A stretch of DNA of 64,000 nucleotides from NCBI RefSeq assembly GCF_015191005.1, contig NZ_CP040442.1:1550001-1614000 (forward strand), written 5' to 3'. Positions 1-64,000 of this stretch are shown here, piece after piece. The stretch is from Kaistella flava (ex Peng et al. 2021). GTDB lineage: Bacteria; Bacteroidota; Bacteroidia; Flavobacteriales; Weeksellaceae. The translations under genes and the position numbers were made by a program. The first letter of the stretch is position 1. The number at the start of each line of letters is the position of its first letter. The notes beneath the pieces were generated by a model. That model was given only the letters and a program-made list of their open reading frames with translations, was not told the origin of the DNA and did not search any database.

Positions 1-102
1 TTCTGTATCCGGTAAAAGTCCTCCATTGATTACTTTTAAATTACCAACAACTTTTTCAGAAAGTTTTCCTTTCTTAAGTTCATTTAATGTCAATTTTTTC
101 AT
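1..102 (-). CDS. Partial double-glycine RiPP precursor (N-terminal 34 residues)
   Basis: The reading frame starts at an ATG at 102 and runs off the left edge. The visible peptide begins MKKLTLNELKKGKLSEK and reaches a Gly-Gly pair at residues 27-28, followed by LLPDTE. A lysine-rich MKKL..L..L leader with GG is typical of Bacteroidetes modified-peptide precursors. Its promoter and 5' leader are a near copy of those in front of the graspetide precursor at 3688-3852, so it is probably another precursor of the same or a neighbouring maturation system. The core is mostly outside the window, so the modification class cannot be stated. Confidence 0.7.
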   Translation of the reverse strand, partial: MKKLTLNELKKGKLSEKVVGNLKVINGGLLPDTE

Positions 103-123
103 AAAACACCTTGTTTTTAATTT

Positions 124-342
124 TCCTACTCATTAGCTTTTCGGATTCCGCTTATTTTGATTTTCTACTCACAAACCTATGTAACGAAATACAAAATTCA
201 TAGTATTTACTTTATAGATTTATAAATTAATAGCTCAAAACACGATTTTAAAACACTTATAATCAGTTGGTTACATGAATGTTTTCAAAAACCTGTAATT
301 AATGTTTTCTTACATATAAATAGGTTCTGAATTAACTTATTA
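124..342 (-). repeat. Duplicated precursor-promoter segment, copy 1
   Basis: About 220 bp nearly identical to 3872-4090. It carries the promoter and 5' leader of the partial precursor. At its far end (about 310-342) is a decayed copy of the 3' end of the hydrolase gene that ends at 4053: the same codons for FRIYLYV can be read but with an in-frame stop and substitutions. This marks a tandem duplication of a 'hydrolase tail + promoter + precursor' cassette. Bases 343-508 between it and the SPASM gene hold nothing I recognise. Confidence 0.8.
125..229 (-). promoter_or_regulatory. RiPP promoter module 1 (operator, -7 box, conserved 5' leader)
   Basis: On the minus strand, TAGGTTTG (172-179) matches the flavobacterial -7 consensus TAnnTTTG. 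A TAGATTTATAAATTA box (215-229) is centred about 46 bp upstream of it. Downstream, in the transcribed leader, lies the element GCGGAATCCGAAAAGCTAA (133-151), also found in modules 2 and 3. No well-placed TTG -33 element is evident, which fits a promoter needing an activator. Confidence 0.65.
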
Positions 343-508
343 GTGAACTTCGTTGCCTATAAAGTAAATATTAAGCTTACAATAACGAAATGATTTTACG
401 ATTAGAATTAGGAAATTATTCTAAAGCAAGTGGGACCACGGTCTTTGGCATCAGGTTGTTTATAGAAGGGAAAGTTTTTTTTTCAAATTACTTTGTACGA
501 CTTTTGAA

Positions 509-1609
509 TTACAATTTTTTTACCAGTTCCTGTATTCCATAATAGTTTATGGCTTTTTCTTTTAACGGATTTTTACTCCATTCTTCCCATTCTCCGTTGT
601 AAGGATTGTAGCCACATTTCAGCGGTTTTGAAGTGTCTAAACCGTCTTTGTTGGTATGTTTTCTTTCTGTGTAAGCTCTGCAATCTGTGCAGATATAACG
701 AAATTCGCAATCTTTGCAGACTTCTATGTTGTCTTTTGTAAGATTCCAATATTTTTTGAAATCTTTGTGATTGAGAGCTTCTTCTAACGTAGTATCTTTT
801 ATATTGCCAAAGCTTTGAGGCATGGAAGGGCAGTTTCTAATGTTACCTTCAGAGTCTATGGAAATTTTTTTGTGGAGACAGGAGTTGTGGTTGTTGGATA
901 AAGTATATGTTTCGAGATTAGAATTAAAATAGTTTGAAGAAATCAATCCGCAATTTTTTTTATTTATAATTTTATCCTCAACATAAATTATAATTCTATT
1001 CAAATATTTATCTTGTTTATTTTTATCACATCCAAAATAAATCAATGTATTAATTTTATCATTTGACTTAATAATGTTTTTACTTATTAATCTATTTTCT
1101 AATTTCATTTCATAAGGTAGGATTATTTCAATACCTTTTAGAGTTGTTTTAGATAGGTTATTCAAAAATTTAAAAAACGTATTTAAATCAATTAAATCAT
1201 AACATCTAATTTGTAATTGTTTTATTCTATTTGTATCAATAAATTTTGCAATTTGAAATGAATCTTCAAGAAAAAAAGATTCTTTACTTAAATCAATTAT
1301 TATACTAGAAATTGGTTCAGCAACCTTATAATTTAAATTTAAAGGAATTAGTTCTTTTATGATTTGGGTATCTATAAACCCTATTTCATTTACTAATAAA
1401 AAATTTAAATAATCTTTTAAGTGTTTTTCATTTTCTTCTCCATAATTGTCATAAATTTCTTCAATGGAAAAATTTGGAAACTCTTCAGTAAGTAAAATAT
1501 AGAGAGAATTTGGAATAAAGTAATAATTATTTCTTTGTGTATCGCAAATTATACTCCTTGTATGCCCATAATTTACCAAGCAACAAGCAAATCTATTGAA
1601 ATAAGTCAT
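509..1609 (-). CDS. gwsS: Grasp-with-spasm system SPASM-domain peptide maturase
   Basis: A 366-residue protein whose last ~130 residues form a SPASM-type cysteine region: a Cys near residue 244, NCPSMP, then CKDCEFRYICTDCR and LKCGYNP, which in SPASM proteins bind auxiliary iron-sulfur clusters. A serine/lysine-rich middle shows no canonical CxxxCxxC radical-SAM motif, as I would expect for this family. It is the last gene of the graspetide operon and overlaps the upstream lipoprotein gene by 4 bp (ATGA), implying translational coupling. Known association: such proteins occur with an ATP-grasp ligase and a GG precursor in Bacteroidetes. Their exact chemistry is not established. Confidence 0.85.
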   Translation of the reverse strand: MTYFNRFACCLVNYGHTRSIICDTQRNNYYFIPNSLYILLTEEFPNFSIEEIYDNYGEENEKHLKDYLNFLLVNEIGFIDTQIIKELIPLNLNYKVAEPISSIIIDLSKESFFLEDSFQIAKFIDTNRIKQLQIRCYDLIDLNTFFKFLNNLSKTTLKGIEIILPYEMKLENRLISKNIIKSNDKINTLIYFGCDKNKQDKYLNRIIIYVEDKIINKKNCGLISSNYFNSNLETYTLSNNHNSCLHKKISIDSEGNIRNCPSMPQSFGNIKDTTLEEALNHKDFKKYWNLTKDNIEVCKDCEFRYICTDCRAYTERKHTNKDGLDTSKPLKCGYNPYNGEWEEWSKNPLKEKAINYYGIQELVKKL

Positions 1610-2478
1610 TTTATTTTATTAACGTATTTTAAATAAATACTTAGCTTTGGCAAATTATATTCGTATCTTAAAGAGTCCAGGTTTTTCATGTCCTCTATTG
1701 GAGATGACCCTAATTTTTTTGTATCAGAGTTAAATTGGAGCTGTGTGCCAAATTTTTGTTTCTTATTTTCACTCGTTAGATCTCTATCTATTAGAAGAGC
1801 TTTATTATTTAAAGAATAGGAGTTTGATTTTAAAACATATTCCAATATTTCTTTTCTAAAATTAATTTCCATATCACTATGTTGAGCAATATAAAAAATA
1901 CTTTTGCTTGCTAAACAATCACAATCATCATCAAGTATTGTATCTAAAGTATGTTTTTTTATTAAAAATTTTACAAATCCCCTGTTTATTGAATCTTGTT
2001 TAATAGTCAAACGACCTATACTATCTAGTTTTTGAGGATCATTATTGTATTTATTAAACAATCTTCTGTACATTTGATCATCTTCATAAATTTTATTCCA
2101 ATTAATTTGGCTCAATTCACTGTTTTTATTGCATTTACTATATTGATTATAAAATTGTATTAGTTCTATGGTTCCTAAATCACATTTATTTATTTTATTA
2201 TAATTTTTTTTTATAAGTTCTTCAGCTAATAAAAGATTATTTTTTTCTTTTGATTTTGTTAGATATTTTAAAATTATAGCTTTTTTAGAATTATTATATA
2301 AATGAAATAATGGAATTAAATTTTTACGGGTATAGTTTGAAATGGTTGCACTATCAGATAGTAAATTCAAACTATCTGCCTTTTGCATTACAGTTACTAA
2401 ATTTAATGGTGTATTACTGGTCTTTATACAAGCAGTAAAAAATAAAAATAAAACAAAATAAATAATATTATTTTTCAT
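1606..2478 (-). CDS. DUF6624-like lipoprotein in graspetide operon
   Basis: 290 residues. The N-terminus has a short hydrophobic stretch ending in FFTAC (Cys17), a lipobox, so it is predicted to be an inner- or outer-membrane lipoprotein. The C-terminal half carries the pattern AQHSD...LIDRDLTSENKKQKFGTQ, which matches DUF6624 proteins (conserved QH, DR and QxxGTQ). Function is unknown. Its position between the ATP-grasp and SPASM genes, with a 4-bp overlap into the latter, suggests a role in export, sensing or immunity for the modified peptide; this is inference. Confidence 0.7.
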   Translation of the reverse strand: MKNNIIYFVLFLFFTACIKTSNTPLNLVTVMQKADSLNLLSDSATISNYTRKNLIPLFHLYNNSKKAIILKYLTKSKEKNNLLLAEELIKKNYNKINKCDLGTIELIQFYNQYSKCNKNSELSQINWNKIYEDDQMYRRLFNKYNNDPQKLDSIGRLTIKQDSINRGFVKFLIKKHTLDTILDDDCDCLASKSIFYIAQHSDMEINFRKEILEYVLKSNSYSLNNKALLIDRDLTSENKKQKFGTQLQFNSDTKKLGSSPIEDMKNLDSLRYEYNLPKLSIYLKYVNKIK

Positions 2479-2480
2479 TA

Positions 2481-2666
2481 TTAACTGATAATTTTAGATA
2501 TAACTATTCTGGAGCTTTCAACAATATAACCTCTCGTTTGATAAAAATCTGAATTAGAATACATCATAGCAATATCACTCAAATTTTTATTTGACATTTT
2601 TTTTTGTATGTTCCAATAGCAAAGAGGTAGTTTTTTATTTTTTAATTTCGTTTCTACTTTTTTCAT
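2481..2666 (-). CDS. Small 61-residue protein of unknown function
   Basis: A short frame starting MKKVETKLKNKK, overlapping the 3' end of the ATP-grasp gene by 32 bp and ending 2 bp before the lipoprotein gene. The tight packing argues that it is translated. It is basic at the N-terminus with one Cys and a Trp, has no GG motif and no signal peptide, and is not recognised. It could be an accessory peptide or an additional modification target. Existence is moderately supported by gene spacing only. Confidence 0.5.
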   Translation of the reverse strand: MKKVETKLKNKKLPLCYWNIQKKMSNKNLSDIAMMYSNSDFYQTRGYIVESSRIVISKIIS

Positions 2667-3627
2667 AATTTTTTAATATAAACAATGACATTTGTTCCTC
2701 TAAATAATAGTTACATGGTTTGGAAACCATTCCAAACTGCCCTACAGGATTTACTTCAAGAAAATAATACTTTTCATCTTTTGAAACTATCATATCTATC
2801 GAGCAAGTTTTCAGATTTAAATCTTTAACAATTTCTCTTAAACTTGATTCTATATTTATTGGTAGTTGATAAGGTACATTTCTATTTCCTTTTTGTCTAT
2901 TGTAATTTCTAAAATCCACCCTAGTTTTATTATCATTTTGAGAAAATATAGCCATAGAATAAAAAATATCATTTAGGTAGAATATTCTAAGCTCAAATTT
3001 TTTTTCAATTTTATTTTGAACTTTGGTAGGAAAAATATAGCCCTCTTTTTTGATTTCACTTACTTCACTTGTATACATCATATAATGAGAATCACTATCA
3101 TAAAATGTTACAGCATCGCTTATTGGCTTTGTAATTAGATTGTTTTCTATTATTAATTTGTTGATAATCTCTATTTTATTAGTTATATATGTGTGAGGAA
3201 TATTTAGACCATGTTTCTCAGCGAGTTTAAGAGTTTTCAACTTATTTATACTTTCACTGTATTTGTTTATCCAAACTGAATTGTCTAAAAACGATTCTAA
3301 AAACCTATATATTGTTCCTAATTCGGATAATAAATGATTTTGTAGAGTTTTATTATTATCAAATTCATTAAAAATTTTAGGTTCAATGTTTATAAAATCT
3401 TCATCAAAACTGCGTCTAAACCAAATAGTATTTACAATTTGGTTATCAATTTTTTGATTATTAAAATTAAATTCAGAATTGGAAATGTCAATATAAAAGT
3501 CTTTATTTAGTAAATCATCACCATTTATTCGAACTATTACTTCATTGTTTTTTTTATGATGATACAACCAATTTAAAACATCATCTGTTGTATTCTCTCC
3601 GTAATTTTTACTAAAAATAATTATCAT
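2635..3627 (-). CDS. gwsG: Grasp-with-spasm system ATP-grasp peptide ligase
   Basis: 330 residues with the outline of an MvdC/MvdD-type ATP-grasp ligase: an N-terminal FSKNYGENTTDDVLNWL segment, a central KPISDAVTF phosphate-binding region, and a C-terminal YYFLEVNPVGQFG motif carrying the metal-binding Glu and Asn. Graspetide ligases of this family activate Asp/Glu side chains with ATP and join them to Thr/Ser or Lys, forming macrocyclic esters or amides. The substrate is presumably the Thr- and Asp-rich peptide encoded 60 bp upstream. It is transcribed from module 2 by read-through of the small hairpin at 3650-3674. Confidence 0.88.
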   Translation of the reverse strand: MIIIFSKNYGENTTDDVLNWLYHHKKNNEVIVRINGDDLLNKDFYIDISNSEFNFNNQKIDNQIVNTIWFRRSFDEDFINIEPKIFNEFDNNKTLQNHLLSELGTIYRFLESFLDNSVWINKYSESINKLKTLKLAEKHGLNIPHTYITNKIEIINKLIIENNLITKPISDAVTFYDSDSHYMMYTSEVSEIKKEGYIFPTKVQNKIEKKFELRIFYLNDIFYSMAIFSQNDNKTRVDFRNYNRQKGNRNVPYQLPINIESSLREIVKDLNLKTCSIDMIVSKDEKYYFLEVNPVGQFGMVSKPCNYYLEEQMSLFILKNYEKSRNEIKK

Positions 3628-3649
3628 AATGTCAAATCATAAAATTAGA

Positions 3650-3674
3650 CTATTTGTATTTTTGCTACAAATAG
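3650..3674 (-). terminator. Hairpin between precursor and ATP-grasp gene (probable attenuator)
   Basis: CTATTTGTA and TACAAATAG form a 9-bp stem with a 7-base loop, followed on the minus strand by a modest T-rich run. Placed just after the precursor stop, it would let the precursor be made in excess over the enzymes. Confidence 0.5.
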
Positions 3675-3687
3675 CCTATTTTAATTT

Positions 3688-3852
3688 TTACACACCAGCT
3701 GTGTTCACATCTTTTATAACAGTGTCAGTAACATAAACTGTCCCGTTAAAGGTAGTGTCAGCTCCATAAGTATAAGGATCAAATGCTAACTTTCCTCCTT
3801 TTACTTTTTGCATTTTGAATTTTTTCAACTTTAAACTTTCTAACTTTTTCAT
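3688..3852 (-). CDS. gwsA: Graspetide precursor peptide (grasp-with-spasm)
   Basis: A 54-residue peptide: MKKLESLKLKKFKMQKV leader, GG at residues 19-20, then a 34-residue core with eight Thr, several Asp and two Lys (KLAFDPYTYGADTTFNG...). Repeated Thr near Asp is what an ATP-grasp ester/amide-forming ligase needs. It is the first gene of the operon, followed by a hairpin and then the ligase, lipoprotein and SPASM genes. No Ser, Cys or His occurs in the core, so thioether or epimerisation chemistry is less likely than side-chain ester formation. Confidence 0.85.
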   Translation of the reverse strand: MKKLESLKLKKFKMQKVKGGKLAFDPYTYGADTTFNGTVYVTDTVIKDVNTAGV

Positions 3853-3871
3853 AAAATAATGTATTAAATAT

Positions 3872-4090
3872 TCCTACTCATTAGCTTTTCGGATTCCGCT
3901 TATTTTGATTTTTCACTCACAAACCTATGTAACGAAATACAAAATTCATAGTATTTACTTTATAGATTTATAAATTGATGGTTCGAAACACGATTTTAAA
4001 ATATTTATAATCAATTGGTTACGTGAATATTTTCGAAAACCTGTAATTAATACTATTTTACATATAAATAGATTCTGAAATAACTTATTA
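3872..4090 (-). repeat. Duplicated precursor-promoter segment, copy 2
   Basis: Near-identical partner of 124-342. It overlaps the last ~38 bp of the intact hydrolase gene (stop at 4053), showing that the duplicated unit included that gene end. Confidence 0.8.
3873..3976 (-). promoter_or_regulatory. RiPP promoter module 2 (graspetide precursor)
   Basis: Minus-strand TAGGTTTG (3920-3927) is an exact TAnnTTTG -7 box. The TAGATTTATAAATT box at 3963-3976 is centred 46 bp upstream. The leader element GCGGAATCCGAAAAGCTAA lies between the -7 box and the start codon. Confidence 0.7.
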
Positions 4091-4976
4091 TTTGGCTAAT
4101 AAGGTCATTTGTATTATTGTTGATGCCATGATTAGCATCTTCATAAATCAATAATCTTGTCGAAAAATTATTAGATTTCAATGCATTAAATAAGAGGAAA
4201 GCATTATCTACATTGACCCGTTCATCATTGGCTCCGTGAATGATAAAATTCTTCAAATTTTTATTTTTTATTAATGGAATTGAAAGTAATGATGAACGCT
4301 TATCTAACTCCTTTTTAGGATTTTTTTCAAAATCGGGAATGAGTTCTTTATACAACTCATACATTTCCGGTCTGTCTTTTTGGTTTAAGTCAGCAATTCC
4401 ACCAATGGTAGCATTTGCCATTATTCTATCCGTGTCTTTCAGAACCAAAAAATTGGTCATAGAGCCACGACTTACCCCCAGCATTCCGATTCTTTTTGGG
4501 TCAGCATTACTTTGATGATCAATGATTTCAAATAACTTCATCACATCTCCGATGTCTTTTCCTCCAAATTCATCTTTTCCTTCACTTCTACCGCTTCCAC
4601 GTAATTGTGAACCAATAATAATAAATCCTTTTGTTGCAATTTTTGAGAGAAAATTAGTCAACACAGGTATCGTAACTGCTCCCAATTCTTTGTTCCCTCC
4701 ACGATTAAAAATAATCACAGGATATGTTCCTTTCTTTTTTGGCTCAATTAGAAATCCTCTGATTGTAAGATTGTCATAGGAGGAATAATTATAGCCGTAA
4801 ATATTTACGGAATCCAGATACTTGTATTCATCTTTGAAAACGGATTGTCCGTTTTTATTTTTTATAGTATATCCTTCTATTTTTCCAGGAAAGGTTTGTT
4901 CTAAATTAACTGATGAATTTTGAGCACAAAACAGTCCTGAGAATAGTAATAAGTAAACATAAAATATTTTTTTCAT
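4053..4976 (-). CDS. Secreted alpha/beta hydrolase, S9 prolyl-oligopeptidase-like
   Basis: 307 residues with a signal peptide (MKKIFYVYLLLFSGLFCAQ). The nucleophile elbow is GVSRGS, an oxyanion-type NRGG occurs near residue 92, and the C-terminal DANHG supplies the catalytic His, so the serine hydrolase triad is intact. There is no beta-propeller, so it resembles the dienelactone-hydrolase or acylaminoacyl-peptidase end of family S9. It overlaps the upstream gene by 4 bp and lies between the lanthipeptide and graspetide precursors. Periplasmic trimming of exported peptides is a reasonable guess but not shown. Confidence 0.8.
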   Translation of the reverse strand: MKKIFYVYLLLFSGLFCAQNSSVNLEQTFPGKIEGYTIKNKNGQSVFKDEYKYLDSVNIYGYNYSSYDNLTIRGFLIEPKKKGTYPVIIFNRGGNKELGAVTIPVLTNFLSKIATKGFIIIGSQLRGSGRSEGKDEFGGKDIGDVMKLFEIIDHQSNADPKRIGMLGVSRGSMTNFLVLKDTDRIMANATIGGIADLNQKDRPEMYELYKELIPDFEKNPKKELDKRSSLLSIPLIKNKNLKNFIIHGANDERVNVDNAFLLFNALKSNNFSTRLLIYEDANHGINNNTNDLISQIISYFRIYLYVK

Positions 4977-5422
4977 CTTCTCATTTTTTTAATATTTTCT
5001 ATCGAATATTTTTTTGGAAACTCTTCATACCAAGTCAGCAAAGTTTCTTCTCCAAGGTTATCATACACTCCTTCATATAATTTTTCTAACCTATCTTTAT
5101 GCTCTTCAATATTAAATGAATTGTTATACCAATTCTGTTGTTTTCTTTTTTCTGGTTGATGATGAATATATCTTCCAAAATTTTGTAAACAAAAAATTTC
5201 ATAATCTTGGGTAAAAAGGATAAAGTTATGCCACATTTCATCAATAATCAATGTTGAGTCGTCAATAAAAACACCGTCCATTTTGTTACCTAACCAAAGC
5301 CATTTTAAAGTTTCGTTAAAAATTTTTTCTGCTTCTTCTTGTTCCATATTGTACATTACCAAAAAACGATCGACAATATCTACATTTTTATAAGCGAGTA
5401 CATCAGATAAGGATTTATTCAT
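4973..5422 (-). CDS. GRDP-like (glycine-rich-domain-protein-like) small protein
   Basis: 149 residues, soluble, no signal peptide. The motif DEMWHNFILFTQDYEIFC, followed by FGRYIHH, matches the conserved core of the 'glycine-rich domain-containing protein-like' family (W-H...FxxxT..Y..FC...HH). Biochemical function is unknown. It follows the second lanthipeptide precursor after a terminator-like hairpin and overlaps the hydrolase gene by 4 bp, so it belongs to the peptide operon. Confidence 0.65.
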   Translation of the reverse strand: MNKSLSDVLAYKNVDIVDRFLVMYNMEQEEAEKIFNETLKWLWLGNKMDGVFIDDSTLIIDEMWHNFILFTQDYEIFCLQNFGRYIHHQPEKRKQQNWYNNSFNIEEHKDRLEKLYEGVYDNLGEETLLTWYEEFPKKYSIENIKKMRR

Positions 5423-5442
5423 AGTTTGATATTCTTCTATTT

Positions 5443-5471
5443 AAAAAAAAGGAATGGAAAACTACCATTCC
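5443..5471 (-). terminator. Terminator/attenuator after lanthipeptide precursor 2
   Basis: GGAATGG and CCATTCC form a 7-bp stem with a 7-base loop, extended by A/T pairs and followed on the minus strand by eight T. It sits 20 bp past the precursor stop and 20 bp before the next gene. Confidence 0.75.
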
Positions 5472-5491
5472 TTTTTAGTTTGATGAAATTA

Positions 5492-5683
5492 TTACGCTTG
5501 ACCTGTAGTGCCACCACCAGGATTCTGTGGAGGAGTTACCGTGCATATATAACACTGTGAAAGAACTATTGGCTTTGGGCGAACAGTACAAGCGGTTCCA
5601 CCATAAACTTCTTTTAAACCTTTGATTTTTTTCTTCAACAGGCTTTCAATAACTTTCTTTTTGTTTTCATTCGTTGTTTTCAT
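5492..5683 (-). CDS. Class I lanthipeptide-type precursor 2
   Basis: 63 residues from the ATG at 5683 (an upstream in-frame ATG at 5698 lies too close to the leader element to be preferred). Leader MKTTNENKKKVIESLLKK..., GG at 28-29, then a core TACTVRPKPIVLSQCYICTV... with three Cys and several Ser/Thr, ending in a Pro/Gly-rich tail GGGTTGQA. Cys near Ser/Thr suits lanthionine formation by the adjacent LanB pair, but the leader differs from precursor 1. It has its own promoter (module 3) of the same kind as the graspetide precursor. Confidence 0.72.
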   Translation of the reverse strand: MKTTNENKKKVIESLLKKKIKGLKEVYGGTACTVRPKPIVLSQCYICTVTPPQNPGGGTTGQA

Positions 5684-5707
5684 AAGTAAATAAAACAATT
5701 ATTTTTT

Positions 5708-5809
5708 CCTACTCGTTAGCTTTTCGGATTCCGCTTTTTATTTTACTTAACAAACTTATGATGAAGACTTTAAAAGTCATAACATTTACTTTTTATATTT
5801 ATAAATCTA
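5708..5809 (-). promoter_or_regulatory. RiPP promoter module 3 (lanthipeptide precursor 2)
   Basis: Minus-strand TAAGTTTG (5751-5758) fits TAnnTTTG. The box around TTTATAAA (5796-5809) is centred 47 bp upstream. The conserved leader element recurs at 5713-5733 with one change in its flank. Confidence 0.65.
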
Positions 5810-5849
5810 CAGCATGATTTCATTTTACAAATTGCTAATAACTAATGAA

Positions 5850-6689
5850 TTATGTCAATATTTTGTTTTCTAACATCTTCATATTATTATATCTAACCAA
5901 ATAGTCATAAACAAGCATTTCAAACAACCTTTGATTAGAAATAAACATTCTATTAATGTGCATGTGGAAAATACTTGCGAAAAAAGAATCCAAAAAGTTG
6001 AAATCATATCCTATTATTTTTTCTGAGATAAGTCTAATCATTGAAGCATTTTCAAGAATTAAATTTCTAATCTCTGCAAATTCGTCAGAACTAATAAACT
6101 CCTCATATTCTGGTTTGAACTCTAAGAATTTTTTCTTCAACTGGTTATTTAGATTTTTATCTGAATTGAACTCTTTTTTAAAAGCATCATTAGAATTGGT
6201 AAACAATTTTAATTTTCCTGCTTCGGATATTTTAAACTCCGAAAGTATCAGTTCAATATAAAACAGTGAAACCATAATCTTCTCTTCATCATCATAATCT
6301 AAAAAATTCAGAACCAACTCACTGCTTTTGAAAAATAATTCCTCTGCAAATCCTATTGTATCTATACCATATCGTTCTAATTCTCTGCTATAAGTATCTA
6401 TGACAATATTTGATATTTCTCCGGAATCTATAAATTCTTTTAGTTTTGAATTTATTAAATCCAAAACTATATGATAATTGACTTTATCAAATAATCGAAC
6501 TCGAAATCTTAAATGTGGTTTGGTATCATTATACCGAATAAAGAACCATTTTTCAATTAGATTTTGTTTTTTTAAGTCGCCAATTAAAGGAGTTATAGCT
6601 TCCTGTAAAATAATGTCGGAAGTTTTTACTCCACAATATATTTTCAAATAGATCCATTCGCTTCCTGGAGAGAATTTTCTGGTTTTCAT
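5850..6689 (-). CDS. LanB elimination-domain-like protein (thiopeptide-type bacteriocin biosynthesis)
   Basis: 279 residues, starting MKTRKFSPGSEWIYLKIYCG. The opening WIYLKIY...ILQEAITPLI and the WFFIRYNDTKPHLRFRVRL segment (residues ~50-72) are the hallmarks of the C-terminal elimination domain of class I dehydratases, here as a separate protein. In split systems it removes glutamate from glutamylated Ser/Thr to give dehydroalanine and dehydrobutyrine. Its start overlaps the end of the partner gene by 4 bp, so the two are coupled. Confidence 0.85.
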   Translation of the reverse strand: MKTRKFSPGSEWIYLKIYCGVKTSDIILQEAITPLIGDLKKQNLIEKWFFIRYNDTKPHLRFRVRLFDKVNYHIVLDLINSKLKEFIDSGEISNIVIDTYSRELERYGIDTIGFAEELFFKSSELVLNFLDYDDEEKIMVSLFYIELILSEFKISEAGKLKLFTNSNDAFKKEFNSDKNLNNQLKKKFLEFKPEYEEFISSDEFAEIRNLILENASMIRLISEKIIGYDFNFLDSFFASIFHMHINRMFISNQRLFEMLVYDYLVRYNNMKMLENKILT

Positions 6690-8875
6690 TTTAGATTTTC
6701 ATAGAGTGGAAATATGAATTGACTCGTGTAATTTTGCTTTTTATTACAGAGGAATTCCTCAATAAAAACTTCTTTTTCGTTTTTGATTGATGCAAAAAAA
6801 AGGTTGACCAATTCCCAATTTTTAAAGTTTATTAGCAAAGTATTATCTGCCTTTACCCATTGAATCCATTGTGGAATTTGTCTTATTCCTCTCCAATTTT
6901 CGATTTCAATCATTATTTGCTCTTGATTCAAGCGTAAAAAACGTTTTATCTCTTCTGTAGAAATTTTCCATCGGGCTTTCGATAGAATAATATTGCCATA
7001 TTCTACTCTTGGTAAGAATTGATAAACTTTACCTAAATCACCCCAATCAAAAGACAGTCCCGATCGAATGTTTTGAGAGCTTAAATCACATAAAAAATGG
7101 TAAACAGGCAACGAATTGGCAGAATAATTATGAGCATTAGTAAGATAAGGTACAATCTCTTTATCGTGTGATTTTGACCGAAGAAACAACCTATCGTTTT
7201 TTATAGAAAGTAATAAATCATCAACAGGAATTTGATTTTCTACAGGCAAAAGAGATTTTGCCAAATAGGGAATCTCATAGTTTCTCATTTGTGGTCGCTT
7301 TAGAATATTTCCTATTCTTGCTTCTGGAAGATGAATGATTTCCGCTAAAATTTGTTCGGTTTTTAAATCGTTTTCTTTTTTGGAAATTTCTTTAACTAAA
7401 TCTCTAATTTTTGATATTTCCGAGTCAAATCTTGTTAATAATCTACCTGCATTTGCACTTCCAAAGTTCAGATACAATTTTTGAGAATTATCATCTGAAA
7501 CGATTTCAGTCATAAAATATAAAGTGTCGGACAAATCATTCCATTCTTCTTCAAATTCCGGAAAATCTTCATCTGAAAGTTGTATGGAAAACTTATTTTC
7601 AGCAATTGCAGCCTGTATTTTTTGATTTAAAATAATCTGAACAGGGTTCAAACTAATGTCCAATTTCCTGTTTTTTGAAGAAAACGGGATTATTAAATCT
7701 TCTATGTAAGGATGAATGCCCGCAGATTGAACATTTTGCCTGTAACCAATTCCAGTTTCGGTATCCAACGCAAAAGCTAATGGAATTTCTTCATTTTCAA
7801 ACCTTTCGTAAAATGCAACTTTGAATTTTTCGAGTAGTGAATTTTGGGAATTGTTTAAAGTAATTTTATTCAGAAATGAAATACCTTTCTTCATTTCTTT
7901 TTTCCAATGATAAGATAATCCAATTTGATTGTCAAAGTAAAGGTCAGTTTGAAAAAGATATTTTTTTTCATATTCAATGTTCAAAGTCTGAATACTTTTT
8001 TCGATTTCGTCATAAGAAGAAACCGAATTTTCAAAGCAATTGTCAAGTTTTGAAAGTTGGTTTTTGATGTCAAGCAAAATATTTTTTTCTTTCTCTGCTC
8101 CTATACGGTTCAAAATAAAAATGATTGAATCCAAAAAATCCACTCCGGAAATATTTGGTTCCATTTCACTTACAATTACCCGATTTTCAATCAATTCCTT
8201 AATATATTCGAAAGATTCTTCCGAAGTTATATTATCACTATTTAAAATTGCAATCATTTCAGGAACTGTCTTTCCTTCATTTGAATATTTCAATATTTTT
8301 TCTAATTCCTGAGAAAGAGGAGCGGAAGAAATAACATAATCTCTTTTCATTCCTTTGGATTCGTGCTCAATATATCGAATTTTATTACCAACCTTATAGA
8401 TGCTGTTGTTTGGAAAAAACAAAAGTTTGTTTTTGATATCCTGAATTGAAAGTAAGTATTGTGAGAGTGCTACTGAAAAATACATATCAAATTTGGTTTC
8501 TCTCAATCTTTTCCAATCTGAATCTTTTTCAGGAAATGAATGCTCTTTATCAAAATATCCAATTCCAACACTGGAGAACAAACCAAATGGAGTGCAACGT
8601 GTACTCATTCTGTTAAAATATTTCAGAAGAGTATTTTTTAATCTATATCTTGAACTTTCATTAAAATCAATATTGCTGTCTATTAACTTTTCCATTTCCA
8701 AATACAAATCGGAAGAAGCCAAATAGATTGATTCCTTGAATGAAGTTCTTCTAAAGATTTCTTGTAATTTTTCATCATTTGTGTTTTCAGAAAAAATATT
8801 TTGAAATTCTTTATAAGATAATAGTGGTACTCTGACAACAAAATTGTCAAAAAAAGTATAAGGGAAACGTGGCAT
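6686..8875 (-). CDS. Lantibiotic dehydratase, glutamylation domain (split LanB N-part)
   Basis: 729 residues beginning PRFPYTFFDNFVVRVPLLSY, with CTPFGLFSSVGIG near residue 95 and R..TKFDMYFS near 135, all characteristic of the Lant_dehydr_N domain. Established role: uses glutamyl-tRNA(Glu) to glutamylate Ser/Thr of a leader-bound precursor. The usual C-terminal elimination domain is encoded separately just downstream. It lies 3 bp after the prolyl oligopeptidase gene, in one operon with precursor 1. Confidence 0.9.
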   Translation of the reverse strand: MPRFPYTFFDNFVVRVPLLSYKEFQNIFSENTNDEKLQEIFRRTSFKESIYLASSDLYLEMEKLIDSNIDFNESSRYRLKNTLLKYFNRMSTRCTPFGLFSSVGIGYFDKEHSFPEKDSDWKRLRETKFDMYFSVALSQYLLSIQDIKNKLLFFPNNSIYKVGNKIRYIEHESKGMKRDYVISSAPLSQELEKILKYSNEGKTVPEMIAILNSDNITSEESFEYIKELIENRVIVSEMEPNISGVDFLDSIIFILNRIGAEKEKNILLDIKNQLSKLDNCFENSVSSYDEIEKSIQTLNIEYEKKYLFQTDLYFDNQIGLSYHWKKEMKKGISFLNKITLNNSQNSLLEKFKVAFYERFENEEIPLAFALDTETGIGYRQNVQSAGIHPYIEDLIIPFSSKNRKLDISLNPVQIILNQKIQAAIAENKFSIQLSDEDFPEFEEEWNDLSDTLYFMTEIVSDDNSQKLYLNFGSANAGRLLTRFDSEISKIRDLVKEISKKENDLKTEQILAEIIHLPEARIGNILKRPQMRNYEIPYLAKSLLPVENQIPVDDLLLSIKNDRLFLRSKSHDKEIVPYLTNAHNYSANSLPVYHFLCDLSSQNIRSGLSFDWGDLGKVYQFLPRVEYGNIILSKARWKISTEEIKRFLRLNQEQIMIEIENWRGIRQIPQWIQWVKADNTLLINFKNWELVNLFFASIKNEKEVFIEEFLCNKKQNYTSQFIFPLYENLK

Positions 8876-8878
8876 TGG

Positions 8879-11071
8879 CTAATCTTTTGGTTGGTAATCA
8901 GGATGTCCAAGTTGCCAAAAAGCGAATGCAAAAAGATCTCCTATATTTGCATATCTCTGTACTGCGGAATTACTAGTAGCATGGCCACCCTCATAATCAA
9001 TTTTTAATAATACAGGATTAACTGAGGTATTATTTGATAATAACTTTGCAGCAAATTTCACCGAAATCCAGGGAGTAACGATAGGGTCGTTAATGCCTGC
9101 AGTAATTAAAGTCGCCGGATATTTTCCACCTTTCTCTATATGATGATAGGCATCCATTTCTTTTAAAGCCATAAATCCTTCCAAATCATTTACCGAACCA
9201 TATTCCTGAACTGTGGTATTTCCAGTTCCTCCTGAAAATTCTTTTCTTAATGTATTTAGACTTCCAGATTCTATCATTATTGCAGCAAATAAATCAGGTC
9301 TTTCTGTCATTGCTCTGCCCATTAAAATTCCACCGGCACTTCCTCCTAAAAGCGCTATTTTTTTTGGTGATGTATAGTGCTGTGCAATTAAAAATTCCGT
9401 ACAAGCAATTAAATCTTTCCAAGAATTGGGCTTTTTCAATTTTTGTCCGTCAATATGCCACTGTTCTCCTTTTTCTCCGCCACCTCTTACGTGCGGAACT
9501 ACAATCATACCTCCTTGGTTAACCCATAATAAATAACTCAAAGAAAAATAGGGATAATAGGATTCTGCAAAAGCACCATAACCATTAATAAGTACAGGAG
9601 TATTACCATCTTTTCTAATGTTTTTATTATGAATTAAAGATAATGGGACTTCTACGCCATCATAAGATTTTATAGTAATTTCCTCAACAACAACATCTTT
9701 AAATTCTGGGTATTCAATAGTTGGAGTAAGATTTTCAGAAATAAACGAATTGGTTTGTAAGTCATATTTAAATCGTTGTTCTTCATTTGCCCAACCTGAA
9801 CAGCTAATCCAAATATCTGAAAAATCTTTCCCTTTTGCTTCTAAATAAATATTTCCTGCTACAAAAGGAGTTTTTATATTAGTTTCTTTTCCATCTTTGT
9901 ATAAATATAGTTTGGCTTCTACGCCATTTTTAGTTCTTGTAAAGTAAACCCCATCTTTGGTTATTTTGTAACTTGTTATTACTTCATCCTTATTTTCGGG
10001 AACCAATACTTCTGGATTTCTGAAATTGGGATTGTTCGTACTGGTTTTACACAATTTATAATTCAAAGAATTATATCCGGATAAAAAGTAAATTTCATCA
10101 TTTGCTAAGCTTATGTTTTGTACCTTATCTTCTTTAGTATATAATGATTTCCAGTTTTTTTTGCCTTCTAAAAGATCTTTCTTGCTAATTATGAATGTGT
10201 TTCTAAAGTCTTCAGAATCCACTAAAATCCCTATATAGTATTTGTCATCAGAATTGAATGACAAAACAGCAGGAAACGCCGTTTTTTCTATTCTAAGATT
10301 GGGATTGTTCGGATTAGATAATACTACATTTAATTTTTGAGGATCTTGCCCTATTTTGTATAAAACGGACTGTGTATTTTTTCCATATTCTTTAGAACTG
10401 CTGTCAATGGTGGGATATGAAATATAGAAAAAGCCAGAATTGTCTTCCAGCCATCTGATTCCTCCAATATTCGAAGGATCTGTATTTGTGATAATTTCAG
10501 GATGAATATATTTTTTTCCTACGTCCATTACAATGACTTCGGAAAATTCTTTACCATTTTCTGTTAAGGAAATGGCTAATTTGCTTCCATCCCAACTCGG
10601 ACTCAATAGATTGATTACAAACCGATGTTTTAATTTTTCCGTTGTACTTTTAATTGAAGAGCTAAAATTTGCTGGATCATAAAGTATTTCTTCTTTTCCA
10701 TTAAATCCATTTCTGTAATATACTTTTGCCGACTTCTCACCGGCATTTGTTTTAAGATAAAAATATTTATCATTGCTTGTAATGTTTAAATCCGAAACGG
10801 AAAAACCTTGTCTTTTATCAAATTCCAATCTTTTGTTCAGATAAAAATTTTTATTTGGGATTTTATTGATTACAGAAATAGCATAATCTGTCTGAGATTT
10901 CATCCATTTAATGGTGGATAAATCTTTCAAGTTTTCTAAATTTCTGTATTCATCAACAATTTTATTGCCAAAATATTCATCTATAACTGGTAAAGATGGA
11001 GCAGGATTGCCTTTTTGAGCAACCATATATTTAGCTAAAAGACAAGCAATGATAAATATTATTTTCTGCAT
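8879..11071 (-). CDS. Secreted prolyl oligopeptidase (S9A)
   Basis: 730 residues, full POP length. A signal peptide ends near VAQ (residues 1-19). The N-terminal and propeller parts (ITSNDKYFYLKTNAGEKSA..., about 80-430) are followed by the peptidase domain with GYGAF, the nucleophile GGSAGG, and GGHATS for the catalytic His. POPs cleave after proline in short peptides, and POP-type enzymes remove leaders in some lanthipeptide systems. It starts 6 bp after precursor 1, so dedicated processing of exported peptide is the likely job. The precursor 1 core contains only one Pro. Confidence 0.88.
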   Translation of the reverse strand: MQKIIFIIACLLAKYMVAQKGNPAPSLPVIDEYFGNKIVDEYRNLENLKDLSTIKWMKSQTDYAISVINKIPNKNFYLNKRLEFDKRQGFSVSDLNITSNDKYFYLKTNAGEKSAKVYYRNGFNGKEEILYDPANFSSSIKSTTEKLKHRFVINLLSPSWDGSKLAISLTENGKEFSEVIVMDVGKKYIHPEIITNTDPSNIGGIRWLEDNSGFFYISYPTIDSSSKEYGKNTQSVLYKIGQDPQKLNVVLSNPNNPNLRIEKTAFPAVLSFNSDDKYYIGILVDSEDFRNTFIISKKDLLEGKKNWKSLYTKEDKVQNISLANDEIYFLSGYNSLNYKLCKTSTNNPNFRNPEVLVPENKDEVITSYKITKDGVYFTRTKNGVEAKLYLYKDGKETNIKTPFVAGNIYLEAKGKDFSDIWISCSGWANEEQRFKYDLQTNSFISENLTPTIEYPEFKDVVVEEITIKSYDGVEVPLSLIHNKNIRKDGNTPVLINGYGAFAESYYPYFSLSYLLWVNQGGMIVVPHVRGGGEKGEQWHIDGQKLKKPNSWKDLIACTEFLIAQHYTSPKKIALLGGSAGGILMGRAMTERPDLFAAIMIESGSLNTLRKEFSGGTGNTTVQEYGSVNDLEGFMALKEMDAYHHIEKGGKYPATLITAGINDPIVTPWISVKFAAKLLSNNTSVNPVLLKIDYEGGHATSNSAVQRYANIGDLFAFAFWQLGHPDYQPKD

Positions 11072-11077
11072 GAAAAA

Positions 11078-11242
11078 TTATATTCTAACCGTAGTATCTG
11101 TTGCTTTACTAGCATTTTCAGGAAACATACAACCTGTTTTTTCCAAATCATCATCACCACCCTTTATCGATTTCAAATTAATGATTTTTGAAATTTTCAC
11201 TTTGTTTAATGAAATTTTTTTTACACTTTTTTGCTTTTTCAT
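11078..11242 (-). CDS. Class I lanthipeptide precursor 1
   Basis: 54 residues. The leader MKKQKSVKKISLNKVKISKI contains the LSLNK..I..I pattern common in Bacteroidetes class I lanthipeptides (pinensin type). GG occurs at 28-29, and the core DDDLEKTGCMFPENASKATD... has one Cys and six Ser/Thr, so at most one lanthionine ring plus dehydrated residues. It is the first gene of the POP-LanB operon, 6 bp upstream of the peptidase gene. Confidence 0.82.
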   Translation of the reverse strand: MKKQKSVKKISLNKVKISKIINLKSIKGGDDDLEKTGCMFPENASKATDTTVRI

Positions 11243-11271
11243 AACGTTTTAAAATTTTATAATTATTTGTA

Positions 11272-11330
11272 CAAATGAAACCATATTTTTCAAAACTTCA
11301 ATGAGTTGTATTTATAAATTTATAAATATA
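11272..11330 (-). promoter_or_regulatory. RiPP promoter module 4 (lanthipeptide operon)
   Basis: Minus-strand TTCATTTG (11272-11279) is one mismatch from TAnnTTTG. Two overlapping TTTATAAA boxes occur at 11311-11318 and 11319-11326; the outer one is 47 bp from the -7 centre, the spacing seen in the other four modules. The 5' leader element of modules 1-3 is missing. Confidence 0.55.
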
Positions 11331-11448
11331 TAACAATAAAAAAGTCTTTATTTAGCTTAATTACAGGGAATTACACCGAATAGCTAAGGTTGTTGATTCT
11401 TCTGAATATAGCTTATGCATTCTGAGTAATTTTCCTATAATAAAATGG

Positions 11449-11456
11449 TATTTTTG
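11449..11456 (+). promoter_or_regulatory. -7 element of the TPR/AraC regulator gene
   Basis: TATTTTTG matches TAnnTTTG exactly and ends 15 bp before the ATG at 11472, implying a very short 5' leader. The gene is divergent from the lanthipeptide operon, and the TTTATAAA boxes lie between them. Confidence 0.5.
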
Positions 11457-11471
11457 CAAAACTATTAAATT

Positions 11472-13178
11472 ATGAAAAATATGAGATATTTTTTCCTTTT
11501 GTTCATTGGATATTGCAATCTACTATATTCCCAAAATAGTTTATTTGAAAACTTGAATAAATATTCCTACGAAGAATTAGAAAATAAATTTTATAGTTAT
11601 AAGGATAATAATGAAAACGAAGAATCTCGAATAATTGCAGAGTTTTATATTAAAAAAGCAAAGAAAGAAAATAAAGATAAAAAGTATATAGCCGAAGGAT
11701 ACGTACTGAATCATTACAATAAAGACTTACCGGTCGCATTAAAATATATAGATAGTTTAGAGATAATCAGTAAAAATTTACAAGATGAAATATATCCAGC
11801 TCGAATTTATTTATTTAAAGGCATGCTATATTATAACGCTGATAATCTAAAGTTAGCTCTAGAAAATTATGTTACTGCATTAAAATATGCAAAAGAAAAA
11901 AAGAACACACGACAAATTGCAATTGCAGATTTACAAATTGCATATTTGAATGGTTATATCGGGAAACCACAGGAAGCCGCTAAGGTTTTGAAGTACTATT
12001 ATGACAATTCAGGTTCTTTAACAAATGAAGACATACAACACATCCAAATAAATTTAGCAAGTTCTTATTTGGATATTGATGAATTTGGAAAAGCAGAAAA
12101 ATTAATAAAAAATGGTCTTCATTATACGCTAAAAAATAATGAGTATGTAAGATATAATAGATATTTATCCTTATCGGGACAGTATTATTTATTAACGAAG
12201 CAATATCCTAAATCAATTGAAATATTAGAAAAGACCAAAGCCTATTTTTTAAAAAATAATATTGATTTGGATGCTAATTATGCAATGTTGTATTTAGGAC
12301 AATCTTATGCTGAATCAAAAAACAAAGACAAAGCTGTAGAAAATTACATCAAAATTGACTCTATTGTTCAAAAAACAAATAATACTTTTCCGGAACTTCG
12401 GGATGTTTATAGTTATTTAATTGATTATTATAAAGAGAAAAAGGACAAAGAAAAACAACTTTATTATATTGATAGATTTCTTAAAATCAATTCCATTTTA
12501 GACACCCAGTTCAGATATATTTCTCGTGAGCTTCCGAAAAAATATGATATGCCAAAACTTTTATCTGAAAAAGAAGAGATTATAAAAGAATTAAAAAACA
12601 AAAAATATTTATCTTATACTACTATAGGAATATTGTGTTTGCTATTGATATTCATTATGATTCTGTTCGTTAAGGCAAAAAGAAAAGAAAATGAATATAA
12701 AGAAATTGCGCGAGACCTCATAAAGTCTGTCAGCGAGAAAAGTCATTCTACTGAAAATAAAACTGAAAATGAAGTCATTGCTAATCAAGAAATTTTTGAT
12801 TCTGAAAAAAATAAATTGCCAGATGAAATAGTAGAACATATTTTAAAGGAATTAAAAATGTTTGAGGAAAAAGAACAATATTTAAAAACTGGTATTGTAG
12901 TAGACAATCTTGCTAAAAAATTTAAAACTAATTCTTCCTACCTATCTAAGGTAGTAAACATATACAAAGAAAAAAGTTTTCCCAATTATTTAAACGATTT
13001 GCGTATTGATTATGCTTTAATCAGATTAGTAAACGATAAAAAGTTACGTTCTTATAATTTTTCAGTTATAGCCACTGAATTTGGCTATAATAATGAACAA
13101 GCATTTGCAAATGCGTTCAAAAAAAGAACAGGAACAACTCTTTCTACATACTTGAAAGAGATTGAAAGCCAGCCCTAA
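11472..13178 (+). CDS. Membrane-anchored TPR / AraC-type transcriptional regulator
   Basis: 568 residues: signal-like hydrophobic start (MRYFFLLFIGYCNLLYSQ), a long TPR-type helical region (about 40-350, with repeats such as ALKYAKEKKN and AVENYIKI), one transmembrane helix (about 380-398), a coiled linker, and a C-terminal AraC HTH (about 460-568, VDNLAKKFKTNSSYLSK and FGYNNEQAFANAFKKRTG). If the signal holds, the TPR sensor faces the periplasm and the HTH the cytoplasm, a one-component design common in Flavobacteriia. It sits in the middle of four RiPP gene sets sharing one operator, so it is the leading candidate regulator. Confidence 0.85.
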   Translation: MKNMRYFFLLFIGYCNLLYSQNSLFENLNKYSYEELENKFYSYKDNNENEESRIIAEFYIKKAKKENKDKKYIAEGYVLNHYNKDLPVALKYIDSLEIISKNLQDEIYPARIYLFKGMLYYNADNLKLALENYVTALKYAKEKKNTRQIAIADLQIAYLNGYIGKPQEAAKVLKYYYDNSGSLTNEDIQHIQINLASSYLDIDEFGKAEKLIKNGLHYTLKNNEYVRYNRYLSLSGQYYLLTKQYPKSIEILEKTKAYFLKNNIDLDANYAMLYLGQSYAESKNKDKAVENYIKIDSIVQKTNNTFPELRDVYSYLIDYYKEKKDKEKQLYYIDRFLKINSILDTQFRYISRELPKKYDMPKLLSEKEEIIKELKNKKYLSYTTIGILCLLLIFIMILFVKAKRKENEYKEIARDLIKSVSEKSHSTENKTENEVIANQEIFDSEKNKLPDEIVEHILKELKMFEEKEQYLKTGIVVDNLAKKFKTNSSYLSKVVNIYKEKSFPNYLNDLRIDYALIRLVNDKKLRSYNFSVIATEFGYNNEQAFANAFKKRTGTTLSTYLKEIESQP

Positions 13179-13254
13179 TATTTCTTAAGCAACTTCATTT
13201 TATGTAACTGATTTTTAGTTATTTACAGTTATTTTAATTTATGAATTTAGAGAA

Positions 13255-13313
13255 TAGATTTATAAATCTACAATCCATTTGATTTTTTTACGATCTAAAT
13301 ATTTTTATGTTTG
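13255..13313 (+). promoter_or_regulatory. RiPP promoter module 5 (prenyl-peptide candidate operon)
   Basis: TAGATTTATAAATCTA (13255-13270) is a perfect 16-bp palindrome and the best copy of the shared box. TATGTTTG (13306-13313) is an exact -7 element, 47 bp centre to centre. About 85 bases of leader follow before the precursor ATG. Confidence 0.65.
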
Positions 13314-13397
13314 TGTCAGATAAAGGGAAAAAATTGTAGTCCTTTTTTATCTAAAACAAAATATATTAATTATTAACCTTTTAAAAAATCATTACTT

Positions 13398-13547
13398 ATG
13401 AGCACAGAAAAATTGACTCAAGATGAAAAGTTTGAACTTCTAAATGAATTTCAAATGGAAGAATTGGAACAAAGATTTGAAATGACTTCAGCTGCGGCTG
13501 TTGAAGATGGCGGAGAAATAACTGTTGGTGTTAGCTGGACATTTTAA
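13398..13547 (+). CDS. Candidate precursor peptide of a new prenylated-RiPP system
   Basis: 49 residues: an acidic leader (MSTEKLTQDEKFELLNEFQM..., rich in Glu/Gln), TSAAAVEDGG at 30-39, then ten residues EITVGVSWTF. The only Trp is residue 47, third from the end. There is no Cys. It lies behind a strong promoter match and is followed by a hairpin terminator, then three co-directional genes for a prenyltransferase-cyclase fusion, an RRE-M50 peptidase and an exported protein. If cut after GG the product would be a decapeptide with Trp at position 8, as in Bacillus ComX168 (ADPITRQWGD). That role is inference. Confidence 0.75.
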   Translation: MSTEKLTQDEKFELLNEFQMEELEQRFEMTSAAAVEDGGEITVGVSWTF

Positions 13548-13564
13548 TAGATTCCAAAACTTAG

Positions 13565-13599
13565 GATTCTGGTAAGTTTACTTATCAGAATCTTTTTTT
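13565..13599 (+). terminator. Strong hairpin terminator/attenuator after the precursor
   Basis: GATTCTGGTAAG pairs with CTTATCAGAATC (12 bp, one G-U) around a TTTA loop, followed by seven T. It lies 18 bp past the precursor stop and 15 bp before the next start, so downstream genes depend on read-through, as is usual for RiPP precursors. Confidence 0.9.
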
Positions 13600-13613
13600 A
13601 ATTAAATTAAAGT

Positions 13614-14759
13614 ATGCCTAATTTATTTATATTTTTATTTTTTTTCTGTATAACTAATATTTATGCTCAGAAAAAATATAAAACAATTGACAGTGAGACA
13701 AAAGAAGTCATAAGTAATGTTACAATAACTACAAATGACAGACAGATTTATTACACTAACACGGATGGAGAGGTTTTGATTCCTGAACATGTAACAACCT
13801 TTACAGTCACTTCTGCATTATACGAAAGCTATCTCGTAAATAGTAACCAGAAAGAGACAATTATAGAGTTGAATCCTAAAGTAAAAGAAATTGCAGAGGT
13901 AACTATATCAAAAAAGTATTCTTTATACCAAATTACACAAAGTGTTATGGAGAATTATGATAAACTCTATTATAGTGAACCTGTAATCTATAATGCTAAA
14001 CTGATGCAAAAGACATATTTTGATAACAAAATCAATCATCTTTTTATCGCTGATATTGATATATGGGAAAAAGACGGAAGTTATAAGTTAGGACTTAGCG
14101 GAGCAATGGCTAACCCAAAGAAATTTTTACAGATTTCATTTGATAAAATTAAATATTTCAGGACAAAAATGGTAGATAAATCATTGGGAAATGATGTGCA
14201 ATTCCGTACATTCAATAGGTTGCTGTTTTTTAATTTTAATTTGGCATTTGCATTCAAATATACTAATGAAAACAGCTATACTTCAACCTATGAAAAAATT
14301 TCAAATGATGAACTTTTAATAAAATTTAAGTCTGGATACTTAGAAAAACAAAAGGCAGCTATTACGGGGGAGCTTATTTATAACACCCAGACTAAGGCTA
14401 TTACTTATTTGAAATGGACTGCGGATCAAAATTTAGAAGGAAATACTAAATCGAGTTCTAAAGTACACAGTTCCCAGTTTTCATCAGAGTTTCAGCTTTC
14501 TCGCTATCAAGATAAGTACATCCCGAATGTACTTCAATATGCTGGTGGAGGGTATATTACAGATGAAAAAAATATAAAAATGCATACCTATTCTGCCGAA
14601 GGAAGTGTCCAGTTTGGCAAACTTACTCCATCCACCGACAAAGGTTTAGACAATGCTTTAGATTTGACTAAACCCCTAACATCTAATATTCAGAGTAATG
14701 TTAGTAATTTGTCTGAGGTATTATTATCCAAAGAAGAACAAAAGTTTATAGATGAGTAG
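13614..14759 (+). CDS. Exported protein with carboxypeptidase-regulatory-like domain
   Basis: 381 residues with a signal peptide ending in IYAQ (residues 1-19). The next ~75 residues (TIDSETKEVISNVTITTNDR..., ending in a VKEIAEVTI-type strand) form a CarboxypepD_reg-like beta domain as found before TonB plugs. The remainder is beta-rich and not recognised. It starts 15 bp after the terminator and overlaps the prenyltransferase gene by 8 bp. Envelope location suggests export, delivery or reception of the peptide; no direct evidence. Confidence 0.65.
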   Translation: MPNLFIFLFFFCITNIYAQKKYKTIDSETKEVISNVTITTNDRQIYYTNTDGEVLIPEHVTTFTVTSALYESYLVNSNQKETIIELNPKVKEIAEVTISKKYSLYQITQSVMENYDKLYYSEPVIYNAKLMQKTYFDNKINHLFIADIDIWEKDGSYKLGLSGAMANPKKFLQISFDKIKYFRTKMVDKSLGNDVQFRTFNRLLFFNFNLAFAFKYTNENSYTSTYEKISNDELLIKFKSGYLEKQKAAITGELIYNTQTKAITYLKWTADQNLEGNTKSSSKVHSSQFSSEFQLSRYQDKYIPNVLQYAGGGYITDEKNIKMHTYSAEGSVQFGKLTPSTDKGLDNALDLTKPLTSNIQSNVSNLSEVLLSKEEQKFIDE

Positions 14760-16605
14760 TCCACAAAAAAGTCCTGACTTTTACCAGAATTACGCATCAC
14801 AATTTTATAGCTATTACAAAGAGATCTCTAAGAAGACAATCGAAGAACTGGATATAGCAGGATTTGCGATATATCAATCAGCGATGAGATTAGATAAAAT
14901 TATCGATGATAAGGATACAACAGAAATTCTCTCCGCTTTAGCTTTACAAGAAGATGCAATAAAGATTTTAACATCTATTTTTAATAAAGATAGTAAGTTT
15001 TGGAATCTATGGAATCTTAGAAAAACAGAATTTCATGATGCTATATCTCTGGAAAAATCTCTTTGGGAAAATCCAACTTTTGAAAGATATCAAGATGTTG
15101 CTGATAAAAAGTCTGCTTTTGGAAAAGTGGCTATTGACTGCTTATTTTTACTTTCGGAAAGTTCCAATAAAGAAATTTATAATTTACTGCTTGAATCACA
15201 CAGGTATTTTTCAATAGGTTTTCAACTGCATGATGATGTTAAAGATTTTAGTGAAGATTTCAATAAGAAACAATTTAATTGGGCAGTTTATGAATTATCC
15301 AAAATTGTTGACTACTCAAAATATAGCAATGATGTAGTATTGCTTAATAAAGTGCTCTATGTAGAAGGTGTTGGAGTAAATATCCTGAATAAGTCCATAA
15401 CATATTTTGAGAAAGCTAAAGAAATTATTAATGAATTATCAGAGGCAAGTTTATGGTGTAATACTATTGATCGGTGTAAACACTCCATTCAACTGTATAA
15501 AAATGTTACAGAAGGATATATAAAAACGATTCAGGAAAAAGCTAAAATCAGAAAAAAGATTACGGATGGAGAGTTCTTGGATTTAAAGGATATTACCAAT
15601 CAAGTCTTTTCAAAAGGATTAAATGTAATAAAGTCTGATTATTTTCATAATTACATAGACTTAAAGCACATTATGTACTTAGGGAGTGTAGATGATTTTG
15701 AAAATGATACAGATGTTCATTCGTCAGACACCTTTCAGAGAGCTTTACTGAACGATTGTTTGTTGGAGATTACGCAACACTTTAATATTGATACTGGAGA
15801 TTTCTTTGAGAAAGAAAATCAATATTTAGTTGACAGGCAAAATAATGATAGTGTTGGTGCATGGTCTTATTTTCCGACCGTTCGGGAGATTGCATCAGAT
15901 ATTGACGATCTGGGGCAGATTATGCAACAATTTATGAAGACTAATCACTATGAATTGGTGGATAGATATTGTCTGAAAGCCATTGATACAGCCATATCCG
16001 ATAGAACAAATGACAATGGAGGTATAGAAACCTGGATTATCCCTAAAGAGAACCTTACTGAAAAGCAACAAAAACAAGATTGGTGCAATTCCACCAAATG
16101 GGGGAAAGGTCCTGATGTAGAAGTCGTAGCCAATTTTGTATATGCTCTTACATTATTTAATGCTGAAAAATATAAACATACTATAGAGAGAGCTATTGAT
16201 TATATTCTTTCCGAGCAAAAGGAAAGTGGTTTTTGGGAGAGTAGGTGGTATTATGGAAAGTTTTACGGAACCTATGTTTGCCTAAGATTGCTTTGCCAGT
16301 TTCCTGATCAATATCAGTCGGTTAAGCAAAGAATAAAAAAATTCTTGAAAGATTCTCAGAATGAAGATGGAAGTTTTGATGAAAAACAATATAATATTCT
16401 ATCAACCAGTTTTGCAATTTTCTGTTTAAATCTACTTCAATCTCCTGAATTGAACGAGATAAAACAGAAAGCCCAAAAATACTTATCAGGAAATCAACTT
16501 CATGATGGGAGTTGGAAGGCAGAAATACTTATCAAACCAAAAGCCAGCGAACCTTACAGCAGCAAAACACTTACAACGATTTACGCTTTAAGAGCTTTAT
16601 TATGA
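14752..16605 (+). CDS. Polyprenyl-synthase-like / class II terpene-cyclase-like fusion
   Basis: 617 residues in two parts. Residues 1-310: isoprenyl diphosphate synthase fold with a first Asp-rich motif RLDKIIDDKD (D48xxxD52) and a clear second motif GFQLHDDVKD (D161-D165), both metal/diphosphate-binding. Residues ~330-617: alpha/alpha-barrel cyclase-like, with SDIDDLG (a DxDD motif) and three QW-type repeats QKESGFW, QNEDGSF and QLHDGSW. Known parallels: ComQ is a polyprenyl-synthase-like enzyme that prenylates Trp of ComX; DxDD/QW proteins protonate and cyclise isoprenoids. Inference: prenylation, possibly cyclisation, of the 49-residue precursor. A free terpene product is the alternative. 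It overlaps both neighbours. Confidence 0.8.
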   Translation: MSSPQKSPDFYQNYASQFYSYYKEISKKTIEELDIAGFAIYQSAMRLDKIIDDKDTTEILSALALQEDAIKILTSIFNKDSKFWNLWNLRKTEFHDAISLEKSLWENPTFERYQDVADKKSAFGKVAIDCLFLLSESSNKEIYNLLLESHRYFSIGFQLHDDVKDFSEDFNKKQFNWAVYELSKIVDYSKYSNDVVLLNKVLYVEGVGVNILNKSITYFEKAKEIINELSEASLWCNTIDRCKHSIQLYKNVTEGYIKTIQEKAKIRKKITDGEFLDLKDITNQVFSKGLNVIKSDYFHNYIDLKHIMYLGSVDDFENDTDVHSSDTFQRALLNDCLLEITQHFNIDTGDFFEKENQYLVDRQNNDSVGAWSYFPTVREIASDIDDLGQIMQQFMKTNHYELVDRYCLKAIDTAISDRTNDNGGIETWIIPKENLTEKQQKQDWCNSTKWGKGPDVEVVANFVYALTLFNAEKYKHTIERAIDYILSEQKESGFWESRWYYGKFYGTYVCLRLLCQFPDQYQSVKQRIKKFLKDSQNEDGSFDEKQYNILSTSFAIFCLNLLQSPELNEIKQKAQKYLSGNQLHDGSWKAEILIKPKASEPYSSKTLTTIYALRALL

Positions 16606-17804
16606 TGGATGAAAACGTTTTGTACAAATTATCATCAGATATTGAGTTTTCTAAATTCAGTGAGAAAGAATATTTGTTATACAATCAAAAGCTTCATACA
16701 TATACAAAAATTAGCCAGAAATATTACGATTTATTAGGTTTAGCAGATGGAAAAAGGACTTTGATAGCAATTCGTGAGGAGTTTCAAGAAAGACACAATA
16801 TATTGTTGTCTGATAATCAAATTGTTGCGCTTTTTAATCGTCTCAAAAAACAGGGTGTTTTTGGGTATGATGACTCAGTAAAACAGCGGGTAAAAATTCC
16901 GAACTATATAAAATTTGGGTTTATTTTTCTTAAATCTAATATGGTTTCCAAAATAGTGCCCTTTTTGAGCTTTCTCCTCAGGAAAAAGATATACATTCCA
17001 TTGATGATTTTCGGCATTATTGTATTTTGTCTTAATCTTTACTCCAATTATTACCAATATAGAGAGTTAAATATTGTGAAGATTTTCCCTTATTTCGTGG
17101 TATTAATCTTTGTAAGCATTATTTTTCATGAATTAGGTCATGCTACGGCAGCACATTATTATAAAGCCAAACATGGAGGCATTGGTTTTGGATTTTACTT
17201 ATACTTCTTGCCTGTTTTTTTTGCTGATGTTACCGATATATGGAGATTAGAGAGATGGAAGCGAATTATAGTAAATAGTGCAGGGGTTTATTTTGAAGTT
17301 ATTTTTTGTTTAATTTTATCAATTATAGGCTTTTTTACAAAGAATCATGTTTTACAAATCTTAGGCTTAGTAATTTCGGGAAAGGCTCTTTATAATCTAT
17401 TGCCTTTTTTGCGAGCCGATGGGTACTGGATATTATCTGATCTATTCAATAAGCCAAATCTTAATTTTCACTCATTTAATAATTTGAAAATAATGGTTAC
17501 TTCCTTGTTAAAAGGAGTACGGCTTAAATTTGATAAAGTTGATTATTTTATTGGGTTCTACGGATTGTTCAATATATCTTTAATTGGTTTTTTTTTCTAT
17601 TATCAGATTGTTTTAAACGGAAAATCGATAATTTATTTTCCCAAAACAATACAAGGTATCCTCACTTCACTTGCTGATAATCAATCTTCCATGAGTTTCA
17701 GGGAACTAACCAAGTGTGTATCGATATTGGTATTCTATATAATTTTTATCAAAATTTTTACAGAATTGGCTAAAAAAGCTTTTAAATCTATCCGAAAGAA
17801 ATAA
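16602..17804 (+). CDS. M50 membrane metallopeptidase with N-terminal PqqD-like RRE
   Basis: 400 residues from the ATG at 16602, which overlaps the cyclase stop by 4 bp; an in-frame ATG 90 bp earlier would only re-read the cyclase gene. Residues ~1-95 look like a PqqD-type winged helix (YLLYNQKLHTYTKISQKYYDLLGL...), the RiPP leader-recognition fold. Then come several transmembrane helices, with FHELGH (zinc site, His176-His180) and LRADGY (Asp273) as the M50 active-site pair. Such proteins cleave peptides in or at the membrane. It probably recognises the leader, cuts and perhaps helps release the product; no ABC exporter is present. Confidence 0.85.
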   Translation: MMDENVLYKLSSDIEFSKFSEKEYLLYNQKLHTYTKISQKYYDLLGLADGKRTLIAIREEFQERHNILLSDNQIVALFNRLKKQGVFGYDDSVKQRVKIPNYIKFGFIFLKSNMVSKIVPFLSFLLRKKIYIPLMIFGIIVFCLNLYSNYYQYRELNIVKIFPYFVVLIFVSIIFHELGHATAAHYYKAKHGGIGFGFYLYFLPVFFADVTDIWRLERWKRIIVNSAGVYFEVIFCLILSIIGFFTKNHVLQILGLVISGKALYNLLPFLRADGYWILSDLFNKPNLNFHSFNNLKIMVTSLLKGVRLKFDKVDYFIGFYGLFNISLIGFFFYYQIVLNGKSIIYFPKTIQGILTSLADNQSSMSFRELTKCVSILVFYIIFIKIFTELAKKAFKSIRKK

Positions 17805-17920
17805 CAGTGTAACTCCGAGAGTACCGAATGATTTACTCCTTTTGAAAAATTTTTGACATTCATTTTTGAAGAAAATGGACGTCTAAAAGGGGCATCTTGT
17901 ATCTCAAAAAAACTCAATTT

Positions 17921-17962
17921 TCTGAATGTTCTGTACGGTAAACTCTGCGCAAAACATTCAGA
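17921..17962 (+). terminator. Long-loop hairpin downstream of the M50 gene
   Basis: TCTGAATGTT and AACATTCAGA form a perfect 10-bp stem with a 22-base loop, 117 bp after the operon. It has no strong T-run, so termination is only possible. The rest of 17805-18095 shows nothing else. Confidence 0.35.
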
Positions 17963-18095
17963 AATAATTATATCATTGTTTAAGTATTAAATATTGCTTT
18001 TATAATATTTCAGATTTACAGGTTTATATAATCATTGAATTATATGTAATTGTCTGTTCAGACTCTTAGTAACTTTTTTTTATTTAAACTTGTTT

Positions 18096-18318
18096 AGAGC
18101 CCGTTTAAATTTCATCAAATTAATTTCCCCAACCCTAGTTCTTGACTGAATTGAAAAACAAATTTACAAAAATAAATATCAATTTTTTTTGGAAATCAAC
18201 ACAGAATCTAAAGGGAGTAATTTTGATGAAATTTTTAAGGCATTTTTCCACCCTTTAAGGTTGGGGAAAGAAAAATGTCTTTAAAATTTTATTTATGAAT
18301 AATTTTTAAACAGGCTCT
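18096..18318. repeat. Foldback, MITE-like element
   Basis: Ends AGAGCCCGTTTAAA (18096-18109) and, inverted, AGAGCCTGTTTAAA (18305-18318): 14-bp terminal repeats with one mismatch. Inside are further inverted pairs (TTTCATCAAA and CCCCAACC types). There is no open frame and no clear target duplication. It lies at the boundary between the RiPP island and the plasmid-like region. Confidence 0.55.
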
Positions 18319-18377
18319 TATATTTGTCCTAATAAAATATTATTAAATCTTAAAGTGTTTTTTGCTTTAAGTCTTGG

Positions 18378-18481
18378 TACTGAAAACTGGTAATTTTTAA
18401 GACAACAAGACGATAAGTAAGGACACTCACGTTTGGCGTGGGTGCTCTCTTATTGTTGTCGGGTATACCAGTGCCTCAGTA
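18378..18481 (+). ncRNA. Structured RNA, copy A (6S-like architecture)
   Basis: A long imperfect hairpin: TACTGA/TCAGTA outer stem, ACTGGTA/TACCAGT, a large internal loop, GACAAC/GTTGTC, ATAAG/CTTAT and a CACG/CGTG tip. A second copy on the opposite strand at 42964-43069 has compensatory changes in at least three stems. A long stem with an open middle is the outline of 6S-type RNAs, and a flavobacterial 6S family (6S-Flavo) is known, but I cannot confirm membership. A short GTAG/CTAC hairpin plus T-run near 18491-18513 may end it. It lies upstream of a sigma-like regulator. Confidence 0.65.
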
Positions 18482-18541
18482 TCGGTAAGTGTAGTGACCT
18501 ACGCCTTTTTTGTAGCACTTCACAAAATAAATATCGAAAAT

Positions 18542-19171
18542 ATGAGTGCCAAAGTGAAAAATAATTCCGCCAAAACTGTTTTCAGCAACGATAACAATAC
18601 GATTTGTACTATTTCGGATCAGAAAATAATTGATTTGACCAATCAGTTTTATCTCGAAATGTCCAAAAATATTCTTGATGAAAAAGAGTACGATATCATG
18701 TCAAAACTTTTAATTGAAAAGCAATCATTACAAACTGTATCTGTCGAATATGACGTTACAAAAGAAGCAATCCGACAAAACTATAAAAAAATATTTTTCA
18801 AAATAAAATCAGTTTCTGAACTCGTTACAGAAATTAATGCTTTAAAAGAAAAGAAAAACTTGCTTTACCAAGAATACCTGTCCGAATATAAAAAAATGAC
18901 AAAAAGAAACTCGGAAAAAGAAATTTTCAATTCAGACAGAAGATTGATTGACAGTCATTTTCCTTTTAGCAAAAGATTATGGAACATGCTCGTCTCGCTG
19001 GAGATATACACATTTAATGACTTGTTGGAAAACCCTTTAGAGATATATCCAAAATTTAGAGGTTTTAAAGGAAGTTGTTTAAAAGAATTTATCTGCTTCA
19101 TAGAATTTGAAAATCTTGAAAACCATTTTGATGAAAACTTTTACGAATTCAAAGAAAAATATAAAAAATAA
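18542..19171 (+). CDS. Sigma region 4-like / alpha-CTD-like DNA-binding protein
   Basis: 209 residues from the ATG at 18542. An ATG 48 bp upstream lies inside the RNA's terminal hairpin and is not preferred. Residues ~50-85 (LIEKQSLQTVSVEYDVTKEA) read as a sigma-70 region-4-type HTH, followed by a coiled-coil. The C-terminal ~60 residues (RLWNMLVSLEIYTFNDLLEN...FRGFKGSCLKEF) resemble the helix-hairpin-helix of the RNA polymerase alpha C-terminal domain. No core-binding region 2 is visible, so it is likely an accessory regulator. It is next to a 6S-like RNA. The specific family is unknown to me. Confidence 0.6.
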   Translation: MSAKVKNNSAKTVFSNDNNTICTISDQKIIDLTNQFYLEMSKNILDEKEYDIMSKLLIEKQSLQTVSVEYDVTKEAIRQNYKKIFFKIKSVSELVTEINALKEKKNLLYQEYLSEYKKMTKRNSEKEIFNSDRRLIDSHFPFSKRLWNMLVSLEIYTFNDLLENPLEIYPKFRGFKGSCLKEFICFIEFENLENHFDENFYEFKEKYKK

Positions 19172-19179
19172 ACCAACTA

Positions 19180-19290
19180 CAACCTCTTTTCTAAAAACAC
19201 ACTCAGCAAAGTCCTGCTTTTTAGAAATGTGGTTGTTTCGCTTTCCTGCAAAAATGCGTTTTCGACCAAAGGGAGAAATTGCATTTTTGC
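19180..19290 (+). repeat. Two-hairpin repeat, copy A
   Basis: CAACCTC...GGTTG encloses a TTTTCTAAAA/TTTTAGAAA stem, then GCAAAAATGC and GCATTTTTGC flank a loop containing GACCAAAGGGAG. The same arrangement recurs at 20287-20404. Both copies lie immediately after a gene, so they may act as 3' structures or as REP-like repeats. Confidence 0.6.
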
Positions 19291-19379
19291 CAACCTGATT
19301 TTGATATTTAGTTTAACCAAATACGCATGAATTTTTGATAATTTCCGTAAATTGGCTACTCAAAACCAAAAAACATCAC

Positions 19380-20270
19380 ATGAATTTTAAAACGGGAAAA
19401 GAATTGAATGATAAAATATATGATATAATCTATAATTCTGAAAAATATCTTCTCATTTTGTCACCATTTATTCAGTTAGGGGACTACATTAAAAAGGAGA
19501 TTTTCAAGACTCATTTAAATAATTCAAATGTTCATATTATTATCGGTTTTGGGAAAAATGAAAACAACATAAACAGGAGTTTAAAAAAGGAAGATTTTGA
19601 ATATTTTACACAATTCAAAAATATTTCTATTGTCTATATTCCCAATCTTCACGCAAAATATTATGGAAATGAAAATGAATCAGTAGTCACTTCAATGAAT
19701 TTAATTGATTATTCTTTCGACTATAACATTGAATTTGGAGCGCATTCCAAAAAGAAAATAATATCTATTTCTCAAAATTCATTTTTTAATTCTGCTGTTA
19801 ATGCCTGCTTCAATATTTTAGAAGTTAATGGCTACGCAATTTATGTTAGAAGACCAATTTTTGAAAAGAAATTAATGTTTGGTAAAAACTACGTTGGTTC
19901 CGACCAAGAATTAAATCTGATAGATGAACTCATTAAATTTGGAAAAGTACCTAAAAAAAATTTGTCCGATTTTGAAAACGCAAAGTATGTAAACAGTGCT
20001 ATAAAAAATCAAAGAAAATCCCAGTATGAATATAAGATAGGCAGTGAAAGTAATGGAGATGCTAAGAAAAATGGTTGTTGTATAAGGTGCAAAACCACAA
20101 TAAATTTGGATTTAAACAAACCACTTTGTTTGTATTGCTATAAAACATGGTCATTATACCAAGATCCTTTTTACAGAGAAAATTTCTGCATTTCGTGTGG
20201 AGAAAAAAATAATACAAATTTTAATAGACCTGCTTGTACTCAATGTTATAAGGAATTACAAAGAAAATAA
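19380..20270 (+). CDS. Phospholipase D-like protein with C-terminal zinc-ribbon-like cysteines
   Basis: 296 residues from the ATG at 19380 (MNFKTGKELNDKIYD), better than an upstream ATG at 19335. A PLD-like half-domain spans ~1-150, with ILSPFIQLGDYIKKE, an IIIGFGKNE strand and the HKD-like LHAKYYGNE...TSMNL. The C-terminus has two Cys clusters, CCIRCKTT...CLYCYK and CISCGEK...CTQCYK, probably metal-binding. A frameshifted paralogue lies at 56538. PLD-type enzymes include nucleases such as the BfiI type; a nuclease role on this mobile element is possible but unproven. Confidence 0.7.
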   Translation: MNFKTGKELNDKIYDIIYNSEKYLLILSPFIQLGDYIKKEIFKTHLNNSNVHIIIGFGKNENNINRSLKKEDFEYFTQFKNISIVYIPNLHAKYYGNENESVVTSMNLIDYSFDYNIEFGAHSKKKIISISQNSFFNSAVNACFNILEVNGYAIYVRRPIFEKKLMFGKNYVGSDQELNLIDELIKFGKVPKKNLSDFENAKYVNSAIKNQRKSQYEYKIGSESNGDAKKNGCCIRCKTTINLDLNKPLCLYCYKTWSLYQDPFYRENFCISCGEKNNTNFNRPACTQCYKELQRK

Positions 20271-20286
20271 GAAAACTAAAACTCCT

Positions 20287-20404
20287 CAACCTCTTTTCCA
20301 AAACATTACAAAAGCCAAAGCCCAGCAATGTTTTAGAAATGGGGTTGCATCCATATTCTCTGCAAAAATGCGTTTCCGACCAAAGGGAGGAATTGCATTT
20401 TTGC
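20287..20404 (+). repeat. Two-hairpin repeat, copy B
   Basis: As copy A, with CAACCTC...GGGGTTG and GCAAAAATGC/GCATTTTTGC. The first hairpin differs in sequence (AAAACATT/AATGTTTT) but keeps pairing, so the structure rather than the bases is conserved. Confidence 0.6.
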
Positions 20405-20433
20405 CGTCCGATTTACCAATCAAGCGACAAAGA

Positions 20434-21264
20434 TTATAATTTTATAGGTTGTGAATGAAAACTTTTCAAATTCAGAAAGAACCCCCTGTTTTTGGTCATT
20501 CCGTTGCGAAACAAGTTCCAAAGCAAAGAACATCCCATCTGTGCCAATGACGAATTAATAAACAAATCCTGTTTTTCCAATGCTTCTGCCAAACTACAAC
20601 TTGGCGTGTCGTCTTGTTCTTCAGATTGTTTTAAAATTTCTCCAAATTCATCGGTAACAAAAGGCAAATTTGCCACCGTTTCAAATTTCTCCGAATTAGA
20701 TTGTTGAATATTACCAATTGTAGATAATAAAACCTGTCCTGTGTGTTGGCTATTCCCAAAATCTAACCAATAACGTGGACGATTAGAATACGCTTTCCTA
20801 TTATTCAACATTTTTAAAATATCTGCAATCTCAAACCTTGCTTTTACGCTGTCCACACAAGAAATATAAATACTTGCTCCTGCATTTTCGGGCAATTTAC
20901 CTAAGCAGTCTTTTTCAAATTTCACCGTTTCTGCTTTCCAATTTGTCCCCGAAAATCGGTTGGCTCTGTTGATTAATGCAACGGATTTGTACAATCCAAT
21001 TTCACATTCTGCAAAACGCTGTCTTCCTAAATTGGCATTGGTAACTATATCATCATCCCAAAGGCGAATTTGCAATCCTGTGTGTCCCAATTCAATTAAA
21101 CTGTGGTTCGTTTCCATTAAAGCGGTTAAAACTTTTGAACCAGTGCCACCTGCACCGATTAGGTTTACTAAAATCGGATTGGTAGGATTAATTAAATCGC
21201 TGTCTGTAAAATGTACTTTGGTTCGACTTTGCTCACCCAAAGTTGTTCTTTCGTTTTCCATCAC
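20434..21264 (-). CDS. PRTRC system ThiF-family protein
   Basis: 276 residues. The E1-like nucleotide site is GAGGTGSK (about residues 37-44), with LWDDDIVTNANLGRQRF as the conserved D...N..RQ motif. It is the last gene of a compact minus-strand cassette with PRTRC proteins B, C and E and an SSB, and overlaps protein B by 4 bp. PRTRC (ParB-related, ThiF-related cassette) loci are carried by plasmids and integrative elements; the reaction is unknown. Confidence 0.85.
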   Translation of the reverse strand: MMENERTTLGEQSRTKVHFTDSDLINPTNPILVNLIGAGGTGSKVLTALMETNHSLIELGHTGLQIRLWDDDIVTNANLGRQRFAECEIGLYKSVALINRANRFSGTNWKAETVKFEKDCLGKLPENAGASIYISCVDSVKARFEIADILKMLNNRKAYSNRPRYWLDFGNSQHTGQVLLSTIGNIQQSNSEKFETVANLPFVTDEFGEILKQSEEQDDTPSCSLAEALEKQDLFINSSLAQMGCSLLWNLFRNGMTKNRGFFLNLKSFHSQPIKL

Positions 21265-21983
21265 AATAAATTTTCAAGTGTTTTGCTATTCGGTTTCAAT
21301 ACCTCTCTCGGGAAGGCTTTGTCTGTACCAATTAGCTCTTTCCAAATGGTTACACAATTCCCTTTTATCGGATTGTAGTTTCCCAATAAATGGCTGAAAT
21401 AGCTGTTGAAAAAATAGTTTTCCCAAGCGTGTATAAATTCCTCCACGGATGCCGAATTTTGAATATCAATAGTTACCGTTCCCATACATACATTGCCGTT
21501 TTCATACACATTGAAAAATGGTGCATAATGCAAAAGCGTTTTTTCTGTTGGTCTTCTATCGCTTGCCAAAGCAAAGACTGAAAGACTGTTTTTATTGGCA
21601 AACCAAAGCATTGGCGGTACTTGCGCTTTTTCGTTCGGAATGACTAAACCATTTACAAAATACAGCTGTCTTTGCTGTGCTTTGGTGAACCAAAGTACCG
21701 TGCCTTTTTCGCTCGGATTGATATGCAGAATATTGGTCGGTAAAATTCCCCTTGGCTTTAAAAAGGCTTTGCTCTTTTCTTCATCGGTTTGTAATGACTT
21801 TGCCAATACATTGGCTTCCTTTACAGTCAAGGGGTGTGCATTAATGGGATTTCCATTTTTGTCCATATCAAAATGCTCCACATACATATCGGTATTTATT
21901 CCTTTGGTTTCATAGAAAACCAAAGCAGATTTTGGATAATATAATGTTCCGAAATTCTCGGTAATGTCGTTTAAATTGTTCAT
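21261..21983 (-). CDS. PRTRC system protein B
   Basis: 240 residues beginning MNNLNDITENFGTLYYPKSALVFYETK. The sequence pattern (LPTNILHINPSEKGTVLWFT, MLWFANKNSLSVFAL, PFFNVYENGNVCMGTV) fits PRTRC protein B. It overlaps both neighbours by 4 bp, so it belongs to one operon. Function unknown; the family travels with the ThiF protein. Confidence 0.8.
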   Translation of the reverse strand: MNNLNDITENFGTLYYPKSALVFYETKGINTDMYVEHFDMDKNGNPINAHPLTVKEANVLAKSLQTDEEKSKAFLKPRGILPTNILHINPSEKGTVLWFTKAQQRQLYFVNGLVIPNEKAQVPPMLWFANKNSLSVFALASDRRPTEKTLLHYAPFFNVYENGNVCMGTVTIDIQNSASVEEFIHAWENYFFNSYFSHLLGNYNPIKGNCVTIWKELIGTDKAFPREVLKPNSKTLENLL

Positions 21984-23158
21984 TTTACTGTTGTTTTATA
22001 TTCATTTAATAAACCGCATAAATCGTTCAATATAGGGAACAAACGGTTCTCAAAATCAAGGTTGGTTGCGGTTATTTCGCTTCCGTCAAAGCATTTGCTA
22101 ATGGTAGGTTCTGCCATTGCTCCATACTCATTAAATTCATTATTAATGCTATCCGAAAGACTTTCATATAACCAACCTTTGGTATCTGCCACAAATGAAA
22201 TATACTTTTCCATTCCAATGGTTTCATTGTCGTAATCATCATTATCGGGGTCTTGTTCGGAAATGGGGGCATTTTTAAAAATACTTGTTGTCCGATATTC
22301 CATAAAAAGTTCAAAAACTTTACAAGCTAACTGCCAACATTCCTGGTCAAATTCATCAAGGCTTTTAAAGTTGTTTAAACGCTGTTTAAATAGTTGTAAA
22401 TTGATACGATTGAATAGTTTCTGTTCTATCTTATCGCCAATTTGTTCGGCTTGCCTTAACTCACTTTTGTAGCTTTCTGTTTCGTCCATTTCATCATCCT
22501 GTTCCACCCAATCGGTCATCATTTCATACATCAAATACAAATAGCTATTTTCTTGCCTGTAATACGGAATATCGGCAATGTGATACAGATAACTGCAAAC
22601 CGAAACCAATAATTGAGCGGTCTTTTTGCGCTTCGGATTATTAAGCATTTTAAAGATGGGAATGATGGGAATATAATACAAGGTCGTTCTTGTATCATAC
22701 CGTTCTTCAATTACTAAAAATGTTTTCTTATTGTCCTTTACCAATCGTAAACTATCCCAATTTAAATGGGTGCGTTCTAATTTGGTTTCTATATCCCACA
22801 TCGCCAAAGCAATATTGTAAGGATAGCCGTGAATCTGTGTCTGCATCGGTTCAATGCCGTAATGCTCGGTAAGTTTGGAAAGGGATTGATAAAAATCCCT
22901 CTCCGTTTTTACTATTTCTTTATAAGCCTGTACGGATTGTTCCGTTTTTAGTTTAGGCAGAAAGGTGGACTTTAGAAAACCATTGGCAACATCGCTATTG
23001 GTACGGCTTTCTGCTTGTCTTTCTGCACTTCGTTTGCATCTTTTGGTCTTTGCATCCATTGTGTGAACTCGTTTAACTGTCGGTGCAATTGCCGTTGTCG
23101 TTTCTGTTCTGGTAGGCTGATAATTCCCGATATGATTTTGCGTTGCATAATTCATCAT
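21980..23158 (-). CDS. PRTRC-cassette hypothetical protein (392 residues)
   Basis: 392 residues, charged, with no signal peptide or membrane segment. A long helical middle contains an acidic DWVEQDDEMDETES stretch. It occupies the place where a PRTRC protein F-like gene might sit, but I do not recognise a family motif. It overlaps protein B by 4 bp and follows protein C by 13 bp, so it is part of the cassette. Confidence 0.65.
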   Translation of the reverse strand: MMNYATQNHIGNYQPTRTETTTAIAPTVKRVHTMDAKTKRCKRSAERQAESRTNSDVANGFLKSTFLPKLKTEQSVQAYKEIVKTERDFYQSLSKLTEHYGIEPMQTQIHGYPYNIALAMWDIETKLERTHLNWDSLRLVKDNKKTFLVIEERYDTRTTLYYIPIIPIFKMLNNPKRKKTAQLLVSVCSYLYHIADIPYYRQENSYLYLMYEMMTDWVEQDDEMDETESYKSELRQAEQIGDKIEQKLFNRINLQLFKQRLNNFKSLDEFDQECWQLACKVFELFMEYRTTSIFKNAPISEQDPDNDDYDNETIGMEKYISFVADTKGWLYESLSDSINNEFNEYGAMAEPTISKCFDGSEITATNLDFENRLFPILNDLCGLLNEYKTTVK

Positions 23159-23171
23159 TTTATTTTTTGAT

Positions 23172-23390
23172 TTAACCTTTTATTCCCATTACGCTCTCAA
23201 ATTTGTACTCAACTGCATCGTCTTTTATTTGTGGTGCGGAAACTTTGGCGGTAGTTAAGATTGGATATGTATTGGCGTAAAAATTCATTACAGATTCTAC
23301 GCTCCATTTTGGTTCGGGGTCGGTCAATCGGATTTCCTGTTCTTGGTCTTTGAGTATAAAAACTCTTTCTAATTGTGTTGCGAGTAACAT
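23172..23390 (-). CDS. PRTRC system protein C
   Basis: 72 residues: LLATQLERVFILKDQEQEIR, then WSVESVMNFYANTYPILTTA and a closing YKFESVMGIKG. This is the conserved short PRTRC protein C (parallels: .R.F.Y....L.DP.P..S...V...Y...YPELT.A). Small, soluble, function unknown. Confidence 0.85.
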   Translation of the reverse strand: MLLATQLERVFILKDQEQEIRLTDPEPKWSVESVMNFYANTYPILTTAKVSAPQIKDDAVEYKFESVMGIKG

Positions 23391-23410
23391 AATCTTTGAT
23401 TTTTTTAAAG

Positions 23411-23953
23411 TTAAATTTCGGTTGATTGAGGTTGACTTTCTGTAAAAAGACTTGGTGCAAAATGTCTTTCATACTCATCCTGTTTTTTGCGGATATTTTC
23501 GGCATAATCGGGATATTCCGATGTTTTCGGAAGAGCAGACCACGCATCCTTATATTTCGCTTCTTTTTCAAGTTCTTCGGCTTTTTGCAAAGCATCTTTA
23601 AACTTCTTCTCTTTGGTTTCCTTTTCTTTTTTCTCCTTATCGGATTTTTCCTTTTCCATTGCCGATTTCTTTTTGGCTTCTTCGAGTTGTTTCATAAAAG
23701 ATTCCATATCTACCATTAATCCCGAAGCGGTTTGTAATGGTGTGGAAATATTTTCAAAAAATCCGTTATCCAAATCTTCGGCTGTTCCTCGTAAATTCAA
23801 GGGCGGAATGGTTTTCCTCGCTTCGTCTCCACACTGCTCGTTTTTGAGCAGTACGGAAACAACATAATTATTTTCTGTGGTTTGGGTAAATGTGATTTGT
23901 AAATCGCCTGTGAGATTGAGTTTGGCTATTTGTCTGAAAAAATTGGTTTGCAT
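23411..23953 (-). CDS. PRTRC system protein E
   Basis: 180 residues. The first ~90 (MQTNFFRQIAKLNLTGDLQI..., PPLNLRGTAEDLDNGFFENI) match PRTRC protein E. A lysine/glutamate coiled-coil follows (about 95-150), and then a short tail. First of the PRTRC genes proper, 65 bp downstream of ssb. Confidence 0.8.
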   Translation of the reverse strand: MQTNFFRQIAKLNLTGDLQITFTQTTENNYVVSVLLKNEQCGDEARKTIPPLNLRGTAEDLDNGFFENISTPLQTASGLMVDMESFMKQLEEAKKKSAMEKEKSDKEKKEKETKEKKFKDALQKAEELEKEAKYKDAWSALPKTSEYPDYAENIRKKQDEYERHFAPSLFTESQPQSTEI

Positions 23954-24018
23954 TTTCGTTAAATTTTAGATTAAAAATTTTGAATTTTAAATGATTGTTT
24001 CTGTTCAATTAATGAAAA

Positions 24019-24414
24019 TTAAAAAGGTAAATCATCGTCTGTTTCTTCTTGTACAACTACGGTTTTCTGCGATTTTGAAAATGGTTTATCTTCTACTTCC
24101 GACTTTTTACCAGCACCGTGCAATTTGATGTTTGAAGTATGGAAATTCAGTCCAGAACGGATTTCTCCGTCTTTTCCAATCCACGCATTAGAACTTGCTC
24201 TGCCTGTCAATTCCACCAATGTTCCTTTGGTAAGGATTTTCGCCACGTTTGCGCTTATCCAATATGAACAGTTGTAATAGGTAGTTTGTTCTATACGTTC
24301 CCCTTGTTTGGATTTGTAGCTGTCGTTGATGGCTACTGAGAAATTAACGACTTGCTTGTCATTTTTCAATGTGTTGATTTCTGCATTTTTGGTAATTCTT
24401 CCAATGATGTTCAT
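24019..24414 (-). CDS. ssb: Single-stranded DNA-binding protein
   Basis: 131 residues with an OB-fold: MNIIGRITKNAEINTLKNDK start, NFSVAINDSYKSKQGE, YYNCSYWISANVAKILTKG. It ends in the acidic DDDLPF tail that in SSBs recruits partner proteins. Presumably the element's own SSB, heading the PRTRC operon. Confidence 0.9.
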   Translation of the reverse strand: MNIIGRITKNAEINTLKNDKQVVNFSVAINDSYKSKQGERIEQTTYYNCSYWISANVAKILTKGTLVELTGRASSNAWIGKDGEIRSGLNFHTSNIKLHGAGKKSEVEDKPFSKSQKTVVVQEETDDDLPF

Positions 24415-24962
24415 AATTTTCGATTTAAATTGTTAATAATTATTTTGTTGTTAATTTTAAATTTTCGAGTGAATTGATTTGGTTTCGAGGACACTCGGCT
24501 TTTTTCTTTTTTTTACTTTTTTTCCAAATTGGAAAAGCATTATTTATGGTTGTTTCATTTGATTATTTTCATTGATGTAAAAGAGCGTCTTCGATTGAAT
24601 TGATTCGTATAACTGAGGTTCCGGCTTTTTCTTTGCCGATGATTATAGGAAAGTATCAGGCACACAAAACCCGATTCAGTTCCTGTAATTGAATACAAGT
24701 TTTGAATCGGGCTTGAAATCTTTTTATCCGCAGGATTTAGGAGTGTCTGGAAAAATTATTGGAGCTTGTGGAAAGAATTTTTTTAGAAACCCAAAAAGAT
24801 TTTTTTGAGTGAATGATGCTTTCCTACATTTGCAATAGTAGAAAGCCAAACCTCAGTTAGAAGCGATTTAACAGGTCATATTTATCTGCAATATTTTCAA
24901 AAAACACATAATAAGAAATGTTTTTCTGCGAATATTTAAATCAAATCTATTTTTATAAAATG
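24415..24962. other. Intergenic region with one clear hairpin
   Basis: No gene seen. CCCGATTCA (24670-24678) pairs with TGAATCGGG (24703-24711). The rest is AT-rich, with poly-T tracts near 24500-24535 suiting termination or promoter DNA for the ssb operon. Confidence 0.5.
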
Positions 24963-24984
24963 TAAACAAATTTGTTTATATTTG
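24963..24984 (+). promoter_or_regulatory. Palindromic operator and -7 box of the AbiE-type pair
   Basis: TAAACAAATTTGTTTA (24963-24978) is a perfect palindrome. TATATTTG (24977-24984) is an exact -7 element ending 4 bp before the ATG at 24989. The arrangement suggests antitoxin autorepression and a leaderless or nearly leaderless mRNA. Confidence 0.55.
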
Positions 24985-24988
24985 TAAT

Positions 24989-25477
24989 ATGAATTCACAG
25001 CTTATAAAATACAAAGGCATCCATCCAGGAATTATTCTTGAGCGAGAACTACAAAAACGTTCGCTCAAAAAGAGACCTTTTGCCTTAGCTGTGGGCGAAT
25101 ATCCTCAAACATTTAATGAGATAACAAAAGGAAGAAGAAATATCCCTGTTTCTTTAGCTTTAAAAATTGAAAAAGAATTGCAGCTGGAAGAAGGAACAAT
25201 TGTTATTCTTCAGAGTTATTATGAGATACGGAAGGAAAAAGAAAAAGCACAAAACCACAGTCCTAATCTTTCTATTCTCCGAAAATCCTTATTTTGGGAT
25301 ACAGATATTAATCAAATAGATTGGGACAAGCAATATCAGGCGGTTATCCATCGTGTTTTTGAACGTGGAAACGAAGAAGAAAAGACGGAAATTTCACGTT
25401 TTTATGGTCAACTTAAAACCAATACGGCACTTCATTCCAAAAAGACGAAGCCAATGCAACTTCATCCAATTTCTTAA
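24989..25477 (+). CDS. HTH antitoxin of AbiE-type pair
   Basis: 162 residues. The N-terminus (YKGIHPGIILERELQKRSLKK...NEITKGRRNIPVSLALKIEKEL) is an XRE/HigA-like HTH. The C-terminal half ends in a segment with WDKQYQAVIHRVFERGN, typical of antitoxins paired with nucleotidyltransferase toxins. It ends 9 bp before the toxin gene and is preceded by a palindromic operator. Confidence 0.8.
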   Translation: MNSQLIKYKGIHPGIILERELQKRSLKKRPFALAVGEYPQTFNEITKGRRNIPVSLALKIEKELQLEEGTIVILQSYYEIRKEKEKAQNHSPNLSILRKSLFWDTDINQIDWDKQYQAVIHRVFERGNEEEKTEISRFYGQLKTNTALHSKKTKPMQLHPIS

Positions 25478-25486
25478 TTCTGTACT

Positions 25487-26137
25487 ATGTTGTATTATAA
25501 CACAGTAAATAATGTACTGAAAAACAGTCTTCAAATCCTTATGGAATCTGATGTTTTTGAAAATTTCAGATTGGTAGGCGGAACAGCTTTAAGTTTGCAA
25601 TTGGGACACCGGATTTCGGTGGATATTGATTTATTTAGCGATTTGCAATATGGAAGCATTGATTTTGAAAAAATTGATCTCTTTCTCAAAAGTAATTTTG
25701 CTTACATCGATACTTTTTCTGAATTGGAACCTGCAATGGGGAAAGCTTATTTCATAGGAACTGACAAAGAAAATACGGTTAAACTGGATTTGTATTACAC
25801 CGATTCTTATATACAACCTGCAAAAATAGAAGATGAAATCCGTTTTGCAACAATAGAGGAAATCATTGCCATGAAAATTGACGTGGTACAAAGAGTTGGT
25901 AGAAAGAAAGACTTTTGGGATTTGCATGAAGTTCTTCCTTCTTGCAGTATCAACAAAATGCTGGAACTCCATCTACAACGCTATCCATATAGTCATGACA
26001 AAGAATTGATTTTAGAAAATTTCACCAATTTTAGTCTTGCAGATGATGATTTCAATCCTATTTGTCTTCAGGGAAAACATTGGGAATTTATAAAAGATGA
26101 TTTTGAAGAAGCCATTTTGAAATATAACGAATTATAA
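25487..26137 (+). CDS. Nucleotidyltransferase AbiEii/AbiGii-family toxin
   Basis: 216 residues. The nucleotidyltransferase core is RLVGGTALSLQLGHRISVDIDLFSD (GGT...DxDLF), followed by ...VKLDLYYTD and the family's EEIIAMKIDVVQRVGRKKDFWDLHEVL. Family members act as type IV toxins or abortive-infection proteins that transfer nucleotides to RNA. Downstream partner of the HTH antitoxin; together a phage-defence or element-maintenance module. Confidence 0.85.
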   Translation: MLYYNTVNNVLKNSLQILMESDVFENFRLVGGTALSLQLGHRISVDIDLFSDLQYGSIDFEKIDLFLKSNFAYIDTFSELEPAMGKAYFIGTDKENTVKLDLYYTDSYIQPAKIEDEIRFATIEEIIAMKIDVVQRVGRKKDFWDLHEVLPSCSINKMLELHLQRYPYSHDKELILENFTNFSLADDDFNPICLQGKHWEFIKDDFEEAILKYNEL

Positions 26138-26151
26138 AGGTAGTTTTTCAC

Positions 26152-26994
26152 TTAATTTTCTGTGCAAAACCACTCATTCAAATCCTTAAAATTATAATAC
26201 AACAAAGAACAATCTTCTATATTTTTATACTTTTTTTGGATAATCTCTTTAGTTGCAATTCCATTCGCATCATTATCCAAGAAAAGAGAAATTTTAGCAT
26301 ATTTTTTCAAGGTTTCTTCCACTTTAAAAAGCATTGCTGTAGAATTTAGAATCAGGTAATCTGAAGTTGACCTTTTTTCCTTTTCCAAATTTTTGAAAGT
26401 CAAAAAATCGAAAAAACCTTCAAAAACTACAATTTCTGTGTTCTCATTTCTTTCATTTTCAAATAAAGTAATATCCTTTTTCCCTAAACAAATTTTAGAA
26501 TATTTATTTCGGATTTCCAGTCCGCTAGAATTGTTGAAAAAACCAATTCCGAAATAGTTTTTCTCATTCAATTCATAATGAATTTCTTTAACTAAATGAC
26601 TTTGTTCAAAAACTTTTCGGGATTTTAAATATTCAATTAATGCAGGATGTTTAATTTCATTTACTTTAAGAATTCGATAACTTTTATTTTTATCAATTTC
26701 TTCATTTTCAACTTCATTTTGAACAGAAAAATCTAATCTAGAAAGGTATTTCAAAGCATCAGAAACGGAACATTTATTCATTTGTTGAACAATCGAAATC
26801 ACATCATAATTTTTCCCTGTGCCAAAATCAAATCCTTTATTTTTTGTAAAATCAACTGCAAAGCTAGGAACTACCTCTACTCTATCCAGTGCAAAATAAA
26901 ATGCAGTCCGTTGGTTTTCCTTTACAGGAAAAAGATTGAATGATTCTAAAACCATTCTTATACTCACTTTCTCTTTTATTTTTTCGCAATTCAT
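26152..26994 (-). CDS. Toprim-domain primase-like protein
   Basis: 280 residues from the ATG at 26994 (MNCEKIKEKVS); an ATG 33 bp upstream is possible. The N-terminal ~90 residues follow the CHC2 primase pattern (VPSFAVDFTKNKGFDFGTG) but lack the zinc cysteines. The Toprim part has VVFEGFFDF and LFLDNDANG (E and DxD metal sites). Found on Bacteroidetes mobile elements. It lies just beyond the iterons, consistent with element replication. Confidence 0.75.
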   Translation of the reverse strand: MNCEKIKEKVSIRMVLESFNLFPVKENQRTAFYFALDRVEVVPSFAVDFTKNKGFDFGTGKNYDVISIVQQMNKCSVSDALKYLSRLDFSVQNEVENEEIDKNKSYRILKVNEIKHPALIEYLKSRKVFEQSHLVKEIHYELNEKNYFGIGFFNNSSGLEIRNKYSKICLGKKDITLFENERNENTEIVVFEGFFDFLTFKNLEKEKRSTSDYLILNSTAMLFKVEETLKKYAKISLFLDNDANGIATKEIIQKKYKNIEDCSLLYYNFKDLNEWFCTEN

Positions 26995-27124
26995 TTTTTT
27001 CTTTTTTAAAGCAAATTTTTTATCCACATTTTCCTTTTTAATAAAAAAAGACTTTTAATTACTTTTAAATACACTTTTAATGAATACCTGAAACACCTTA
27101 TGACAAGTTGTTTACCAATGATTT

Positions 27125-27433
27125 GAAACGAGTGCAATTCCGAATTAAAGATGAGTGCAAATCCGAAACTGAAATGAGTACAAATCCGAAAACTCACCTG
27201 TTTTGGAATGAGTGCAATTCCGAATACAAATATTTTTTTTTCTGCAATAATTGTGGTTAGTCGTAATTTTACTTCGTTATCCATAGTTAGAATGATTTTA
27301 AAATTTTGAAACGAATGCAATTCCGAAAACTCGTTCCTATTTCACTTTATTTTAACACTTCCTTAACTTCAGCGAGTGCAATTCCGAATTCTGAATGAGT
27401 GCAATTCCGAAATGAAATGAGTGCGAAACCGAT
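27125..27433 (+). repeat. Iteron array (eight copies), replication origin
   Basis: Eight direct repeats of about GAGTGCAATTCCGAA, starting near 27125, 27148, 27171, 27205, 27308, 27370, 27392 and 27414. Neighbouring copies are often 22-23 bp apart, two helical turns. The last copy ends 2 bp from the stop codon of the replication initiator gene. This is the pattern of an iteron-controlled plasmid origin. Long open frames across it are artefacts of the repeat. Confidence 0.9.
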
Positions 27434-27434
27434 T

Positions 27435-28532
27435 TCAACTAATAATTGGATAACCATTCGGAATCAACTCTCCCATTTTTGTATTTCGGTACTTTTGAAT
27501 TATAATTTCCTGAATTTCATTCAGAAACATTTTTCCCTGAAAATTGGTAGATTTAACTCCTCTTCGTCGATTTATTCTGATAAACTCTTTGAAAGATTGG
27601 TCGATTAACGCTCTGGTTTGTGGAATATTCCTGTATTGATGAGAAAACTGAAGCATTTCATGTTCCTGTAAACCATACCTTTTCCTGAAATAAATTAATC
27701 TTCTGGTAATTTCCGATCGATCTTGCGCGTCTATGGAAAAAGTTTCATCCAAAATCGTTTTGGTATGATAAGGAATGATGAAAATATGATCTCTTTTGTA
27801 TTTATAATTGAAAGACAAAGTATTGAACTTATCAAGAGCGACTCTCACAGATTTTAAAAACTTAAAGCAAAAATCGTTGGCGATTTTATAATTCAATCTG
27901 AACTTCTTATTCAAGGTAGAAAGCTTTAAAACCGTTCCATTTTCAGGTAATTTAGAAAGCCATATTGCAAAAATGATATGTTTATTGTTTTTGATGTTGT
28001 ACACCAAATTGTAAAGGATGTAATTGTATTCAGGAATAACCATCAACTTTTTCAACCAATAACTGCTGATTAAAAATGTTGTAAATCCTCTTTGATCATA
28101 ACTTGGCGTAGAAATAAGTCCGCCAAAAGTTTTAATTTCTGTGCCTTTCGAATTAAGCGATTTGTACCAGCTCATTTTGAATTTAGTCAAAAACTCATAC
28201 GCATCTACGACTTGTTTTGTAGAACCACTTGGCGAGATTTTACTGTTTCTAATTTTTATAGAAGCAAAAGTGTTGTTTTCGGTTTCAAATTCTTCATCGA
28301 ATAAAGTCAGTTGTTTCGGACGGTCTTCTGGTCGAAACTGCTCATTACTAATAATTGAAACGATATTGAAAATCACCCGTAGTGCATTGATCGGAATATC
28401 TGCCGCCTCACTATTTTCAAAAATGAAATCGTCTACGAAATTATTTCCCAGTCTTATTCTGTCGGGAAATCTCTCCTCTTTTTTTTCAAATTCCTTGCGG
28501 ATTAATTTTAAATCCTTTTCTGGAATGTTCAT
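27435..28532 (-). CDS. Replication initiator, Rep_3/RepB-like
   Basis: 365 residues. Two winged-helix-like parts are suggested: residues 1-190 (INALRVIFNIVSIIS..., GGLISTPSYDQRGFTTFLISSYWL) and ~200-330 (IFAIWLSKLPENGTVLKLSTL...RLNYKIANDF). The layout and the adjoining iterons fit plasmid Rep_3-type initiators. In such systems Rep monomers bind iterons to open the origin and dimers repress rep. Confidence 0.8.
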   Translation of the reverse strand: MNIPEKDLKLIRKEFEKKEERFPDRIRLGNNFVDDFIFENSEAADIPINALRVIFNIVSIISNEQFRPEDRPKQLTLFDEEFETENNTFASIKIRNSKISPSGSTKQVVDAYEFLTKFKMSWYKSLNSKGTEIKTFGGLISTPSYDQRGFTTFLISSYWLKKLMVIPEYNYILYNLVYNIKNNKHIIFAIWLSKLPENGTVLKLSTLNKKFRLNYKIANDFCFKFLKSVRVALDKFNTLSFNYKYKRDHIFIIPYHTKTILDETFSIDAQDRSEITRRLIYFRKRYGLQEHEMLQFSHQYRNIPQTRALIDQSFKEFIRINRRRGVKSTNFQGKMFLNEIQEIIIQKYRNTKMGELIPNGYPIIS

Positions 28533-28580
28533 AATCGTTTTTTAGGTTTTGTTTTGGAGTCTATTACCGATTTTATTTTT

Positions 28581-29306
28581 TTAGTTATCAATTGAAAACT
28601 TAGAGCGCTTTATATTGGGAATTGATTGTATTGTATTAATCGTGTTATTTTTCATAAAAGGCAACGTGCTTTTCAACGAAGACTTCCAATTGGTGATCGG
28701 CCGGTCTGAACTATTTTTCCAGTTATTATTTACCCAATTTTCATATTTTTCTTTAATGTTGAAATCTAATTGGGAATCATAACTTTCTAATGTTTGAGCA
28801 TATTCAATGAACTCTTCAATTGTAGGAATACTTTTATCATCGATAATTGGACTTAATACTTTTGAAAACTGAGGTGTAATCTTTTCATTGACAATTTTGG
28901 GAATACTTTCACTTGTATCTTGAATCGGTAAACCAGCCTGCAATGGAATTTCCAATTGTTCAGTTTTTTGAGAAATATTCTTTCTTTCCTTTACTCGCTT
29001 CTCCGAAACTTTGGTATGAGTAATCAATAAAGGATAATCTAAAATTAATCTGTAAGATCCAGGAGAACCATTTTTAGTTTGATATTGAATTAAACCTAAA
29101 CTTCTTAGTTTCTCTTTTGTACATTTTACCGTTTTCCTTGTCAATCCTAACTGCTTACTAATTTCAACATCCGAAATATTGAAATCATAACGATTGGTGT
29201 CATTACTAGTTTTCAAAAGGTAGAGATACATTGAGATTGCCGTCGAACCTACTTGATTTTCTTTATTAAAATGCCAAAACCGTTGAATGAGTTCAAGATA
29301 ATACAT
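28581..29306 (-). CDS. DnaD-like / HTH replication protein
   Basis: 241 residues. The N-terminal ~100 are a winged HTH (FNISDVEISKQLGLTRKTVKCTKEKLRSLGLIQY). After a linker, the C-terminal region has KYENWVNNNWKNSSDRPITNWKSSLKSTLPFM, a motif seen at the end of phage/plasmid DnaD-type proteins. Starts 2 bp after the DUF3853 gene ends. A second, shorter protein of the same plan is at 29607-30149. Confidence 0.65.
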   Translation of the reverse strand: MYYLELIQRFWHFNKENQVGSTAISMYLYLLKTSNDTNRYDFNISDVEISKQLGLTRKTVKCTKEKLRSLGLIQYQTKNGSPGSYRLILDYPLLITHTKVSEKRVKERKNISQKTEQLEIPLQAGLPIQDTSESIPKIVNEKITPQFSKVLSPIIDDKSIPTIEEFIEYAQTLESYDSQLDFNIKEKYENWVNNNWKNSSDRPITNWKSSLKSTLPFMKNNTINTIQSIPNIKRSKFSIDN

Positions 29307-29308
29307 GC

Positions 29309-29560
29309 TTATTTTTTTCCAAAAAGTTCCAATGCTTTTTCTATATCAATGATGATGATATTTCCGTTTTGGATAATGGCCTCATTTAAAATACCTGAAG
29401 ATTTTACTTCCGAAGCCTTTGACACAGAGCATCCAAGAATCTTCGCCAATCCTTTCAAACCGTACTCATACTTTTTATAAGAATTGATATTTTTAGAAAC
29501 TTCTAAGAATTCTTCAACGGTTAACTGCCAAATCAGTGTTTTAGGATCTATGCTTTTCAT
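29309..29560 (-). CDS. DUF3853-family small protein
   Basis: 83 residues: LIWQLTVEEFLEVSKN then YGLKGLAKILGCSVSKASEV, a helix-turn-helix with an excisionase-like fold, as in DUF3853 proteins of Bacteroidetes mobile elements. It lies between the two DnaD-like genes. Confidence 0.7.
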   Translation of the reverse strand: MKSIDPKTLIWQLTVEEFLEVSKNINSYKKYEYGLKGLAKILGCSVSKASEVKSSGILNEAIIQNGNIIIIDIEKALELFGKK

Positions 29561-29606
29561 TGCTAATATTCTTTTGTTATTAGTTCATCTGATTATCATG
29601 AATGTT

Positions 29607-30149
29607 CTAGTTTTGAACTTTTTTTACGTTAGAAATCCAATTCCTCGCAGCCGCTTGCCAGCATTTCATGGGTTGATTATTACTCAATTTCCAATTCGCA
29701 GATTGATATGAAGAATAAAATTGATCTGCTTCAGTAGATCTTAAATCACGTTCGGTAAAATATAATTCAACTTCATACTTCATCGGTACAGAAAAAGAAA
29801 TCTCCACATTTGATAATAATTTTCGATTTTTTAATAATCTATTTCTATCTGCTTGTTCACTTTCAAAATCAATAATTTCGATCAAACTTCCTTTGTAGGA
29901 ATCATAACTAGGCAAATAAATAATAAATCCTGCCTCGTAAAGCTCTCTAATGCATTTATGATAAGTAGCGATCGATTTGATTTTACCTAACTTCATTACT
30001 TCTTCTCGGCAAATACGAAAAGGATTTTGAAACTGGTTTAAACTCCATAACTGGAAAAGAGAAACGTACATACTGATATGAGAGGGATTTAAACGGTCAT
30101 CCTCAATAACACGTTCAAAAAAACTGATGATATTTTTAGACTGCTTCAT
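29607..30149 (-). CDS. DnaD-like replication-associated protein
   Basis: 180 residues. A winged HTH (PFRICREEVMKLGKIKSIATYHKCIRELYEAGFIIY) is followed by a short C-terminal NWKLSNNQPMKCWQAAARNW motif resembling that of the 241-residue neighbour. The shared plan suggests duplicated replication or regulatory proteins of the element. Specific function not known. Confidence 0.6.
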   Translation of the reverse strand: MKQSKNIISFFERVIEDDRLNPSHISMYVSLFQLWSLNQFQNPFRICREEVMKLGKIKSIATYHKCIRELYEAGFIIYLPSYDSYKGSLIEIIDFESEQADRNRLLKNRKLLSNVEISFSVPMKYEVELYFTERDLRSTEADQFYSSYQSANWKLSNNQPMKCWQAAARNWISNVKKVQN

Positions 30150-30165
30150 AATTACTGATTTACAA

Positions 30166-30429
30166 TTAATGTTTAAAATCCATCAATAGTTTCTGGATGT
30201 CATTATAATTGTAATACAGCGTCCCTCCTATTTTACTGTACGACAAGGTTCCGTTAATTCTCAGGTTTTGTAAGGTTCCTGAAGATATGTTCAGGAGTTC
30301 TTTGACTTCGGAAGTTCGAAGCCATAATTTCTCTTCTGTCTTCTTTCCCTGAAGCAAGTTTTCAATACTTTCGAGCAGTTCAATTTTAAATTGCTGAAGA
30401 TCTTCTTTGGTTAATACTTCTAATGCCAT
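30166..30429 (-). CDS. Small excisionase-like HTH protein
   Basis: 87 residues from the ATG at 30429 (MALEVLTKEDLQQFK); a start 30 bp upstream is also open. A coiled N-terminus precedes a MerR/excisionase-type HTH, WLRTSEVKELLNISSGTLQN...LSYSKIGGTLYYN. Such proteins are ubiquitous on Bacteroidetes conjugative elements and act as excision or regulatory factors. Confidence 0.75.
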   Translation of the reverse strand: MALEVLTKEDLQQFKIELLESIENLLQGKKTEEKLWLRTSEVKELLNISSGTLQNLRINGTLSYSKIGGTLYYNYNDIQKLLMDFKH

Positions 30430-30544
30430 AATTTTTGAGCTAAGGTTAAGAGTCTTCACTGTGCTTAGAATGCCAGTGACCCATATTACTTTTGATTTGT
30501 TTTGACAAATTTTGGTATTATTGATGGATTAAACCCTCAAGGTG

Positions 30545-30559
30545 TACCCAAGTTGGGTA
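30545..30559. promoter_or_regulatory. Palindrome TACCCAAGTTGGGTA
   Basis: A perfect 15-bp inverted repeat around one G, 115 bp upstream of the excisionase-like gene; a candidate operator. The rest of 30460-30711 shows nothing more. Confidence 0.35.
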
Positions 30560-30711
30560 TTGATATTTTAAAAAAAGCTGAGTTAAAGGAATTATCAGCA
30601 ATTTTTTTTCTTTGAACTTCAGAAAGCTCCAACAAAATCAATAAAAATTTTTCCAAAAACATTGAGTTTATTGAATTGCTACAAGGTGGGTGTTAAAGTC
30701 AGAAAAATAAA

Positions 30712-31572
30712 TTATTCATCCTGCGAATCCATTTTGTTATTCAACAAACTCTGGAGATTATTTAAGAATTTTGTACGAGATGATCTATTTTTTATTTCAA
30801 GGTATGTCCGATAAACATCACCGAGTTCTATATTGAAAACCGCCTCAAAATAAGCACTGATTTCCTTGATATCCGCATTACCGTTATTGAATGATCCTTT
30901 GCAGTACAACGCATAAATTAATTCAATCAGTGAAGTTTTATTATCTGTCCAGGCTAGTCTTGTTTTGGGCGTGGATATTCGGTACTGCTCCTCCCCTTGC
31001 CTATTTAATTTCAGCAATTGATCATTGAGGTAAACTTCGAGAAGGTCATTTGAAATGATTTTTGCGACTTTATAATCGTGAGAAGTACTGAATCTTGCAT
31101 CTGATTCAAAAACAAAAGAGTCTAAACTCAACTTAACGTCGAGGTTTTTACGGATAAAATATTTATGATCGAGGTAGGAACTGCATGTTCTGTAATACCC
31201 ATAAAAATCGACATTTTCTTCAAAGAACTCTTTCAGTTTAATGAGTTCTGTCTGATAGTATTTTCGAATCATCTTTTCACCTCCACTTGGCTTGCGGGTT
31301 TCGATTCTATAGACTTCATTATGATATATTAATTTTGATAATATCAAGGGTTTACGGTTTTTGAAGAAATCTATTTCTTCACTGTCTGAGGGAAACTTAG
31401 TGCGTAAAACAAAAGATTTAAGTTTTTTTAATGCGTTATTAATTTCCAGCATTGATTCTTCTGCTCTTTTTAGAGGTTTATCAGATTCTAAACTTAGAAA
31501 TAGTAATCTGCTTTCCAATTCACTTTCGAGATTTGCAATGAACTTAACCATAGATATTTCATTTATACCCAA
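30712..31572 (-). CDS. rteC: RteC-domain protein
   Basis: 286 residues (an internal start at 31551 is equally plausible). The body (IEFFEENVDFYGYYRTCSSYLDHKYFIRK-like segment, then WTDNKTSLIELIYALYCKGSFNNGNADIKEI) matches RteC proteins. In CTnDOT, RteC activates excision genes. Here it lies close to the excisionase-like gene but without conjugation genes in view. Divergent from the ThiF gene, sharing a promoter region that holds a CTACAC box. Confidence 0.8.
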   Translation of the reverse strand: MGINEISMVKFIANLESELESRLLFLSLESDKPLKRAEESMLEINNALKKLKSFVLRTKFPSDSEEIDFFKNRKPLILSKLIYHNEVYRIETRKPSGGEKMIRKYYQTELIKLKEFFEENVDFYGYYRTCSSYLDHKYFIRKNLDVKLSLDSFVFESDARFSTSHDYKVAKIISNDLLEVYLNDQLLKLNRQGEEQYRISTPKTRLAWTDNKTSLIELIYALYCKGSFNNGNADIKEISAYFEAVFNIELGDVYRTYLEIKNRSSRTKFLNNLQSLLNNKMDSQDE

Positions 31573-31637
31573 ATGTATTGCCCATGATTAATTCATTTGC
31601 TACACTGTAGATTAAGAAACTCGAAAAGCCCAAAGAA

Positions 31638-31653
31638 CTACACGAAAGTGTAG
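31638..31653. promoter_or_regulatory. CTACAC-N4-GTGTAG operator upstream of ThiF-like gene
   Basis: CTACACGAAAGTGTAG, a perfect interrupted palindrome 44 bp upstream of the start at 31698. An abbreviated form, CTACACTGTAG, lies at 31600-31610. Identical arms occur twice at 33250-33303. Confidence 0.75.
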
Positions 31654-31697
31654 GGAGCTGAACATTCAAAAAAAGTAGATTTGACAAACTTTTTACA

Positions 31698-32447
31698 ATG
31701 AACCGTTATTTAAGAAACCGCATTTACCTCAGTAATTGTGAGCAACAAAAATTGAAAAATTTCTCGATCGTTATTGCCGGAAGTGGAATCGGAAGTAATA
31801 TCGCGGAATGTGCACTTCGCACGGGTTTTGAAAAAATATGCGTTATTGATGGTGACCTCATCGAAGACTCCAATCTCAACAGACAAAATTACACTGAAGA
31901 CCACATAGGAACTTCAAAAGCCATGGCTCTTTACGAAAGACTAAAAAGCATCAACGCAAATGCGGAAATCACGTTTGTAGACCAGTTTATAAGTCGCGAC
32001 AATATACCAGAAACAGGGACATATCATGTCGGAATCAATGCTTTGGATTATACTAATGAAGCACCGCAGCTATTTGATGAATCATGTCTTAAAAGTGGGA
32101 TTCCAGTCATACATCCTTATAATGTCGGTTGGGGAGGATTAGTTACTGTTCTTTCACCGAAGGGACCACCTCTTCAATTACTTAAAAAGTCCAGCAATTT
32201 TAATGAAGTGGACATGGTAGAATACGCTGCAAGTTACCAACGTTTTTGGCAGAATCCGCAGATATGGCTTGAAGAAGTAATTAATCATTACAGAACTGAA
32301 GACCTCGCTCTCCCGCCACCCCAACTGGCTATCGGATCATGGTATGTCGCCGCTATGTGTACCCATCTTTTGGTAAAAATAGCTACAGGGAAGTTTTATA
32401 AAAAATTTCCGGAGTTCTATTTGAGGTCTTTACTTATGGAAGAATAA
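31698..32447 (+). CDS. ThiF/E1-like adenylyltransferase
   Basis: 249 residues. Rossmann ATP site IAGSGIGSNIAEC (about 27-39), DGDLIEDSNLNRQNY (D...N..RQ) and GINALDY. There are no CxxC zinc pairs and no C-terminal rhodanese, so it is a compact E1-like enzyme that should adenylate a carboxylate of a protein, peptide or small molecule. Its operator matches those of the acyltransferase gene 1 kb away, and the LuxR-type gene is convergent with it, so the three genes look like one system. Confidence 0.75.
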   Translation: MNRYLRNRIYLSNCEQQKLKNFSIVIAGSGIGSNIAECALRTGFEKICVIDGDLIEDSNLNRQNYTEDHIGTSKAMALYERLKSINANAEITFVDQFISRDNIPETGTYHVGINALDYTNEAPQLFDESCLKSGIPVIHPYNVGWGGLVTVLSPKGPPLQLLKKSSNFNEVDMVEYAASYQRFWQNPQIWLEEVINHYRTEDLALPPPQLAIGSWYVAAMCTHLLVKIATGKFYKKFPEFYLRSLLMEE

Positions 32448-32465
32448 CATGGAAAGGATTCCATA

Positions 32466-33221
32466 TTAAAGTAGCTTGTTGTTTTTGACATAAGCTAATG
32501 CTTCGCCTATATTTTTAACGTTCAATTTGTCAAAAAGCTTTTTTCGATGAAATTTAACGGTATCGACAGCGATACACATTCGATCTGCTATTTGGCTTAT
32601 TGTTAATCCTTGTGCATGCAAGCGGATAATCTGCAGCTCCCGTTCCGTTAATCTACTTTTATCCATTTTATTCCATACCCCGCCGATTAAGTCAAGCTCC
32701 CAAAATGAATCTTCACCTGCCTTTGAAAGCAGAATATTTCCTGAGGTAACATTTGAAGAAAGAGAAACTACACATAAAGCTTTCCAAATCTTACCCTCGG
32801 AAGTAATAAATATTGGGGTTAATTTGTGATTGATCAAAATTTTTTCTTTCCCTGTCTGTAAAATAAAATCATAAGAAATACTGTAATTTTTCCGGTCTTC
32901 TAGTGGTGTTCTGTCAAAAAAATCAAACCCTATCTCGTTTATTCTGATGAGCATTTCCAAGTCTTCCTCAGAGACGTATTTAAAGTAAAAAGCATATCCC
33001 ATCGCCATGACTTCTGCAGGAGTATGATTACATAGAAAAAGCTGATTATCCGACACATATTCAAACTCCTTCCGCTGATAATCGATTACATACATGCTCA
33101 TATATGAAAGTCTGCAGACGGCCCTTAGGATTTCGAGATAATTACCACTTTGAGCATTCTCCGCTTCCGATAAATAATTTACTGTATTCTTTCTTGAAAA
33201 GAACCTGTGTATTTCATCCAT
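32466..33221 (-). CDS. PAS-LuxR type transcriptional regulator
   Basis: 251 residues from the ATG at 33221; an in-frame start at 33278 would place the operator inside the coding region. N-terminal PAS-like sensor (about 25-160, MYVIDYQRKEFEYVSDNQL...) and a C-terminal LuxR HTH (LTERELQIIRLHAQGLTISQIADRM...VDTVKFHRKKLFDKL). It reads convergently with the ThiF gene and divergently from the acyltransferase gene. The palindrome at 33250-33265 lies 29 bp from its start, so autoregulation is likely. Confidence 0.8.
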   Translation of the reverse strand: MDEIHRFFSRKNTVNYLSEAENAQSGNYLEILRAVCRLSYMSMYVIDYQRKEFEYVSDNQLFLCNHTPAEVMAMGYAFYFKYVSEEDLEMLIRINEIGFDFFDRTPLEDRKNYSISYDFILQTGKEKILINHKLTPIFITSEGKIWKALCVVSLSSNVTSGNILLSKAGEDSFWELDLIGGVWNKMDKSRLTERELQIIRLHAQGLTISQIADRMCIAVDTVKFHRKKLFDKLNVKNIGEALAYVKNNKLL

Positions 33222-33249
33222 AATTAAGAGGGAATATTGTTGAACTTGG

Positions 33250-33303
33250 CTACACTGTCGTGTAGTATTTACATTCACTTATCAAATCTACACAAAAGTG
33301 TAG
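33250..33303. promoter_or_regulatory. Paired CTACAC-N4-GTGTAG operators between regulator and acyltransferase genes
   Basis: CTACACTGTCGTGTAG (33250-33265) and CTACACAAAAGTGTAG (33288-33303), both perfect, 38 bp apart. One faces the PAS-LuxR gene and one faces the acyltransferase gene (ATG at 33361). Confidence 0.8.
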
Positions 33304-33360
33304 ATAATATCTAAAAATATCATAATATTTTTACCGAAACAACACTAATTATGAGACAAT

Positions 33361-34002
33361 ATGAAAAAAGATATAGAATATTACAAAATGCCTCCTGAAA
33401 ATATTCATGAATTAATTCATTTTATAATTAATGAAAACCATCTTCATCATCGCGAAATTGTAACAGCTGAAGATATAAATTCTACGAGGCAAATATTATG
33501 TGCTGAAGAAAAACAATATTTTAACTCTCATATTTTCGTTGCAATGTCGTATAATATCATTTGTGGGAGCATCAGAATATTCCAAAAAACACCTACCCAA
33601 ATTTTACCTCTAGAAAAAATTTTCAATATTAATGTTGAAGCGCTAGTCAATGCGGGAACACCCATTTACCATATCGGCAGATTCGCTGTATCCAAAGGAG
33701 CAGACAAGAGAGGTTTCCATATTTTTAAAACGCTGATTGCACTTGCACTACAAGTTGTGCAACAAGGTCATAGAGGAATTGTCTTTGCAGAATGCGACGT
33801 CAAACTATTGCGAACGATCCGGCTTTTGGGAATAGAAGCTGAAGCAATTGGAAAGCCTACACTCTATTTGGGATCTGAAACAGTTCCGATAAAGTTACCT
33901 TGGGCAGGCTATCAAATTTTCCTGAACAAGAACAAGGATATCCTATTTAATGAACTGCGGATATTCAACCTGGAGCTTCCTGATATAAACGTATCACCAT
34001 GA
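33361..34002 (+). CDS. FeeM/LuxI-like N-acyl synthase (GNAT fold)
   Basis: 213 residues. CGSIRIFQKTP...LPLEKIF, then YHIGRFAVSKGADKR, LIALALQVVQQGHRGIVFAEC and a closing LGSETVPIKLPWAGY follow the layout of N-acyl amino acid synthases (FeeM, Acetyltransf_5 group) and, more distantly, autoinducer synthases, which join an acyl chain from acyl-ACP to an amino acid or homoserine lactone. The operator pair in front and a LuxR-type regulator next door point to a signal synthase. A general GNAT remains possible. Confidence 0.65.
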   Translation: MKKDIEYYKMPPENIHELIHFIINENHLHHREIVTAEDINSTRQILCAEEKQYFNSHIFVAMSYNIICGSIRIFQKTPTQILPLEKIFNINVEALVNAGTPIYHIGRFAVSKGADKRGFHIFKTLIALALQVVQQGHRGIVFAECDVKLLRTIRLLGIEAEAIGKPTLYLGSETVPIKLPWAGYQIFLNKNKDILFNELRIFNLELPDINVSP

Positions 34003-34796
34003 ACACTTACCATCTTGATCTTTTACAGAAGCATCTTAAAAAAGCATTAGAACGCTACTGTCAACTTTGTGATGTCTCATCGGAACGACAGTATTTGTCT
34101 AGTGAGACTGTTTTTTCACAAACTAAAGAAATTATCAAGCAGTATATCAGGTTGTTTCAGGCTATTCATTTTCTGGATCATCAAACCGCATATTATTTTA
34201 AGGGATTTGTCTTTACCTATCTGGACGCAGAAGAAGAGCTTACCTCGCACGGGGAGTACGCTGAGATTGTGAAGTTGCTTACTGAAGCTTATCAACGCGT
34301 GGCCGGCTCGGTTTCCAAAGACCGTTTTTTCCTGCCCATACATGTTCAGCGGATTAAATCAGCTGAAATTCAGATTTTTATAGGAGTGGTTACTAAGGAG
34401 CAGCACCATTATACCATTTCCGTTGTGACCCATCAAACGGTTTACCCTCGGCCACCCGCATCGATAGGAAATAACCGGTATCGGTACCTTCTGAAAATGA
34501 TGGAAATATATGATACTGACGAGCACGGGACGGTAGAGGCTTTTGTGCGCAGCAAAAGCCTGTCTTACCGTCAGATTTCAAAAGACAGCACGGCGTTTTT
34601 TGAAAGCACCTTCTATCATCATTATCTTAAAATCAAAATGATTCCTGTGCTCGAAGATCTCTTACTGAGTACGATGAGTTATAAGGAAATTGCCTATAAA
34701 AATGGTTTTTCAAGCTACCATCAACTCTATAGTCTGTTTCACAAAACTTACCATTTCCCGTTCAACCGTATCCCACGCATTGCATTGGAAGCATGA
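33999..34796 (+). CDS. AraC-like regulator with novel N-terminal domain
   Basis: 265 residues. The last ~55 (MSYKEIAYKNGFSSYHQLYSLFHKTYHFPFNRI) form an AraC-type second HTH. The N-terminal ~200 residues are not recognised, and the first HTH is poorly defined. It overlaps the acyltransferase gene by 4 bp (ATGA), so the two are co-translated. Base composition is visibly richer in G+C than neighbours, a sign of separate origin. Likely a second regulator of the signalling system. Confidence 0.65.
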   Translation: MNTYHLDLLQKHLKKALERYCQLCDVSSERQYLSSETVFSQTKEIIKQYIRLFQAIHFLDHQTAYYFKGFVFTYLDAEEELTSHGEYAEIVKLLTEAYQRVAGSVSKDRFFLPIHVQRIKSAEIQIFIGVVTKEQHHYTISVVTHQTVYPRPPASIGNNRYRYLLKMMEIYDTDEHGTVEAFVRSKSLSYRQISKDSTAFFESTFYHHYLKIKMIPVLEDLLLSTMSYKEIAYKNGFSSYHQLYSLFHKTYHFPFNRIPRIALEA

Positions 34797-34832
34797 TTCT
34801 GCTGATATTTTATTGAATGTATGCGGATATTT

Positions 34833-34882
34833 TACACATATAAACGTAAATATTACACATAAGAATGTTAATATTACACATA
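34833..34882 (+). repeat. Three direct repeats TACACATA at 21-bp spacing
   Basis: TACACATA at 34833, 34854 and 34875, the last two within ATATTACACATA. An exact two-turn helical period places all copies on one face of the DNA, as for a cooperative regulator site. Confidence 0.6.
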
Positions 34883-34896
34883 CTTCTGCCTAAAAA

Positions 34897-35583
34897 CCAC
34901 ATATGTTTGAAAAAAGGATGTCGCAATTTTACATCATCAAAATGGAGGTCGTGAAAAATATGATAAAAATATTAACTACCCATTATCTTTTTCTCCGCAG
35001 TACTATTTTACTATCATGCAATGAGTAAAATTGTAGGTCTCAAAAACTTTTGCAGTCAGCTGGCTCACGCATCTGGCATTGAAGGATACAGAAGATCATC
35101 ACCTTACCGAGTTGACAGTACAGTCAAATAGTATTATTTTGTTGTGCTGCTGACCTTACTAGTTTCGTAGGTTATTGATGATTATCGAAGTACTGACCGT
35201 TTTTGCAGGATGTAGTAAAGTGGGCATCTTTTACAGTAATAATCCGCCATACACCTGCACCGACTTTTTTAGAAAATGAGTTGGAAGTAAGATCATATAT
35301 TCAATATCGAACTGATGATTACCGCCCTCGCTGGTATAGTCATATTAGCTAGGCGAGTTAATCAACTTAAAATATTAGAAGTGTGCACGCTTCTAAATGT
35401 TGAATGCCCGGGCATTCCATGAGCTATGCAAACAGTAAATTTCTGTGTGCTATAAGGTACAGAAAGGTTGATGAACCGTTAAGCACCTAATAAAAAAGTC
35501 TGTTAGTTAAGGACAGAATACCTAACATAATTTTAACTAAGAGTTTTTAAGGGAATCTTTTTTATTAAAAAAAGACCACTATT
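34897..35583. other. Non-coding stretch between AraC-like gene and DUF6520 gene
   Basis: No convincing gene on either strand. A TGCCCGGGCA palindrome lies near 35403. A CTTTTTTATTAAAAAAAG foldback sits just before the DUF6520 start. Otherwise it appears to be decayed or regulatory DNA. Confidence 0.4.
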
Positions 35584-35898
35584 ATGAAACTAAATAAAAT
35601 TTCAAAAATAGGAATTGCAATCATGGTAGTCTTTATGATGATGTTTGTGGTTCAGTCATTTCAAAAAGACCGCAAAACAAATACGAACATGACTTCCTAT
35701 TTTTATACCAGTAGCGATACCACTCCAGGCGCTTACGGAAATCCTAGTAATTGGGATGATTCTGGAGGAGGAGGATGTACAGATGGAAATGCACCGTGTG
35801 AAATAGCAGTTCCTGATGATACTACTCTAGCAGACCACATTTCAGGGTTATCAAATTCTCAAGTGCTTGCAATTAGCAAATCACGTAAGAGTTTATAA
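35584..35898 (+). CDS. DUF6520-like small exported protein
   Basis: 104 residues: an N-terminal signal or anchor (ISKIGIAIMVVFMMMFVVQSF), then a short body with NPSNWDDSGGGGCTDGNAPC and EIAVPDD. The spaced Cys pair and NW motif are those of DUF6520 proteins, which are numerous in Flavobacteriia and of unknown function. A perfect terminator follows. The SusCD and thioredoxin-like genes converge on it. Confidence 0.75.
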   Translation: MKLNKISKIGIAIMVVFMMMFVVQSFQKDRKTNTNMTSYFYTSSDTTPGAYGNPSNWDDSGGGGCTDGNAPCEIAVPDDTTLADHISGLSNSQVLAISKSRKSL

Positions 35899-35908
35899 TT
35901 AAATAAAG

Positions 35909-35940
35909 GAGGCTGTTTCAAACCTATTTGAAACAGCCTC
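35909..35940. terminator. Bidirectional hairpin terminator
   Basis: A perfect 14-bp stem: GAGGCTGTTTCAAA with TTTGAAACAGCCTC around a 4-base loop, flanked by T-rich DNA downstream. It lies between the convergent DUF6520 and susD genes. Confidence 0.9.
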
Positions 35941-36015
35941 TTAATTTTAATTACCTCTTTTCAGAAATACTCCAAGAGAAGATTCTACATGTTAAGAAAT
36001 TTTGGTATATTTCAT

Positions 36016-37368
36016 TTATCTCTCATTCTGTTTCATCCCCGTTAATTTAACAACTTCCTCTGGAATTGCTATCGCATAGCGTAAATCATTAGGTGGTAAA
36101 GTAAGGGTCTCTCCCATTAGATTTCGAGTTAATACAATTCCTGCACCGTCGCGATTTAGACGTTTAATGTCGGACCATCGGAGGCCACGCATCAATAATT
36201 CTTTTCGTCTTTCATCCAAAATCTTCTGTAGTGCAATCTGAGAATTATTTGCAGTAATTGTTATATATTTGCCAGTAATCCATCTCGTTTTCAACAAATC
36301 ATTAAGATAATTTATACCTGAGTTTGCATCTCCTAGACGGGCATAGCATTCAGAAATATTTAAAAGCAATTCATTTGTTGATATTCCATTAAATAAACCG
36401 CCATATTCGTTATAATTGCCTTTGAATAGTATTTCACCTGTATTGCTTTTCCTAAAAAAAATTTTCCTGCGTAAATCATTATCATTATAAGTATTATACA
36501 GTTCTAAATTTATTTTTGCTGGAAGTAAATGAGTCTCGTACCTCATTGATGATCTGAAAATTATCTCTGCATTTATATTTGATATAGGATAATTACTATT
36601 TACCTCCAGATTATTATAATTCATTAATGAAGATTTATAAGATATTGCCTCCAGTCCATACTTTAATGAATTTGAATAGTCACCCATAAACAAATAGGTT
36701 CGAGAAAGCAGACCTAATGCAGCCGGTTTTGACATTCTAGAAACCGATAGTGAATTTACAGGTAAATAGTTTACAGCCTCGTGCAGATCTTTTAGAATTT
36801 GCTGATAGGTCTCTTCTAATGTTGATCGCTCTGAAACATAATTCATGTCTGGATCAAGTCTTAATGGCAAACCTAATTTTGCTTCAGAGGTTGACTTGTC
36901 ATAAGCAAGACACCACAACTGAGCCCCATCCAAATATCTACTTGCACGAAGTGCCAAAGCTTGTCCCCTTACATTATTTGCCTCATTTCCGTTTAAATTG
37001 TATTTCTCAAGATTATATAAAACAGAGTTGGCATAGTAAATTCCCTGATAACAGTAGAACCAATCATTTCCAGCATCTATAGTTGGCGAAACATGATCAG
37101 ACTTCCACATATAAAGGCGCTTTTGCTCCTCATAAATCAATCCATTATAATCGTCTTCTGCCAAATAGAAATCATCAGTACTAGTTTCACCGCTTGTAGC
37201 AAAATCAAAGTTTATCACATTATAATTGTCTATCAAAGCTTGATTTGCTTCTACAGTTTCAGGAATTGCTAATTTCAAATCTGATCTTTCATCAAGGAAA
37301 TCATTACAGCCTATAAAAGAAATTGATGCAAGCAGAGCAATTATATTAAAATAATATTGTGTTTTCAT
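36016..37368 (-). CDS. RagB/SusD-family outer-membrane lipoprotein
   Basis: 450 residues. The lipobox is SFIGC (Cys21). The SusD pattern includes NDFLDERSDLKL, a helical TPR-like body with RYLDGAQLWCLAYDKSTSEAKLGLPL, and the C-terminal ILDERRKELLMRGLRWSDIKRLNRDG. SusD proteins cap the SusC pore and bind the nutrient. Starts 4 bp after the susC stop, so it is the partner of the next gene; substrate unknown. Confidence 0.92.
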   Translation of the reverse strand: MKTQYYFNIIALLASISFIGCNDFLDERSDLKLAIPETVEANQALIDNYNVINFDFATSGETSTDDFYLAEDDYNGLIYEEQKRLYMWKSDHVSPTIDAGNDWFYCYQGIYYANSVLYNLEKYNLNGNEANNVRGQALALRASRYLDGAQLWCLAYDKSTSEAKLGLPLRLDPDMNYVSERSTLEETYQQILKDLHEAVNYLPVNSLSVSRMSKPAALGLLSRTYLFMGDYSNSLKYGLEAISYKSSLMNYNNLEVNSNYPISNINAEIIFRSSMRYETHLLPAKINLELYNTYNDNDLRRKIFFRKSNTGEILFKGNYNEYGGLFNGISTNELLLNISECYARLGDANSGINYLNDLLKTRWITGKYITITANNSQIALQKILDERRKELLMRGLRWSDIKRLNRDGAGIVLTRNLMGETLTLPPNDLRYAIAIPEEVVKLTGMKQNER

Positions 37369-37371
37369 AAT

Positions 37372-40300
37372 TTAAAATTTTGTTTTTATGCCAAAAGAAA
37401 AGGTTGAAGGGTTAATGAGTGTATAATTACCCAAATTATAATCTGGATCAATACCGCTTTTATTCGCTTTCCATAATAGACCTAAGTTGGATGCATTAAT
37501 ATACAATTTGACTTCTTTAAATGGCAATGACCATTGGGAGCTGCTAGAAATATTATAGGAAAGATTAATGTATTGCAGACGTATGTGGTCTCCTTTTTCA
37601 ACGAGCACCTCAGAACCAGCATAAAAATTATCTCTGTTAGCGTTTGCTACAAAACTGTTTGATGGCACATTCGTGTTCAATTCATCACCAGGAGTTTGCC
37701 AACGAAATGAGTAGTCACTATGTCCTAGCCAATCCCTATATAAACTTGTATAATTGATTGAGCGTTTACGAAACCAATAATCAAACTTATAAAGAATTCC
37801 AACATCTAAACTTACATTCTTATATGAAAATGAATTGATAAAGGAGCCATAAGTTCTTGGAATAGCAGAACCGAAATATTTAAGATCCTTGATATCCGAA
37901 TTCATAATTTTATTATATTCTTTACTTACTTCTCCATCTAAAAAACCCTGAGGATCACCTGTAATTGGGTTTAAACCAGCCCATTTATATGCAAAAATAG
38001 AATATATCGGTAATCCTTCAACTCCAGACACTGTAACTGTAGGCGACACAAATTGCCTGGCAAAAGTAGTATTAATATAATAATGGGTTACCTCATCTTT
38101 GAACCTGCTGAAATTTAATATTGTATTCCACTTAAATGCCTGATCAATATTTAGGGTCTTTAATTCTAAATCAAGACCATTTCCTTTAATTCCGGCTACA
38201 TTCCAAAGAAGGGAAAGAATTCCTGTAGTATAATCCATAGGAGCTTGCCCGAAAAGGTTTGCTCCTTTTTTTTGAAAGTAATCTAGAGATCCTGAAATTC
38301 TATTGTTTTGTGATGCAAAATCTAGTCCTATATTTATCATCCGAACAGTCTCCCATCTTAAGTTTGGATTATAGTAATTATCAAATCTTGCGGTCGGTGT
38401 ACCTGTATAAATTGAAGACGGAGAAACGTAAAGAATCGTAGAAACTGCAACCATTGATGGATCTATATTTCCATTAAAACCATAAGAACCTCTTAACTTA
38501 ACATTTGGTAGTCCCGTATAATTATAAAATTTTTCGTTCGCAATATTCCATGCTAATCCCACCGACCAAAACGGATTCCATTGATCTCGTGAGTTCAATC
38601 CGAATAAATTACTTGCATCTCTTCTTGCGCTTCCAGAAATGGTATAGCGATTATCAAATGTATAAGCAGCATTACCATATGCAGATACAAATCTTCTTGC
38701 AGTATTGCCTAATCCATCATTGTTTGATATGGTAGAATTGCCTCCAGTAATGAAAGGGAACGCGTTGCTATAATCTATAGTTGAAAAAGTAAGATCGCTA
38801 TCATTAAACCCGAAATAGCGGTTTTTAGATGAATAAGCCTCAGCAGATCGTATTTCAGTACCTAGTATTGCCGAAATTTGGCTTTTTTCATATTTATGGT
38901 TAAAATTAAGTTGGCCTCTAAGATTATTAATAGTTGATAATACATTGCTTTTATCAAAAATACTACCTTTGGGAATACCATATTTTATTGTTCCATCCTG
39001 ATTAATTTGTGTAAAACTATTGATAAGATTTCGGCTATAATAACCATCTTCTCCGAATAACACATCAGAAAAGCCTGAATTTCTCTGATATTGGTATTTC
39101 ATGTCTGCATCAAGTCCTTTGATAATACGATAATTTATTCCTGTATTTAAAATCACCTCGGTATTCTTAGTTTTGGTGGTGTTATATTCCCAATCTGTCA
39201 AGGGATAATAATTCCAATCCAATAACTTTCCTTCTGAAAAAGAATTTTTAAAACGTTGGCTAAATGTTGAAAAAACTGGTAAGGCATTACCCATATCGTC
39301 CGCTAACTGAACATAAGGTGCTGCGTTGCCACTTTTCATATTTAAATTTCCGTAAGCCAACCGACCACTCTGTAAAGATGTATTTGTAAAAATAAACCCT
39401 GAAGAAAAAGTAAACCGATCATTTGGCTTCCAAACATTCTTTACATTAGCATTTAGTCGGTCGTATTTTTCACCAAGATTGCCTTCATTATCATCGTAAC
39501 CCAACGAAGTAATCCAAGAGAGTTTCGAACTCCCACCAGAAAAATCGACAAAGTATTGATTATTAATAGCGCTTTGATACATGTGTTTTTTAAATTCATC
39601 TCGTAAATCATACTTTTTGAATTCATCAATCTGCCTATTTGCTTCCTCTTGAGATATAAGTCCTTTTTTTGCACTATTTAGTAATTCGATTACTGGAGAA
39701 ATGACGATTTTTTTTGATGAGTTTATATCTGAATTGTAAAATCCACGTGTAAATAACTCTTTTTCCAACTCTATAAAATCTGTAGATGAAATTTGTCTTA
39801 CCGCATCTAAATCTGGTTTTGTAGTCATTGTTGTATTCATTCCAAAATTTACAGTAAATGGTTTATTCATTCCTGCGGATTTAGTTGTAATTACAATAAC
39901 CCCATTCGCCGCACGAGCTCCCCATATACTCGCCGCCGAAGCATCCTTCAACACGGTAATGCTTTCTACAATGTTAGGATTTATATTCCCTAAATCCCCT
40001 TCATAAGGGAAATTATCGACCACTATTAATGGCATTTTAGGTCCTTTAATAGTACTTAAACCCCTAACCATAATCTGGTTTTTTCCTTGCGAGGTACCAT
40101 TGTCAACCATTATACCATTAGCAACTCCTGCCAATCGGCCTAAAATATCGGTAGAAACTTGCTGATTTAGTAAATTATTATTAACCGAGGAAAAAGAACC
40201 CGTAGATCGCTCCTTCGGGATATGCTGGTACCCTGTCTGTATATTTACAGCTTCAATTTCGTAAATCCCTGAAACTAAGTAGATTTTCATTGTTTCAGTT

Positions 40301-40557
40301 ATTGGTTGTTTCACCTGAACAGATTTGGTTTCAAATCCTTTAGCTGAAATGGTAAGTTCAGAAGTCTCCGAAGTTAATTGAAAGGAAAACTGTCCCCTAT
40401 TATCTGTCAGTATAACGGAACCTAAAGGGGAAATCACTACAGCAACACCTGCAAGAGGTACTTTTGTTTTCTCATTTAGTATTATTCCGCTCACATTTTG
40501 TTGCGCAAATATGAATGTACTGGATACCAATAAAATAATCCATCTTATTTTTCTCAT
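37372..40557 (-). CDS. SusC/RagA-family TonB-dependent outer-membrane protein
   Basis: 1061 residues. Signal peptide (ends FAQQ), CarboxypepD_reg-like domain (GIILNEKTKVPLAGVAVVI, ~22-100), plug with NQIMVRGLST and GARAANGVIVITTK, then a 22-strand-type barrel ending in NPSTFSFGIKTKF. It imports a ligand with TonB energy, with the SusD partner. No glycosidase or protease follows; instead a thioredoxin-like gene precedes it by 35 bp, so the ligand may be a peptide, metal or siderophore rather than a glycan. Confidence 0.93.
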   Translation of the reverse strand: MRKIRWIILLVSSTFIFAQQNVSGIILNEKTKVPLAGVAVVISPLGSVILTDNRGQFSFQLTSETSELTISAKGFETKSVQVKQPITETMKIYLVSGIYEIEAVNIQTGYQHIPKERSTGSFSSVNNNLLNQQVSTDILGRLAGVANGIMVDNGTSQGKNQIMVRGLSTIKGPKMPLIVVDNFPYEGDLGNINPNIVESITVLKDASAASIWGARAANGVIVITTKSAGMNKPFTVNFGMNTTMTTKPDLDAVRQISSTDFIELEKELFTRGFYNSDINSSKKIVISPVIELLNSAKKGLISQEEANRQIDEFKKYDLRDEFKKHMYQSAINNQYFVDFSGGSSKLSWITSLGYDDNEGNLGEKYDRLNANVKNVWKPNDRFTFSSGFIFTNTSLQSGRLAYGNLNMKSGNAAPYVQLADDMGNALPVFSTFSQRFKNSFSEGKLLDWNYYPLTDWEYNTTKTKNTEVILNTGINYRIIKGLDADMKYQYQRNSGFSDVLFGEDGYYSRNLINSFTQINQDGTIKYGIPKGSIFDKSNVLSTINNLRGQLNFNHKYEKSQISAILGTEIRSAEAYSSKNRYFGFNDSDLTFSTIDYSNAFPFITGGNSTISNNDGLGNTARRFVSAYGNAAYTFDNRYTISGSARRDASNLFGLNSRDQWNPFWSVGLAWNIANEKFYNYTGLPNVKLRGSYGFNGNIDPSMVAVSTILYVSPSSIYTGTPTARFDNYYNPNLRWETVRMINIGLDFASQNNRISGSLDYFQKKGANLFGQAPMDYTTGILSLLWNVAGIKGNGLDLELKTLNIDQAFKWNTILNFSRFKDEVTHYYINTTFARQFVSPTVTVSGVEGLPIYSIFAYKWAGLNPITGDPQGFLDGEVSKEYNKIMNSDIKDLKYFGSAIPRTYGSFINSFSYKNVSLDVGILYKFDYWFRKRSINYTSLYRDWLGHSDYSFRWQTPGDELNTNVPSNSFVANANRDNFYAGSEVLVEKGDHIRLQYINLSYNISSSSQWSLPFKEVKLYINASNLGLLWKANKSGIDPDYNLGNYTLINPSTFSFGIKTKF

Positions 40558-40592
40558 ATTATGAAGTTTTAAGTTAATTACTCTGTGTAGTT

Positions 40593-41927
40593 TTATTTTT
40601 TTCTAATAACCATCATTAATAGATTTCTTTTGACTTTAACCAGATTCAGATCATACTGTTGGAGATCTTCGTTTAAAGCCAATATATCTGAAGTGGAAGA
40701 AATTTTCAAATCAATATTATCTGTATAACCAGTTTCATCAATAATCGGATAACTAATATCTTTTTCACTATTAAGAAGATTGGTTAATGTTGCCAACTTA
40801 GCATTTTGTATAACTGCTGGCTTTTGATAAAAGGTGATTATTTTCTTGCCTGCTTTGGTTTTTATTTTATCTTTATTGGAGGTTCTTACAAGCACTAAAC
40901 AGTCTGTTAACCTATTTTCGAATTGAATGTTATACTCAGTATATCGGTTGAGATCTTGGATGATATAGTCATTAAGTTTGTCCTTCTCATTTTCAGGAAC
41001 TAAAATGTCGTAGCTATAAAGATTGTCTTCGTAAAACCTGTGGTTACTGCTATCAGGCATTACTCCTTGTGTATTTTCCATTTTAAAAATCATTCTTTTT
41101 TCATTAAAAAGCGTCTCTTTCCTTTGACGAAAAACATCAAAACCCAACGAAAAATAGATGGACCCTAGTGTCTGATTACTGAACAATCTCCCATTTATTA
41201 TTCCTTTATCATTTTCGCGTAAAGTCCCGCCACCACCTAAACCTTTTACAATACCTTTCAGTAATATCGAATAGTGCTGTAAATTGACATTTTGATGATA
41301 GGAATAAAAATCACTACTGAGGAAAATAGGTTTATCTGAATTTAATTGCACCACAGTCTGCAAGGAAGAAGGACTACTTGTCAAAATTTCATTAACAGTT
41401 TTTTCAGAAAGCTGCCCCATATCGGTAGTATTAATGAGTTTACCGTCCTTAATCCAAATGAGAAAGGGTACGCCAAAATGCGGAAAAAGTTCATGAAGGA
41501 CCCGATCATTACTTATGGTACTCATCCTCGTTACTTTTTCCACATTTGATTTGTGAAAATATTCATTAAGTGATGAGGTACTTTCTTTTGAAACAGGAAC
41601 AATAGCAAATTTACTATTGAACTCTTTTTGAAGACGTAAAGTTTCAGCGACGGATAGTGCAGAAGATGAACAAGAACTTGCCCAGAAGGCGATAATAAGC
41701 AATTTATCCTTGTCCATTTGGAGTTTCTCAACAGGAATAGAAGAATTTACTGTTTCGAAAGGCAAATCCCATATCTCGTGAGGAATGGTATCGCCAATTT
41801 GTAGAGGTTCAAATTTGTGAATTAATGATGGATTCGCCAGTGTCTGAGCAGGGATTAGGATTAAAAAATTGCAGAATAATAGAGCAAAGATTATCACTAA
41901 TCCTTTCTGCAAAAGAAAATTTTTCAT
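40593..41927 (-). CDS. Thioredoxin-fold (TlpA/AhpC-like) exported protein lacking CxxC
   Basis: 444 residues with a signal sequence (MKNFLLQKGLVIIFALLFC...). Residues ~40-185 follow TlpA/AhpC folds (LQIGDTIPHEIWDL, IIAFWASSCSSSALS, HFGVPFLIWIKDG), but the active site is CSSS: the second Cys is missing. The C-terminal ~250 residues are unknown and contain GGGGTLRENDKG. First gene of the susC-susD operon. Redox activity would need a single Cys or a partner; a binding role is equally likely. Confidence 0.75.
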   Translation of the reverse strand: MKNFLLQKGLVIIFALLFCNFLILIPAQTLANPSLIHKFEPLQIGDTIPHEIWDLPFETVNSSIPVEKLQMDKDKLLIIAFWASSCSSSALSVAETLRLQKEFNSKFAIVPVSKESTSSLNEYFHKSNVEKVTRMSTISNDRVLHELFPHFGVPFLIWIKDGKLINTTDMGQLSEKTVNEILTSSPSSLQTVVQLNSDKPIFLSSDFYSYHQNVNLQHYSILLKGIVKGLGGGGTLRENDKGIINGRLFSNQTLGSIYFSLGFDVFRQRKETLFNEKRMIFKMENTQGVMPDSSNHRFYEDNLYSYDILVPENEKDKLNDYIIQDLNRYTEYNIQFENRLTDCLVLVRTSNKDKIKTKAGKKIITFYQKPAVIQNAKLATLTNLLNSEKDISYPIIDETGYTDNIDLKISSTSDILALNEDLQQYDLNLVKVKRNLLMMVIRKK

Positions 41928-42272
41928 AATTTTGTAAAGGTTTTTAATTAAGATTAATTACTATTCATGCTCTTTTCCCGAGGTCGCCAAAACTGGTGGG
42001 GAAAGGGCTTTTTTTAGGTGGTAACTATCAAGTCATAGGATTTAAATTTTTAATTATTATGTTTGATCAATTTTTAATCAATTGATAAAATTCAGTCTTT
42101 TAGAAAAAATGGCTGACCTAAGAGTTATTTGGGTTAGAAATAGAAGCTTTTTTCATTCTTTTTAAACCGATTTTTTAATTAGTGTAAAATTCTTTAACTG
42201 TTTTCATGAACTCTTCGTGGAGTATTCGTGAACACTTCAATTAAGCACTGTTTTTTTTTTAATGTTTCTATT

Positions 42273-42747
42273 CTTTTGGCTTCGGCTTCCTCAGCCAACA
42301 AATATGATAGAATTGCTTTAGGGGAAAGCCTGTAGAAACTTATGAAGAAGAGTCACTCTCCCGCTAAAACTATCCTTTAAAATTATTGATATGAATGTCT
42401 CGTTCTATAATGAATTATTATAAAAAAAGATTTTAGTTTGTATTATCATACCATTTATCTGAACTGCTCTTTTGCAGTGAAATTCTCAAATACTTTTCAT
42501 GAATTCCTCATGAACTCCTCATGAAGTATCCTAGGGGGAACCATGAAGCATCCCAGAAGGATCTTCTGGTAATTTTTTTAGGTGACCCTTCCTAAAATAG
42601 CCAGACAGATTAGCTCCTTTTGGCTTCGGCTTCGCTCACCCACCAAAATTGATCGGACTGCCTTAGGGGAAAGCGTGTAGAAACACTTTTACAGTGGATT
42701 CACTTTCCCGCTAAAGACCAATCCTTTGAAAGAGTATTGATATGAAG
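42273..42747 (+). repeat. Tandem pair of structured repeats, 344 bp apart
   Basis: Copy 1 at 42273-42396, copy 2 at 42617-42747. Shared blocks in order: CTTTTGGCTTCGGCTTC, TTAGGGGAAAGC, TGTAGAAAC, CCCGCTAAA, ATCCTTT and TTGATATGAA. TTTAG/CTAAA and GGGGA/TCCC can pair around a variable loop. Each is preceded by CATGAACTC-type short repeats (42205 and 42497). No coding frame was found in 41928-42750. Confidence 0.6.
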
Positions 42748-42756
42748 ATTTGCTTT

Positions 42757-42950
42757 TTAAGAGCTGTCGTTGAAGTAGAGAATGCCTCTGTTCATGATTT
42801 TAGAGCATTGAAGATGTTGATTATGTAATCTTATTTCCCGTGAAGCAATTAAGCCACAATGGTTACGCAACCACTGTAAGTGTCGTTCTACTATATTGTT
42901 ATAGAAAGCATAGCTTAGGGAATTGAGAAATCTGAATACAAAACAGCGTG
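42757..42950 (-). pseudogene. Open fragment without start, unidentified
   Basis: A ~65-codon open stretch (…FYNNIVERHLQWLRNHCGLI...ending FNDSS and a stop) lies right after the second structured RNA on the same strand but has no start codon. It looks like the C-terminal remnant of a larger gene, possibly a transposase; I cannot name it. Confidence 0.3.
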
Positions 42951-42963
42951 GGTCTCAACTTAC

Positions 42964-43069
42964 CGAACAGAGGTACTGGTATACCTGACAACGATAAGAG
43001 AGCCCACGCCTAGGTCGTGAGCATCTTGCTTATCCTCTCGTTGTCTAAAAATTACCAGTTTTCTGTTCG
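42964..43069 (-). ncRNA. Structured RNA, copy B
   Basis: Reverse-strand homologue of 18378-18481. Stems: CGAACAGA/TCTGTTCG (TACTGA/TCAGTA in copy A), ACTGGTA/TACCAGT, GACAACG/CGTTGTC (A-U instead of G-C in copy A) and a GCTCACG/CGTGGGC tip. Compensatory changes support a real RNA fold. Confidence 0.65.
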
Positions 43070-43224
43070 AGATTCTAAGCGAATGCTTCTATATTCTTTG
43101 AAGTATCGCAAAATTACATTTTTGTTTGTAATCTTGAGACAAATATAATAAATTATTTCGACATTACCGAATTCGGTAATGGAAATTTTACTAATTACAC
43201 TCAAATTGCAATAAATATGCAATT

Positions 43225-43482
43225 ATGAACGAGTTTAAAACCGATGAGATTAAAGCATTAGTTGCTCAAAAAATTAAGGAAATAAAAGGAAAAGTTCCAT
43301 ATTCCAAGATTGCTGAAAAATGTAATCTCACGGAAGCACGAGTAAGTGACGCAGCTAATAATAAAATAGATTATCAATTAACAACATTGATAGAAATTGC
43401 AACGGGTTTACGAGTACATCCCAGAGAAATCTTTGATATACTTTTTGATTTTGAAGAATACTATGATGAATTAGATAAATAA
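43225..43482 (+). CDS. XRE-family HTH protein
   Basis: 85 residues: IKEIKGKVPYSKIAEKCNLTEARVSDAANNKIDYQLTTLIEIATGL, a Cro/C1-type HTH filling almost the whole protein. Divergent from the structured RNA copy B and followed by a clean terminator. It may be an orphan antitoxin for the truncated RelE/YoeB-type remnant 200 bp downstream; that pairing is a guess. Confidence 0.75.
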   Translation: MNEFKTDEIKALVAQKIKEIKGKVPYSKIAEKCNLTEARVSDAANNKIDYQLTTLIEIATGLRVHPREIFDILFDFEEYYDELDK

Positions 43483-43538
43483 ATTCTGATGAGAGTTGGA
43501 GATTTATTGTATGTATGAAAGACAAATAAACCTATTCG

Positions 43539-43567
43539 CCGAAGTTTCTGACTTCGGAGTTTTTTTT
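43539..43567 (+). terminator. Rho-independent terminator of the XRE gene
   Basis: CCGAAGT/ACTTCGG stem with a short loop followed by eight T. Confidence 0.88.
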
Positions 43568-43680
43568 CAGCAAACCTAAATTGTGTTAGAGGTTTTTTTA
43601 TTTTACTTCCCAATTGCTTCATAATATCGATCAGAGCATTGCTGTAATACTACTTTGGTTTCTTCTAATCTTTTCATAGT

Positions 43681-43905
43681 TTAGCTACTCATAAAAAAGC
43701 AGGAAACAAAGCGGTATTAAACAAAATATTGGTGTTTTTTGAAGAACTTGTAGAATATCCTTTTACAGGAACTGGCAAACCCGAACCTTTAAAACACAAT
43801 CTTTCTGGCCTTTGGTCTCGAAGAATAAACAAAGAATACAGACTCATTTACGAAGTAGAAAACCAAACCGTTTTTATTCTTTCTGCTTACGGACATTATT
43901 TGTAA
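43681..43905 (+). pseudogene. Txe/YoeB-family toxin remnant (N-terminus lost)
   Basis: An open frame without start encodes KKAGNKAVLNKILVFFEEL, then PFTGTGKPEPLKHNLSGLWS and RRINKEYRLIYEV...ILSAYGHYL, the conserved C-terminal three quarters of YoeB-type ribosome-dependent mRNA endonucleases, including the catalytic-region Arg and terminal HY. A stop lies 21 bp upstream in frame and no ATG intervenes, so the N-terminal strand and the antitoxin are missing. Confidence 0.8.
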
Positions 43906-43929
43906 AACCACCCCGAAGAAGGTGGTTTT
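43904..43929 (+). terminator. Terminator of the toxin remnant
   Basis: AAAACCACC/GGTGGTTTT, 9-bp stem with an 8-base loop, followed by T-rich sequence. Confidence 0.75.
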
Positions 43930-44034
43930 TATTTTTTCTTTTAAAGAATTTACCGGTTTATAAACCCCTATTAATAATGCGTTTACGCAAGTTTAGGAAT
44001 GGAATATTGGAATTTGTTGGTATTAGACGGAACC

Positions 44035-44473
44035 TTATAAAAGTCTTAATAAATCTTTTTTTAACAGTTCAGTATCTGTATCAAATTTCTTCTTCTTTAC
44101 AAATTCTGCAAGTAAATCAATTTTTTCTAAAATAGATTCTTTTAAAAATATATAACGCTCATCATCTGACTTGCTAAAAAAATTCTTATCGTTTATAACA
44201 ATTGGAATACCTACGGATTTTTCCTTCTTGCGGTAATCTATTGGCTCTAAATCCTGTAAGAGATATACATAAAATTCGAATAAAATTAATACTAAATCTT
44301 TACCATAATTTGTATTTTCTGCTTTTTTTTAATTGATTATTTATTCCTTTTTCTCCAAAAACATAGGCTCTAAAAAGTTTTCCTTTTTCAAAAACTAAAG
44401 CTTGTTCATCGACATCAACAGTTCCATCGGCAGTCGTTTTAACAAAGCATCCGAAAATACTATTATCATTCAT
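44035..44473 (-). pseudogene. Frameshifted small gene behind the RHS locus (candidate immunity gene)
   Basis: Starts MNDNSIFGCFVKTTADGTVD. The frame shifts at a run of eight A (plus-strand T run 44323-44330), after which the remainder (AENTNYGKDLVLILFEFYVYL...KKDLLRLL) is open to a stop at 44035. One extra A explains it. Its place directly after the putative immunity gene suggests a second, now disrupted or phase-variable, immunity or toxin-associated gene. Family not recognised. Confidence 0.65.
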
Positions 44474-44479
44474 TAGTGA

Positions 44480-44848
44480 TTAAAGTATATCAAAATTTTT
44501 TGCAATGATTTTAATTACACTATCTGTAGAATTTAAATTAAATATATATATATTCAAGTCAATATCATCTAAATGACCCTTCCATTTACCATATATTGTT
44601 TTTAAATCTTGATTCTCTTTTCCTCCTGTATATGCTTCAAGTATAGCTTCTTCGGCAATTACCCCAAAATTTAAATTAAGACAAGACCAATAAACATCCT
44701 CGAAAATTACGCTTTTTAAACATCCATCTTGAAATTCAATATTCAAAACAAGTGTGTCATTATCTCCCGGATTTTTACGATCGATGAAGATTTCTTTAAG
44801 CACAGCATCGTGCCACTCTATAGTGTTAAAATTTATCATTTTGGCCAT
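44480..44848 (-). CDS. Putative immunity protein of the RHS toxin
   Basis: 122 residues, small, acidic and soluble (NTIEWHDAVLKEIFIDRKNPG...FEDVYWSCLNLNFGVIAEEAI). It overlaps the 3' end of the RHS gene by 13 bp, the usual arrangement for the immunity gene of a polymorphic toxin. The WHDxxL...DR.NPG...NFG pattern looks like a conserved family, but I cannot assign an Imm number. Confidence 0.65.
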   Translation of the reverse strand: MAKMINFNTIEWHDAVLKEIFIDRKNPGDNDTLVLNIEFQDGCLKSVIFEDVYWSCLNLNFGVIAEEAILEAYTGGKENQDLKTIYGKWKGHLDDIDLNIYIFNLNSTDSVIKIIAKNFDIL

Positions 44849-47800
44849 TTTGCATTATCAAAAATATGTTTTCCACTGCCATTTATATGAAAATGACTAA
44901 CGTTCGGTCCTTTTTTTCCTGGCATAGTTGCAGGATCAATTCTTAGTTTTTCAATAAATTTACCATTTTGAATCTCCCCATAAGACGACGTTCTAAATGG
45001 GTTTTCAACTAAATTACTAGGAATCTTTAAATCTTTTGGTAACACAACCCCATCTCTTGTAACGGTAAAAACACCTTTAGCTTCTGCTTTCTCTACTCCC
45101 ATAATTGCTTTTGCTTCCGCACCTGCAATTTTGGTGTTTTTTGTTATGATTAAAGCAGCTCCTCCTAATAAAAGCGCTCCTTTTTGCTCATCAGGTTCTA
45201 GTTCTTCGAACCAATTATTAAACAGAATTCCCGCAACATCTCCTATTCCAAGAAGATCACTTCCCATCATCATTACAGCCGCTCCTCCCGGCTGTGGACC
45301 ATTCCAAAGTGAAGATTGACGTTGAAAATTATATTCAGCACGCGTTTGTCCACCGTGATATTGTGCAAAACCTTTATCAGTACACAAAAAACAGTCTCCT
45401 CGCAAATAAGGATTTGCTTCTTTTTTCTTCCCTTGTAAAACAACTTCCTGTATTTGGACTTCATTTTCACCGCTAGGAAGTGTTTTAACATCGTCAACAC
45501 CTTCAGGACATTTACCACCAGGACAGCCATCTGCTATCATTCCTGTTGGATCTGTAAAAAATATTGGATTATTATTTACATAAGTATAGGGACTGAATCG
45601 TCTGGAAGTTTCTGCTAATATATCTTGTGTTCCCCATCTGCCAATATCCGGCATATACATCCTCGCCCCATAATCATACATTCCGGTTTCCTGTAACTCC
45701 TTTCCGTTGTACTTGTAGTTGTAAGTAGCTGTAGATTGGTTTTCATTATAACCTTCATGTTTTAAGCCAAAAGGATAATAATTGCTTTCAGTATCGATGG
45801 TAAGAGCTCCTGCGCTGTTTTTATAGTAACTTAACCTTATATTTCCGAGATGATCGGTATAGTTGTAAATGTACGTATTTTTTATAAAATCATAATAACC
45901 TTCTGCAGTAGGTATGAATTGTAAAGTAGGGGGACTAATATGGATGTTATTACTTCCGTCATCTGTTGTGACTGCTAAATAATGAAAACCATTTAAATAA
46001 TCTGTAATTTCTATAGTTTTTCCAATACTCGACTTTAATCCTGTATATCTAGTTTTCCTTAGTTTTGTGCCATTGGAATCGTATCGATAATTTGTACGTA
46101 CATTTACGGGTCGAGAATAAGGGTTAGGAATATAAGTTTCTTCAAAAAGTAATCCAGTTATAAGATTAGAATAATTGTACTCTATTAAATTAATACCTTT
46201 ATCTTTATTGTTGGTCATATTACCATTGGAGTCGCTCCCTATCGTATTTCCTGAAATATCAGGGTATCCTAAGTAATTCGTAGAGGAATCCGTAACACTG
46301 TGTAACTGATTACCACTGTACTTGTAAGTTAAATCATCAATTTTCTGAGCTTTAAAATAATCGATACCACCATATCTTTTTAACGTTAGGATATTACCGT
46401 TTGCATCATAGGAGAGCTCTTCATTATAGGCTTTAGTAAGGGGAATAACCTCATTGGGTTTCTGATAGGTGGCTCCTAAAAGTCTATTTAATTTATCATA
46501 TGTATAGCTATATCTTCTCAGAGATTGATCATTGGAAGTAATCCAATCTACTTCTGAGATATTTCCATTGAACTTTTTAGGTGTAATAACAGAATTTGTA
46601 GGGTTATCATATCTGATTTCGTAAGCAAAGAGTTTATTCCCAAGGTTTGAAGGATCGTTAATTTTCGTCATCCAGCCACGGATATTGTAGGCATAATTGA
46701 TTTTCTGAATGTTATTGCCTACTTTCTTATAATCCAACTGCCCGATTTCATTGTACGTATTTTCTGCCAATATTTCAGGTGATTGGTTGTTTACCTGATG
46801 CTTGTGAACCAAAAGACGGTTTTGGTGGTCGTAAGAAAACGTTTCTTCAATTTTTACTTCAGTGTCGCTATGCAACCTTTTATGGTCTGTAAATATATTC
46901 TGTGGAACGCCGGTAAAATCGAGGATACTTTCTGTTTTGGTATAACCGCCAAGATGATTGATTGAATGACTTCCAATAACTCTTCCTTTTCTATCGTAGA
47001 AACTATAATTTTTTGTCCAGTTATCATCTTCGATGTTTTTAACAAAAGAAGCGAGGGACAGAGATTGGGTGGATTGATTTACTCCAGCAGGAAAAATATC
47101 TTCCAGAATCGGGGTTCCCTGAATAGCGTTGCCTGTGGGATATGGTGTTCCTGTAGGATAACTATCGTAATAATTGACTGAAAGCAAAGTCATGCTCCCT
47201 GTCGGAAAAGCATTCTTAGTATAGAATAATTGCAATCCCTGTAAAATAGTAGAAGCAGTTGATACTCGCACTTCATTATTAGATCCATTCATATTATTTA
47301 GGGCAGTCTGCATGGTAGAGCGGGTTGCTGTATTTTTAAAGAAACCTGTATAAACGACTCTTCCAAACTGATCATATTTTGTGAAAAGCCAGCCTTTTGC
47401 TTTGAAATTATTGTTAGTTCCTGCTAAATTGGCATCTTGGGTTAAAACCAGACGGTCTTGTTTGTCATAGACCATATATTCCCAGCCTTTTCCAGGGAGT
47501 TTTTTCTCTACTAATCTTCCTCTTCCGTCATAGCGATATTGGTAGCAAAGATCATTTAAAATAGGGTCTGTTAACGTGTAAAGAGTTGTTGGTATTGCAG
47601 AGGCTTCAATTGCCTGAACTGCTAAAGGTGAAACAACAAAAGCTAATTGATTGTATTCGTTGTAAACATAGTAAGTATCAACTTGATTAACTCCGTCATT
47701 CTTTCTTACTAAAACCGTCTGTCGTTCTCCGTTTTTGAATTCTATGGTTTCATTGCCATCTTCATCTTTTACTGTATTTTTATACAACATCGCATCTGCA

Positions 47801-48393
47801 TAATTACTTCCTTTTATTAAATTAGAAAAAGTAGCATTATTTGTCCATGGAACTGGCGTGGCTGTGATAGTAAAATTAATAACCGCATCAAGTGCGTCGT
47901 TAACTTCATACTTAAAAGTTACAGGTTTGTTTGCCCAAGCCGAGCCGACTTGAAACAAACTGTCTATTCTATTTAATGGAGAATTTTCTAAAGATTTTCT
48001 GGAATAGATTTTTTCTGAGCCATAAATATTTGGAGTAGTTGCATTAGCCAAAGGATTTGGAACAATGGCACCGTTTAAAGTTCCCAATTGTGGAACAGGA
48101 AGGTGATCTAAAACTTGCCTCCCAAATCCATCATATTCAATATGAGAAACAATATCTTTTCCTGTATATGATGCTTTTATGGCTATGCTTTGTTTTGGGC
48201 GACCTAACCCATCAAAATAAGTGACTGACTGTATTTGCTTTGTACTTGTATTACTTGATGCAGTAGGTTCTAAATAAGTCCTACTGAAAACATAGTTTTC
48301 ATTTATCGAAATTCCGGTAGGCGGTGTAGTATTTTGGGCAATAGCAAAATTCGATAACAGTAACAAACAAAATAATGATAAAGTTTTTTTCAT
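44836..48393 (-). CDS. RHS-repeat polymorphic toxin (DUF6443 N-terminus)
   Basis: 1185 residues: signal peptide (1-19), DUF6443 domain (TYFDGLGRPKQSIAIKAS..., 20-150), YD/RHS repeats, the RHS core (YTDHLGNIRLSYY, YPFGL, YDYGARMYMPDIGRW, FSPYTYVNNNP, FFTDPTGM, to ~960) and a variable C-terminal ~220 residues. The last part, ending KGPNVSHFHINGSGKHIF, is the presumed toxin domain with a conserved His-rich motif; its class is unknown. It starts 6 bp after the SpvB-like gene and ends overlapping the immunity gene. Confidence 0.88.
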   Translation of the reverse strand: MKKTLSLFCLLLLSNFAIAQNTTPPTGISINENYVFSRTYLEPTASSNTSTKQIQSVTYFDGLGRPKQSIAIKASYTGKDIVSHIEYDGFGRQVLDHLPVPQLGTLNGAIVPNPLANATTPNIYGSEKIYSRKSLENSPLNRIDSLFQVGSAWANKPVTFKYEVNDALDAVINFTITATPVPWTNNATFSNLIKGSNYADAMLYKNTVKDEDGNETIEFKNGERQTVLVRKNDGVNQVDTYYVYNEYNQLAFVVSPLAVQAIEASAIPTTLYTLTDPILNDLCYQYRYDGRGRLVEKKLPGKGWEYMVYDKQDRLVLTQDANLAGTNNNFKAKGWLFTKYDQFGRVVYTGFFKNTATRSTMQTALNNMNGSNNEVRVSTASTILQGLQLFYTKNAFPTGSMTLLSVNYYDSYPTGTPYPTGNAIQGTPILEDIFPAGVNQSTQSLSLASFVKNIEDDNWTKNYSFYDRKGRVIGSHSINHLGGYTKTESILDFTGVPQNIFTDHKRLHSDTEVKIEETFSYDHQNRLLVHKHQVNNQSPEILAENTYNEIGQLDYKKVGNNIQKINYAYNIRGWMTKINDPSNLGNKLFAYEIRYDNPTNSVITPKKFNGNISEVDWITSNDQSLRRYSYTYDKLNRLLGATYQKPNEVIPLTKAYNEELSYDANGNILTLKRYGGIDYFKAQKIDDLTYKYSGNQLHSVTDSSTNYLGYPDISGNTIGSDSNGNMTNNKDKGINLIEYNYSNLITGLLFEETYIPNPYSRPVNVRTNYRYDSNGTKLRKTRYTGLKSSIGKTIEITDYLNGFHYLAVTTDDGSNNIHISPPTLQFIPTAEGYYDFIKNTYIYNYTDHLGNIRLSYYKNSAGALTIDTESNYYPFGLKHEGYNENQSTATYNYKYNGKELQETGMYDYGARMYMPDIGRWGTQDILAETSRRFSPYTYVNNNPIFFTDPTGMIADGCPGGKCPEGVDDVKTLPSGENEVQIQEVVLQGKKKEANPYLRGDCFLCTDKGFAQYHGGQTRAEYNFQRQSSLWNGPQPGGAAVMMMGSDLLGIGDVAGILFNNWFEELEPDEQKGALLLGGAALIITKNTKIAGAEAKAIMGVEKAEAKGVFTVTRDGVVLPKDLKIPSNLVENPFRTSSYGEIQNGKFIEKLRIDPATMPGKKGPNVSHFHINGSGKHIFDNAKWPK

Positions 48394-48399
48394 CTTTAA

Positions 48400-50937
48400 T
48401 TAATTTTTCGGGAAATAAAATAATAGATTTTGAAAAGACTTGTTATTTGGATAATTACCATTATGAGATCTTATAATAATATCACCATTAGTTTTAATTG
48501 TATAATACATCTGTCCATTGTACGAGTTGTGATCTGTTAAAGGTTTACAAATTCCTTGTATAGTTCCAATTTTCACGCCTATTGTCCATGGAAAATCGAC
48601 TGAATTTGATCCTGTATTAAATGAAATAGTAGCCTTATAATTTACATCTGTTTCTAGTACCCCTCCGCCTCCTGAGAATGGCGTTGTTGATACGTAACAG
48701 CTAACAGCTGGTCTACAACTTCCATTCTTGTTAGTGGTATTCTGACCATTAGTATCAATATCATTCTGTGCTTTTTGATCCGCATCAGCTTGGCTAACTA
48801 TAGAAGAATATTTTCCATCAGGAACAATGTAATTATAAGTTGTTCCTATATAATTTGACCCACAATTATTACGAGTAAATGTCTGGCTTTTTTCAATATT
48901 AAAATATTTACTCGGAGCATAATTATAAGAATATTCTTTCAGAATTTCACCATCTGTATTTTGCACTGACTCTAATCTGTTAGAGGAATCATATTTATAT
49001 ATTTCTCTAATTCCACTTGGCGGAGTGATACTGGTTACACCGATTAGTGGTTTGTAGGTATAAGTCGAAATCTGGTAATGAGGCAAACTAATTCTAAAGG
49101 TATCGAGTTTATCTATTAGGGTTGATTCGGAATAGTGTGGGCTTCCGTAATCTGAAGCCGTAATAATTGCTGCGGCTAATGCTGAAACTTGCGAATAAGT
49201 CGCTCCTTCTATTTTTGCAATTGGTTGGGTTTGGTTGTAACCCCAGATGATTGCTGTTGGAGTGCCTGATTTTGTAGTGTATTGTAGGAGATTACCATTA
49301 TTATCATAAAAATCATAGATTATACTTTCCACAGGGATATTAGAGTCTATACTATATGAGATAAACGAACTCGGAAAAAAATTAGTAGGGTTTGTATATT
49401 CCGTTTTTGTTCGAGAGGTAACATAATTCAAAAAAGAAGTTGATTTCCATATATCCTTGCTTCTGATTGTTTCTAATACGGGAGCCAAAATATTGTTATT
49501 AATTAATTTCAAATCATTGTATGTTGTTGAATATTTGTATGATATTTTACTTATTTCTTCTGGAAAGTATGACGATTCTGCTCCTGACATGTTAAGAGTA
49601 GTATTATCATCATATCGATATAAAGTGTTAGTGAAAATATTTCCATTTGGTAAATAATCTTCTATTATTGTAGAAAATTTAACAAAGGGCTTCACATCGA
49701 TTCTCCTTTTCTGTACCCAGTTGCCTCCAATTATGCTGGCATCAGTGACATAGTCATTTGATGTATTACCGCATTTATATACCAAAGAATTGTTTTCATT
49801 AAAGTTTTTACAATACGGTTTGTTGTTGAGGGTGACATACTCGGTAGATATTTTCTTGACTTCTATATTATCAGCAAAGAAATTTTCTTCGAGTAACTTT
49901 CCACGCTTACCACTTTCATCAATAAATTGCGTATCTATATTTTTCATATAATTCCCAATTCCGAAATTGCTATTATAGGGTCTCCACAAAATAATATTAT
50001 TTGCCATTGGATCTGAATCTAAATAATTAGGATAGGAAAAATAATTGCTAAAGACATATTCCTTGAAAAGACTGCCATTTACATATTCCTGAACTTTATT
50101 ATACTCAACATTAGGTTTCGAAAATATACTTTGCTCTATATTTGATCCAAACTCAGTAAATGTTTCTTTATCCGTTATGGAGTTTGGAAGCGTTGTTCTA
50201 TATTTTGCATATTTAAAAAAAATATAGTTTGTAAGTGAAATACCAGAAGAGCCTAAGGAAGGATTATCTCTATTTTTAAGATACTTATATTCTCTTATAA
50301 TATCATTTCCTGAACCAGATTTGTCTATCATCTTATATAATCGTAAACCACTAACATTATCATTAGAAGCTGTTAACTGAGGATAAAAATTTGATTGAGA
50401 GTTTCTAATTATTTTATAATTTATTTTATGTGGTTCAAAAAACATTTCGGTTCTCCCTCCAGTTGGATAAATTATCTCTTTTATCATTCCTACTTCCGCA
50501 TAAGTCGGATTAAAATCTCTATTAGTCCCAGTTAATGTCAAGTCTCCTGTATTTAGACTGAATGAGTAAGCAGGAATTATGGATTTATTATCATCTTTCC
50601 CATTCCAAAACCCCGAAAAATCCACCCCAAAAGTAGCTTCAGGAGGAAAATAAGTTACATTGTTATAATTGAATGTATATTTCTGATCATTAATGGCTAG
50701 TTCTGTTAGAAACCATCTTTTTGATTCAGTACCTTTTGGTAGTATTTTAAATTTTATTTTTTTTACAATCTGATTTTGACTTTTAACATCGATGCTTTCC
50801 AAGAAATCATATCTATAAGCCAAGTTGTCTGGAGTATTTTGATAATTGAAATCGATAGTGTAGATGCTCGTCAGTTTATTATCTGAAATGTTTTTAGTTA
50901 AAATTGCAATTTTATTAAGTTTTGTTTTCTTTAGAAC
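48400..50937 (-). pseudogene. SpvB/RHS-like secreted protein, C-terminal part (split by IS)
   Basis: About 845 open codons without a proper start (a TTG at 50823 is not needed). Segments such as WGYNQTQPIAKIEGATYSQV, PLIGVTSITPPSGIREIYKYD and GEILKEYSYNY are those of Bacteroidetes RHS-associated proteins. The N-terminal part lies beyond the IS30 element at 52053-53144. If still translated it would lack a signal peptide. Confidence 0.8.
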
Positions 50938-50972
50938 TTACATTCAATTAATAAATGCAACGGTTAATAAAA

Positions 50973-51022
50973 GACTGCTGGGATAGCTTCTGTTCCTAGG
51001 AACAGAAGCTATCCCAGCAGTC
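50973..51022. repeat. Perfect 50-bp palindrome inside the IS left end
   Basis: Two 24-bp arms (GACTGCTGGGATAGCTTC..., inverted ...GAAGCTATCCCAGCAGTC) around TA. On the minus strand it is followed by TTTTATT, so it can act as a terminator for transcription running through the IS from the host operon. On the plus strand it would sequester the transposase leader, whose ATG is 47 bp away. Confidence 0.9.
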
Positions 51023-51069
51023 GGCGAAAAATTTCATCTTATCTTTGGGTTGCAAAACTCTAAAAACAG

Positions 51070-52050
51070 ATGGCTCATTTAACGTTGGAACAAAGATACC
51101 AAATAGAAACTTATAGAAGTACTGGAATCAGCATTTCTGAAATAGCCAACTTTGTAGGCAAAGACAAAAGTGTAATTTCCAGAGAAATCAAGCGAAATGC
51201 GGATCAAAGAAGTGGGACATACAAAGCAAAATTAGCCGATAAAAAGGCTCAAAATAGGCATCAAATAAAAAGGAAAAAATGCTCATTAACAGCAGAGATA
51301 GAAGTGAATATTTTGTGTTATTTGATTAAGGATTATAGCCCAGAACAGATCGTGGGTAGATCTAAAGTTGATAAGGTAAGTATGGTATCTGGTGAAAGAA
51401 TTTACCAATACATTTGGGAAGATAAACGCAGAGGAGGTAAATTGTATCGGCATCTTCGAACCCAGGGAAAGAAGTATAAAAAAAGAGGTCATTTAAAAGA
51501 CAAAAGAGGTCTTATTGTTGGTAGAGTGGACATTAGTCAGCGCCCTTCAATAGTTGAAAAGAAGAATAGATTAGGAGATTTAGAAATAGATTTGGTCATA
51601 GGGAAAGATCACAAAGGAGCCTTACTAACTATTAATGACAGAGCCTCTGGTGTACTATTTATGGGAAAAGTAGGTAGTAAAGAAGCTGCTGAAATTGAGA
51701 AGAAAACCATCGAGTTATTACAAGATTGGAAACCTCTGATCAAAACTATAACCTCTGACAATGGAAAAGAATTTGCAAATCATCAAGCGATAGCAGAAGC
51801 ACTCAATATAAGCTACTATTTTGCCAAACCATACCACAGTTGGGAAAGAGGAGCGAATGAAAATTTGAATGGATTAATAAGACAATATTTTCCTAAAAAG
51901 CATAACTTTGAAAATATCACAAAAGAACAAATACAAGATGTAACTTATATTTTAAACAATAGACCTAGGAAAAGATTTGGGTACAAAACGCCCAATGAAA
52001 TATTTGCCGAACAACTAAATAATTTTGATCATGTTGCATTTATTACTTGA
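51070..52050 (+). CDS. IS30-family transposase
   Basis: 326 residues: MAHLTLEQRYQIETYRSTG HTH (SISEIANFVGKDKSVISREIKRN), a second DNA-binding part, then the DDE core (LEIDLVIGKDHKGALLT, ITSDNGKEFANH, PYHSWERGANENLNGLIRQYFPK) with Asp, Asp and Glu present. Full length and apparently intact. Its last codons lie in the right terminal repeat. Confidence 0.95.
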   Translation: MAHLTLEQRYQIETYRSTGISISEIANFVGKDKSVISREIKRNADQRSGTYKAKLADKKAQNRHQIKRKKCSLTAEIEVNILCYLIKDYSPEQIVGRSKVDKVSMVSGERIYQYIWEDKRRGGKLYRHLRTQGKKYKKRGHLKDKRGLIVGRVDISQRPSIVEKKNRLGDLEIDLVIGKDHKGALLTINDRASGVLFMGKVGSKEAAEIEKKTIELLQDWKPLIKTITSDNGKEFANHQAIAEALNISYYFAKPYHSWERGANENLNGLIRQYFPKKHNFENITKEQIQDVTYILNNRPRKRFGYKTPNEIFAEQLNNFDHVAFIT

Positions 52051-52052
52051 AT

Positions 52053-53144
52053 CCACCGAATGTTAAACATCCAGAATGGACTAGTCCATATTGATGAAAT
52101 TCCGCTGCTTGTAATATGAGAGCCACCTACAGATCCTTCATATTTATGTTTTTCAGAACTAACTGTTTGATTAATATATTTATGAATGTCGAATGAAAAA
52201 GCGACCTGATTCATATCAGAGACGTAAGGCAAAGTGTTGTATTGTTTGCAATAATTAGATTCGATACCGTAACCTAATCGATCCTGATTATAAGTGTAAA
52301 CTACTTGCTGACCACTTATTAATTCAATTTTGAAGAGATACCAAGAAAGAATAGTTAAATTTGGAGTTTGTAGTCCTCCAGGATTATTTGCAGTGGCTTC
52401 TTTGCCTAGAGAACTGCTCACTTCCAAATTGTCAAAAGAGCCTCCAAAATGATATTTATTACCTCTTCCATCTGTAATTACAAATACAGAACTTAGAGGA
52501 TTACAATCAGTTTGCTCTGCTACATTTTGTTGGGTATATCCTGACAAATCTATTGTCAGATTTTGATCATTGCTTGTTACTAAAGGCTTTCCATCATTTC
52601 CTATATAGAAATAACCACTGATCCCCCAAAAATTAAAATTATATTTATCTGAAGAAAGTTCTGCATATTTACCGTGATATCCTAAATAAATTCCATACGT
52701 ATCTTGGGCTGTATGTGGCAAACTTGACGCTAAATAATTATTGTTAAAAATATCATGATTGGTTTTTCCAACTTTAATTGCAGCCAAAAAACCTTGTAAT
52801 TCACTGCTGTCATTACCTATAAAATCATCCGAAACACCCCTAATTTCTCGTGAAATCACACCTGAATTATTGATATTCCAGTTCAATCCCGCATAACCAG
52901 ATTTTTTTGCTGGTAGAAAACCTGAAGAATCATAGGAGAGATTAATTTGAGAAGAAATATCACCCACATTCAAGTCAAATAGCGGGATATTAAAATCCAA
53001 ACCTCCTGTAAATTTGTTTATAGGTATGTTTCCACTTCTCTCGAAAGCGGCAGTTTCAGGTGATTTTATATTTAAAATACTGGATTGAGAATAAACAATT
53101 GTAAAAGGACATAATATAAGTATTATATTAAAAAACATTTTCAT
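52053..53144 (-). pseudogene. SpvB/RHS-like secreted protein, N-terminal part (split by IS)
   Basis: The 5' ~364 codons: signal peptide MKMFFNIILILCPFTIVYSQ, then ETAAFERSGNIPINKFTGGLDFNIPLF and YAGLNWNINNSGVISREIRG, typical of SpvB-like N-termini before RHS proteins. The frame continues into the IS and stops at 52029. It overlaps the T9SS gene by 4 bp. Together with 48400-50937 it made one protein of about 1200 residues. Confidence 0.85.
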
Positions 53145-54826
53145 TTCTTCACAATTTTAGTATTAACGGATTTATTAGGAGTCTTCGCAGTCACAATATA
53201 AACTCCCTGCGGCAAAGCGGCAGTATCAATTTTCGTCACCTTATTTTTTGTTTTAATTTTTTGTATTTGTCTTCCACTCATATCATGAAGCGTAATTTGC
53301 GCTTCACCTTTTAATTCAAAACCTATTTCTACATAAGCGTAATCATCCACAGGATTTGGGTAAATACGGATATCTTGTTTCTGAAGGAGATTATCCAAAT
53401 CTTTGTCACCAAGTTTTAAAATTTTCCAGTTTTCCTGTCCTAATTCTTCTGCACTTGTTCCTGCTAACAGAAATGTTCCGTCCGTTTGCAATTTTGCAGA
53501 TACCAAACGTTCTTCCTTCTTTTTAGATGTACCTTCCACATGTTTGCGCCATTCTTCTTTTCCTTCTGCATTAATATAAAGCATCCAAAATTTCTCATCG
53601 TCGGTTTGTATCTTGCCTTCTGCTTGTGTGTAACCACCCAATAAAAATCCTTTGTCTTCGCTAAAGTTGTCTTTATTGGTTTTTCTAATGACATTAGCAC
53701 TCATCAAAACATCTCGGTTTCCGAAACTATATGTTTTTTGCCACAATTCATTTCCATTTTTATCCAAAGAGATCAACCACAAATCCGTTCCCTCCTCAAT
53801 ATTCTCTCTTTTATTTCCGGAAGAGTTACTTCTGCTTTCTCCGCCAATTAAATATCCTTTGTCTGTAAACACTATGGTTTTGGGATGGTCATCAGCACTT
53901 CCACCATACGTTTTTTGCCATTCAACATTGGCATTCTTGTCTAATTTCACAATCCAGTAATCTCCCTCGCCAAAATTCTCTTCTGTTTTACCGAAAATAG
54001 TTGTTGATTGTTGGTTATCGGTTTTTGGTTTAAGAGATGCCAATAAATCAACTGCTTTGTTTTCAGTATTCGCTTCATCTGTTTCTAAAGGATTGAAAAT
54101 CTTATTTTCTGTTTTCCCGGAGGTGGAATACATCAAAAGAACGCTTCCTCCATCTGGAGTAGCAATCATTTCTTGTACTTCATCTAAAGCATTTCCACCG
54201 AGAATAGTGGTGTTGATGAGTTTTCCAGTTTTATCTAATTTGGAAATAAAAATATCTTTCGAACCGAACAAATTTTTATTAGAATTAATATTTCCGGCAA
54301 CAAAGAAACCCTCATCTAAAGATTGGGTTACTGCCGCAGCTTCATCATTATTTTTTGTTCCTAATGTTTTTTGCCACAGTTCTTCGCCATCTTCATTCAG
54401 ACGGATCAACCAAACATCTGCACCACCAATATTATTATCTTTTTTATCAAGGGATTGATTGGAATAGGACGTTCCTGTTAGTAAGAATCCGCCTTCTCTG
54501 GTCGTGGTAGTCGAAACGAGATAATCATGTTTTGAACCACCAAAGTGTTTATCCCAAAGAATATTTCCTTCTTGTGAAAGTTTTAGTAAACGGTAATCAT
54601 AGCCTGCATTTGTAGAAGTTGCACCACTAGTACTAACACCCGACAATTTTGATTTTTGAATAGCACTTCCAGAAAGTACAATTTGCCTGTCCAAAGTAAT
54701 GGACATGGTCGAGAGAAAATCCTGAGTAGAAGATTTTATATCTTTCTGCCACAAGGTTTTGGTTTCTTGTGCGGAAACCGAGAGTATGGCGAAAAGAAAT
54801 AATACCCCAATGTAGAGTTTTTTCAT
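53141..54826 (-). CDS. T9SS-secreted beta-propeller-like protein
   Basis: 561 residues: signal peptide (1-19, ending VSAQ) and repeated blades of the kind W.K.FGGS..D......T.DGGFL..G (LWDKHFGGSKHDYLV, WQKTLGTKNNDEAAA, WQKTYGGSADDHPKT, WQKTYSFGNRDVLMS). The C-terminal sorting domain of type IX secretion is IYPNPVDDYAYVEI...PQGVYIVTAKT...TKIVKK. First gene of the RHS operon; it may help deliver or display the toxin on the surface. Confidence 0.88.
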   Translation of the reverse strand: MKKLYIGVLFLFAILSVSAQETKTLWQKDIKSSTQDFLSTMSITLDRQIVLSGSAIQKSKLSGVSTSGATSTNAGYDYRLLKLSQEGNILWDKHFGGSKHDYLVSTTTTREGGFLLTGTSYSNQSLDKKDNNIGGADVWLIRLNEDGEELWQKTLGTKNNDEAAAVTQSLDEGFFVAGNINSNKNLFGSKDIFISKLDKTGKLINTTILGGNALDEVQEMIATPDGGSVLLMYSTSGKTENKIFNPLETDEANTENKAVDLLASLKPKTDNQQSTTIFGKTEENFGEGDYWIVKLDKNANVEWQKTYGGSADDHPKTIVFTDKGYLIGGESRSNSSGNKRENIEEGTDLWLISLDKNGNELWQKTYSFGNRDVLMSANVIRKTNKDNFSEDKGFLLGGYTQAEGKIQTDDEKFWMLYINAEGKEEWRKHVEGTSKKKEERLVSAKLQTDGTFLLAGTSAEELGQENWKILKLGDKDLDNLLQKQDIRIYPNPVDDYAYVEIGFELKGEAQITLHDMSGRQIQKIKTKNKVTKIDTAALPQGVYIVTAKTPNKSVNTKIVKK

Positions 54827-55723
54827 AGGTTAGTTTTTCAATGCCGAAAGTAGCTATAAATAGTAATATGAAAAAGGACAAAATGATCATTTTATCTCTA
54901 TTCGGAAATTACAATTGAACAGTGAAGCGCTTTTTCGCAGTAACAATCTGTCATTAAGCAGCATAATAACTAAACAAGGAAAGCTTGATTTTTGTCAGTT
55001 TTACAAAACACCTGTTGTATTTTGTAAAATACTGTTCGGCTCACCAATATAATTTCGATAATAACTTCCTTTTCTTCACCAAAACCGAAACGTTCAACAT
55101 CAAAATCACGAGTTCAGAAAATGTTTTAAGGAAAAGGGCTTTCTTTATGATCAATTTATCTCGAACTGCATTAAACATAGTAGCCAATGAAAACACCTTA
55201 AAAAAACCCTTTAAAGAAAACTGTTGAAATGTTTGAAAGACAATTGCAGGCAGCAAGAAAGGATTTACTAGAAATTGTTAAGAATAATATCGCACGCAAT
55301 GATTAAGTTGTTATATCGGACTCAAAATGGTTGAAAAACTCTCATTTCTAATTAATAAAATACACCACCATTCGGACGCAAGGTACACCACTTATTCCGA
55401 GACAAAGTTTACCACTTAATTGCATTATTCAAGAAAAAAATGCGAATTATATTTTTTAATGATTCATTAAAAAATAGTGAAAAGAAAATACTGGGGAAAC
55501 TGATAAAGAAATTAATACACAAAACTAGAAACTGCCGATAATATATTCTACACTCGGATACGAAATTTTTATCGAAGATTTTTGGGATTAATTAAGTTTC
55601 TTACAAGTAGAAAGTTTTCGTATTTTTATCCCGCGTGCGGAAATACCCAACCGTAAGCAATCAGACTAAAAAACATCGACAATATTAATAAATTAAGCCC
55701 TTACCAAACAAATTTAAGATGCT
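54827..55723. other. Non-coding region with possible IS21-end remnant
   Basis: No gene supported. Near 55358-55420 three loose repeats of TACACCAC/TTACCACTT followed by ATTCNGA look like subterminal repeats of an IS21-type element, without a transposase. The rest shows only short broken frames. Confidence 0.4.
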
Positions 55724-56182
55724 ATGAGAAAAATATTATCCTTATTAACTTTGACTTTTATATTAATCGGCTGTAACAATCAAACAAAAGAAAAAACTAT
55801 GGAGACCTCTACAAATGAAAAAATAGTAAAACAATATTTTGAACATTTTAATAATCACGAATGGACAAAAATGGCTAATATGTATGCTGAAACTACCGAT
55901 TTTAAAGATCCATCACTAGGACAAGGAATAGTAAAACAAACAAGACAACAAATTGTAGAGAAATATTCCGAGCTCCATAAAGTTTTTCCAGACCTTCACG
56001 ATCAGGTTATTCAAACTTATCCTTCTGGTAACAAACATATCATTGTAGAATTTGTATCAAGTGGTACAGCACCCGACAACTCAAAATTTGAATTACCTAT
56101 TTGCGTTATTTTCACGATTGAAAACGGACTCATAACAAAAGATTTTTCCTATTTTGATAATTTTGAAGAGAAAGAACAATAA
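55724..56182 (+). CDS. SnoaL/NTF2-like lipoprotein
   Basis: 152 residues. Lipobox LIGC (Cys17), then a SnoaL-like alpha+beta barrel: IVKQYFEHFNNHEWTKMANMYAE, FKDPSLGQGI, HKVFPDLHDQVIQTYPSGNKHIIVEF, FELPICVIFTIENGLITKDF. The family includes ester cyclases and ligand-binding proteins; no specific substrate. Stands alone on the plus strand. Confidence 0.75.
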   Translation: MRKILSLLTLTFILIGCNNQTKEKTMETSTNEKIVKQYFEHFNNHEWTKMANMYAETTDFKDPSLGQGIVKQTRQQIVEKYSELHKVFPDLHDQVIQTYPSGNKHIIVEFVSSGTAPDNSKFELPICVIFTIENGLITKDFSYFDNFEEKEQ

Positions 56183-56537
56183 ATACATCATAACAAGCCC
56201 GAACCGCTAATGACTGAACTTTAGCTGCACTCCATTCTTTTGCGCCTTGGGTCATTTTGTCTGAAAGGCATGGAATGAAAGCCTGTTGAACGGAATGGGA
56301 TCCCCTATTCTCCGAAGTTTTTTTCAGATGTTTTTTTTCCGAAGATATTGATGGAAATATATTACGCCAAATAAATTTATTAACTTCAATTATCACTAAT
56401 ATTATCATCAAAATGGCTTTATCCTTTCTCCCGAATCAGAATTGAAAAATTTCCATTTTAGACTCCCATAAAATGCAAATATTTTTTATATATTTGATCT
56501 AATAACCTAAAGAACATTACGTAATTAAAAACAATAC
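56183..56537. other. Intergenic region; promoter of the PLD-like pseudogene
   Basis: TATATTTG at 56489-56496 is an exact -7 element 41 bp before the ATG at 56538. Nothing else is recognised. Confidence 0.45.
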
Positions 56538-57385
56538 ATGGCGACATTCTTAACAGGAAATGACTTAAATGCTCAATTAGAAAATCTTTTTGAATATGCT
56601 GACGATTATATAATACTCATCTCTCCATACATCAAACTTCACGACAGATACGCTTCTGCATTGAAAGCCAAAAAGGACAATCCCAACCTTAAAATTACTG
56701 TAGTATTCGGGAAAAATGAAGATGACTTTTCAAAAAGCATGAAGCAAGAAGATTTTAATTTTTTCAAAGACTTTCCTAATATAGAAATTCGTTATGAAAA
56801 AAGACTTCATGCAAAATACTATGCTAATGAAAGTGCAGCAATCTTGACCTCAATGAATCTTTACAATTTTTCGCAAGACAACAATATTGAAGCAGGAGTA
56901 CTTACCAATAAAAAGGAATATTGGAAAGCTTTACCAGTCTGGACACTTTGGAAAATGATGCCGCTGGATATTTTCAACGGGTTATAGAGCAATCCGATTT
57001 ACTTTTTCTTAAAGAACCAAAGTTTGAAAGCACGAGGTTAGGGTTTTCAAGAAGTTATACAAAGTCTATAATTGAAACGGATAAATTGTCTGACTTTTTT
57101 GATAACAAACTTAAGACTGATACTTTCGTTAAAAAGGAAACCTTTATTCCTAAACAGCTGACAAAGGTATTGGGTTTTTGTATTAGAACTGGGAGGCAAA
57201 TTCCATTCAATTCAAAACTTCCAATGTGTGACACCGCTTTTCAAAGTTGGAAAAAATTCAACAACGATGAATACCGTGAGAATAACTGTCATTTTTCAGG
57301 TGAACCATCCAATGGTGAAACAAGTTTTTTAAAACCAATTCTTAGGAAGAACTGGACAAGAGCAAAAGAAACAAATAAATTCTAA
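56538..57385 (+). pseudogene. PLD-like protein gene with a one-base deletion
   Basis: The first ~129 codons (LFEYADDYIILISPYIKLHDRY, FGKNEDDFSKSM, LHAKYYANESAAILTSMNL) are closely similar to the PLD-like protein at 19380. At about 56922-56924 (TTGGAAAG) the frame is lost; one added G restores YWESFTSLDTLENDAAGYFQ and the rest to the stop at 57385. The C-terminal zinc-type Cys clusters are reduced to single CIR and CDT/CHF positions. It may be a true pseudogene or a sequence error. Confidence 0.8.
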
Positions 57386-57566
57386 AAAAGTTAACATATA
57401 GGGCTAATAACTAAGTTTTCGTTTAGGCCTATGAGCAGGAAATGAAAAAATAATTAACGAGATCCTCGGGAGAGATTTCCTTTAGACTGAGCAGCTACGG
57501 CTTTAGTATATTTTCTACTACCATAATAGCGTTATCACCAATTATAAATCAAGATTAAATTGAAAT

Positions 57567-58103
57567 ATGTACACCTTTTCACCTTCTTTTTCCAGATTTA
57601 TTGTACAAAGAGAAGCAGATAATGATTCGAAAGAATATATCTGCGAAATTTTAAAATTGTTAGATGATAATTTTGAATTAAATTTCTTAAATTCCATTCT
57701 CAAAAGATATAGCATCCAAAAAATTGAAGACATCAAATTAGAGTCTTTAGATCTGCTGATCTCTTATGCAAATTTTATTTTGAGAGACAATCTCATTTCT
57801 AAAAATGAAATTCAGGATTTTTCAATACTAAAAAGGGTATTTAGGATTAAAGAAGGAGATTTTATAAAGTTCAAAAGATTTGAAGTGAACGAAATAGTAA
57901 AAAAAGAATTTATTAGAATCTATTCTGACAATTTCATTGATGAAAATGAGCAACTATTGAATCTGAACCTTCAATCATTATTCGATTTAAGCTACGATGA
58001 ATTTGAACATATAAAAAAGGATGAAGTTATATTTTCAATGCGACAAGGTGCGGATCCGAAAGATTTGGATATTGCAAAAATCCCGGTCGAATTCAAAAGC
58101 TAG
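57567..58103 (+). CDS. Hypothetical protein (178 residues)
   Basis: MYTFSPSFSRFIVQREADND..., a helical, acidic, soluble protein with no Cys-rich or membrane region except one Cys, ending AKIPVEFKS. Codon use and length argue for a real gene; no family recognised. It stands 105 bp before another orphan, next to the integrase. Confidence 0.6.
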   Translation: MYTFSPSFSRFIVQREADNDSKEYICEILKLLDDNFELNFLNSILKRYSIQKIEDIKLESLDLLISYANFILRDNLISKNEIQDFSILKRVFRIKEGDFIKFKRFEVNEIVKKEFIRIYSDNFIDENEQLLNLNLQSLFDLSYDEFEHIKKDEVIFSMRQGADPKDLDIAKIPVEFKS

Positions 58104-58208
58104 TAAGTCTTCTGTCATTTTTCTTTATATCTTAAAAAAAAGCAATGAAAAATCAAAACTTACAAAGGCACAGATCATATAAAGTCTAAAAAAACGATAA
58201 TATTTAAA

Positions 58209-58505
58209 ATGAAAATGAAAGTTTCTTTTACATTTCGGGATGGTTTGCCGAATTTAACGATTGAAGAAAAAAATTCTGAACAGAGTTTAAGTTTGTCACG
58301 TAAATTAAAGGAAAGACCAATTAGAATTTCGTGTGTTCCCGTTATAGGAATGAAAATTATGATCAATTCATTTTACTACTCCTATAAATTAAAAAATGAG
58401 GAAGCGCTTATGTGGGATAAGTCCTTTGATGCAGATGAAAACGTTTCTTTTGAAATTTATTCTATAGGTATTCATAAAAAGCATTTAGAATTATTTTTAA
58501 AATAA
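58209..58505 (+). CDS. Hypothetical protein (98 residues)
   Basis: MKMKVSFTFRDGLPNLTIEEK..., a short alpha/beta protein without signal or motifs I know. Probably a cargo gene of the integrated element, since it lies between orphan genes and the integrase. Confidence 0.5.
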   Translation: MKMKVSFTFRDGLPNLTIEEKNSEQSLSLSRKLKERPIRISCVPVIGMKIMINSFYYSYKLKNEEALMWDKSFDADENVSFEIYSIGIHKKHLELFLK

Positions 58506-58640
58506 TATGTTTGGTTTAATTAATTTTAATAAATCCACACAAGAATTTACTAACTCAAATGTTACTAGGAATATGAGTAGATATAAAAGACTGAAAGGAT
58601 ATAAGTTTTTCAAACCGTCAACCTAAAATGGCAATAAAAA

Positions 58641-59879
58641 TCATCCAATTTGTTTCATTTGCTCCTTGTTTCCTAACACTATTTTCAAGTCATTCATATC
58701 TGCACTTACTTTCGCATCCAAAATTTTAGCATAATGCTGAGTGGTTTTTATGCTCTTATGACCAAGCATTTTACTTACACTCTCAATTGAGACTCCATTA
58801 GAAAGAGTAATTGTCGTCGCAAAAGTATGACGAGCGATGTGATAAGTCAACTCTTTATTTACACCACAAATATCGGCGATTTCTTTTAAATAAGCATTCA
58901 TTTTCTGATTACTCAATATAGGCAGTAATCTACCTTTATTAATACAGATTGGATTCGCTTTATATTTTTCAATAATCTTTTCTGCCTGAGAAAGCAAAGG
59001 GATATTAGAGGTCGTTTTGGTTTTTTGGCGTTTGGTAAAAATCCATTTATTGTTGTCTAATCCTATTGTGACATTATGCTCTGTAAGTTGCTGTGTATCT
59101 ATATAAGCTAGACCCGTAAAGCAACTAAACAAAAAAATATCACGAACCAAAGATAACCTCTCGTTTTTAAAATTCTTAACCAAAAGCATCTCTATTTCCT
59201 CTTCATTGAGAAACATTCTTGTTACTTCATCAAACTTCGAATGGTAGTTCAAAAAAGGGTCTCTTTCCATCCAACCATTAGCAAGACAGATGCGAATGAT
59301 TTTTCCGAAATTCTTGATATATTTTACAGCAGAATTATTATTGCAGGATTTTTCAGTCCGAAGAAAGAATTCAAAGTCGTTAAGAAAACCATAATCAATT
59401 TTTTTAATGTCAATGTCAGAAATATTATACTTCCATTTCAAAAACTCTTTGGTATGCTTTATAGTGGTTTTATAACGAACTAATGTCCCTTGGGCAAATT
59501 CCTTCCCTACTAGCTTCTCCATTCGATCATTATGATCTTGAAAAATAGGAATAAGCGTTCTGTTGAGTTCTCCTCTACCCAATAACTTATTTTTAAGAGC
59601 TTCACAAGTCACTGTTTCTTTATCTCTCATCAACCCATGATAAGTCTCGTAAACTTTTTGCTCAAATGTTTTTAGATAAAAATTAAGCGATCTGCTTTCT
59701 TCTGAAGAGCCATTGACTTTCCGCATCGCAGAACTCCATTTTAAAGGCTGTACTGTCCGTTTTGTGCTGATCTCGGATATTTTGCCATCAATTGTAATTC
59801 GTAAATAAATAGGAGCCTCTCCTGTAGAATTGACTTTAGTTTTTTTTACATAGAAAAGTAAATTAAATGTCTTGTTCAT
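58641..59879 (-). CDS. Tyrosine-type site-specific integrase
   Basis: 412 residues from the ATG at 59879 (MNKTFNLLFYVKKTKVN); an ATG at 59918 would add 13 residues. An arm-binding N-terminus and SAM-like core-binding domain (~100-200) precede the catalytic domain with Lys (KRQKTKTTSNIPL), HIARHTFATTIT (HxxRH) and the Tyr in GHKSIKTTQHYAKI. The first catalytic Arg is replaced: the site reads CFTGLAYID, as in CTnDOT-type Bacteroidetes integrases. It faces tRNA-Asp, so it is probably the integrase of the island to its left. Confidence 0.92.
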   Translation of the reverse strand: MNKTFNLLFYVKKTKVNSTGEAPIYLRITIDGKISEISTKRTVQPLKWSSAMRKVNGSSEESRSLNFYLKTFEQKVYETYHGLMRDKETVTCEALKNKLLGRGELNRTLIPIFQDHNDRMEKLVGKEFAQGTLVRYKTTIKHTKEFLKWKYNISDIDIKKIDYGFLNDFEFFLRTEKSCNNNSAVKYIKNFGKIIRICLANGWMERDPFLNYHSKFDEVTRMFLNEEEIEMLLVKNFKNERLSLVRDIFLFSCFTGLAYIDTQQLTEHNVTIGLDNNKWIFTKRQKTKTTSNIPLLSQAEKIIEKYKANPICINKGRLLPILSNQKMNAYLKEIADICGVNKELTYHIARHTFATTITLSNGVSIESVSKMLGHKSIKTTQHYAKILDAKVSADMNDLKIVLGNKEQMKQIG

Positions 59880-59916
59880 TTTGTGTGACTTTAAAGATTT
59901 TAAAATTAACTTTACC

Positions 59917-60025
59917 AAAACCTTATCACAAGATATTCAGTTTATGAACTAGCTCGTGATAAGGTTTTCTCTGAGTTTCCAGTGACCTATTTCAACCTGT
60001 TCAACAGGTCACTGAATAGGTCACT
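59917..60025. promoter_or_regulatory. Inverted repeats between integrase and tRNA (probable attachment/arm region)
   Basis: AAAACCTTATCAC (59917-59929) with GTGATAAGGTTTT (59956-59968), then CAGTGACCT (59980-59988) with AGGTCACTG (60006-60014) and a further AGGTCACT at 60018. Clustered inverted and direct sites next to an integrase gene suit core and arm binding; the first may also be a terminator. Confidence 0.5.
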
Positions 60026-60071
60026 TTCAGAATGTAATTTTTTGACTCTCTTTGCAGTAGGCACAAAACAA

Positions 60072-60105
60072 AAAATGCTGTAAAACATATGTTTTACAGC
60101 ATTTT
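60072..60105. terminator. Perfect palindromic terminator of the tRNA operon
   Basis: AAAATGCTGTAAAACAT with its exact inverse, 34 bp in all, followed on the minus strand by T-rich DNA, 24 bp beyond the last tRNA. Confidence 0.85.
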
Positions 60106-60128
60106 GTACTACTTTGATATTGTAGTTG

Positions 60129-60202
60129 CGATCCGGACGGGATTCGAACCCGCGACCTCCGCCGTGACAGGGCGGCATTCTAACCAGCTGAACTACCGGA
60201 TC
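60129..60202 (-). tRNA. tRNA-Asp (GTC), copy 3
   Basis: 74-nt cloverleaf: GATCCGG acceptor, TTCAGCTGGTTAGAA D-arm, CCGCC-CTGTCAC-GGCGG anticodon arm (GTC) and GGTTCGAACC T-arm. Closest of the three to the integrase; its 3' end faces it. Confidence 0.97.
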
Positions 60203-60271
60203 ATTTTTTTGAAAAAGTATTGATCAACTTTTATAGGAACATTTATAAATTACTGATGATTAAAAAAAAAG

Positions 60272-60345
60272 CGATCCGGACGGGATTCGAACCCGCGACC
60301 TCCGCCGTGACAGGGCGGCATTCTAACCAGCTGAACTACCGGATC
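60272..60345 (-). tRNA. tRNA-Asp (GTC), copy 2
   Basis: Identical in sequence to the neighbouring copies; 69-bp spacer of AT-rich DNA. Confidence 0.97.
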
Positions 60346-60409
60346 TTTTTTTTAAAAGTAATTGATAAACTTAATCTGTTTTTTATAGACTACCAATAAT
60401 CTATAAATG

Positions 60410-60483
60410 CGATCCGGACGGGATTCGAACCCGCGACCTCCGCCGTGACAGGGCGGCATTCTAACCAGCTGAACTACCGGATC
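60410..60483 (-). tRNA. tRNA-Asp (GTC), copy 1
   Basis: First transcribed of the three identical tRNAs, about 125 bp from the promoter at 60609-60638. Confidence 0.97.
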
Positions 60484-60608
60484 ATTTTACCATTAATTAA
60501 CTGAATTCAAAACCGTCTTATTAACTCTGGCGAGCTGACTTGCGATTTTTAATGAGTTGAATTATCAGATTTTTTAGTTTGTAAGAACTCCTTTCTTTTT
60601 GGTGAGTG

Positions 60609-60638
60609 CAAAAGTACGTTTTTTATTGCACCTTGCAA
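60609..60638 (-). promoter_or_regulatory. Promoter of the tRNA-Asp operon
   Basis: On the minus strand, TTG (60636-60638), 19-base spacer, TACTTTTG (60609-60616): a full match to the Bacteroidetes TTG/TAnnTTTG promoter. Confidence 0.75.
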
Positions 60639-60655
60639 ACAATATTTAAAAAAAA

Positions 60656-60677
60656 TGCTTTCCTAATCAGGAAAGCA
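60656..60677 (-). terminator. Terminator of trxA
   Basis: TGCTTTCCT/AGGAAAGCA, 9-bp stem with AATC-type loop and seven or more T after it on the minus strand. Confidence 0.88.
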
Positions 60678-60700
60678 CTCATTGTCAAGCAATTTATTTT

Positions 60701-61018
60701 TTATAAATGTGCTGATAATTTTTCAGCAATCACTTCTTTTGAAGCAACACCTACGATTTTATCAACAACTTCTCCATTTTTGAAAATCAAAACTGTAGGA
60801 ATATTTCTAATTCCGTAGTCTACAGAAACCTGTTGGTTGTTATCTACATCAACTTTTCCTACTACTGCTTTTCCTTCGAAATCAGTCGCTACTTCTTCGA
60901 TAATTGGTCCAAGTGTTCTACAAGGTCCACACCATACTGCCCAAAAATCTACCAATACCGGTTTATCTGAATTCAAAACCATTTCCTGAAATGATTGATC
61001 TGTAATTTCTAATGCCAT
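60701..61018 (-). CDS. trxA: Thioredoxin
   Basis: 105 residues with the canonical active site DFWAVWCGPCRTL and IRNIPTVLIFKNGE (cis-Pro loop). A cytoplasmic disulfide reductase of normal length, followed by a strong terminator. It contrasts with the CxxC-less thioredoxin-fold protein at 40593. Confidence 0.97.
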   Translation of the reverse strand: MALEITDQSFQEMVLNSDKPVLVDFWAVWCGPCRTLGPIIEEVATDFEGKAVVGKVDVDNNQQVSVDYGIRNIPTVLIFKNGEVVDKIVGVASKEVIAEKLSAHL

Positions 61019-61086
61019 TTTTTATATATTTTTAATATTAATTTTCAGTACAAATTTACAATATTCTTGTTAATTTAACTCCTTGT

Positions 61087-62262
61087 CTATCTATGCTCAA
61101 CATTTGCTTTTTCTATTTGAAAGCTCTCTGCGATTTCTTCTACCGCATTGACCAAAGCATCAATGTCTTCTTTGGTTGTAAAGTGGCTGAAAGATACTCT
61201 TAGAGGTGTCGTATGATCCATTTCCTCTTCATCTACCACCATCATCATTACCATGGACGGTTTAGATGCTCCTGAAGAACACGCACTTCCTTGTGAAATT
61301 GCGATTCCTTTCATGTCTAACTTTAACCCAATCATTGGATCTTTGAAAGGCAACAAAACGCTTAATACTGTATAAAGACTGTTGTCCATTTCAGCACTTC
61401 TTCCGTTGAATTTAACGCCTTCAATTTTCTGAGAAAGTTGATCGATCGTATATTGTTTAATCTCCTTAATATGATTAGCATAACTATCCATATTTTTAAG
61501 ATAAATTTCTAAAGCTTTTCCTAAACCTACGATTCCGCAAACATTTTCTGTTCCTGCTCTTAAGCTTCTTTCTTGTGGACCACCGGTAATAATTCCTTTT
61601 AATCCTGAAGCTTTTCTTATGAATGCAAAACCACTTCCTTTTGGTCCGTGGAATTTGTGTGCACTGCAAGAAGCAAAATCTACTGGGATATCAGAGAAAT
61701 CCAAATCCATATGTGCCATTGACTGTACCGTATCAGAATGGAATAATGCATTATTTTCTTTGCACATTTTAGCTACTTTCTTAATATCAAGAAGGTTTCC
61801 AATTTCGTTATTGGCGTGCATTAAGGTCACCAAAGTTTTTTTGTCAGAACTTTTTAGCAGATTTTCTAATTGTTCTAAATTGACATCTCCTTTTTTGTCA
61901 GGACGAAGATAAGCCACTTCAACTCCTCTTCTTTTCTTCATATCCAAAACCGTTTCGGCCACACATTTGTGTTCAAGCGGCGAAGTAATAATTCGCTCTA
62001 CCGCCAAATGATCGACACACGATTTTATGATCATGTTATTAGATTCTGTCCCACAAGAAGTAAAAATTATTTCTGCCGGAGTCACTTTTAGATAATCTGC
62101 AACATCTCTTCTTACGTTTTCGATCAGTATTTTAGCTTCCTGACCAAGACTATGAGTTGATGACGGGTTACCATAATTGTTTTTCAAAACATCTACCATT
62201 GCATCGATAACCTCCTCGGAGAGCGGCGTAGTCGCAGCATTATCCAAATAAATTTTATTCAT
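61087..62262 (-). CDS. Cysteine desulfurase (NifS/IscS family)
   Basis: 391 residues, aminotransferase class V: YLDNAATTPLSEEV, FTSCGTESNNMIIKS, MHANNEIG, the PLP lysine in CSAHKFHGPKG, and the persulfide loop GSACSSG near residue 325. Removes sulfur from cysteine for iron-sulfur clusters and tRNA thiolation. Confidence 0.95.
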   Translation of the reverse strand: MNKIYLDNAATTPLSEEVIDAMVDVLKNNYGNPSSTHSLGQEAKILIENVRRDVADYLKVTPAEIIFTSCGTESNNMIIKSCVDHLAVERIITSPLEHKCVAETVLDMKKRRGVEVAYLRPDKKGDVNLEQLENLLKSSDKKTLVTLMHANNEIGNLLDIKKVAKMCKENNALFHSDTVQSMAHMDLDFSDIPVDFASCSAHKFHGPKGSGFAFIRKASGLKGIITGGPQERSLRAGTENVCGIVGLGKALEIYLKNMDSYANHIKEIKQYTIDQLSQKIEGVKFNGRSAEMDNSLYTVLSVLLPFKDPMIGLKLDMKGIAISQGSACSSGASKPSMVMMMVVDEEEMDHTTPLRVSFSHFTTKEDIDALVNAVEEIAESFQIEKANVEHR

Positions 62263-62301
62263 TTTTACTTTTACTTTTTTAGATTTTTTCAGAGTTTAAA
62301 A

Positions 62302-62889
62302 TTAATGAAAAAATTTAAACTGACCTTCATTTGCCCAATCTAACATTTCTTTATCGCCAGAAGTATCTCCAAAAGCGATGGTTTTATCATATTTTTTACC
62401 CGAAATGATTTCCTTAATTCTATTTACTTTTTCAATTCCATTACAGTTATTTCCAACAAAATTGCCGGTGAAAATATCATTTTTAAACTCTGCCTGCGTT
62501 GCAACGAGATTCATTTTAAATTGATCTGCAAAAGGTTTCACCCAAATATCAAGCGAGGCAGAAACGATGTAACAATCCGTATGAGTATGATCGATATTTT
62601 TAATGAAATCCAAAGCATTTCCTCTAACAATTTCAGGATAATATTGTTCAAAAAACTGCTGTGATTTTTTTTCAATTTTCGCTTTAGATTGACCTTTAAG
62701 AATGGAAGAAATAAAACTCTTCTTCACTTTCTCAGCATCTAAAAGTTTCATTTTCAACAAAGTAAAAAGCGGAATATGTTTAATAAACTGAATTCTAAAT
62801 TTCGAAGCATTATAAAATTTAAGATACAGAAACATGGTGTCACTGTATGTTAACGTTCCATCAAAATCAAAGCAATATAATTTTTTCAT
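62302..62889 (-). CDS. HAD-IB family phosphatase
   Basis: 195 residues. Motifs: CFDFDGTLTYSDT (nucleophile Asp), VSASLD (Ser), and FGDTSGDKEML (metal Asp). Of the phosphoserine-phosphatase-like IB group. Together with the SDR and DprE1-like genes downstream on the same strand it resembles the DprE1/DprE2 neighbourhood for prenyl-phosphate sugar epimerisation; substrate unproven. Confidence 0.85.
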   Translation of the reverse strand: MKKLYCFDFDGTLTYSDTMFLYLKFYNASKFRIQFIKHIPLFTLLKMKLLDAEKVKKSFISSILKGQSKAKIEKKSQQFFEQYYPEIVRGNALDFIKNIDHTHTDCYIVSASLDIWVKPFADQFKMNLVATQAEFKNDIFTGNFVGNNCNGIEKVNRIKEIISGKKYDKTIAFGDTSGDKEMLDWANEGQFKFFH

Positions 62890-62947
62890 TATTTAAAAAT
62901 TCAGTATCAATTAATTCTCTGTAAACTACAAATTATCTTTTATAGTA

Positions 62948-63673
62948 TTAAAGTTTTAATTTCTTAAAAATAAACTCTGGAATATTTTTAATAATCAACA
63001 TGATAACGCTCCAAATCGGTAAGACATAAACAATGTTTTTCTTGCTTTTATAGGCTTTATAAATTGCTTCTGCTGCTTGTTTTGGGCTTGCAGTTAATTT
63101 GGGATTCAGCGGTAAACCTTCCGTCATTTTAGTTGCCATAAAACCAGGCTTTACCGTAAGAACATGAACTTTATTGGCAAACAGATAATTTCTTAATCCA
63201 CTTAAGTAAGCAGTTAAACCTGCTTTTGCACTTCCGTAAATAAAATTACTTTGTCGTCCGCGTTCACCAGCAACAGAAGAAAGTACGATCATTGTTCCTG
63301 ATCTTTGTCGCTCCATTTTATTGGCAAAGAAATTAAGAACTGGAATTAATTTCGCATAATTGATATCGATGATTTTCTCCGTATTTCTATTATCGTAAAG
63401 TCCTTCTTCGGTACCTTCACCAAGATATCCTGTTGCGCAAAAAAGAAGTTCAGAATCAATTTCGTCAAAAGTCGTATAATCGATTGGTTTCAATAAATCG
63501 AGTTCGATAATCTCTGATTGCTGAACAAATTTCACCTCAAGATGTTTTGCAAATTTCTCTGTGGTTTCTTTGTTAGAAGTGAAAAGATATATTTTCGAAA
63601 ATTTGTCACCGGCACTTAAAGTCTTCTCAACAAATGCCTGTGCAACTTCTGAATTGCTTCCTAAAACGATCAT
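62948..63673 (-). CDS. SDR-family NAD(P)-dependent reductase (DprE2-like)
   Basis: 241 residues. VLGSNSEVAQAF replaces the usual TGxxxGIG, with VLSSVAGERGR (Ser), YGSAKAG (Tyr-x-x-x-Lys) and VKPGFMATKM. The layout follows DprE2-type reductases. The FAD enzyme gene ends 59 bp upstream, supporting that pair. Confidence 0.85.
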   Translation of the reverse strand: MIVLGSNSEVAQAFVEKTLSAGDKFSKIYLFTSNKETTEKFAKHLEVKFVQQSEIIELDLLKPIDYTTFDEIDSELLFCATGYLGEGTEEGLYDNRNTEKIIDINYAKLIPVLNFFANKMERQRSGTMIVLSSVAGERGRQSNFIYGSAKAGLTAYLSGLRNYLFANKVHVLTVKPGFMATKMTEGLPLNPKLTASPKQAAEAIYKAYKSKKNIVYVLPIWSVIMLIIKNIPEFIFKKLKL

Positions 63674-63732
63674 AGTTTATTTTGTAATTTCTGGATATGA
63701 ATTTCTGGATAGAATTATCTTCTGAAAATTCA

Positions 63733-64000
63733 TTAGTTATTTTGAATTCTCTTTTGCTGCATCGAAACAAATTTCGGATTCTGAACATTTTGCAGATAAT
63801 TCGTCAATGATGATTTGCTCATCGAATCTTTGGTTAAATAAATTCTGCCGCCAAATTCCTCTACGATATCGTCAAGTTGAGCTACCAGTTTCTTCAATTT
63901 TTTATTGACTTTAAAATCCAAAGCCAAAGTATAACCTTCCATCGGAAAGGAATTGTATGCTTCTACATTGTCTTTACCGAACAATTTTAAGACAGCGAGG
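63733..64000 (-). CDS. FAD-linked oxidoreductase, C-terminal part (DprE1-like)
   Basis: The frame is open through the right edge (LAVLKLFGKDNVEAYNSFPM...). EGYTLALDF, then LDDIVEEFGGRIYLTKDS and a closing MQQKRIQNN, matches the end of DprE1-type FAD oxidases (…GWTLALDFP...GGRLYLAKD). Most of the protein lies outside the window. Confidence 0.8.
   Translation of the reverse strand, partial: LAVLKLFGKDNVEAYNSFPMEGYTLALDFKVNKKLKKLVAQLDDIVEEFGGRIYLTKDSMSKSSLTNYLQNVQNPKFVSMQQKRIQNN

Follow-up and report, generated by a model that had tools for sequence, protein, structure and literature searches.

The window, which is the entire stretch of 64,000 nucleotides of the Kaistella flava genome that was analysed, contains four plus-strand genes arranged as an operon, in the order of a small precursor, an exported protein, a fusion enzyme and an M50 peptidase. 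All four ORFs are open, and their start and stop codons are verified at 13398/13547, 13614, 14752/14759, 16602/16605 and 17804. Neighbouring genes overlap twice: the last 8 bases of the exported-protein gene (14752-14759) are also the start of the fusion gene, and the fusion gene shares its final 4 bases (16602-16605) with the M50 gene. The features are listed in Table 1.

Table 1. Features of the operon and of its upstream region (positions are those of the window)
Feature	Position	Strand	Remarks
TPR + HTH_18 (AraC-type) regulator	11472..13178	+	directly upstream; relatives near the L031 and L027 clusters
Precursor, 49 aa	13398..13547	+	leader of 29 aa and predicted core of 20 aa
14-bp hairpin with T-run	13563..13599	+	between precursor and enzyme genes; likely partial terminator
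Exported protein, 381 aa	13614..14759	+	signal-like N-terminus by eye
Fusion enzyme, 617 aa	14752..16605	+	P domain and C domain
M50 site-2-type peptidase, 400 aa	16602..17804	+	HExGH motif

The hairpin (13563-13594) has a folding energy of -16.4 kcal/mol with a z value of -3.97, and none of 200 shuffled sequences equals it. Both the four-gene operon and the terminator-like element after the precursor, as proposed in the initial annotation, are therefore confirmed. The sequence 3' of the precursors also folds better than 200 of 200 shuffles at each of two related loci, L004 and L028. No such excess over shuffles is seen in L027 for the spacer that separates two of its tandem precursors, a site of another kind. 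The TPR and HTH_18 protein is likely a regulator. Its relative near the L031 cluster matches it by 33% over 582 aa, and that near the L027 cluster by 37% over 119 aa in the HTH part alone.

The fusion enzyme consists of a P domain (approximately residues 4-250), which contains D48/D52, Q158 and D161-D162-D165-D169, and a C domain (approximately residues 280-617), which contains DIDD at 383-386. Among Pfam families, SQHop_cyclase_C matches residues 369-590 (1.3e-15), and polyprenyl_synt gives a match of 6e-5 that is below its cut-off. The AlphaFold model of the fusion has a pLDDT of 92.8, and structure comparison relates its first half to GGPP synthases and its second half to MstE-type cyclases. 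The predicted structure and its comparison support the assignment of both halves, in agreement with the polyprenyl-synthase/terpene-cyclase fusion that had been read from the sequence. The cyclase half keeps the DxDD acid motif, including D385, and the first Asp motif of the P domain is degenerate (DxxxD). Against this placement of the acid motif, a second profile, of 63 sequences, aligns the DVDD of squalene-hopene cyclase with D455-V-E457, not with DIDD, in a weak stretch (2.0 bits), and in the MAFFT alignment L030, L031, L032 and L041 have their DAD/DYD shifted by one column from DIDD. Carriage of the enzyme on plasmids is not indicated by a tblastn search against PLSDB, which matches three records only, with 25-31% of the protein covered at 29-32% identity. 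Two strong polyprenyl synthetase matches are present elsewhere in the genome, and these look like ordinary synthases.

The M50 peptidase matches Peptidase_M50 of Pfam (9.8e-9). It also matches daptide_HExxH (NF041824) over residues 16-308 (1.6e-31), with a score of 109.8 bits that is below the cut-off of 300. A PqqD-type Pfam family ahead of the M50 domain is absent in 10 of 10 members scanned, and the putative RRE region gives a weak match to the PqqC/D chain 5sxy (E 0.67). Thus, of the leader-recognising M50 peptidase that was proposed initially, the peptidase stands, and an RRE in front of it is only weakly suggested by its sequence. The search of the genome for a second M50 of the same family yields just a weak match of 216 bases with stops. 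The first 110 residues of the exported protein, aligned with three relatives, resemble the CarboxypepD_reg-like proteins that occur as partners at other loci (hhalign 96.7%, E 3.1e-10).

The leader of the window precursor ends with FQMEELEQRFEM, and the predicted core that follows, TSAAAVEDGGEITVGVSWTF, contains a single Trp at core position 18. This Trp lies within the C-terminal WTF, and core position 2-3 is not occupied by Trp. The C-terminal Trp is present in all six precursors of the window clade, a tally that includes database precursors not known to adjoin an enzyme, and Trp3 is present in none of them. The search that had been suggested, for short ORFs beside the fused enzyme that conserve a Trp near the C terminus, is positive for this clade. 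The precursor of L060 has SYTF, with Tyr, in place of WTF and a Trp at position 3, so that conservation of the aromatic residue of WTF may have another cause. In L004, which is the closest relative with a full locus, the precursor contains Trp3 as well as the C-terminal Trp, and so does that of L028.

Among relatives of the same phylum, precursors with a common leader are found at 15 of 16 fused loci, and Trp is present in 25 of these 25 precursors, although the profile used, built mostly from Trp-bearing sequences, may favour Trp-bearing matches. The M50 gene adjoins the gene of the fusion enzyme, or is one gene off, at 14 of the 16 loci. These results support the proposed RiPP system, in which Trp would be the acceptor and an M50 peptidase accompanies the enzyme. 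The C-terminal place of the Trp does not hold for the family as the Trp itself does, because Trp is often elsewhere in the core (position 2-3 in 19 of the 25). Tandem precursors are arranged in arrays of six in L027 and four in L030, and the precursors of L031 end in CW.

The system had been taken as undescribed. However, the review PMC13290415 describes two prenyltransferase-cyclase fusions, ChrPC and NctPC (Hubrich et al. 2024), which prenylate Trp and then cyclise the chain. According to this description, the trans-IDS-like P domain of ChrPC acts on an internal Trp before ring closure, and the cyclase of NctPC is MstE-like. The window enzyme resembles these fusions, as the review describes them, in joining a prenyltransferase to a terpene cyclase; its P domain has the trans-IDS fold described for ChrPC, its C domain is MstE-like as described for NctPC, and the adjacent precursor offers Trp18 as a candidate acceptor. 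The 'Chr' of ChrPC presumably refers to Chryseobacterium. The best reading, from comparison with these descriptions, is that the window operon is of the ChrPC type and hence represents an already published kind of fused enzyme. MstE of Scytonema, in contrast, is a stand-alone enzyme that acts on a small molecule. The published kind of fused maturase now sits in a broad family of much natural variation, whose members have a leader in common, recurrently an M50 partner, tandem precursor arrays and horizontally moved copies. This family offers numerous readily available substrates from which ring-bearing lipopeptides could be made.

Gene order, folds, motifs, the shared leader, the Trp of all fused-locus precursors found and the pairing with M50 are computational observations. 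The likely product of the operon is a ChrPC-type terpenoid RiPP, formed by prenylation of Trp18, cyclisation by the C domain and cleavage of the leader by the M50 peptidase. We infer a donor length, an acceptor residue, an order of steps and a cut site as follows, and further roles for the exported protein and the regulator. The P domain, with its trans-isoprenyl-diphosphate-synthase fold, would bind a prenyl diphosphate with a chain of perhaps C15 or C20 and would move this chain onto the indole of Trp18 of the precursor core. The C domain, as an MstE-like class II cyclase, would then protonate the attached chain through D385 to form rings. Because the acid motif of the cyclase is kept, the peptide more probably carries a cyclised terpenoid than a linear chain. 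The M50 peptidase would recognise the FQMEELEQRFEM leader and cut near its end, and this cut would free a peptide of 20 residues or shorter, perhaps during export. M50 intramembrane peptidases are likewise present in the epipeptide (EpeP) system and, fused to an RRE, in the daptide (MpaP) system. In daptide leaders the motif ELExMEAP is similar in place and wording to ELExRxEM of the present leader (PMC10885120, PMC10036551), and the daptide M50 is described as removing a leader whose end is the conserved motif (PMC10036551). By this precedent, the cut would be at the motif of the leader. Daptide precursors differ in that their C-terminal Thr is described as invariant (PMC10036551), whereas the window precursor ends with Phe. 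The alternatives to a ChrPC-type pathway are weighed below.

ComX has a core of ten residues with Trp at position 8, and the window precursor yields such a core only when it is cut after GG. The initial annotation had proposed this cut and the match to ComX in length, and had suggested that the precursors be aligned for invariant GG and Trp. Among the six window-clade precursors, Trp is invariant as expected, but GG is ten residues from the end in only two (the window precursor and P0199) and nine in P0212, and is missing in P0193, P0223 and P0224. P0193, which is 96% identical, has DG in its place, and P0223 and P0224 have none. In L004 and L028, the precursors carry GG six residues before their end; five of the six L027 precursors lack it, and the sixth has it directly after the leader. 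The GG cut is not a rule, because GG is missing in these clade and L027 precursors and lies at differing distances from the end where it is present, and because the daptide leader ends at its motif. This cut is nevertheless possible in the window itself, whereas a constant ComX-like length is excluded. An operon of linear ComX type, with the P domain as Trp prenyltransferase, a C domain that serves for binding or as a scaffold without catalysis, and a short pheromone-like peptide cut after GG, would account for the GG ahead of the C-terminal region in the precursors that have it. The fold of the P domain and the Trp acceptor also resemble those of ComQ and PalQ, as these are described in PMC10853753 and PMC13290415. 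ComQ of Bacillus is presented there as a trans-IDS-like enzyme that prenylates Trp of the short ribosomal peptide ComX (PMC10853753), and the window enzyme is likewise trans-IDS-like and accompanied by a Trp-bearing short peptide. PalQ/PalX of Paenibacillus alvei has the same type of fold, and its acceptor is a C-terminal Trp, comparable to the CW with which the L031 precursors end, but it differs in its NHLP-type leader and in its three-gene cluster, described without cyclase or M50 (PMC10853753). The window enzyme is unlike ComQ in that it has a cyclase domain with the acid motif, which does not figure in the description of ComQ, and DDxxD, whereas ComQ is described as lacking SARM (PMC10853753). 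The retained DxDD motif and D385, the absence of GG in half of the clade and the varying length after GG make a linear ComX-type product unlikely. The parallel with ComX is weak, without a fixed rule for GG or length in the window clade, and the term 'ComX-like' takes no account of the cyclase with its intact acid motif.

Production of a free diffusible terpene by the fusion enzyme, with the small ORF being unrelated or encoding a regulatory peptide, is more improbable still. A fungal copalyl diphosphate synthase (PvCPS), which has class II cyclase and alpha prenyltransferase domains, is among the structure matches, so that the combination of these domains is also used for free terpenes. However, the common-leader, Trp-bearing precursors near the enzyme at 15 of the 16 fused loci, the presence at 14 of them of an M50 with kinship to RiPP peptidases and the tandem precursors of L027 and L030 argue against it. 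It is hardly credible that the window holds a drifted member, which has lost the ancestral acceptor Trp3 and whose enzyme acts on another residue or poorly, because the lack of Trp3 relative to L004 looks like a feature of the clade rather than decay (C-terminal Trp in 6/6, Trp3 in 0/6, with L028 sharing the double arrangement of L004), and all four window genes are open.

P domains without a cyclase that are accompanied by the same M50 differ from the ChrPC-type fusions in their precursors, which have Tyr at core position 3 in 22 of 22 cases (found by script). L033 is an example of such a cyclase-less pair, with its enzyme at 7768-8586 and its precursor at 8661-8822. This contrast in the acceptor candidate, Tyr3 in the cyclase-less systems and mostly Trp at that position in the fused ones, is new here. 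All characterised trans-IDS-like peptide prenyltransferases act on Trp, according to the 2026 review (PMC13290415), and the contrast predicts a Tyr-prenylating clade. A literature search that covered few subscription papers, and whose scope did not include the genome mining of the 2024 paper, gives no report of cyclase-less Tyr systems. We tentatively propose, at somewhat less than even chances and from sequence comparison, two linked kinds of system, fusions with Trp precursors and cyclase-less enzymes with Tyr3 precursors, in which ring closure is tied to the indole. If the acceptor truly follows the enzyme, the cyclase-less clade would contain the first trans-IDS-like Tyr prenylators. Because the Trp/Tyr difference tracks the presence of the cyclase, acceptor choice is testable with natural enzyme-precursor pairs. 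Gln before the second Asp motif, considered as a Trp-specific mark, is not diagnostic here, because it is shared by the cyclase-less enzymes with Tyr precursors.

In the FastTree tree, the cyclase-less L063 is placed beside the fused L058/L059 with a support of 0.88. The IQ-TREE tree requires two changes to the cyclase-less state, and one change is sufficient in 0 of 200 bootstrap trees. Two independent origins are not claimed, because the AU test, from which L087-L090 were excluded and to which four database proteins were added, does not reject a single cyclase-less clade (p 0.195). The Trp/Tyr difference possibly results from a single evolutionary switch.

The operon itself is confirmed. Its four genes lie on the plus strand exactly where the initial annotation placed them, the last three genes are coupled by overlaps of 8 and 4 bases as claimed, and a terminator-like element, consisting of a strong hairpin with a T-run, is present 3' of the precursor gene. 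This element would allow excess production of the precursor. The third gene encodes a fusion of a trans-IDS-like prenyl synthase (P) domain and an MstE-type cyclase (C) domain, whose closest named relatives are those of Epilithonimonas and Chryseobacterium (63-67% identity, 5 loci). The host genome is a single contig of 3.7 Mb.

Features of the window
Feature	Position	Strand	Remarks
Precursor ORF	13398-13547	+	49 aa
Exported protein		+	381 aa; N-terminus signal-like (by eye)
Fusion protein		+	617 aa
M50 peptidase		+	400 aa
Grasp-with-spasm RiPP system	509-3627	minus	SPASM maturase TIGR04193 1.6e-96; ATP-grasp maturase TIGR04192 1.9e-79
Class I lanthipeptide-like set	5850-11242	minus	Lant_dehydr_N and Lant_dehydr_C proteins, S9 peptidase
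54-aa ORF in lanthipeptide-like set	11078-11242	minus	weak lanthipeptide-leader match, E 0.029
ThiF and Prok-E2_D proteins	20434-23158		
IS30-like transposase	51070-52050		by eye
Tyrosine recombinase	58641-59918		

The system had been regarded as undescribed. However, prenyltransferase-cyclase fusions acting on Trp are already published, as summarized in a 2026 review (PMC13290415). In this account, ComQ, PalQ and the P domain of ChrPC count among the trans-IDS-like peptide prenyltransferases, and Trp is the target of all characterised members. The P domain of ChrPC modifies an internal Trp with C10-C20 donors and its C domain cyclises the group, while NctPC, with a different P fold, attaches a C20 group to Trp, which is cyclised by a C domain resembling MstE; both are credited to Hubrich et al. 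2024. Therefore, the window operon is a member of an already described kind. Its chemistry is most likely prenylation of Trp, followed by ring closure. The literature searched gave no description of the entire shared-leader/M50 family or of its cyclase-less branch with Tyr; Hubrich et al. 2024 may cover part of this.

Precursors were surveyed at 16 loci with fused enzymes, setting aside the near-copies of locus L004 (L005-L008, L010-L015 and L034-L036) and the cyclase-only loci L040, L062 and L064. Short ORFs with a common leader are present no more than about 5 kb from the enzyme at 15 of these loci (the exception is L029), with six tandem precursors at L027 as the largest array. All 25 precursors contain Trp after the leader, at position 2 or 3 in 19 of them. 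The position-3 rule is broken by the window clade and by the precursors ending in CW (L031, L032, L041), in which Trp is located near the C-terminus. A database search with the precursor profile (E ≤ 10) gives 119 proteins, 118 of them with the leader motif. Leader and core contrast plainly in Trp content: the leaders of all 118 contain no Trp in 3614 residues, and exactly one Trp is present in 82 of the 87 precursors without the RKEF leader end (19 to 26 expected at 1 to 1.5% Trp), a count that is not a probability, because the sequences are related and the profile derives from mostly Trp-bearing ones, and that covers precursors whose adjacency to an enzyme is not established. The other five lack Trp, and three of these are of the Tyr3, Cys-rich kind, as at L063.

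The window clade consists of six precursors (P0185, P0193, P0199, P0212, P0223 and P0224), all with the common leader and with WTF or WTIF at the C-terminus. Trp is conserved in 6/6. GG stands at a distance of ten residues from the C-terminus in P0185 and P0199 and of nine in P0212, is replaced by DG in P0193, and is absent from P0223 and P0224; at L004 and L028 it lies six residues before the end. GG thus recurs before the C-terminal aromatic stretch, with neither its presence nor the following length fixed. The proposed match to the length of ComX after a cut at GG fails as a rule, because both vary among the window-clade precursors. In daptide maturation, the leader ends in the motif ELExMEAP and is removed by an M50 peptidase that depends on an RRE (PMC10036551), the place of the cut being derived from the residue numbering in that paper. 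By analogy with daptides, the core would start right after QRFEM and be 20 residues long.

The window M50 peptidase resembles the daptide (1.6e-31) and epipeptide (3.2e-20) peptidase families, though both scores are below the family cut-offs. The daptide model is matched by 10/10 aligned M50 members, which have HExGH in common. The M50 gene adjoins the fusion gene at 10/16 fused loci and is one gene away at four more (L030, L056, L057, L066); it was not found at L029 and L061, where the stretch is short, and is split over two frames at L060. The same M50 adjoins the P-domain gene in 18/18 cyclase-less loci examined (one gene away at L063, split at L083).

Cyclase-less P domains are found in the Chryseobacterium family, in genome G608, which belongs to a different family within the order, and also in an Ignavibacteria-like lineage. 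When the broken L103 is excluded, precursors are present at 16 of 18 cyclase-less loci. A script detected 22 of them at 14 loci, and those at L042 and L081 were spotted by eye; none was found at L090 and L091. All 22 script-found precursors have Tyr at core position 3. Their leaders end in E[KQ]LExRKEF, except for EKFEERKEF in one and DDLERRLEL at L063. An additional Trp is present in six of them (five loci), at position 10 at L082 and at the C-terminus at L086-L089, where the precursors terminate in GGGW. Among 31 RKEF-type database precursors, 30 have Tyr3 (the remaining one is a 29-aa piece) and two contain Trp. Core position 3, as predicted from sequence, is thus mostly Trp in fused systems and Tyr in cyclase-less ones, and this family-wide view contributes a testable acceptor switch. 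The P-domain tree gives two changes between the fused and cyclase-less states in all 200 bootstrap trees inspected. A single cyclase-less clade is not rejected by the AU test (p 0.195), and therefore the switch may be a single event.

The window enzyme is matched in 16 of 320 genomes of its taxonomic family, with 13 open fused genes (the window's included), two broken ones (G082, G237) and a cyclase-less one (G113). Six of 395 genomes match in the order sample: G000, G043, G237 and G004 from the same family again, G363, which is new and fused, and the cyclase-less G608. The phylum sample, searched with a profile of nine fused enzymes, gives 12 matches in 395 genomes, covering both domains in G000, G043, G363, G721, G899, G685, G975, G701 and G650 (the last with a stop), the cyclase part only in G681 and G877, and no cyclase in G839. 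Among relatives of G721, 4/116 match, adding G1008. The protein database contains at least 247 matching proteins at E up to 1e-10, of which the best 120 are listed.

The L004-type cluster has likely been transferred horizontally in recent time, because it is 99.8-99.98% identical across Epilithonimonas, Chryseobacterium and other genomes (L004-L007, L034-L036; over 5.6-8.7 kb in most pairs, in pieces in L008), while a flank in L036 is only 77.7% identical. Two otherwise near-identical fusion-gene copies, at L008 (8232-11098) and L036 (7634-9555), are broken: a transposase-like gene interrupts one of them, and the other has a frame break. The exported partner is variable, yet its first 110 residues match CarboxypepD_reg-like partners at other loci. 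Extra radical SAM enzymes are present at L030, L031, L056 and L058. At L030 (region 6578-12178), four precursors lie beside this enzyme, and in them long Gly-rich repeats follow a single Trp, which is at core position 3. The fused loci with CW-ending precursors, L031 (6466-14516), L032 and L041, also have an extra radical SAM enzyme (by eye in the latter two) and a P450-looking gene (by eye).

The grasp-with-spasm system and the lanthipeptide-like set lie beside the operon, and thus three RiPP-like systems are present in about 17 kb. The ThiF and Prok-E2_D proteins, the IS30-like transposase and the tyrosine recombinase suggest mobile DNA around this RiPP island. A 52% identical relative of the S9 peptidase of the lanthipeptide-like set adjoins the L031 cluster.
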